Of a stretch of 20,969 nucleotides of DNA, positions 1-20,969 are shown piece after piece. The DNA lies in IMG/VR virus record IMGVR_UViG_3300025881_000101, positions 1-20,969 of that record. The stretch is one strand, 5' to 3'. The DNA is from a virus. The stretch's first letter is position 1; every line of letters begins with the position of its first letter. Below the pieces are notes generated by a model. That model ran no database searches. It was not told the origin of the DNA and was given only the letters and a program-made list of their open reading frames with translations. The position numbers were made by a program, and so were the translations under genes.

Positions 1-355
1 GACTGTTGATCAGGGTTCTGATCTTTCAGTTGAACTGCATTTAATTAACAAAGATCAAACTAAAAAGAATCTTACTGGTTATACAGTTACCGGCAAGATC
101 GCTCCTAATTACGCTGCATCAGACAGTGATAAAATTTCATTTACTTCTATTATTAATTCACCAGACAGCGATGGTATCATTAACCTATCGCTGACGAACC
201 TTCAAACAGATCTGCTTGTGCCTAAAAAACGTTATGTTTATGATGTTGAAGTTTCTTACCTTACAGGCGATAGTGATGGTGATGGGTCCGCTATAAAAAT
301 TGTAGAAAGAATCCTTGAAGGGCAATTGACCGTCACTCCGTCAGTTACAATCTAA
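1..355 (+). CDS. Small virion structural protein with Ig-like beta-sandwich (3' part only)
   Basis: Open from the left edge (reading from base 2) to TAA at 353-355, giving the last 117 residues; the start lies outside the window. The visible part begins TVDQGSDLSVELHLINKD and continues through LTGYTVTGKIAP, ISFTSIIN, INLSLTN and KRYVYDVEVSY. This alternating strand pattern resembles the small beta-sandwich domains found at the N-terminus of phage baseplate and fibre proteins (BppU-type) and in short structural proteins of marine T4-like phages. A loop with GDSDGDGS is acidic and could bind calcium, but this is only a guess. It directly precedes a tiny gene and the fibre cluster, so a baseplate or fibre-attachment role is plausible. 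The exact function is unknown. Confidence 0.75.
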   Translation, partial: TVDQGSDLSVELHLINKDQTKKNLTGYTVTGKIAPNYAASDSDKISFTSIINSPDSDGIINLSLTNLQTDLLVPKKRYVYDVEVSYLTGDSDGDGSAIKIVERILEGQLTVTPSVTI

Positions 356-363
356 GGGTTTCT

Positions 364-591
364 ATGGCATACAAAATTAAAATTGCTCAAAACAAAACAA
401 TAATAGATAAAATTGTTGTCGGTATTCCTATTTCTTCGATCGTTGAAGCGACAGGAGACATCAATTTATTATCAGGAGTTGATGCCACTCAAAGAGTACA
501 CGGAAGTATTCTTGTATACGATGCTGATAGAGAAATTTGGGTTGCTACATTAGAAGCAGAAAGACAATCAGTTGATGGGGGGTATTACTAA
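364..591 (+). CDS. Small conserved phage structural-cluster protein (75 aa)
   Basis: This 75-residue ORF has a good ribosome site: AAGGG at 354-358, overlapping the previous stop, 5 nt before ATG. Its stop overlaps the next start in TAATG. The sequence has KTIIDKIVVGIPISSI, then GVDATQRVHGSILVYDADRE and WVATLEAERQSVDGGYY. The pattern 'G(V/I)D.(T/S).R..G.(I/V)LVY.....W.A' is familiar from small proteins and fibre heads of marine T4-like phages, where a strand-turn-strand motif is followed by an E-x-Q-x-(V/I)-(E/D)-GG-x-Y tail. No catalytic motif, signal peptide or membrane segment is visible. Its position directly ahead of a fibre gene suggests a small virion or fibre-junction component. The function is not known, but tight coupling on both sides supports that it is a real gene. 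Confidence 0.75.
   Translation: MAYKIKIAQNKTIIDKIVVGIPISSIVEATGDINLLSGVDATQRVHGSILVYDADREIWVATLEAERQSVDGGYY
577..582 (+). promoter_or_regulatory. Purine-rich ribosome binding site of the 408-aa fibre gene
   Basis: A run of six G lies 8 nt before the ATG at 591, inside the end of the preceding gene. It fixes the start at 591, which overlaps the previous stop by one base (TAATG) and so suggests translational coupling. Confidence 0.6.
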
Positions 592-1817
592 TGGCACACA
601 CTTCTCACGATTCTGCCCACGCTGAAATTCTACTTCGTAGAAGTTCAAACAAAGGTTTACCAGTACAACAAAATACAGGAATATCGCTGCTTCGCGTAGG
701 TGAACCTGCATATTCTTTTCTTACAGACCCAGCAGATAATGGGTTTGGCAATGGCGGCGATAGATTATACATTGGCACAGGAACTGAGAATTGGGAAGCA
801 ATAACAAACGGTAATGGTGATAGTGCAAACAGATTTTATTCTTCTGCTATAGCAACTATTGGCGGTAAATATTTCACCGATATGATGAATCACCAGCGCG
901 GCGAAGTAACTGCCGCGTCTGCTCTACTAGTTGATGATAACAAAAAACTCAACGAACTCCTTGTAGATTTCTTATATTTTAACAAAGACTCCGTATCAAC
1001 AGAAATAACAAATGACCTAGTATTACGCGGGGGCACTGGTTTAACCAAGGTCACAGGCGACCTGCAGGTCACACAGAACGTACAAATTGATGGTACTCTA
1101 ACTGTTGATGGTATAGCGACCTTGAAAGCAGGAGCTTCCGGAACGATTACGATGGGTGATCAGAACACCGATAATGTCGTTTTTGGGGCAGATATTAATT
1201 CTGGTCTCATACCCAATATTACAGATACGTATGACCTCGGAACTGCTTTGCAGAGATGGAGAACTCTTTACGCAAGAGAAGCCATCCTCGACTCAGCAAC
1301 GTTCGATAATTTACAGGTCAATCAAGATCTCAACGTAGACGGTCTTACAACATTAGACTCGACTACTATCGATGGTGACTTGAAAGTAACCGATCTTATC
1401 AACGATCAGGTTGTAATTGTTGGTCCCAACGGCATATTAGAAGGTGATGCTAATTTCACTTTTGATGCTACTACTCTTCAAGTTGGTGTAGACTTTAATG
1501 TAGATGGTCTTACAACATTAGACTCTACCACAATTGATGGTGACTTGATAGTAAATAGAAATCTCTTTGTTTATGGTGAACAAACTAATATATCTACTAC
1601 AGAACTATTAATTGAAGATCAACAGATTGTTATTGCTGACGGTGCAAACACTTCGTTGTTAGCAGACGGGGCAGGAATTGCGGTTGGTGATTCCGCAACA
1701 CCAATTGGTTACATGAGATATTCTTACAATGCTAATGACCCTCGTTGGGTTTTTGAACCAAAAATATTTGCAGATGAAGTTGAATTCACAGTAATTGACT
1801 GCGGCACATACGCCTAA
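591..1817 (+). CDS. Tail fibre-like structural protein (408 aa)
   Basis: A 408-residue modular beta-rich protein. Residues 1-100 are a head with GISLLRVGEPAYSFLTDP and GDRLYIGTG, of the kind that starts phage fibres ('GE.AYS...N.LYIG'). Residues about 205-234 carry GLIPNITDTYDLGTALQRW followed by RTLY, the widespread fibre module 'I.P....YDLG....RW..LY'. Two copies of VDGLTTLDSTTIDGDL follow (about 249-264 and 304-319). Then comes a module with ISTTELLIEDQQIVIADGA, also seen in the 1745-residue fibre further along. The chain ends PRWVFEPKIFADEVEF. No enzyme motif or chaperone domain is visible. It probably acts as an elongated trimer on the baseplate or as part of a fibre. The start is supported by the G-run ribosome site and the TAATG overlap. 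T4-like identity is inferred from neighbours; it is not a recognisable gp10, gp11 or gp12. Confidence 0.85.
   Translation: MAHTSHDSAHAEILLRRSSNKGLPVQQNTGISLLRVGEPAYSFLTDPADNGFGNGGDRLYIGTGTENWEAITNGNGDSANRFYSSAIATIGGKYFTDMMNHQRGEVTAASALLVDDNKKLNELLVDFLYFNKDSVSTEITNDLVLRGGTGLTKVTGDLQVTQNVQIDGTLTVDGIATLKAGASGTITMGDQNTDNVVFGADINSGLIPNITDTYDLGTALQRWRTLYAREAILDSATFDNLQVNQDLNVDGLTTLDSTTIDGDLKVTDLINDQVVIVGPNGILEGDANFTFDATTLQVGVDFNVDGLTTLDSTTIDGDLIVNRNLFVYGEQTNISTTELLIEDQQIVIADGANTSLLADGAGIAVGDSATPIGYMRYSYNANDPRWVFEPKIFADEVEFTVIDCGTYA
1335..1664 (+). repeat. Two direct repeats with 165-nt spacing in the 408-aa fibre gene
   Basis: The 20-base string at 1341-1360 recurs exactly at 1506-1525, an offset of 165 nt (55 codons), so both copies are in frame. 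Each encodes VDGLTTLDSTTIDGDL. Similarity fades downstream of the motif, so these are diverged or short module borders rather than a recent full-length duplication. The right limit given is approximate. Confidence 0.7.
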
Positions 1818-1820
1818 ATA
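1814..1820 (+). promoter_or_regulatory. Candidate T4-type late promoter (CTAAATA)
   Basis: CTAAATA overlaps the stop codon of the 408-aa gene and lies 24 nt before the ATG of the 2186-aa fibre gene. T4 late promoters use TATAAATA recognised by the gp55 sigma factor with no -35 element. The spacing would place the transcript start near 1826, leaving a leader of about 19 nt with AGAG at 1834-1837 as a weak ribosome site. It is a one-base variant of the T4 consensus in an AT-rich genome, so it is only a candidate. Confidence 0.4.
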
Positions 1821-1844
1821 CAAAGGTACGATTAGAGAATAAGT

Positions 1845-4800
1845 ATGGCATCTAGAAAAAAAATATTATTTCCGCGCAGCGACATACCAGGACGTGCACC
1901 GACTCTTAACGAAATTGATTTCGGTGAGATTGCGATTAATACGCATGATGGTAAAGCATATATTAAGAAAGATAAGAACGGCGAAGTTAGTATCAATTCT
2001 ATTGGTGCCGAAGATGTAGACAACGTCTATTATGTTTCTAAGTCTGGTGTTCCTGGGAATGATGGCAAATCTTTGATGAATGCTTTCTCCTCTTTGGATT
2101 CGGCAGTAGCAGTTGTATATGCAAAAGAAAACTTCAAGTTTGACGAAACTACATGTGAACGAGACCTTAACCTTATTATGGATGGTGTTCGTTATGACAT
2201 GGCACTCGGTACGAACTACGGTGCGGTAACTGCTGGACAAGCATATAAGCGCGGTAATGCTATTAAAGTGACCGCAGAACAACTCTATCAGACTAGACGA
2301 TCAATTAATGAAGAACGTCTCGGTATGGTTTCTGTTCCCGCAGTAAAAACTGACGCGACTTCTAAACTACGTGTTGCTTCTGGTTTCGATGAGATCATTG
2401 AGATTCTTGTGGGCGGTACTGCTTCTGCATTAGATTTTCCTGATCCACCTGTCCAAGCACAGACTGACGCGAATGCAGCTGCTAATGCTATTCAGACTAA
2501 CAAAGAAGTAATTCAGGATGCGGTTCTAGATTACCTGAACAACCCCGCAAACGATTTCCTCACAGGGTCATACGATGCGACAACTTGTTCTCGGGATGTC
2601 GGTCTAATTGTAAATGCTGTTGCACGTGATCTATTATTAGGCACTGACTACAATACTATTACTGCTGGTTGGGCATACAATAGGTCTTCCTCTGCTTATG
2701 TGTTGAGCGATCAGAACGAAGCAACTATTGCGGGTATCAACTTTGCGAGAGATTACATTATTGCTCTTGCTGGTGTTACTTCCGATACTGACATCGAAAA
2801 CCTTTTCAAGAATGTTACCGATGTCATTAACGCAACGCAAACGGTTTACCCAACAATCAACTATGTGACTACGGCAGGGGCAACATACCAGACGGCAGAT
2901 CGAATTGCGGCAACCACGAACCTTCAAGCAAATCGTGCAACATTAATTTCTGATACCACGGTTTACATCAATGCCAACTATCCAGGTCTTGGTTACGATC
3001 AAGCAAAATGCGAAAGAGATGTTGGTTATATCATAGACGGTTTATCCCATGATGTCAAGTATGGTGGTAACACTGCGACTCGCACAAATGCTCTTGCCTA
3101 TTTCTCAGGTACTGTATCTCAATTAGGTTTCGGAGAAGGCACTGCAACTGTTGCGGCATACAATGATCTTAAAACACGGATCAACGCAGTGGTTACGACT
3201 GCTCCGGAACAAACAGTTCTTGGTGGACTTGTGGATGAAATCACCGGCGTTATCACGGCAGGTAATACCACGGGTCTTTCCGCAGAAGTAAATATCGTTA
3301 CTACTGGATTGACTACTACCGAATATGATGCTATCGTTGCAGGAATCGTAGGTGCTCAGGCTGCCACGATTGACTATGTTGATCTGAATTGGTCCACTAA
3401 ACTTGGTGGATATAATGCCGGTAAGTGTGCAAGAGACGTTGGATTAATCCTTGATGCTGTTGCACGTGATCTTTTACTTGGATCAGATTTTTGGACAATT
3501 GCGGCAGGTAATTCATACCTAAGAGCAAATACTGCTTATGTGTTGAGTGATCAGAAACAAGCAACTATTGATGCTGTTAATTTTGCCAAGTCGAAAGTTA
3601 AAGCATTAGTTGGCGCACTTGATGCAACGGTAGACACGTTGTTTGAACGTGTGATAGATGTTCTTGATGGAACCGTAACAATAGTTCAAACCTATGCTAC
3701 TTATCCCGCAAACGGAACGTATGCATCTTCACAGTTTAGAGATATAGACCACGGAACTATACGATCACAGAGAAATGGTTTGATCACAAGAACTACTAAC
3801 TTCATTACTGCTAACTATCCTGGACTGGCATATGATCAATCCAAGTGCGAAAGAGATACAGGATTCGTAATTGATGCAATAAATATTGATCTGTTGTATG
3901 GCGGTAACACCGCCTCTCGTAATGCTGCACTTTCATATTTTGCAGGAACAAATTCCCAGTTAGGTTCAGGAGAAACCGCACCTACAGTTGCGGCGTACAA
4001 TTTTCTTGCAGGAGATATTAAGAATTATACTTCTGAAAATGCAAGAGTTGATGAACTCATGGGTCTGGTCACTGGCGTTATAACTGCTGGTAATACTGAT
4101 AGTATTCCTGCGGAAGTAGAAGTGGATACTGCGGGGTTGACAACAACAGATTTTGATGCCATCGTTGCAAACAGATTGATCATTCAGAACGATGTCATCG
4201 ACTTTGTAAATGATCAAAACATTGTAGGCAGTTTCGATCAGCACAAGTGTGAGCGAGACACGGGTCTTATAATTGATGCGATTGCTCTTGACTTACAGAA
4301 CAATACAGACTATAATAGCATCACTGCTGGACTCGCATACCAAAGAGGTAATGCACAAAAAGTACAGAGTGATCAATTACAATACACAATCGATTCAATT
4401 AATTACTTGCGAGACCAGATCAACGCATCTGGTATTAACGCAACAAGTCAGACTTTCGTTACGGCACGTATCAAACAGATCACTGAACTCCTTGAAGAGT
4501 CCACCGCATACGGAAAAGAAGACGGAACCTCTATCGACTTTACCGGAACTGGAAGTGAGAGTGCCGATAAGAGAAATGCTGCCAACGCTCTGATCGTTAA
4601 TCGAAGAACCATTCAGGGTCAGTTGATCACTTGGATTCAAAACAATTTCGATTCGTTAGAATACGATCAAGACAAGTGTCAAAGAGACGTTGGATACATT
4701 GTAGATGCCGTGACTCACGATATTCTTTTCGACGGTTCTTTTGCTACTGATACCAATGCTCGTTCATACTGGGTCGGTAAAGATCTTAACATTGAGAACA

Positions 4801-7800
4801 CCACAACGGCATACGAAAGTTTAGATGGTCTCGCAGACATCTGGACTAATCAATTAGGTGCCGGTGAAATTACCGCCTCACTTGCTGCATACGAGCAGTT
4901 AAAAACTATTATTAATAATTATGTCACGACTTCTACGGAAGAAGCGCGGGTTGTTGCTTTAATTGAAAGGATTAGAGACGCAATCAATGCCGCAGATGGA
5001 TCAGCAATTCCGATTGTTGTGCCTACTTTCACTGGCGAGAGCAGTACTTTTCATGCTATCAGATCTACGTTACAAGAGCAAGTAGTATTTTATGCCAATA
5101 GCGTTTTCCCAACATACTCTTACGATCAGGCAACTTGTCGCAGAGACGTGGGATACATTCTGGATGCGTTGACCTATGATCTCAAGTACGGTGGTAACAG
5201 CGCAACCTCTATTGCGATGCGAGCATACTTCTCTATCTTTGGTAATGGTTATGCTGATCGACTTGGTCAAAGTGAACTGACTGCAACGATTGCAGCATAC
5301 GAACAGTTAAAATCTATTATTGCGGGTTATACGGCAGGAACAGATTCAGGTAACATTACTAAGATCCAAAACCTCTTAGATATTATTATTCATGCTGTTG
5401 AGCAATCTAGTATAGGAACTTTCCAATTAGGTGATTTCTTTAACGGAACTGCTATCTACCAATACAATTACCCGACAGGACTTGCAGTAGGTTACGATTC
5501 ACTAGTGTTCCCAAACCTTGTTACTATAGGGGTCTCTACGACAACACCATCAATCTATACCGCATGGACTAAGTTCGAGCAAGGAACATCTGAACGACAA
5601 ACTATTATTCGACAGTCATCTGAGACCGCGCAGAACCAAGGCACCGATACTACTATCTTTTTGAAGTCTGGTGACTACACAGTTAACAACCCAATCAAAC
5701 TTCCGCCCAAGACTTCTATCATCGGTGACGCACTAAGGGCAACTACGATTCGCCCACGCAACGTCGATAGTGATATCTTCTGGGTTGACAATGGTTGTTA
5801 TGTAAAAGAGGTTACTTTCCGAGATCATCAAAACGGTGCAGCCTGTGTGGCATTTGATCCAAGAAACGATGTTAATACTGGTCCGTTCATTACTCAATCG
5901 CCTTATGTACAGAACTGTACTTCGTTGACAACATCGGGTATCGGTATGAAGATCGACGGATCCAAAGTGTCTGGTCTACGATCAATGGTGCTTGATGCGT
6001 TCACACAGTTTAATGCAGACGGTATTGGTGTTCACTTAACCAATCGCGCATATGCTCAGTTAGTATCTTGTTTCACGATTTCTACCTCAACGTCTATTTT
6101 GGCAGAAACAGGGGCACAGTGTTCTATAACAAACTCGAACTCTTCTTTTGGTGATCGTGGTTTAGTATCAACAGGCGGTTCTCCGTCAATATACGATGGA
6201 CTTCTTCACGCAACATATAATCAGAACGATGATGTGATTCGAGTAAATGGAATTAGAAACCAAGACCCTGCAAACTATTCTTTAGAAATAGGTGCGTTTA
6301 AGAAACCAAATTACAACGATGCGATCAAATTTAGTAATGATAATTATTACTACACTGTTCTAAACGTATCGGATGAGATTACTCAAGATTGGGGAACCAG
6401 CGGAAATACCAACGAAAGTCTTCTAGTAAACCCCTCTCCTGTGGTTAACGAGCAGTTCGGTAGTGTTTCAAAAATGTCAAGAGACGATAATTATTTGTTT
6501 GTCGGGGCAAAAGGAACAGGCGCAGCAACCGGAGAAGTCGAAGTCTTTACACGGTCAGGAACATCTTGGACTACTCAGGCAACAGTTAAACCTACCGGAA
6601 CGACCGAAAACCCTTTGCATAATAATGCCGGAGACGGTCGTAGGTTTGGTTCTTCGGTTGCATGCAACCTTGATGGAAGTCTTCTGGCGGTTGGAGCACC
6701 TTTCGATCAGAACGGTGGTGGGTTGGGAGAAAATCAAGGTAGCGTTTATGTTTATAAACGAACCGGTTCTTCTTGGGCATTCGATATAATTTTGCAACGA
6801 CCTTTTGTTGCCTCAACCAATGTTTTACTTGCCCTAGAAACAAAACACTTATCTATGTCTGAAGACGGTAACTGGCTTGCAGTAGCAAGTAGCGTTACTT
6901 CGCCAAGCGATACTCGTGGTCAAGTTTTTGTTTACCAGAAAGGAACAGAAATATTAGATGGTTCCGGTGGCACTAAAGGTATAGAAGCATCGCTTACTTC
7001 CTCATCAGGGGATTATTGGACTTTGATGCAAATAATTACAAGTCCAGTCATTACCAATGTATCTGCGCCATCAGTTTCTCTTAATACAACAGACGGTTCG
7101 GACATGATTGTCGCTTGGGCAGGACAAGCAAATACTGCATACTATTATGCAAGAAACATCTTTAATTCGTATGGTCGAGTTCAGACAATTGTACCGGCAA
7201 TGAATCTTAACGAAAACAATCAGCGATCACCTGTGTTGGAACTTTCTTCCGCCGCTGATTACTTTGTTTATGGTGACGGAAATGCCCCGTTCGGTTATAT
7301 AATTAATCCGTTTACCGATTCTGATGCCGGTTCATTAAATGCGGCAAAACAATCTATTGCTTCGCTTACGACTTCTTCAAGCGCGCCTCATGTTACTGCA
7401 ACTGATCCTGATGTCGATTTTACCAAGTATTTTAGTGCTGGTATTACGGTGAAGAGTCCGGCATGGAATGCGGCAGGTAATAAAACGATTGCTTCATTGA
7501 CGGCAAACACCATAACCTTTACAAATGGAACTGCGGTTCCAAATGCCACTACAACCAATGCAGAGATTTCTACTAATGCGGCGGGAGCAGTCGAACTTTT
7601 CTTCTTTAATGAAGGTACTTGGGGAACGCAAGAAGTAATTACTCATGGTGATAAACAAGGGGTTTCTACTTCTAATGCTGACAATGGTCCAACGCCTAAT
7701 GATGCTCAGAGATTAGGCGATGAGGTTGTTATTAGTGCTGATGGTTTGCTTGCAATTGCTGGAGAAAAGAACGGGGATCGGAACGCAGCATGGGTTGTTG

Positions 7801-8405
7801 AACGCGCAGCTTCTAACTGGGCAACGGTCACTAAACTTCAACCATCTACCGTTCAAGCAGTTTCAGAAGGGGATGCTTCAAAAGATAATTTCTCTGCCAG
7901 TATTGCACTTGGATCTAAGGGAGATTATATTGCAGTAGGTGCTCCTAACAGAACTAAAGATATTGGTGCGACTCCAGCAGAAAACGGGGGAACGGTATTT
8001 AATTACTATTCTATCCTAAATGAAACCGGATCATACAACATCACTGTTGCTCCTGGACTAAATAAGCCATTAGTACAAGGTCAAACCGTTGATTTCCATC
8101 AAAGATCTTTGATTAGTGCCTCTTCACATACTTTTGAGTTTGTGGGATCTGGTACTAATATGTTTGCGGCAGTGCCACAAAACGGCGGTATTCCTAAGAA
8201 AGATCAGGAAGTAATATTCGATTCAGCAGGCGCGGCACAACCCAATTTTGGTTTGGTTTACTTTACCGCGACGGACGAACTGGGTGACTTTAGGATTGGT
8301 GGTGATTTAACCATCAACCGCGAGTCCGGAACAATCACAGGAACAACGTTCGACAGATCTTTGTTCGCAGTATTAACACCTTATATTCTAGCATTAGAGG
8401 GATAA
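1845..8405 (+). CDS. Giant tail fibre / adhesin with Cys repeats, beta-helix and FG-GAP propeller (2186 aa)
   Basis: A 2186-residue protein. Residues 1-45 (PTLNEIDFGEIAINTHDGKA) match the short attachment segment that starts many phage fibres. Residues about 98-1180 hold eight repeats of about 140 residues, each with one Cys in a C-x-R-D motif. Residues about 1230-1500 include TIFLKSGDYTVNNPIKLPPK, TSIIGDALRATTIRP and TSGIGMKIDG, typical of a right-handed beta-helix (pectin-lyase-like fold). Residues about 1535-2055 contain FG-GAP-type blades, for example FGSSVACNLDGSLLAVGAP at 1601 and GDYIAVGAPN near 2022, interrupted by a segment at about 1832-1915. Residues about 2060-2186 (SSHTFEFVGSGTN, DELGDFRIGGDLTIN, FDRSLFAVLTPYILALEG) resemble the C-terminal module shared by fibres of marine T4-like phages. 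It probably acts as an elongated host-binding structure. No catalytic residues can be assigned. It is followed 1 nt later by the 130-aa gene. Confidence 0.9.
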   Translation: MASRKKILFPRSDIPGRAPTLNEIDFGEIAINTHDGKAYIKKDKNGEVSINSIGAEDVDNVYYVSKSGVPGNDGKSLMNAFSSLDSAVAVVYAKENFKFDETTCERDLNLIMDGVRYDMALGTNYGAVTAGQAYKRGNAIKVTAEQLYQTRRSINEERLGMVSVPAVKTDATSKLRVASGFDEIIEILVGGTASALDFPDPPVQAQTDANAAANAIQTNKEVIQDAVLDYLNNPANDFLTGSYDATTCSRDVGLIVNAVARDLLLGTDYNTITAGWAYNRSSSAYVLSDQNEATIAGINFARDYIIALAGVTSDTDIENLFKNVTDVINATQTVYPTINYVTTAGATYQTADRIAATTNLQANRATLISDTTVYINANYPGLGYDQAKCERDVGYIIDGLSHDVKYGGNTATRTNALAYFSGTVSQLGFGEGTATVAAYNDLKTRINAVVTTAPEQTVLGGLVDEITGVITAGNTTGLSAEVNIVTTGLTTTEYDAIVAGIVGAQAATIDYVDLNWSTKLGGYNAGKCARDVGLILDAVARDLLLGSDFWTIAAGNSYLRANTAYVLSDQKQATIDAVNFAKSKVKALVGALDATVDTLFERVIDVLDGTVTIVQTYATYPANGTYASSQFRDIDHGTIRSQRNGLITRTTNFITANYPGLAYDQSKCERDTGFVIDAINIDLLYGGNTASRNAALSYFAGTNSQLGSGETAPTVAAYNFLAGDIKNYTSENARVDELMGLVTGVITAGNTDSIPAEVEVDTAGLTTTDFDAIVANRLIIQNDVIDFVNDQNIVGSFDQHKCERDTGLIIDAIALDLQNNTDYNSITAGLAYQRGNAQKVQSDQLQYTIDSINYLRDQINASGINATSQTFVTARIKQITELLEESTAYGKEDGTSIDFTGTGSESADKRNAANALIVNRRTIQGQLITWIQNNFDSLEYDQDKCQRDVGYIVDAVTHDILFDGSFATDTNARSYWVGKDLNIENTTTAYESLDGLADIWTNQLGAGEITASLAAYEQLKTIINNYVTTSTEEARVVALIERIRDAINAADGSAIPIVVPTFTGESSTFHAIRSTLQEQVVFYANSVFPTYSYDQATCRRDVGYILDALTYDLKYGGNSATSIAMRAYFSIFGNGYADRLGQSELTATIAAYEQLKSIIAGYTAGTDSGNITKIQNLLDIIIHAVEQSSIGTFQLGDFFNGTAIYQYNYPTGLAVGYDSLVFPNLVTIGVSTTTPSIYTAWTKFEQGTSERQTIIRQSSETAQNQGTDTTIFLKSGDYTVNNPIKLPPKTSIIGDALRATTIRPRNVDSDIFWVDNGCYVKEVTFRDHQNGAACVAFDPRNDVNTGPFITQSPYVQNCTSLTTSGIGMKIDGSKVSGLRSMVLDAFTQFNADGIGVHLTNRAYAQLVSCFTISTSTSILAETGAQCSITNSNSSFGDRGLVSTGGSPSIYDGLLHATYNQNDDVIRVNGIRNQDPANYSLEIGAFKKPNYNDAIKFSNDNYYYTVLNVSDEITQDWGTSGNTNESLLVNPSPVVNEQFGSVSKMSRDDNYLFVGAKGTGAATGEVEVFTRSGTSWTTQATVKPTGTTENPLHNNAGDGRRFGSSVACNLDGSLLAVGAPFDQNGGGLGENQGSVYVYKRTGSSWAFDIILQRPFVASTNVLLALETKHLSMSEDGNWLAVASSVTSPSDTRGQVFVYQKGTEILDGSGGTKGIEASLTSSSGDYWTLMQIITSPVITNVSAPSVSLNTTDGSDMIVAWAGQANTAYYYARNIFNSYGRVQTIVPAMNLNENNQRSPVLELSSAADYFVYGDGNAPFGYIINPFTDSDAGSLNAAKQSIASLTTSSSAPHVTATDPDVDFTKYFSAGITVKSPAWNAAGNKTIASLTANTITFTNGTAVPNATTTNAEISTNAAGAVELFFFNEGTWGTQEVITHGDKQGVSTSNADNGPTPNDAQRLGDEVVISADGLLAIAGEKNGDRNAAWVVERAASNWATVTKLQPSTVQAVSEGDASKDNFSASIALGSKGDYIAVGAPNRTKDIGATPAENGGTVFNYYSILNETGSYNITVAPGLNKPLVQGQTVDFHQRSLISASSHTFEFVGSGTNMFAAVPQNGGIPKKDQEVIFDSAGAAQPNFGLVYFTATDELGDFRIGGDLTINRESGTITGTTFDRSLFAVLTPYILALEG
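2139..5330 (+). repeat. Eight-copy protein repeat, about 140 codons, with invariant C-x-R-D
   Basis: The motif Cys occurs at residues 104, 248, 389, 528, 668, 802, 945 and 1098 of the 2186-aa fibre, so the spacing is 144, 141, 139, 140, 134, 143 and 153 residues. Each copy reads approximately (Y/F)D-x3-C-x-RD-x2-(F/Y/L)I-x-(D/N)A. Two types can be told apart. Type A (104, 248, 528, 802) continues with (T/S)(D/N)(Y/F)-x2-(I/V)-x-AG-x-(A/S)Y. Type B (389, 668, 1098, and 945 as a diverged form) continues with YGGN-(T/S)A and a (Y)(F/W) pair about 13 residues later. I saw no other cysteine in the first 1200 residues. Boundaries are approximate. Confidence 0.85.
8396..8401 (+). promoter_or_regulatory. 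Ribosome binding site of the 130-aa structural gene
   Basis: AGAGGG lies 5 nt before the ATG at 8407, inside the last codons of the giant fibre gene. It supports the chosen start, which follows the fibre stop after only one base. Confidence 0.6.
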
Positions 8406-8406
8406 G

Positions 8407-8799
8407 ATGGCAACTCCATTAAACGTATTTAAGACAACAACAAAAACATTATCAGATTCAGATGAAAACTTTGGTGTGTTAGGCACCGAACCTTTCGTAT
8501 ACAGAGCACCAGCGGGAGTAACTAGTATTGTTCTGATGGCGCAAGTTGCTAACATTGATCCTACAGATAGAACTGTAGGAGTTACCTTTATTCATAAAGA
8601 CGTTGGTACTCAGATCGAAACTAAATTGGTGAACAATTTTGCAGTACAATCCAATGATGCTTCTGGAGTTTTGACCGGCAAATTGATTGTTCAGGAAAAC
8701 AACGAAATACTCGCATACACACATCGCTTCAACGGAACCGACGATACTAATAATAGTTTGGTTCTAACTTTAAGTTATCTGGAATCGTTAAATGGCTAA
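8407..8799 (+). CDS. Small conserved virion structural protein (130 aa)
   Basis: A 130-residue protein without catalytic motifs, signal peptide or membrane segment. It has a short N-terminal arm (ATPLNVFKTTTKTL), then APAGVTSIVLMAQVANIDP, VGVTFIHKDVG, KLVNNFAVQSNDASGVLTGK, LIVQENNEILAYTH and a final LTLSYLESLNG. This strand series, with 'A..VANI', 'F..(V/I).(S/A)NDA...LTGKL(I/V)(V/L)(Q/E)' and 'L(V/T)LSYLE(S/T)LN' landmarks, is one I associate with small structural proteins of marine T4-like phages. It is probably a single beta-sandwich. It lies between two giant fibre genes and overlaps the second by 8 nt, so the two are probably translated together. It could be a fibre-joining or capping subunit, but this is inference from position only. 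Confidence 0.8.
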   Translation: MATPLNVFKTTTKTLSDSDENFGVLGTEPFVYRAPAGVTSIVLMAQVANIDPTDRTVGVTFIHKDVGTQIETKLVNNFAVQSNDASGVLTGKLIVQENNEILAYTHRFNGTDDTNNSLVLTLSYLESLNG

Positions 8800-11700
8800 G
8801 AGACTCATATCGTTATCAGGTAAAGTAAAACGTTTATCGGCAGAAGAGTTAGACGCTGATCGTTATCAATACCTATCGCTTGAGCAAGCGGAACCGAACC
8901 CTGGTAATCCAGCATCCGATGGATCGTTGTTTATTTCGGATGTTGATGGGACTCGTGGATTTACAACAAAACCTTCTCTTACTGGAGTAACGTTTAGAAA
9001 TAACACGCTGGGTGAAACTTCTTCCAATAGTGGTGAAATTTTTGTAGCAACATATCACAGTAATCCTGGTGATGCATTATCAGTACAAGACGATTCGGTT
9101 GGTTTCCTAGAATTAGGAACGTTATCTTTAGTAGATGCTACAGATTTAGGGTTGCAAGAAATAACGCAGGTTGGTAACACAACCAACCAAGGTATAGAAG
9201 TAACAGGTGTTTCGAATGACGGTCACGGCAATCCATTAACTCACGGCGTTACTATAACTTCGCCCAATTCTTTATCTGCTTCTGGGAAAGTCGATCTCAC
9301 TGGACCATTGACATCAACCGATACCCGACTTAAACTTAATACAGCAAATCTTATATCATCCAATATTCTGACAACGGATATCACTACAGATAGTGTGGGT
9401 TACAGAGAAGCATTATTTGCGTTTGTCGCGCCGACTCTTGATCAAGTTACAGAACAAAGTATTGCTTCTGGCGTAGTACCAATTTCTACTCCTGCTACTG
9501 GAGCAATCACAGAAGACGGTATTCGAGCAAAGTTTTTTGGTTTTGGAATAGCGCCTCCTGGAAGATCAAGTGTTGACGCAAGAACCGCACTAGTTTATAC
9601 TGGTATCGGAGATTCTGTTGGGCAACGCACTTTAACAGATTTAGCAGTACAGAATACCACGACAGACACCATTACAGTCGATAAAATACAAGTTTCAGAT
9701 CCCAGTATATTTACATTACCAGCATCTGGTACAATTCCATTAGTGGTTTATGAAGAATCTACAGATGAATATGAAATAGTACAAATTGATGTAGAAAACC
9801 TTGACGCCAATTTCGAAACTTTAAAATCTGTAACTGCAAGAAAAGCGCCAACATTAGATTCTGGTGAAACTGACCAACTAACTACATTAAGTAATGGTCT
9901 TCGTTTAAGAGGAACTGGTGTTGATCAGGCGCTGTATCCTAATAACACTGAGCGTTGGGTACTTGTCGCTGACATAGCGGATGTTGGTCCTCAAGACAGC
10001 GCGTATGTTAACATACGACAAACAGATCCAATAGCATTTAATCAGTCTATCGCGACTCTTGATTTTGTTTTAGGCAACGATCCTGTTGCTAGTTCTAAAG
10101 AACTAACTGTTAGAAGCGTTATTGCGGATAGTGCTGCTCTAAGCAAGTTCGATGTTAATGGCAATACAACATTAGACGCAACCACTATTGATGGTTTATT
10201 AACTGTTAATGCTGCTACTTCTCTCGACTCAACTACTATTGATGCTGGCGTTGCTAATAATGGATTCGTTATCACCAATCTAGCGGTAGGAACTGAGTCT
10301 GATATTCTTGCGGTCAACAGTAGCGGCGTTGTATCGACTGTAGATTTAGACCAAGAACTTTCTGATGCAGTTAATAGTGTAAGTTTGCACGATGTAGTAG
10401 TTGTTAATACTTCTTCAGGAAGAACAACTTCAGGCGAAATCGGCGCGGCAGATTTTAGAATATACGACGGATCTGGATTCGTTGATGATGATGACATAAC
10501 TACAAATTTCAATGTGGTAATTGATACTGACAGAGATTTCCATGTTCAAGATAAAATTTTCTTTAACGACCTTGATGGATCCGGTGTTGATCGACTTCCC
10601 ACAGATACGGATAGAAACTTCATCAGGTTCTCTGATCCGACATTACTAGGATATCCTGGAGTATATGATTTTGTTTCAGATGCGCTGGACGACCCCTCTA
10701 CTGTTGGAAACGCACTTCTTCGAGCGGGTGGTTTAATATTAACCGACAGTGCGACGATAGGAAGTAATTTAACCATTACAGGAAACCTTACTGTAAACGG
10801 CACGGAAACTGTTGTTAATACAACAAATTTGTCAGTAACAGATAAGAAAATTGTAATTGCCGACAACGCTGGTAACATTGCTCAAACAGCAGATGCTGGA
10901 ATTTATTTGGGCGCAGATGACGGAACTGAATATGCTTCTTTTACCTTTGACGGTGCAACATCTTGGACTACACCCGAAAGTTTTACGATACAAGATACTG
11001 GTATTTTAATTGCTGAAGGTCTTACTTTACTCGATTCAACGGCAATAGACGGAGCACTTAATCTTACAAACCTTATCGGCGACGGTGATGCTGTAACTGT
11101 ACTTACCATTGATGCTGTGAATGAGGTGGGTTCTAGGGCAATACAATCAACAGCATTTACTGGCGAAACATTAACTACAGTAACCGATCCTGGAAGACCT
11201 GCGGGTTATGATACAACTCCAACTCCACTGTATTTTAATGGTGGTATATCTCTCGCAGCAAACGTAACGGACACACAAGCAACATATAAACTGTTGAATC
11301 TCGGATCAGGTGCTTCTGGCGATAGTGTTGAATTCATTGAAGTCGATGCTAATATTCTTGATGGTAGTGCTTTAGGTTTAGATCAAGTATTAACAAACAG
11401 CAATACCTCAGGTAGAAACATTCTACTTACTGGCACCGGCGGTGTTTCAGCTGATTCTGGTGATTTTTCTGGTAAGTTAAACGTCGACGGTGATATTACT
11501 ACTGCTGCAACAACATTCAACTTACTTAATACAACTGCTACAACAGTAAACGTTTTTGGCGATGCTACAGGAATCGGTATTGGTGCTGTTACTGGTACCA
11601 CGACGATCAGGCATAACCTTGACGTTGATTTAGATTTAAATGTAGACGGCGGTGATATTACTACTGCCGCAACAACATTCAACTTGCTCAATACAAATGC

Positions 11701-14029
11701 CACGACGGTAAATGCATTCGGCGCTGCTACATCAATTGATATCGGTGCCGCTACTGGGACAACATCAATTAATAATAACCTTGATATTGATTTGGGGTTA
11801 AATGTCGCCGGTATTACTACGCTTGATTCAACTACGATAGATGCTGGCGTAGGCAACGGATTAGTAATATCCAATTTGCAATCAGGCAACGGTAGTTTTG
11901 CTGTTGTTGATGGGTCCGGTAATGTTGGTCTTAAGTCAGTAACAGAAGCATTTGCAGACGAAAACTTACAAACAGTTACCCAGCGTGGACAAACATCTGT
12001 CGCACAAACAACAAACGTTTCAGTAACCACTGAAAATGTTAAAGTCGGTGGCCAGTTTTTCTTAGGGTTGACCGATGGAAATGTTAATGATCTTCGCTTA
12101 ACGGGAACACAAAAAGCACTCCATATAGATGCTAATGATAGCGTTGGATTCAGAGACCTTGGCAACTTAGCATACTTAGATTCAGATGACGAAACTTTTG
12201 CTTCTTTAACTAGCAAACCCGAAGGTTTCGGCGGGTTGACGCAACTACAGAATAATACGGTTGTTCCTAGGATTGAACTTCAAGGCGGATTGAACCTTAA
12301 AAACCTTAGCACAAGTCCTGACGATAATCTTGTTGCTTTGTTTTTACATCAAGATTCGGTTGTTAAAGTAACTGTAGACGAAACCGTATTCAGAAAACCT
12401 TCTCTTCAAGAAGTAACTGAATTTGGTGGCGATTCTACAAACATAAAAACTAAATTCGGCGGTAGTTTAAACCTTCCCGCACCTGGAACAGAATTAATTT
12501 CAGGATCATCGATTACTTCTGCTTTAGCGGGCGATGCTAATTTTTATCAGATGCTGATAATAGATACCGCCACCAGAGACGTTAGTCGCGGCAACATAGC
12601 AACGATTGTTCAAACAGTTTCAACGGAAACATTAGAAACAGTTACATCTAGAGGCGCTTTGCTAAATGACGCTGCAGGAAAAGGAGCAAGAGACTCTGCT
12701 ACTGTACAGGTTGATTTTGGTGCGAAAGTGTTTTATAGCGGTGTTGATAATGTAGAATCAACATCATCTATTGTATTAGTGTTGGATGGTGATGATGGCA
12801 TCGCTAAACGGGATATGTCTACGTTATTTGACGGAGTTACGTTACATGAAGTCACTACTGCTGGTCCTTTAACTAGCAATGGAATCGGGATCGGTTCTTT
12901 AAGTGTTTACACTTCTACAGGATTCGTTGATCCTGGGGTTCCGGGAGAGTTTACAGAAGTAATCGATGCTGATCGTAATGCGTTTTTTGTTGACCTCGAT
13001 GTTACTGGTATCACCACACTTGACTCAACTGCAATAGATGCTGGTGTTAGTGGGAATGGATTGTCCATACCGAACCTTGGAGAAGTCACTACTAACACTG
13101 ATATACTGACTATCAATGGCGATGTTGTAAGCAAGACTGCTTTCAGCGACATATATACGGTGCCACCTACTCCTACTCTGCAATCAGTAACAGATGCTGG
13201 TAATATTACTGATAACTTCATACGAATTAGATCGACTACTTCTGGCGGAAATGTTTATTTAGAAGTGCTCGACTCGGGTACAAACCCAGACTTAGGATAT
13301 CATTTGGTTGCAGGGGCAACAAGTTTCCAGCAATTCGAAACAAATGAAGCAGGAAGTTCAATACTCAACGCAAGTACTGTTATTGAAGCAGAAGATTCTG
13401 ATAAAACTACTATGGCAATTATCAGACACGGAGACACTGTAGGTGGTCCTTCTCTGATTCTTGCGAAAAACAGAGGCACTAATAAATCGAATAAGAGTGC
13501 GGTCTCAGACAATGATAACCTTGGTAGGATTATTTTTGGTGGCGCATCGAATACTACGTCAACCGAAGAAGCAGACCCTTACACGCCATCGTTTGAAATA
13601 TCAGCAGATGTTTCGGCACCTGTGGCATACGATGACCTAGCATCCACAATGAGATGGTTTAGTCATGATGGTGGCACTAAAACTCAAGTGATGTCGTTAG
13701 ACAACAATGGTGAACTTTCAATTGCTCAGAGCGCGGTCATTGGATCAAGTATTTTTATAGGCAATTCACAAGCAACCAATGTTCCTGCTGCTTTTTTTGG
13801 TACAACCAACGACCCAAATCAAGGGTATGTTGCTGTTACTCATAATCCTGCTGGAGGAGGCACTTCATCGATGAGTCTTGCTGTTTCGAACACTGGTTCT
13901 GGGATCGAAAGAGTCGAAATCTCTCCAACTAAAATGCAATTGAAATCTAGTGTTCAACTACAAGATGCCGCAGGAACGAATCTAGTTATTTACGATTCTG
14001 CTGGTGTGGTTCTTTGGGGGAACGTATAA
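8792..14029 (+). CDS. Long tail fibre protein with LxxVT and LDSTTID repeats (1745 aa)
   Basis: A 1745-residue protein. The N-terminus (DADRYQYLSLEQAEPNPGNP, SDGSLFISDVDGTRGFTT) looks like the baseplate-proximal end of fibres in marine T4-like phages. The shaft has eleven LxxVT-type repeats, five LDSTTID-type motifs, a module with GNLTVNGTETVVNTTNLSVT and KKIVIADNAG (about 655-730, shared with the 408-aa fibre), and a 54-residue tandem duplication near residues 900-1007. The C-terminal about 240 residues contain NDNLGRIIFGGAS, TPSFEISADVSAP, ASTMRWFSHDGG and MSLDNNGELSI, the 'G.I.F.G...RM....T.G' domain that often precedes the fibre tip. No intramolecular chaperone (S74 endosialidase type) is visible. 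It starts within the end of the previous gene (8-nt overlap). The probable role is a trimeric fibre for host contact. It is too diverged for a T4 gene name. Confidence 0.9.
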   Translation: MAKRLISLSGKVKRLSAEELDADRYQYLSLEQAEPNPGNPASDGSLFISDVDGTRGFTTKPSLTGVTFRNNTLGETSSNSGEIFVATYHSNPGDALSVQDDSVGFLELGTLSLVDATDLGLQEITQVGNTTNQGIEVTGVSNDGHGNPLTHGVTITSPNSLSASGKVDLTGPLTSTDTRLKLNTANLISSNILTTDITTDSVGYREALFAFVAPTLDQVTEQSIASGVVPISTPATGAITEDGIRAKFFGFGIAPPGRSSVDARTALVYTGIGDSVGQRTLTDLAVQNTTTDTITVDKIQVSDPSIFTLPASGTIPLVVYEESTDEYEIVQIDVENLDANFETLKSVTARKAPTLDSGETDQLTTLSNGLRLRGTGVDQALYPNNTERWVLVADIADVGPQDSAYVNIRQTDPIAFNQSIATLDFVLGNDPVASSKELTVRSVIADSAALSKFDVNGNTTLDATTIDGLLTVNAATSLDSTTIDAGVANNGFVITNLAVGTESDILAVNSSGVVSTVDLDQELSDAVNSVSLHDVVVVNTSSGRTTSGEIGAADFRIYDGSGFVDDDDITTNFNVVIDTDRDFHVQDKIFFNDLDGSGVDRLPTDTDRNFIRFSDPTLLGYPGVYDFVSDALDDPSTVGNALLRAGGLILTDSATIGSNLTITGNLTVNGTETVVNTTNLSVTDKKIVIADNAGNIAQTADAGIYLGADDGTEYASFTFDGATSWTTPESFTIQDTGILIAEGLTLLDSTAIDGALNLTNLIGDGDAVTVLTIDAVNEVGSRAIQSTAFTGETLTTVTDPGRPAGYDTTPTPLYFNGGISLAANVTDTQATYKLLNLGSGASGDSVEFIEVDANILDGSALGLDQVLTNSNTSGRNILLTGTGGVSADSGDFSGKLNVDGDITTAATTFNLLNTTATTVNVFGDATGIGIGAVTGTTTIRHNLDVDLDLNVDGGDITTAATTFNLLNTNATTVNAFGAATSIDIGAATGTTSINNNLDIDLGLNVAGITTLDSTTIDAGVGNGLVISNLQSGNGSFAVVDGSGNVGLKSVTEAFADENLQTVTQRGQTSVAQTTNVSVTTENVKVGGQFFLGLTDGNVNDLRLTGTQKALHIDANDSVGFRDLGNLAYLDSDDETFASLTSKPEGFGGLTQLQNNTVVPRIELQGGLNLKNLSTSPDDNLVALFLHQDSVVKVTVDETVFRKPSLQEVTEFGGDSTNIKTKFGGSLNLPAPGTELISGSSITSALAGDANFYQMLIIDTATRDVSRGNIATIVQTVSTETLETVTSRGALLNDAAGKGARDSATVQVDFGAKVFYSGVDNVESTSSIVLVLDGDDGIAKRDMSTLFDGVTLHEVTTAGPLTSNGIGIGSLSVYTSTGFVDPGVPGEFTEVIDADRNAFFVDLDVTGITTLDSTAIDAGVSGNGLSIPNLGEVTTNTDILTINGDVVSKTAFSDIYTVPPTPTLQSVTDAGNITDNFIRIRSTTSGGNVYLEVLDSGTNPDLGYHLVAGATSFQQFETNEAGSSILNASTVIEAEDSDKTTMAIIRHGDTVGGPSLILAKNRGTNKSNKSAVSDNDNLGRIIFGGASNTTSTEEADPYTPSFEISADVSAPVAYDDLASTMRWFSHDGGTKTQVMSLDNNGELSIAQSAVIGSSIFIGNSQATNVPAAFFGTTNDPNQGYVAVTHNPAGGGTSSMSLAVSNTGSGIERVEISPTKMQLKSSVQLQDAAGTNLVIYDSAGVVLWGNV
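9152..13240 (+). repeat. Eleven-copy LxxVT repeat array in the 1745-aa fibre
   Basis: The repeat has the form L-x-x-(V/I)-(T/L/V)-x-x-G/N followed by a short strand such as TTNQGIEVTG or TSNGIGIGSL. The first Leu of each copy is at residues 121, 216, 344, 532, 794, 863, 1059, 1205, 1281, 1351 and 1463. The clearest copies are LQEITQVGNTTNQGIEVTG, LQTVTQRGQTSVAQTTNVSV, LQEVTEFGGDSTNIKTKFGG, LHEVTTAGPLTSNGIGIGSL and LQSVTDAGNITDNFIRI. The copies at 344, 532 and 863 are weaker. Spacing is irregular (69 to 262 residues), so other modules separate the copies. Confidence 0.7.
11489..11812 (+). repeat. 162-bp tandem duplication in the 1745-aa fibre gene
   Basis: Copy 1 is at 11489-11650 and copy 2 at 11651-11812, adjacent and in frame (54 codons). 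Both encode GDITTAATTFNLLNT followed by ATTVN-x-FG-x-AT and IG-x-x-TGTT, ending in a DLxLNV strand. The first 40 or so bases differ mainly at synonymous positions, so the duplication is not brand new or is under protein-level selection. Confidence 0.85.
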
Positions 14030-14032
14030 ATA
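14025..14032 (+). promoter_or_regulatory. Perfect T4 late promoter octamer TATAAATA
   Basis: TATAAATA, identical to the T4 late consensus, spans the stop codon of the 1745-aa fibre gene and touches the ATG at 14033. T4 late transcripts start about 6 nt after this box, here near 14038. It therefore cannot give a normal leader to the 72-aa gene, but could drive gp13-gp14-gp15 with a leader of about 217 nt. Part of the match comes from the stop codon and AT-rich context, so chance is possible. Confidence 0.45.
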
Positions 14033-14251
14033 ATGCATAACGATGAACATGAAAACGGAGCTCCGGTTAACCAGGCGCGTAAGAATAATAGAGGGCAAGT
14101 AAAAAAGAATGAAATTCTTGCTAAAAATATGGTAAGAAAAAAACAATCGTTCAAGGTTCATAATAATTTTTCAAAGCTTCCTCAAAAAAACAGATCTAAT
14201 CTTGCGGGGATTTATGATATGATAAGACAAAAAGTCCAAGACGAAGGATAA
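14033..14251 (+). CDS. Small basic protein ahead of gp13 (72 aa), function unknown
   Basis: A 72-residue Asn- and Lys-rich protein: about 15 Lys/Arg against 7 Asp/Glu. It begins MHNDEHENGAPVNQARKNNR, has the basic stretch NMVRKKQSFKVH in the middle, and ends in a probable helix (NLAGIYDMIRQKVQDEG). No known family is recognised. It starts 4 nt after the fibre stop and ends 4 nt before gp13, so it fills the coding gap exactly, which supports that it is real. No ribosome site is obvious in front of it; GGGGG at 14016-14020 is 12 nt upstream, rather far. In T4 the gene at this position is wac (fibritin whiskers), but nothing here resembles the fibritin coiled coil or foldon. A small neck, DNA-contacting or assembly factor is possible, but I cannot choose. 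Confidence 0.6.
   Translation: MHNDEHENGAPVNQARKNNRGQVKKNEILAKNMVRKKQSFKVHNNFSKLPQKNRSNLAGIYDMIRQKVQDEG
14244..14248 (+). promoter_or_regulatory. Shine-Dalgarno site AAGGA for gp13
   Basis: AAGGA lies 6 nt before the ATG at 14255 and overlaps the last codons of the 72-aa gene. It is among the best-placed ribosome sites in the window and fixes the gp13 start. Confidence 0.65.
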
Positions 14252-14254
14252 TAA

Positions 14255-15013
14255 ATGGCTTCTCCAAATTCTAGACAGACATTAATCAACTATTGCCTTC
14301 GAAGGTTAGGCGAACCTGTAGTTGAAATTAATGTCGACGAAGATCAGATTGAAGATAAGGTTGACGATGCTATTCAAATGTATCGTGAGTTTCATTCCGA
14401 TGCAACATACCGCACATATTTAAAACATCAAATTACATCCGATGATGTGACCAATGGGTACATACCGATATCATCAGATATTCTATACGTGTCTCATTTG
14501 TTCCCCATAAACAAAACCTTTGGGGCAAGCGGCATGTTTAACATCAAATATCAAATGATGCTAAACAGTATGAGCGATTTTATGAATTTCTCTGGCGGTA
14601 TGTCGTACTATTATCAAATGTCTCAGTACCTAGACTTTGTGGATATGATTTTATCGGGCACTCCCCAAACCACTTTTTCTAGAAGGCAAGATCGTCTTTA
14701 TATTTGGGGCGAATGGGCGTCGGGGATTAACAACATAGAAGTTGGTGATTACTTATTCGCTGAAGTCTATCAGGTTATAGATCCTAATTCACACACAAGC
14801 GTTTATAATGATATGTTTCTTAAAAACTATACTACCTCTTTGATAAAACAACAATGGGGTTTGAACATGTCGAAATTCGAAGGGATGCAACTTCCCGGAG
14901 GAGTCACTGTTAACGGAAGGCAAATTTATGATGATGCTACTCAAGAATTACAAACACTTGAAGAAAAATTAAGACTTGAGCAAGAGTTACCACCCGACTT
15001 TTTTGTAGGTTAA
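14255..15013 (+). CDS. 13: Neck protein gp13 (head completion / tail attachment)
   Basis: A 252-residue homologue of T4 gp13, which with gp14 forms the neck that closes the filled head and accepts the tail. The N-terminus RQTLINYCLRRLGEPVVEIN followed by VDEDQIEDKVDDAIQMYREF matches the T4 arrangement 'L...ILRRLGAP.I.VE...DQI.D.I..AL..Y.E.H'. The C-terminus has MQLPGGVTVNGRQIYDDAT and ends PPDFFVG, like T4 MLPGGVTIDGQRL and its final PPFGILVG. At 252 residues it is shorter than the 309 of T4; the missing length lies in the middle. The middle shows YYYQMSQYLDFVDMILSGTP, also aligned with T4 'Y.TQL..YM.MMQDML.P.P'. It is followed after 1 nt by gp14, as in T4. Identification is from remembered T4 sequence and gene order. 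Confidence 0.95.
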   Translation: MASPNSRQTLINYCLRRLGEPVVEINVDEDQIEDKVDDAIQMYREFHSDATYRTYLKHQITSDDVTNGYIPISSDILYVSHLFPINKTFGASGMFNIKYQMMLNSMSDFMNFSGGMSYYYQMSQYLDFVDMILSGTPQTTFSRRQDRLYIWGEWASGINNIEVGDYLFAEVYQVIDPNSHTSVYNDMFLKNYTTSLIKQQWGLNMSKFEGMQLPGGVTVNGRQIYDDATQELQTLEEKLRLEQELPPDFFVG

Positions 15014-15014
15014 T

Positions 15015-15941
15015 ATGACTACTAATAAATATTTTTCACAAGGTGCTCGATCTGAGCAACTCTTGTATGAAGATTTAATAATCGAATCTTTAAAAATGTA
15101 TGGGCAAGACGTTTATTATATGCCCAGGGAATTAATAAACATTGATGACATTTTTAAAGACGAATCAACCTCTAGGTTCGACAATGCATATAAGATTGAA
15201 ATGTATATCGAGAACGTTGAAGGTTTCGATGGTGAAGGTGATCTGTTTGCTAAATTCGGCGTAGAAATAAGAGACGCTGCGACTTTTATTGTTGCTAGAA
15301 AAAGATTCCTAAGTCAGATCGGTCAATATGAAAACGATCCAGACGACCCCAAGAAACAATACTTTAGACCACACGAAGGAGACTTAATTTTCTTACCTCT
15401 TTCCGGTTCTATTTTTGAGATTCAAAAAGTGTTTGACGAAAACCCCTTTTATCAATTGAGGAACCTTCCTGTATTTAGACTCTCGTGTGAACTCTTTGAG
15501 TATAGTGGTGAAGATTTCGACACTGATATTGGTGCTATAGATAATGTAGAGATATTCGATTACCAATATAAATTGACTTTTAATAATGTTGAAAATACTT
15601 TGGGCAGTTTCAATGAACAGGGTTCATTTCAGGTTGGTGAGCAAGTTTCTCAACTTGCTTCTAGCGGATGGACATTAACGGCAGATGTTACTGATTATAA
15701 TGCAGCAGATAGCGATTCAAGGATATTAAGTGTGGCGCATTTAACTTCTACTGACGGACTGTTTCACTCTTTCAACACAGTGGATACGGTTATCGGATCT
15801 ATAACAGGTGCCGCCGGAGTTCCTTTGTCAATTACTGACGCAGTCGATGGTGCTAATAGTTCTGCACAGAACGATGTTTTTGAAACTGAATCTGACAGTC
15901 TGTTGGACTTTTCAGAATCTAATCCGTTCGGAGATCCATAA
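15015..15941 (+). CDS. 14: Neck protein gp14
   Basis: A 308-residue homologue of T4 gp14 (256 residues), the partner of gp13 in the head-tail neck. EQLLYEDLIIESLKMYGQDV and YYMPRELINIDDIF align with T4 '[32 protein letters not shown]'. FKDESTSRFDNAYKIEMYI and EGDLIFLPLSGSIFEIQKV continue the match, with NPFYQL following. After about residue 175 the chain is longer than T4 and ends DSLLDFSESNPFGDP, a tail style I associate with gp14 of marine T4-like phages. The region at about 205-275 (GSFQVGEQVSQLASSGWTLT and following) is Gly/Ser/Thr-rich and accounts for much of the extra length. The start follows the gp13 stop by 1 nt; the ribosome site is weak (TAGG at 15006-15009). The stop overlaps the gp15 start in TAATG. 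Confidence 0.95.
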   Translation: MTTNKYFSQGARSEQLLYEDLIIESLKMYGQDVYYMPRELINIDDIFKDESTSRFDNAYKIEMYIENVEGFDGEGDLFAKFGVEIRDAATFIVARKRFLSQIGQYENDPDDPKKQYFRPHEGDLIFLPLSGSIFEIQKVFDENPFYQLRNLPVFRLSCELFEYSGEDFDTDIGAIDNVEIFDYQYKLTFNNVENTLGSFNEQGSFQVGEQVSQLASSGWTLTADVTDYNAADSDSRILSVAHLTSTDGLFHSFNTVDTVIGSITGAAGVPLSITDAVDGANSSAQNDVFETESDSLLDFSESNPFGDP

Positions 15942-17191
15942 TGTTAGGCGAATGGTTTTATAACGAAAGAATAAGAAAATCAGTTGCTGTTTTTGGTTCT
16001 TTATTTAATAACATATTTGTTATCCGAAACGACAGCGCTGGTAACGTTATTAGTCAAACCAAAGTTCCTTTATCGTACGCGCCACAAAGAGATTTTCTTG
16101 CCAGAATGGTTGCGACTGAGTCCGGAGAAAATCAAGAGCGACAAATAGCAATTAAATTGCCAAGAATGTCGTTTGAAATACTTGCGATGAATTATGACCC
16201 GACGCGGCAGTTACCAAAATTGAATAAAAGAACTGTTCCTAATATCACAGGAGCAGAAAACGCTAAACTATTATATACTCCAGTTCCTTTCAACATAGCA
16301 TTTCAGCTTAACGTATATGCCAGAAGTCAAGATGACGCATTACAAATTGTTGAACAAATATTACCGTTTTTTACGCCGCAATATACCGTCTCAGTAAAAC
16401 CTCTTGATGGGTTTGATCTTGTCGAAGACACTCCAATAAAATTAGACGGCATGACAATGCAAGATGATTATGAAGGAGCGGTAGAGAATAGAAGAACAAT
16501 TATATATACTTTAGATTTTGAAATGAAAATTAACTTGTATAGGAAAACTAATCCTTCTTCTTCTATGATAACGTCAGCACAGAGCAGTTTGTTTGATATG
16601 AACGGGGATTTATTAAGTTTCATACAATGCGATGCAAACGTCTCCTCAGGGACCACTGGGACGGGCACAGAGGACATAGGAACAGTCACTAATACTTTAG
16701 TACTGAAAAATACGCTGAATCCAATCGTGTCATACAGCGTCACAACTCAACCATCTTATGGATCTGCTACAGTAGATGCGTCAGGAAAATGGGTTTATAC
16801 GCCGAATTCTGATTTTTTCGGGAGCGATCCTTTTGTTATTGGCGTTGACGTTGGACAGAATGTTATTGAATCAGTTACTATTACACCGACGATTATTTCA
16901 GCAGATGGTGATGCAGTAGATGATGTGTTCAACTGGGTCAATGATGGAACGTCTTTAGTTATGGATGTTTCTGCTAACGACACCTTTGAGACCACTGGAA
17001 ATATTACACACGCTGTGGAAACGCAGCCGATCGCGGGTATTGTTACTATCATAGATTCTCTTGCTGGAACATTTCGATGGACACCTCCGGACGCGTCGTT
17101 CACTGGATCCGTCACGTGGGAATATCGTGCCATACCAACCGAAGCGGCACAATCATCGGAGGTTGCTGAAGTCACTATAAACGTGACCTAA
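15941..17191 (+). CDS. 15: Tail completion / sheath terminator protein gp15 with C-terminal Ig-like extension
   Basis: Residues 1 to about 204 are gp15. LGEWFYNERIRKSVAVFGSL and FNNIFVIRN align with T4 'FGYFYNSSFRRYATLMGDLFSNIQIKR', VPLSYAPQRDFLARM with 'VPITYASKEHFMMKL', and DALQIVEQILPFFTPQ with 'MFQIVEQILPYFQPH'. In T4, gp15 (272 residues) forms the hexameric ring that caps tail tube and sheath and binds the neck. This copy has 416 residues. After a Thr/Gly linker (SSGTTGTGTEDIGTV) come two domains: about 250-320 (VTTQPSYGSATVDASGKWVY, then TPNSDFFGSDPF) and about 321-416 (AVDDVFNWVNDGTSLVMDV, SANDTF). Both look like cadherin/Big_9-type beta-sandwiches. CGGAG at 15929-15933 is 7 nt before ATG, and the start overlaps the gp14 stop. 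The gp15 call is sure; the domain type of the extension is inferred. Confidence 0.95.
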   Translation: MLGEWFYNERIRKSVAVFGSLFNNIFVIRNDSAGNVISQTKVPLSYAPQRDFLARMVATESGENQERQIAIKLPRMSFEILAMNYDPTRQLPKLNKRTVPNITGAENAKLLYTPVPFNIAFQLNVYARSQDDALQIVEQILPFFTPQYTVSVKPLDGFDLVEDTPIKLDGMTMQDDYEGAVENRRTIIYTLDFEMKINLYRKTNPSSSMITSAQSSLFDMNGDLLSFIQCDANVSSGTTGTGTEDIGTVTNTLVLKNTLNPIVSYSVTTQPSYGSATVDASGKWVYTPNSDFFGSDPFVIGVDVGQNVIESVTITPTIISADGDAVDDVFNWVNDGTSLVMDVSANDTFETTGNITHAVETQPIAGIVTIIDSLAGTFRWTPPDASFTGSVTWEYRAIPTEAAQSSEVAEVTINVT

Positions 17192-17194
17192 ATA
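17188..17194 (+). promoter_or_regulatory. Candidate late-promoter box CTAAATA at the gp15/giant-gene junction
   Basis: CTAAATA overlaps the gp15 stop codon and ends 5 nt before the ATG at 17200. A T4-type start would fall at about 17200, on the initiation codon itself, so the transcript would have no leader. No Shine-Dalgarno sequence is visible between the stop and this ATG. The box is a one-base variant of the consensus and is only a candidate. Confidence 0.3.
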
Positions 17195-17199
17195 GAATT

Positions 17200-20100
17200 A
17201 TGCATAACGGATTTAAAGACAGATATAGAAGAAAAATAATCTTGGGTAGACCTCAGGTAAAGAATGTTTTACCCGATCACTTTAAATCTGCATACCCAAA
17301 ATTTATTTCATTGCTTGAAAAATACTATGATTTTCTTGATGAAAACGATAGTACCGAATTGCTTCAGCACCTTTTTCAGATCCGAGATGTCACGGAAACC
17401 GATATAACTCTGTTATCTTATATTGAAGACGAGTTATTATTAGGCGAACAATATTTTGAAGGGTTTGTCGACAAAAGGGCAGCAGCAAATTTCTCTAGTA
17501 TTTTATTCAGATCAAAGGGTTCACGGTATTCGATTGAATGGTTTTTCCGTTCTTTTTTTGGTATCGATTCCGAAGTTTTTTATCCAAAAACTGACATCTT
17601 TAAACTTAATGAAGATGATTCTAGGATTGGTGCGGACTATGAAAAATATTTAACAGACAACAAACTTTATCAAACTTTCTCATTGTTAGTGAGAGCATCA
17701 ATTCCTATTTCACAATGGAAAGATATTTTTAAGTTGTTTGTTCACCCCGCAGGTATGTACCTTGGCGGGGAAGTGTTAGTTGAAAGTTTAGCAAGGATCA
17801 CCAGAGAAGTATCAATAGAACCGACTCAATATCTTACTCCGGTCTGGTCTTTTACATCGGGATCTACTGATGAAGGTTCTACTCATACTCTTTTGATATC
17901 ATCTAACCCCTCACCCCCTAGTGATACGCATCTGTTTTATAGAATCACTTTGTCGGGTTTATCAAATGAGGCTGAGATAATAGATACAACACCTAATTTA
18001 GATGTGGTCAATTACATACCTGTCGAAATCATTGGTGGTTCTGCTCAACTACAGTGGGCGCTTAGTGATGACAATGATTACGCCGAAGGCGATGAAATAT
18101 TCACTGTAACATTTTATGATCATGAAGACCCTGTTTGGGCGAATGAACTAGGAAGTTCTACAATTACAATCGGAAACATATTACCTGTATACACTGTTAC
18201 CGTTTCTAATTCATCAATAACTGAAGGCGTTCAAACTATAACAGGAACTATGACCACTTCTCATCCAAACGGTTTTTCTCCTGCGTTTGCAGGCGAGACC
18301 GTAACATTGTCGTTTACAGGAGACCTTGCATCAGATATACGAGTTTCTAATTTAATATGGGACGATGGAGGACTTTCTACTGTTGTTCTAAACACTGTTT
18401 CTAAATCATTTACATTCGATGTTGTTGGTAGTGATATTTATCAAGGAGCAACAACGGGGGCGGTTAGAGCAACAAGTGCATATGCTGTAGGCGATTCACC
18501 AACCATAACAATTACAGATTTAGCGGCGACTGGAGCAGTCAATGCTTCTAGCGCGACACAAAGTGAAGGAGGAGGTGCAATTACTTTTGATCCTACATTC
18601 ACTAATGCTGTTCCTGGATCAAATGTATATTATTGGTTAAGTAATCTGACTGATATGACCTCTGGAGATTTTTCAGGATCCCCAGCAATAGGATCTGGAA
18701 ATAGAGTTGTTATAGGTACAGTTGATTCTAATGGTACTGGTATGACAGGTGGGTATTCCTCACCGAGTATTGAGTTAACCGATGACATTGTTCCCGAATC
18801 GGGAGAATCATACAGAATCAATATTAATGTCGACAATTCTGGAACCGCTTTAGCAAATTCAACTATCACTGTCAACGACAACGATACTGTACCCGATTTT
18901 GATACTGTTACATTGTTCTCTGATGCAGGAAGAACTTTGGCTGCCACCTCCTTTAACGAGGGCGACACTATTTACGGTAGACTGGTTACTTCAGGAACAC
19001 CTCAAGGCGAGACCATCACCTACTCTTTCATCAATGGTGATACTCGAACAACTGACACGGATACCAGTGTTCATGCTACATCAGGAAACCAAGACTTTAC
19101 CCTCGTACTTGGTTCGGATATTCCCACAATTAACGGATCTCCTGCTGGATTAATAGTTCGGTGCTCAAGTTCAGGAACATATGCTAACAATTTAGATACT
19201 GGCACAATAACCATTGTTGATGAAACCATATCTTATACGGCATCTGCAGTCTCTTCATCGGTCACTGAAGGTAGTTTATTGCAAGTAGAATACACTGCAA
19301 CACTTGTCGGTGGCGCAAGTTATGAAAATCTTAACGTGGCGGTTGCCGACAACGGAGACTCAAGGGTAACTGCTGGTAATTATGCAATCACTTCCACTCA
19401 GTTCGGTCTTGCAGATCCTGGTGCCACTGGCGTTAGTACTGTAACATTGTCTATTGGTTCAACGGCAGATCCAGCAATAAACGGAGACGGGACTATTGAA
19501 TTTGTGGGAACAGGAGCAGTCTACGGGCAGGGTTCTGTCCCTGCTCAAGTGGATATCACAGTTACTGATGCTACACCCTCTTATGGTGCATTTAGTGTTT
19601 CACCCACATCCATAGATGAAGATGGAACAGTGGCAGAGTTCGAATTACTTGCCTCCAATGTTGGAGTCGGCGTAACTGTTGATTGGATATCAAATGCTAC
19701 CGGTGGTGTTGAATATGTTGGACCGGATCTACAAATTTCATACACCAGCGCTGTTGCAGGATTTGCTGACTTGACTCAAAATTTCGGAACAATCACTCGG
19801 GCAGGGGATGGTAACTTTAGATTCTGGGTTCGGGCAATTGCCGATCTTGCAGTAGACAATGAGAATCCTGAAGACTTTATAGTAACTATTGCGGCTAACG
19901 ATTCGAATGCTACCGCAACAGGTGGACCGAGTGCCACACTTGAAGTTAACGACACAAGTATTCCTGCAAATGCTCCGACTGTTACGCCCAATACTACGTC
20001 ACCCACAGAAGGTGATACCGTTACCTTTACTTTCGGTGAAGCAGCAGGATCTGCCGCGCAAACATATTACTTCAATATCACTCATGACACAACGAGTAAT

Positions 20101-20969
20101 GCTGACTTTACTGCTGACCCTCCTGGTAATGGTGCGACTGCAAGAACTACTGTTACGTGGGACGGATCAGTTTTCTCACCCACCTCGGTGGCGGTAACAC
20201 TTGCGGGAGCAGGCGGTGCAGACGGTGTGGATGATAACGAAATATTTACTGGTAAATTGTTTGATGCTGTGACTGGCGGAACTCAAGTAGCAACTACTGC
20301 AAACATTACAGTGACAGATGATCCAGCAGCAGGAGCAACAGTTCAAGCAACTATGGACATTCATCCAATGTTTCCCGGTAATGATTATACTTTCACTACA
20401 CGAAACTCTGTTTTCGATAGCGGTAATCCAACTGCGGCAAGAGCCGAAGCGATGTTCATGGTCGAAGAAACCGGAGGATCAATTATTGTTAAATTGGCAA
20501 TTGCTGGTCAACCGGCGGGACTAGTGCCATTGCGAGGTGGTTATGAAGTGAATACATCAACAACAGGTGTTTCTCTTGATTATGTTTCTACTTCCGGAGA
20601 TCCGGCTGCTGATCCAGAATCCGCAGAAATTTTCAGAATAGATTCACTGCCTGTAACTGGTTGGAGTGTTCGATATGACGCAGATAACATCAACACTTTT
20701 GGCGCTGGTACGGATCTTGCTGGTGCCAATGCGTTCGATACTGCTGATGCTTCTGGCACTGGATCGACTAATATTTCTTACGTGTCAAACCACACCGCTG
20801 TAGCATCTTTCTATGATCAAATGACTACTTCTGCACAACTTATTACGGGTGGAGTAAGAGGTAAAAAAGCACATTATTTTGGAGTCACCGCGCTGGCACT
20901 TGCTAATCAAGCGAGAGAGTCCGGAGCGATTGGTAGTTATAGATTAATATTTAGTAGATCAGGACAAAC
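17200..20969 (+). CDS. Giant virion structural protein with tandem Calx-beta-like domains (3' end beyond window)
   Basis: Open from ATG at 17200 to the right edge: 1256 codons and no stop. Residues 1 to about 200 form a mostly helical head: RPQVKNVLPDHFKSAYPKFI, SLLEKYYDFLDEND, ILFRSKGSRYSIEWFFRSFF, DDSRIGADYEKYL, LFVHPAGMYLGGEVLVESLA. This combination recurs at the start of proteins annotated as virion structural in marine T4-like phages; the role is unknown. From about 205 to 1040 run roughly seven beta-sandwich domains of 110-125 residues, several with a Calx-beta start ('S(I/V).EG....(V/I)') and end ('ITV.D'): SSITEGVQTITG, TSFNEGDTIYG, SSVTEGSLLQVEYTA, TSIDEDGTVAEFEL, TSPTEGDTVTFTF. After residue about 1040 a different unrecognised region begins (TMDIHPMFPGNDYTFTTRNS). 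M1 is the only ATG start ahead of the head domain. A tail-surface role is inferred. Confidence 0.85.
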   Translation, partial: MHNGFKDRYRRKIILGRPQVKNVLPDHFKSAYPKFISLLEKYYDFLDENDSTELLQHLFQIRDVTETDITLLSYIEDELLLGEQYFEGFVDKRAAANFSSILFRSKGSRYSIEWFFRSFFGIDSEVFYPKTDIFKLNEDDSRIGADYEKYLTDNKLYQTFSLLVRASIPISQWKDIFKLFVHPAGMYLGGEVLVESLARITREVSIEPTQYLTPVWSFTSGSTDEGSTHTLLISSNPSPPSDTHLFYRITLSGLSNEAEIIDTTPNLDVVNYIPVEIIGGSAQLQWALSDDNDYAEGDEIFTVTFYDHEDPVWANELGSSTITIGNILPVYTVTVSNSSITEGVQTITGTMTTSHPNGFSPAFAGETVTLSFTGDLASDIRVSNLIWDDGGLSTVVLNTVSKSFTFDVVGSDIYQGATTGAVRATSAYAVGDSPTITITDLAATGAVNASSATQSEGGGAITFDPTFTNAVPGSNVYYWLSNLTDMTSGDFSGSPAIGSGNRVVIGTVDSNGTGMTGGYSSPSIELTDDIVPESGESYRININVDNSGTALANSTITVNDNDTVPDFDTVTLFSDAGRTLAATSFNEGDTIYGRLVTSGTPQGETITYSFINGDTRTTDTDTSVHATSGNQDFTLVLGSDIPTINGSPAGLIVRCSSSGTYANNLDTGTITIVDETISYTASAVSSSVTEGSLLQVEYTATLVGGASYENLNVAVADNGDSRVTAGNYAITSTQFGLADPGATGVSTVTLSIGSTADPAINGDGTIEFVGTGAVYGQGSVPAQVDITVTDATPSYGAFSVSPTSIDEDGTVAEFELLASNVGVGVTVDWISNATGGVEYVGPDLQISYTSAVAGFADLTQNFGTITRAGDGNFRFWVRAIADLAVDNENPEDFIVTIAANDSNATATGGPSATLEVNDTSIPANAPTVTPNTTSPTEGDTVTFTFGEAAGSAAQTYYFNITHDTTSNADFTADPPGNGATARTTVTWDGSVFSPTSVAVTLAGAGGADGVDDNEIFTGKLFDAVTGGTQVATTANITVTDDPAAGATVQATMDIHPMFPGNDYTFTTRNSVFDSGNPTAARAEAMFMVEETGGSIIVKLAIAGQPAGLVPLRGGYEVNTSTTGVSLDYVSTSGDPAADPESAEIFRIDSLPVTGWSVRYDADNINTFGAGTDLAGANAFDTADASGTGSTNISYVSNHTAVASFYDQMTTSAQLITGGVRGKKAHYFGVTALALANQARESGAIGSYRLIFSRSGQ
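17812..20325 (+). repeat. Tandem array of about seven Calx-beta-like domains
   Basis: Approximate domain limits in the window: 17812-18180, 18190-18510, 18531-18885, 18893-19224, 19228-19572, 19576-19956 and 19972-20325. Most end in a (T/S)xTI(T)(V/I)xD strand. The second, fourth, fifth, sixth and seventh begin with an EG or ED turn (ITEG, FNEG, VTEG, IDED, PTEG). The first and third are less typical. Protein identity between copies is low, so this is an old domain array rather than a recent DNA expansion. Confidence 0.65.

Follow-up and report, generated by a model that had tools for sequence, protein, structure and literature searches.

Phycobiliproteins (Pfam PF00502), such as phycocyanin, allophycocyanin and phycoerythrin, carry a C-x-R-D motif at the start of helix E, and we take Arg86 and Asp87 of this motif to hold the ligand in the bilin site. 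In these proteins, the conserved site for the bilin is Cys84 (PMC2327270). The CXRD motif is carried by many phycobiliproteins and by the bilin-binding globins BBAG-1 and BBAG-3, which occur in heterotrophs as well and need no lyase to bind bilins (PMC10151467). T-type lyases such as CpeT act on Cys153, not on Cys84 (PMC10452541). Among viruses, cyanophages have phycobilin genes even when they infect Prochlorococcus hosts that lack phycobilisomes (PMC3037559, PMC2984593), and several marine cyanomyoviruses adsorb in a light-dependent manner (PMC2984593).

Here we analyzed a viral record of 20,969 bases (the window) from an aquatic bacteriophage, which encodes a giant tail fibre with eight C-x-R-D repeats. 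Like phycobiliproteins, these units run from helix A through helix H in their predicted fold and have C-x-R-D where helix E begins; unlike them, they are arranged in tandem within a virion fibre and have Asp in place of Arg93. Since helices X and Y and Arg93 are absent and the chromophore is putative, we do not class them as light-harvesting phycobiliproteins. Compared by description and not by sequence, they resemble BBAG-1/-3 in being C-x-R-D globins beyond light harvesting, heterotrophs included; unlike the phage units, however, BBAG-1/-3 are cellular proteins found in bilin gene clusters, with a link to heme oxygenase and bilin reductase genes. The phage units have the BBAG motif, and bilin genes occur in some phages with units and in some without. 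Tail fibre and baseplate proteins of cyanomyoviruses (S-PM2, S-RSM4, S-H9-1, P-HM2 gp7, and S-ShM2) carry the same units, although these differ in number from those of the window fibre and are often further apart.

Results

The fibre is encoded by an ORF at 1845..8405 (+) of 2186 residues that matches PHROG tail fibre profiles as well as Pfam PF00502 and FG-GAP_2. An N-terminal region is followed by the eight phycobiliprotein-fold units, by pectate-lyase-like and FG-GAP segments, and by a C-terminal region; the pectate-lyase-like match is weak and falls under its cut-off. Neck and tail genes of the T4-like type (gp13, gp14, and gp15) lie at 14255..17191 (+), and these PHROG and Pfam matches place the window contig in a T4-like myovirus. 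With its PHROG profiles and its gp13-gp15 neighbours in the structural module, the fibre has the marks of a T4-like tail fibre. By gp15, phage C48C1 and several Synechococcus phages come closest to the window, and Methylophilales phages are also among the best 15.

Other genes of the window have features of their own. The tail sheath stabiliser gp15 (15941-17191) has bacterial Ig-like (Big_9) domains C-terminal to its gp15 region, and the adjacent stretch at 17200-20969 begins with a baseplate-wedge N-terminus and continues in frame for ~1000 residues that look repetitive and extend past the contig end. A protein of 1745 residues at 8792-14029 contains no Cys at all, and LTTLDSTTIDG-like repeats are common to this protein and to that of 591-1817.

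All eight Cys in the first 1240 residues of the fibre (residues 104, 248, 389, 528, 668, 802, 945, and 1098) lie in C-x-R-D, and a ninth appears only at residue 1318. Their spacings are 144, 141, 139, 140, 134, 143, and 153 residues. The sequence-only reading, which described eight units of ~140 residues with one C-x-R-D Cys each and no other Cys in the first 1200 residues, was therefore accurate on both points (8/8, spacing 134-153). By pairwise identity, which is 30-56% within types versus 19-32% between types, units 1, 2, 4, and 6 form type A and units 3, 5, 7, and 8 form type B, which bears out the order A-A-B-A-B-A-B-B that it had also given.

We placed the unit boundaries at Cys-38 to Cys+83 by alignment to the structural model of unit 3. 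On the + strand, this gives unit 1 at 2040..2405 (C-x-R-D codons 2154-2165), unit 2 at 2472..2837 (2586-2597), unit 3 at 2895..3260 (3009-3020), unit 4 at 3312..3677 (3426-3437), unit 5 at 3732..4097 (3846-3857), unit 6 at 4134..4499 (4248-4259), unit 7, which has an insertion of ~20 residues, at 4563..4979 (4677-4688), and unit 8 at 5022..5387 (5136-5147).

The same A/B order, with eight units and eight Cys, is found in two related contigs, L007 and L008, which are 97% and 77% identical, respectively, over the stretch compared. As a general rule, A/B alternation was rejected, with 232 type changes along fibres versus 246 in shuffles. Since the L009 fibre has 18 units, with the types in blocks, and an ORF in L130 has 22, the number of units ranges widely. 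The even spacing noted earlier likewise stands for the window fibre but not for the family, where spacings run from ~100 to several hundred residues.

AlphaFold2 predicted unit 3, modeled with 137 unit sequences, as a six-helix domain with a pLDDT of 91.8 and a pTM of 0.87. When this model was compared with the PDB by Foldseek, the best 50 matches were all phycobiliproteins (TM 0.64-0.78), although the best E was only 0.003. VIA-align likewise gave only phycobiliproteins, smURFP included, among its best 50 (Z 15.4-16.7; rmsd 1.8-2.3 Å over 122-124 residues), the best match having a Z of 16.7 and an rmsd of 2.1 Å over 122 residues. By this method, mostly helical models that lack clear relatives can have a best Z of ~14, with rank 50 at ~6 and at most 13; rank 50 for unit 3 has a Z of 15.4, above that range. 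Sequence identity in the structural matches is 14-23%. The solved bilin-binding protein smURFP (PDB 6fzn, 7uqa) has a similar trimmed length and matches the phage model with a Z of 15.5, as well as in Foldseek, but it differs from the phage units in being an engineered protein from an allophycocyanin subunit.

The predicted model contains the globin-like helices A, B, E, F, G, and H, while helices X and Y are apparently missing, as the alignment of the model to phycobiliproteins starts near their residue 30. In a two-unit model of types B and A (pLDDT 89.9, pTM 0.60), in which unit 4 is the second domain, both domains are well folded; the linker, which is the segment preceding helix A of unit 4, is weaker, and the neighbouring domains have no confident mutual arrangement. 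Its Foldseek matches are mostly phycobiliproteins, with E no better than 0.05. Models in BFVD of tail proteins from S-WAM2, S-CAM1, S-H9-1, and S-PM2 contain the same fold. Together, these predictions make it very likely that each unit is a separate globular helical domain with the globin-like phycobiliprotein fold.

We also found a link to phycobiliproteins in the amino acid sequence. PF00502 matched the whole fibre with 26.3 bits, above its cut-off of 22.2, over residues 346-455 in the region of unit 3; unit 3 alone scored 18.9 bits against the same cut-off. When single units were searched against Pfam, Phycobilisome was matched by 24/138 (E<=1) and the runner-up family by 3. A PF00502 profile search of the window's own record gave no candidate, even though the translated fibre passes. 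With phmmer, the only match below E 1 of the first 1238 residues to any PDB chain was the phycocyanin CpcA (E 0.096), aligned at unit 4 with C-x-R-D on C-x-R-D. A profile of 138 units matched mostly phycocyanin alpha chains in the PDB (best E 0.0019), again with the motifs superimposed, and hhalign aligned the unit profile with CpcA/CpcB at a score of 41.4 and a probability of 90.7, whereas none of 200 column-permuted controls scored above 23.0. In these alignments, the phage motif falls on the bilin triad Cys84/Arg86/Asp87. At C+9, on the other hand, Arg93 is invariant in CpcA and CpcB, and 81-83% of the phage units have Asp. Since the local hhalign alignment covers only 26 columns around helix E and the unit profile gave a single marginal candidate (E 0.07) in 24 whole cyanobacterial genomes, the link is real at the sequence level but short, and weak outside helix E.

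In total, 802 units were gathered from 143 phage ORFs, with the motif beyond chance (Cys 95%, Arg 94%, Asp 97%). At loci that had not been fetched by a Cys-containing DNA pattern, 64/65 units have C-x-R-D, and Cys is kept in 92% of the units that fail to match this retrieval pattern; free replacement of the Cys in homologues, which would have spoken against a role for it, is thus not what we found. The only annotations of the unit-bearing cyanomyovirus proteins are tail fibre, short tail fibre, structural protein, and baseplate protein, and the papers found leave the domain unnamed, in keeping with the earlier statement that such repeats occur, unnamed, in marine phage fibres.

To describe how the triad is lost, we used 654 non-redundant units. 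The 614 that keep Cys include 11 without Arg and none without Asp; of the 40 units without Cys, which derive from 26 ORFs, 32 lack Arg and 23 lack Asp. Arg and Asp are kept without Cys in 8/654 units, and a bulky Tyr, Phe, or Trp takes the place of Cys in 29/40. The fold-core residues Asp +14 and Tyr/Phe +30 are retained in 88% and 79% of Cys-less units, respectively, while Gln/Glu +42 and Thr/Ser +46 are retained less well. The p-values for co-loss are 1e-29 and below, which overstate independence because Cys-less units are generally more divergent and kin were thinned only at 80% identity; the same co-loss was reproduced in the units outside the retrieval pattern. Since C, R, and D are lost jointly while the fold core mostly stays, we read the triad as a ligand site that is lost whole.

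To identify which phages carry the units, we searched 50,697 phage records with units 3-5 by tblastn. By name, 157 of the 158 matching records are cyanophages (126 Synechococcus phage, 23 cyanophage, and 8 Prochlorococcus phage), among them P-HM2 and the light-dependent adsorber S-PM2, and one is a marine single-cell virus. Units are carried by 17/20 complete cyanomyovirus genomes, a figure that is not a prevalence because several of the 20 were chosen for having units; the three without are P-SSM2, S-SM2, and S-SSM7. Units were also absent from the genomes of pelagiphage HTVC008M, T4, KVP40, and podovirus P-SSP7. The isolates suggested that units are exclusive to cyanophages, and metagenomic contigs ruled this out: in a gp23 tree, 17/19 unit-bearing contigs fall in a deep clade to which cyanophages, T4, and HTVC008M do not belong, and the remaining 2 adjoin cyanophages. 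The deep clade presumably resembles the far-T4 phages, and its hosts are perhaps heterotrophic. Its units conserve the triad equally (96% of 122 units). Since 49 metagenomic contigs (3.9 Mb) in which neither psbA nor CpeT was found bear units, the picture from isolates is partly isolation bias. One very large phage contig of the deep clade (L125; 363,943 bases) carries units as well.

A positive link between units and bilin reductase genes was rejected, as these genes occur in 5/17 cyanophage genomes with units versus 2/3 without. CpeT is present in 13/17 unit-bearing cyanophage genomes versus 0/3 without units, in a sample that is small and confounded by clade. The S-type lyase CpeS was absent from the 26 records searched. 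In P-SSM2 (L006), a heme oxygenase gene at 4836-5537 lies one small HNH endonuclease gene upstream of a tail fibre gene at 6001-7854; the window fibre is related to this one at its ends, yet P-SSM2 lacks units.

Discussion

The explanation that we favour, at roughly an even chance, is that the fibre repeats form an array of phycobiliprotein-fold domains, each probably with one bilin. It builds on what was computed: the repeats and their predicted fold, where the motif lies, and a triad that is conserved and lost jointly. Identifying the ligand as a bilin, by analogy with phycobiliproteins and BBAGs, is itself a finely balanced judgement. The repeats would be tandem small globin-like domains without the N-terminal X/Y helices, and each C-x-R-D would be a ligand site equivalent to the phycobiliprotein bilin site, where Cys would attach a linear tetrapyrrole and Asp and Arg would hold its nitrogens and propionates. 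Each chain could carry up to eight bilins, covalently or tightly bound, which may come from the host or be made by phage bilin genes. Loading could occur by autocatalysis or by a lyase, and would most likely be lyase-free, as in BBAGs. On the fibre, such bilins might, speculatively, serve light-dependent conformation or adsorption, quenching, or stabilisation of the domain. Against the putative array we counted the cyanobacterial search with its one candidate, the deep clade separate from cyanophages, the 49 unit-bearing contigs with neither psbA nor CpeT, bilin reductases that do not track the units, the action of CpeT on Cys153, the Asp at Arg93, the confinement of the sequence link mainly to ~26 residues of helix E, and the modest Foldseek E of the two-unit model.

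It is possible, though we think it somewhat unlikely, that the fold is kept as a mere building brick with no ligand, and that C-x-R-D is conserved as a cap or packing element of helix E or as an aid to folding. The presence of units in phages whose hosts are perhaps heterotrophic would fit this, as would the units with Arg and Asp but no Cys and the aromatic residues that replace Cys as though filling space. However, since units without the triad seem to retain the fold core, C-R-D appears dispensable for folding, and a free Cys kept at 92-100% together with Arg and Asp would be unusual for packing alone. The joint loss of the three residues, along with the weaker retention at +42 and +46 in Cys-less units, would also fit a site for another small ligand (a tetrapyrrole other than a bilin, a metabolite of the host, or part of a receptor) or a Cys that acts as a reactive nucleophile at adsorption, and the identical site recurs in phages beyond the cyanophage clade. 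Nevertheless, both fold and motif agree closely with those of bilin proteins, and we know of no ligand besides bilins in C-x-R-D globins, which makes such an alternative doubtful.

Convergence of a generic helical bundle on a phycobiliprotein-like shape is very improbable. Overall identity and the genome-scale profile matches are indeed weak, but Z reaches 16.7 with near-full coverage, only phycobiliproteins are among the best 50, and the same motif stands at the same place in helix E. We find still less reason to retain the proposal of the sequence-only reading that the thiols lie in rings along a trimeric shaft, where metal binding or disulfides would stiffen the fibre. The single Cys per unit and the regular spacing in the window fibre had favoured it, and the conservation of the Cys confirms that this residue matters. 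On the other hand, the units are predicted to be separate globular domains joined by a lower-confidence linker, spacing varies across the family, and neither a disulfide nor a metal ring accounts for the co-conserved Arg +2 and Asp +3; the Cys coincides instead with the bilin-attachment position, Cys84.

P-HM2 reportedly fails to adsorb in the dark, and adsorption of P-SSP7 is not light-dependent (PMC7112961). P-HM2 bears units and P-SSP7 does not, a contrast that we treat as a functional lead and not as evidence, because this myovirus and this podovirus differ in almost everything. It is a long shot, in our view, that the virion is a photoreceptor in which fibre bilins switch the shape or exposure of the fibre with light and so make adsorption light-dependent in P-HM2 and some other cyanomyoviruses. 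If this were true, the phage bilin genes (pebS, pcyA, ho1, and cpeT), whose function has been described as mysterious, would be used directly in the particle.

We found no description of phycobiliprotein-fold domains in a virion in the open-licence literature. Altogether, our findings suggest, short of proof, that these viruses wear pigments on their fibres. If the units bind bilins, phage particles would be pigmented, and both the reason for cyanophage phycobilin genes and the light-only adsorption of some cyanomyoviruses (PMC7112961) would become testable. Even if the units are ligand-free, the reuse of a pigment-protein fold as a fibre brick in two deep T4-like branches would be unexpected, and the predicted phycobiliprotein fold gives a name to widespread, unannotated repeats in phage fibres.

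Follow-up and report, generated by a model that had tools for sequence, protein, structure and literature searches.

Among the closest described counterparts of the protein treated here is gp7 of phage T4 (PDB 5hx2, 5iv5), whose gene 7 lies between genes 6 and 8. In T4 and in XM1 each of the six wedges has a gp7-type core joined to two copies of gp6 (PMC10457771, PMC6300606, PMC3004832), and in T4 the extra domains of gp7 hold gp9, gp10 and the fibres (PMC3004832). The gp7 orthologue of XM1, gp17, has 242 aa and represents a minimal gp7-type core, with a loop and the C-terminus holding the tail spikes, which are separate proteins (PMC10457771). Among marine T4-like phages, HTVC008M (I899_gp055) and C48C1 (CDS0192) carry a gene of the Pfam family PF23786 (Phage baseplate wedge subunit) directly after gp6 and before gp8; the HTVC008M protein, together with other marine T4-like gp7-slot proteins of phrog_3465, has the PF23786 core in a single gene after gp6, and in I899_gp055 this core is split by an insert of ~520 aa. 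Gp119 of Vp4 is a baseplate wedge protein to which carbohydrate-binding modules are fused, and host-surface binding was reported for it (PMC11406892); it is a different wedge subunit (BW3, A511 gp105 type) from another phage family and host, and its link to the present protein is one of analogy. PMC7029224 states that pelagimyophages lack T4 gp7, with VrlC apparently taking its place. No description of gp7 relocation or of Calx-beta in phage baseplates was found in the open-access literature searched, which is not proof of novelty.

The window, meaning the whole stretch of 20,969 bases analysed here, is the IMG/VR fragment IMGVR_UViG_3300025881_000101. Its + strand carries, as context, the head-tail adaptor gp13 (14255-15013; phrog_211, E 8e-40) and the neck protein gp14 (15015-15941; PF11649, E 1.2e-31; phrog_460), followed by the tail sheath stabiliser gp15 (15941-17191; PF16724, E 2.3e-63), which has a cadherin/Big_9-like C-terminal extension (Big_9, E 2.2e-11) and is a neighbour outside the wedge protein. 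Directly after gp15 lies a giant open reading frame on the same strand (17200-20967), which starts with ATG, encodes at least 1256 aa and is open at the 3' end of the contig, its 1256 codons being read without reaching a stop codon. The frame is truly coding, because its differences from relatives stand at 13-20 at codon position 2 and at 62-65 at position 3. In most relatives the complete protein has ~880-1500 aa (1270, 1392 and 881 aa in the close relatives L015, L010 and L005), and the genes 3' of it are gp16, gp17, gp18, gp19 and gp20, sometimes with one open reading frame of 190-430 aa separating the giant gene from gp16. The earlier note had described a protein of more than 1250 residues inserted between gp15 and gp16; this is borne out by these relatives, and the gene order is widespread (head-encoding stretches in IMG/VR, n = 335). 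NCBIfam gave no match to the window protein, phmmer of the whole protein against the PDB gave chance matches only, and scans for promoters and terminators stayed at the shuffle expectation.

Residues 1-200 of the giant protein (17200-17799, + strand) constitute a mostly helical head, as predicted from secondary structure, which ends in a FVHPAGMYL segment and by its sequence features belongs to the gp7 baseplate-wedge family, even though the gene has moved in this clade. PF23786 was matched at E 2.3e-13 (50.7 bits, cut-off 27) and was also matched by 32 of the 32 relatives scanned, whose proteins are full or near-full. The head matched the PHROG families 3465, 17744 and 4406, and phrog_17744, phrog_26741 and phrog_2885 are common to T4 gp7 and the head. 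With a head profile, T4 gp7 was retrieved from the PDB sequences at E 2e-4 (residues 649-759 and 851-904, collinear), and a six-frame search of the entire T4 genome with this profile matched gene 7 only, again in two collinear pieces (E 3.9e-4 and 3.7e-3), the stretch between the pieces being Gp7 domain V. The hhalign comparison of the head with T4 gp7 agreed with the profile alignment and ended with FVHPVG of T4 against FVHPAG of the window; I899_gp055 of HTVC008M was likewise aligned to the head by hhalign. The FVHPAGMYL motif (residues 180-188; 17737-17763, + strand) has its counterparts in FVHPVGF of T4 gp7 and IHPAGFY of I899_gp055, and HPAG is invariant across 46 aligned heads. The scores that connect the head with T4 gp7 are modest, and the link leans on profile A2, the common PHROG families and synteny, because a more diverse head profile built without C48C1 reached T4 gp7 only at E 0.27. 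Two AF2 runs gave head models of low confidence (mean pLDDT 58), and Foldseek with such a model returned contractile-tail baseplate chains as all of its seven best PDB matches (E 0.009-0.43; from phi812, a KP1 variant, phiCD508, T4 (5iv5) and diffocin), which may be taken as supporting evidence only.

The architecture of the protein differs from that of its described relatives. The head and the T4 gp7 core segment (residues 643-905) can be aligned in two collinear pieces and both contain the FVHP(V/A)G motif, whereas the additional mass of T4 gp7 is N-terminal (residues 1-642) or lies in the inserted domain V; in the window a contiguous core is N-terminal and an arm follows C-terminally. The head of the C48C1 protein is also contiguous (36 % identity over 188 aa), but this protein and the heads of the G020/G021 type are without a long arm, lie between gp6 and gp8 and are followed by a separate gp9/10-like gene. 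Unlike the spikes of XM1, the arm of the window protein is covalently attached. The family phrog_3465, to which the gp6-gp8 slot gene of HTVC008M belongs, is labelled "head closure Hc2", which looks like a misannotation; the label apparently arose because the insert of I899_gp055 has a domain common to gp14 (phrog_460). Beyond this label, no homology of the giant protein to a neck protein or whisker was found. The gene in the gp6-gp8 slot of HTVC008M carries a gp7-type core, and the statement of PMC7029224 on the absence of gp7 from pelagimyophages is therefore doubtful and appears to need correction.

The genomic position of the gene separates the clade of the window from its outgroups. In C48C1, in the 131-kb G020 and 108-kb G021, and in a 142-kb MAG-binned phage contig, the head gene stands alone between gp6 and gp8 (316-374 aa for C48C1 and the G020/G021 type, 324-376 aa across G020, G021 and the MAG-binned contig), being followed in the latter three by a gp9/10-like gene and then gp8, and in G020, G021 and C48C1 gp16 comes right after gp15. 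In the clade of the window gp6 and gp8 are not separated by any gene: in the relocated long records G001, G002, G004, G015, G016, G017, G018 and G030, gp6 adjoins gp8 and the single head gene of each record is found roughly 14-45 kb downstream, and gp25-gp6-gp8 is present in relatives of the window that have a single head gene. Across 80 gp6 loci, 50 had gp8 at a distance of -16 to 51 bp and no head, 26 had the head directly after gp6, and 4 were unassigned. The window is a fragment without gp6 and gp8, and its own gp6-gp8 gap is judged from these relatives, the nearest long record that shares the arm and displays the move being a single one of 64 kb (G030). The gene has thus moved from the gp6-gp8 slot to the gp15-gp16 region in the clade, and probably did so in the window as well.

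All relocated rows fell into one clade of the head tree (support 96/93), which holds when L081 is classed as in place by its own context (head-gp9/10-gp8), and the rows without a head after gp6 also formed one clade in the gp6 tree (SH-aLRT 97), which was made by a quick method and carries a long-branch warning for both outgroups. The single clade in each tree therefore points to one relocation. Two early-branching relocated records, L076 and L077, encode a 240-aa head alone together with a separate arm-like open reading frame (1386 aa in L076; 1206 aa in L077, where it is cut by the contig end), while a C-terminal modular arm is fused to the head in nearly all members of the clade. Since L076 and L077 are relocated with an unfused head, relocation would have come before arm fusion, as these two records suggest. 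L076 also has, between gp14 and gp15, a gene of the gp9/10 type that matches PF07880 at the family cut-off, as if the head gene and the gp9/10-type gene had both moved.

The arm begins with about seven beta-sandwiches in tandem, Ig/Calx-beta-like and 103-132 residues long (residues ~205-1042; 17812-20325, + strand), delineated by recurrent EG/ED strand starts at residues 225, 342, 457, 587, 690, 806 and 938, a spacing that agrees with the long modular arm of about seven sandwiches proposed in the earlier note. At 20326 the arm passes into a C-terminal part of another kind, which runs to 20967 (+ strand), where the open frame is cut by the contig end; the complete protein has 1270 aa in L015 and 1392 aa in L010. 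The first sandwich (residues 211-330) was modelled by AF2 with pLDDT mostly 81-90, and its comparison with the Calx-beta structure 3h6a gave a TM of 0.58, the top target TM listed, with many Ig folds also alike. The Calx-beta identity that had been given to these domains is weak: in the window protein Pfam gave no Calx-beta (PF03160) match at E<=1, among 32 relatives it gave one (E 0.003), and a Calx-beta family assignment thus lacks Pfam support. The arm of the window protein had no Pfam match above cut-off. As regards calcium binding, one DDNDYAEGDEIF-type acidic motif occurs at residue 290.

The arm is a mosaic of recombining modules. The relative L003 and the window agree at 99.8 % over 11,041 bases up to a breakpoint at 19967/19968 (+ strand; blastn), beyond which L003 has an unrelated distal arm. 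An exchanged block upstream of this point (18889-19967, + strand), defined by blastn and by identity per 100 residues, is 96-97 % identical in nucleotides to L010 and L015, whose heads are 65-67 % identical to the window head (67 % in nucleotides) and whose residues 600-900 are 94-98 % identical. L004 has a head 98-99 % identical to that of the window and an identity of ~40 % from residue 400 on, and in L027 a distal block of the window arm is found inside a separate downstream open reading frame. Module swapping between near-identical phages is typical of host-contact proteins.

With good confidence, the giant protein is taken to be the gp7-equivalent wedge subunit of these phages, located in the baseplate, its gene having moved once and been fused to a recombining adhesin-like arm. 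In this scheme the gp7-equivalent gene of an ancestor of the clade would have left the gp6-gp8 slot once for the gp15-gp16 region and would have acquired, by fusion, a long arm at its C-terminal end. By homology with the T4 (gp6)2-gp7 complex, residues 1-200 would be the wedge core and would assemble with the gp6 dimer, so that each virion would have six copies at the tail end that faces the cell, from where the Ig/Calx-beta-like arm would radiate from the baseplate. The arm may project towards the host because T4 gp7, the XM1 orthologue and the Vp4 wedge protein serve fibres, spikes or host binding; it would then touch the host or the host envelope, serving as a recombining device for adhesion or receptor binding, and could do the work of the T4 gp9/gp10-type connectors and fibres. 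A more far-reaching version, in which gp7 with its exchangeable adhesin has replaced the gp9/gp10-linked fibres, binding at the tip covalently triggers contraction of the sheath through (gp6)2-gp7, and host range shifts by module swaps, is put forward tentatively and is regarded as somewhat improbable. The adaptor domain PF07880 (gp9/10 N-terminal) was not found in seven relocated records and is present in five of six in-place records; strict replacement of gp9/10 by the arm is weakened by the gp9/10-type gene of L076 and by Melnitz, in which an expanded head protein and the PF07880 adaptor are both present.

What is new here is a relocated protein of the gp7 family, the family itself being known, in which the core is N-terminal and the long C-terminal arm can be exchanged. 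This reading would assign a giant orphan protein to the baseplate in a widespread group of marine T4-like phages, and a core wedge gene can evidently part from its operon and acquire a recombining arm by fusion. Two corrections are suggested, to the statement on gp7 loss and VrlC use in pelagimyophages and to the label of phrog_3465, and virion location is not safely assigned from gene neighbourhood. The arm is a candidate for host-range change in uncultured phages; if the proposed reading is true, the host range of an uncultured marine clade changes inside a baseplate core gene by way of its arm modules.

The alternative that survives best accepts the wedge identity and makes the arm a structural spacer, a baseplate-rim element or a link to separate fibres, without host contact. 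It is consistent with the extra domains of T4 gp7, which hold gp9, gp10 and fibres (PMC3004832), and with the arm, which has no match to any known receptor-binding family. It is nevertheless unlikely, as the modules are swapped between otherwise near-identical phages and the lack of PF07880 in the seven relocated records leaves no obvious connector for such an arm to hold.

Compared with this, a neck decoration beside gp15 as the earlier note had suggested, whether built as a collar or as a second fibre set, is very improbable. The gene does adjoin gp13-gp14-gp15, and gp15 itself has a beta-sandwich extension. The note had named beforehand a head from a known baseplate protein as evidence against its placement, and a profile search with residues 1-200 returned just such a core, of the gp7 wedge type that lies between gp6 and gp8 in the outgroups; the note's broader claim of a virion-type protein with a docking head is in keeping with the helical PF23786 core. 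In the rearranged records G016 and G017 the head gene adjoins gp16 at least 18 kb from gp13-15, and in G036, an exception, it lies in the baseplate block right after vrlC; in all three the giant protein is the sole gp7 candidate. The neck reading was rejected on homology, the synteny of relatives and these rearranged records. The placement misled because the gene had moved, and there is no sign that the site of the protein in the virion moved with it.

No better supported is the view that the giant protein is a paralogue, the true gp7 being encoded elsewhere and a copy of the head being reused as the anchor of a new appendage. Fusion to a new arm is, on general reasoning, a plausible fate of a duplicated copy, but each long record that had a head gene had one only, the 152.7-kb G015 included, and the gp6-gp8 gap was empty in the 50 loci noted above. 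Chimeric assembly is possible for single contigs, and the arm breakpoint at 19967 does lie at a repeat border, where assemblers can switch, but a wrong joining of head to arm or of gp15 to head is hardly credible, as the gp15-head-gp16 order is repeated in dozens of contigs from many metagenomes and L015 is colinear with the window across 19967 at 94 %.

The protein I899_gp055 of phage HTVC008M (relative L102, positions 33435-36485) is annotated as head closure Hc2 (phrog_3465), despite which it is the protein of the gp7 slot and carries a PF23786 core. Residues 484-752, within its insert, match phrog_460 (gp14), and this match is a likely source of the wrong Hc2 label. A third location of the head inside the clade is provided by the IMG/VR record G036, in which the head gene, fused to an arm, lies in the baseplate block directly 3' of vrlC (L078, 9995-11743). 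In one gp6 lineage (relatives L170, L172, L173 and L175), gp6 is not followed by the head, which was not found anywhere in these four short records, and a 224-aa ORF is present between gp8 and vrlC (13244-13918 in L175, record G024).

In the early-branching relocated members L076 and L077, the interval between gp14 and gp15 contains an ORF (L076, 534-1553; L077, 3137-4156) with a sulfotransferase-like start, ISGLPRSGSTLLSSIL, followed by a gp9/10-type gene (PF07880). The gp15 extension of the window (16601-17191) is, like the arm of the giant protein, exchanged; compared with relatives L010 and L015, nucleotide identity is ~68 % in the gp15 core and 88-89 % in the extension from 16796 on, and gp15 of the relatives ranges from 234 to 1269 aa in length.

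Two other large proteins are encoded in the window. The 2186-aa protein (1845-8405) has several tail-fibre PHROG matches (phrog_5342, phrog_17885 and phrog_4527) and, as seen in translation, repeated CxRDxG..D modules. The 1745-aa protein (8792-14029) had no matches in Pfam, PHROG or NCBIfam, and shows a mosaic pattern, with parts common to relatives.
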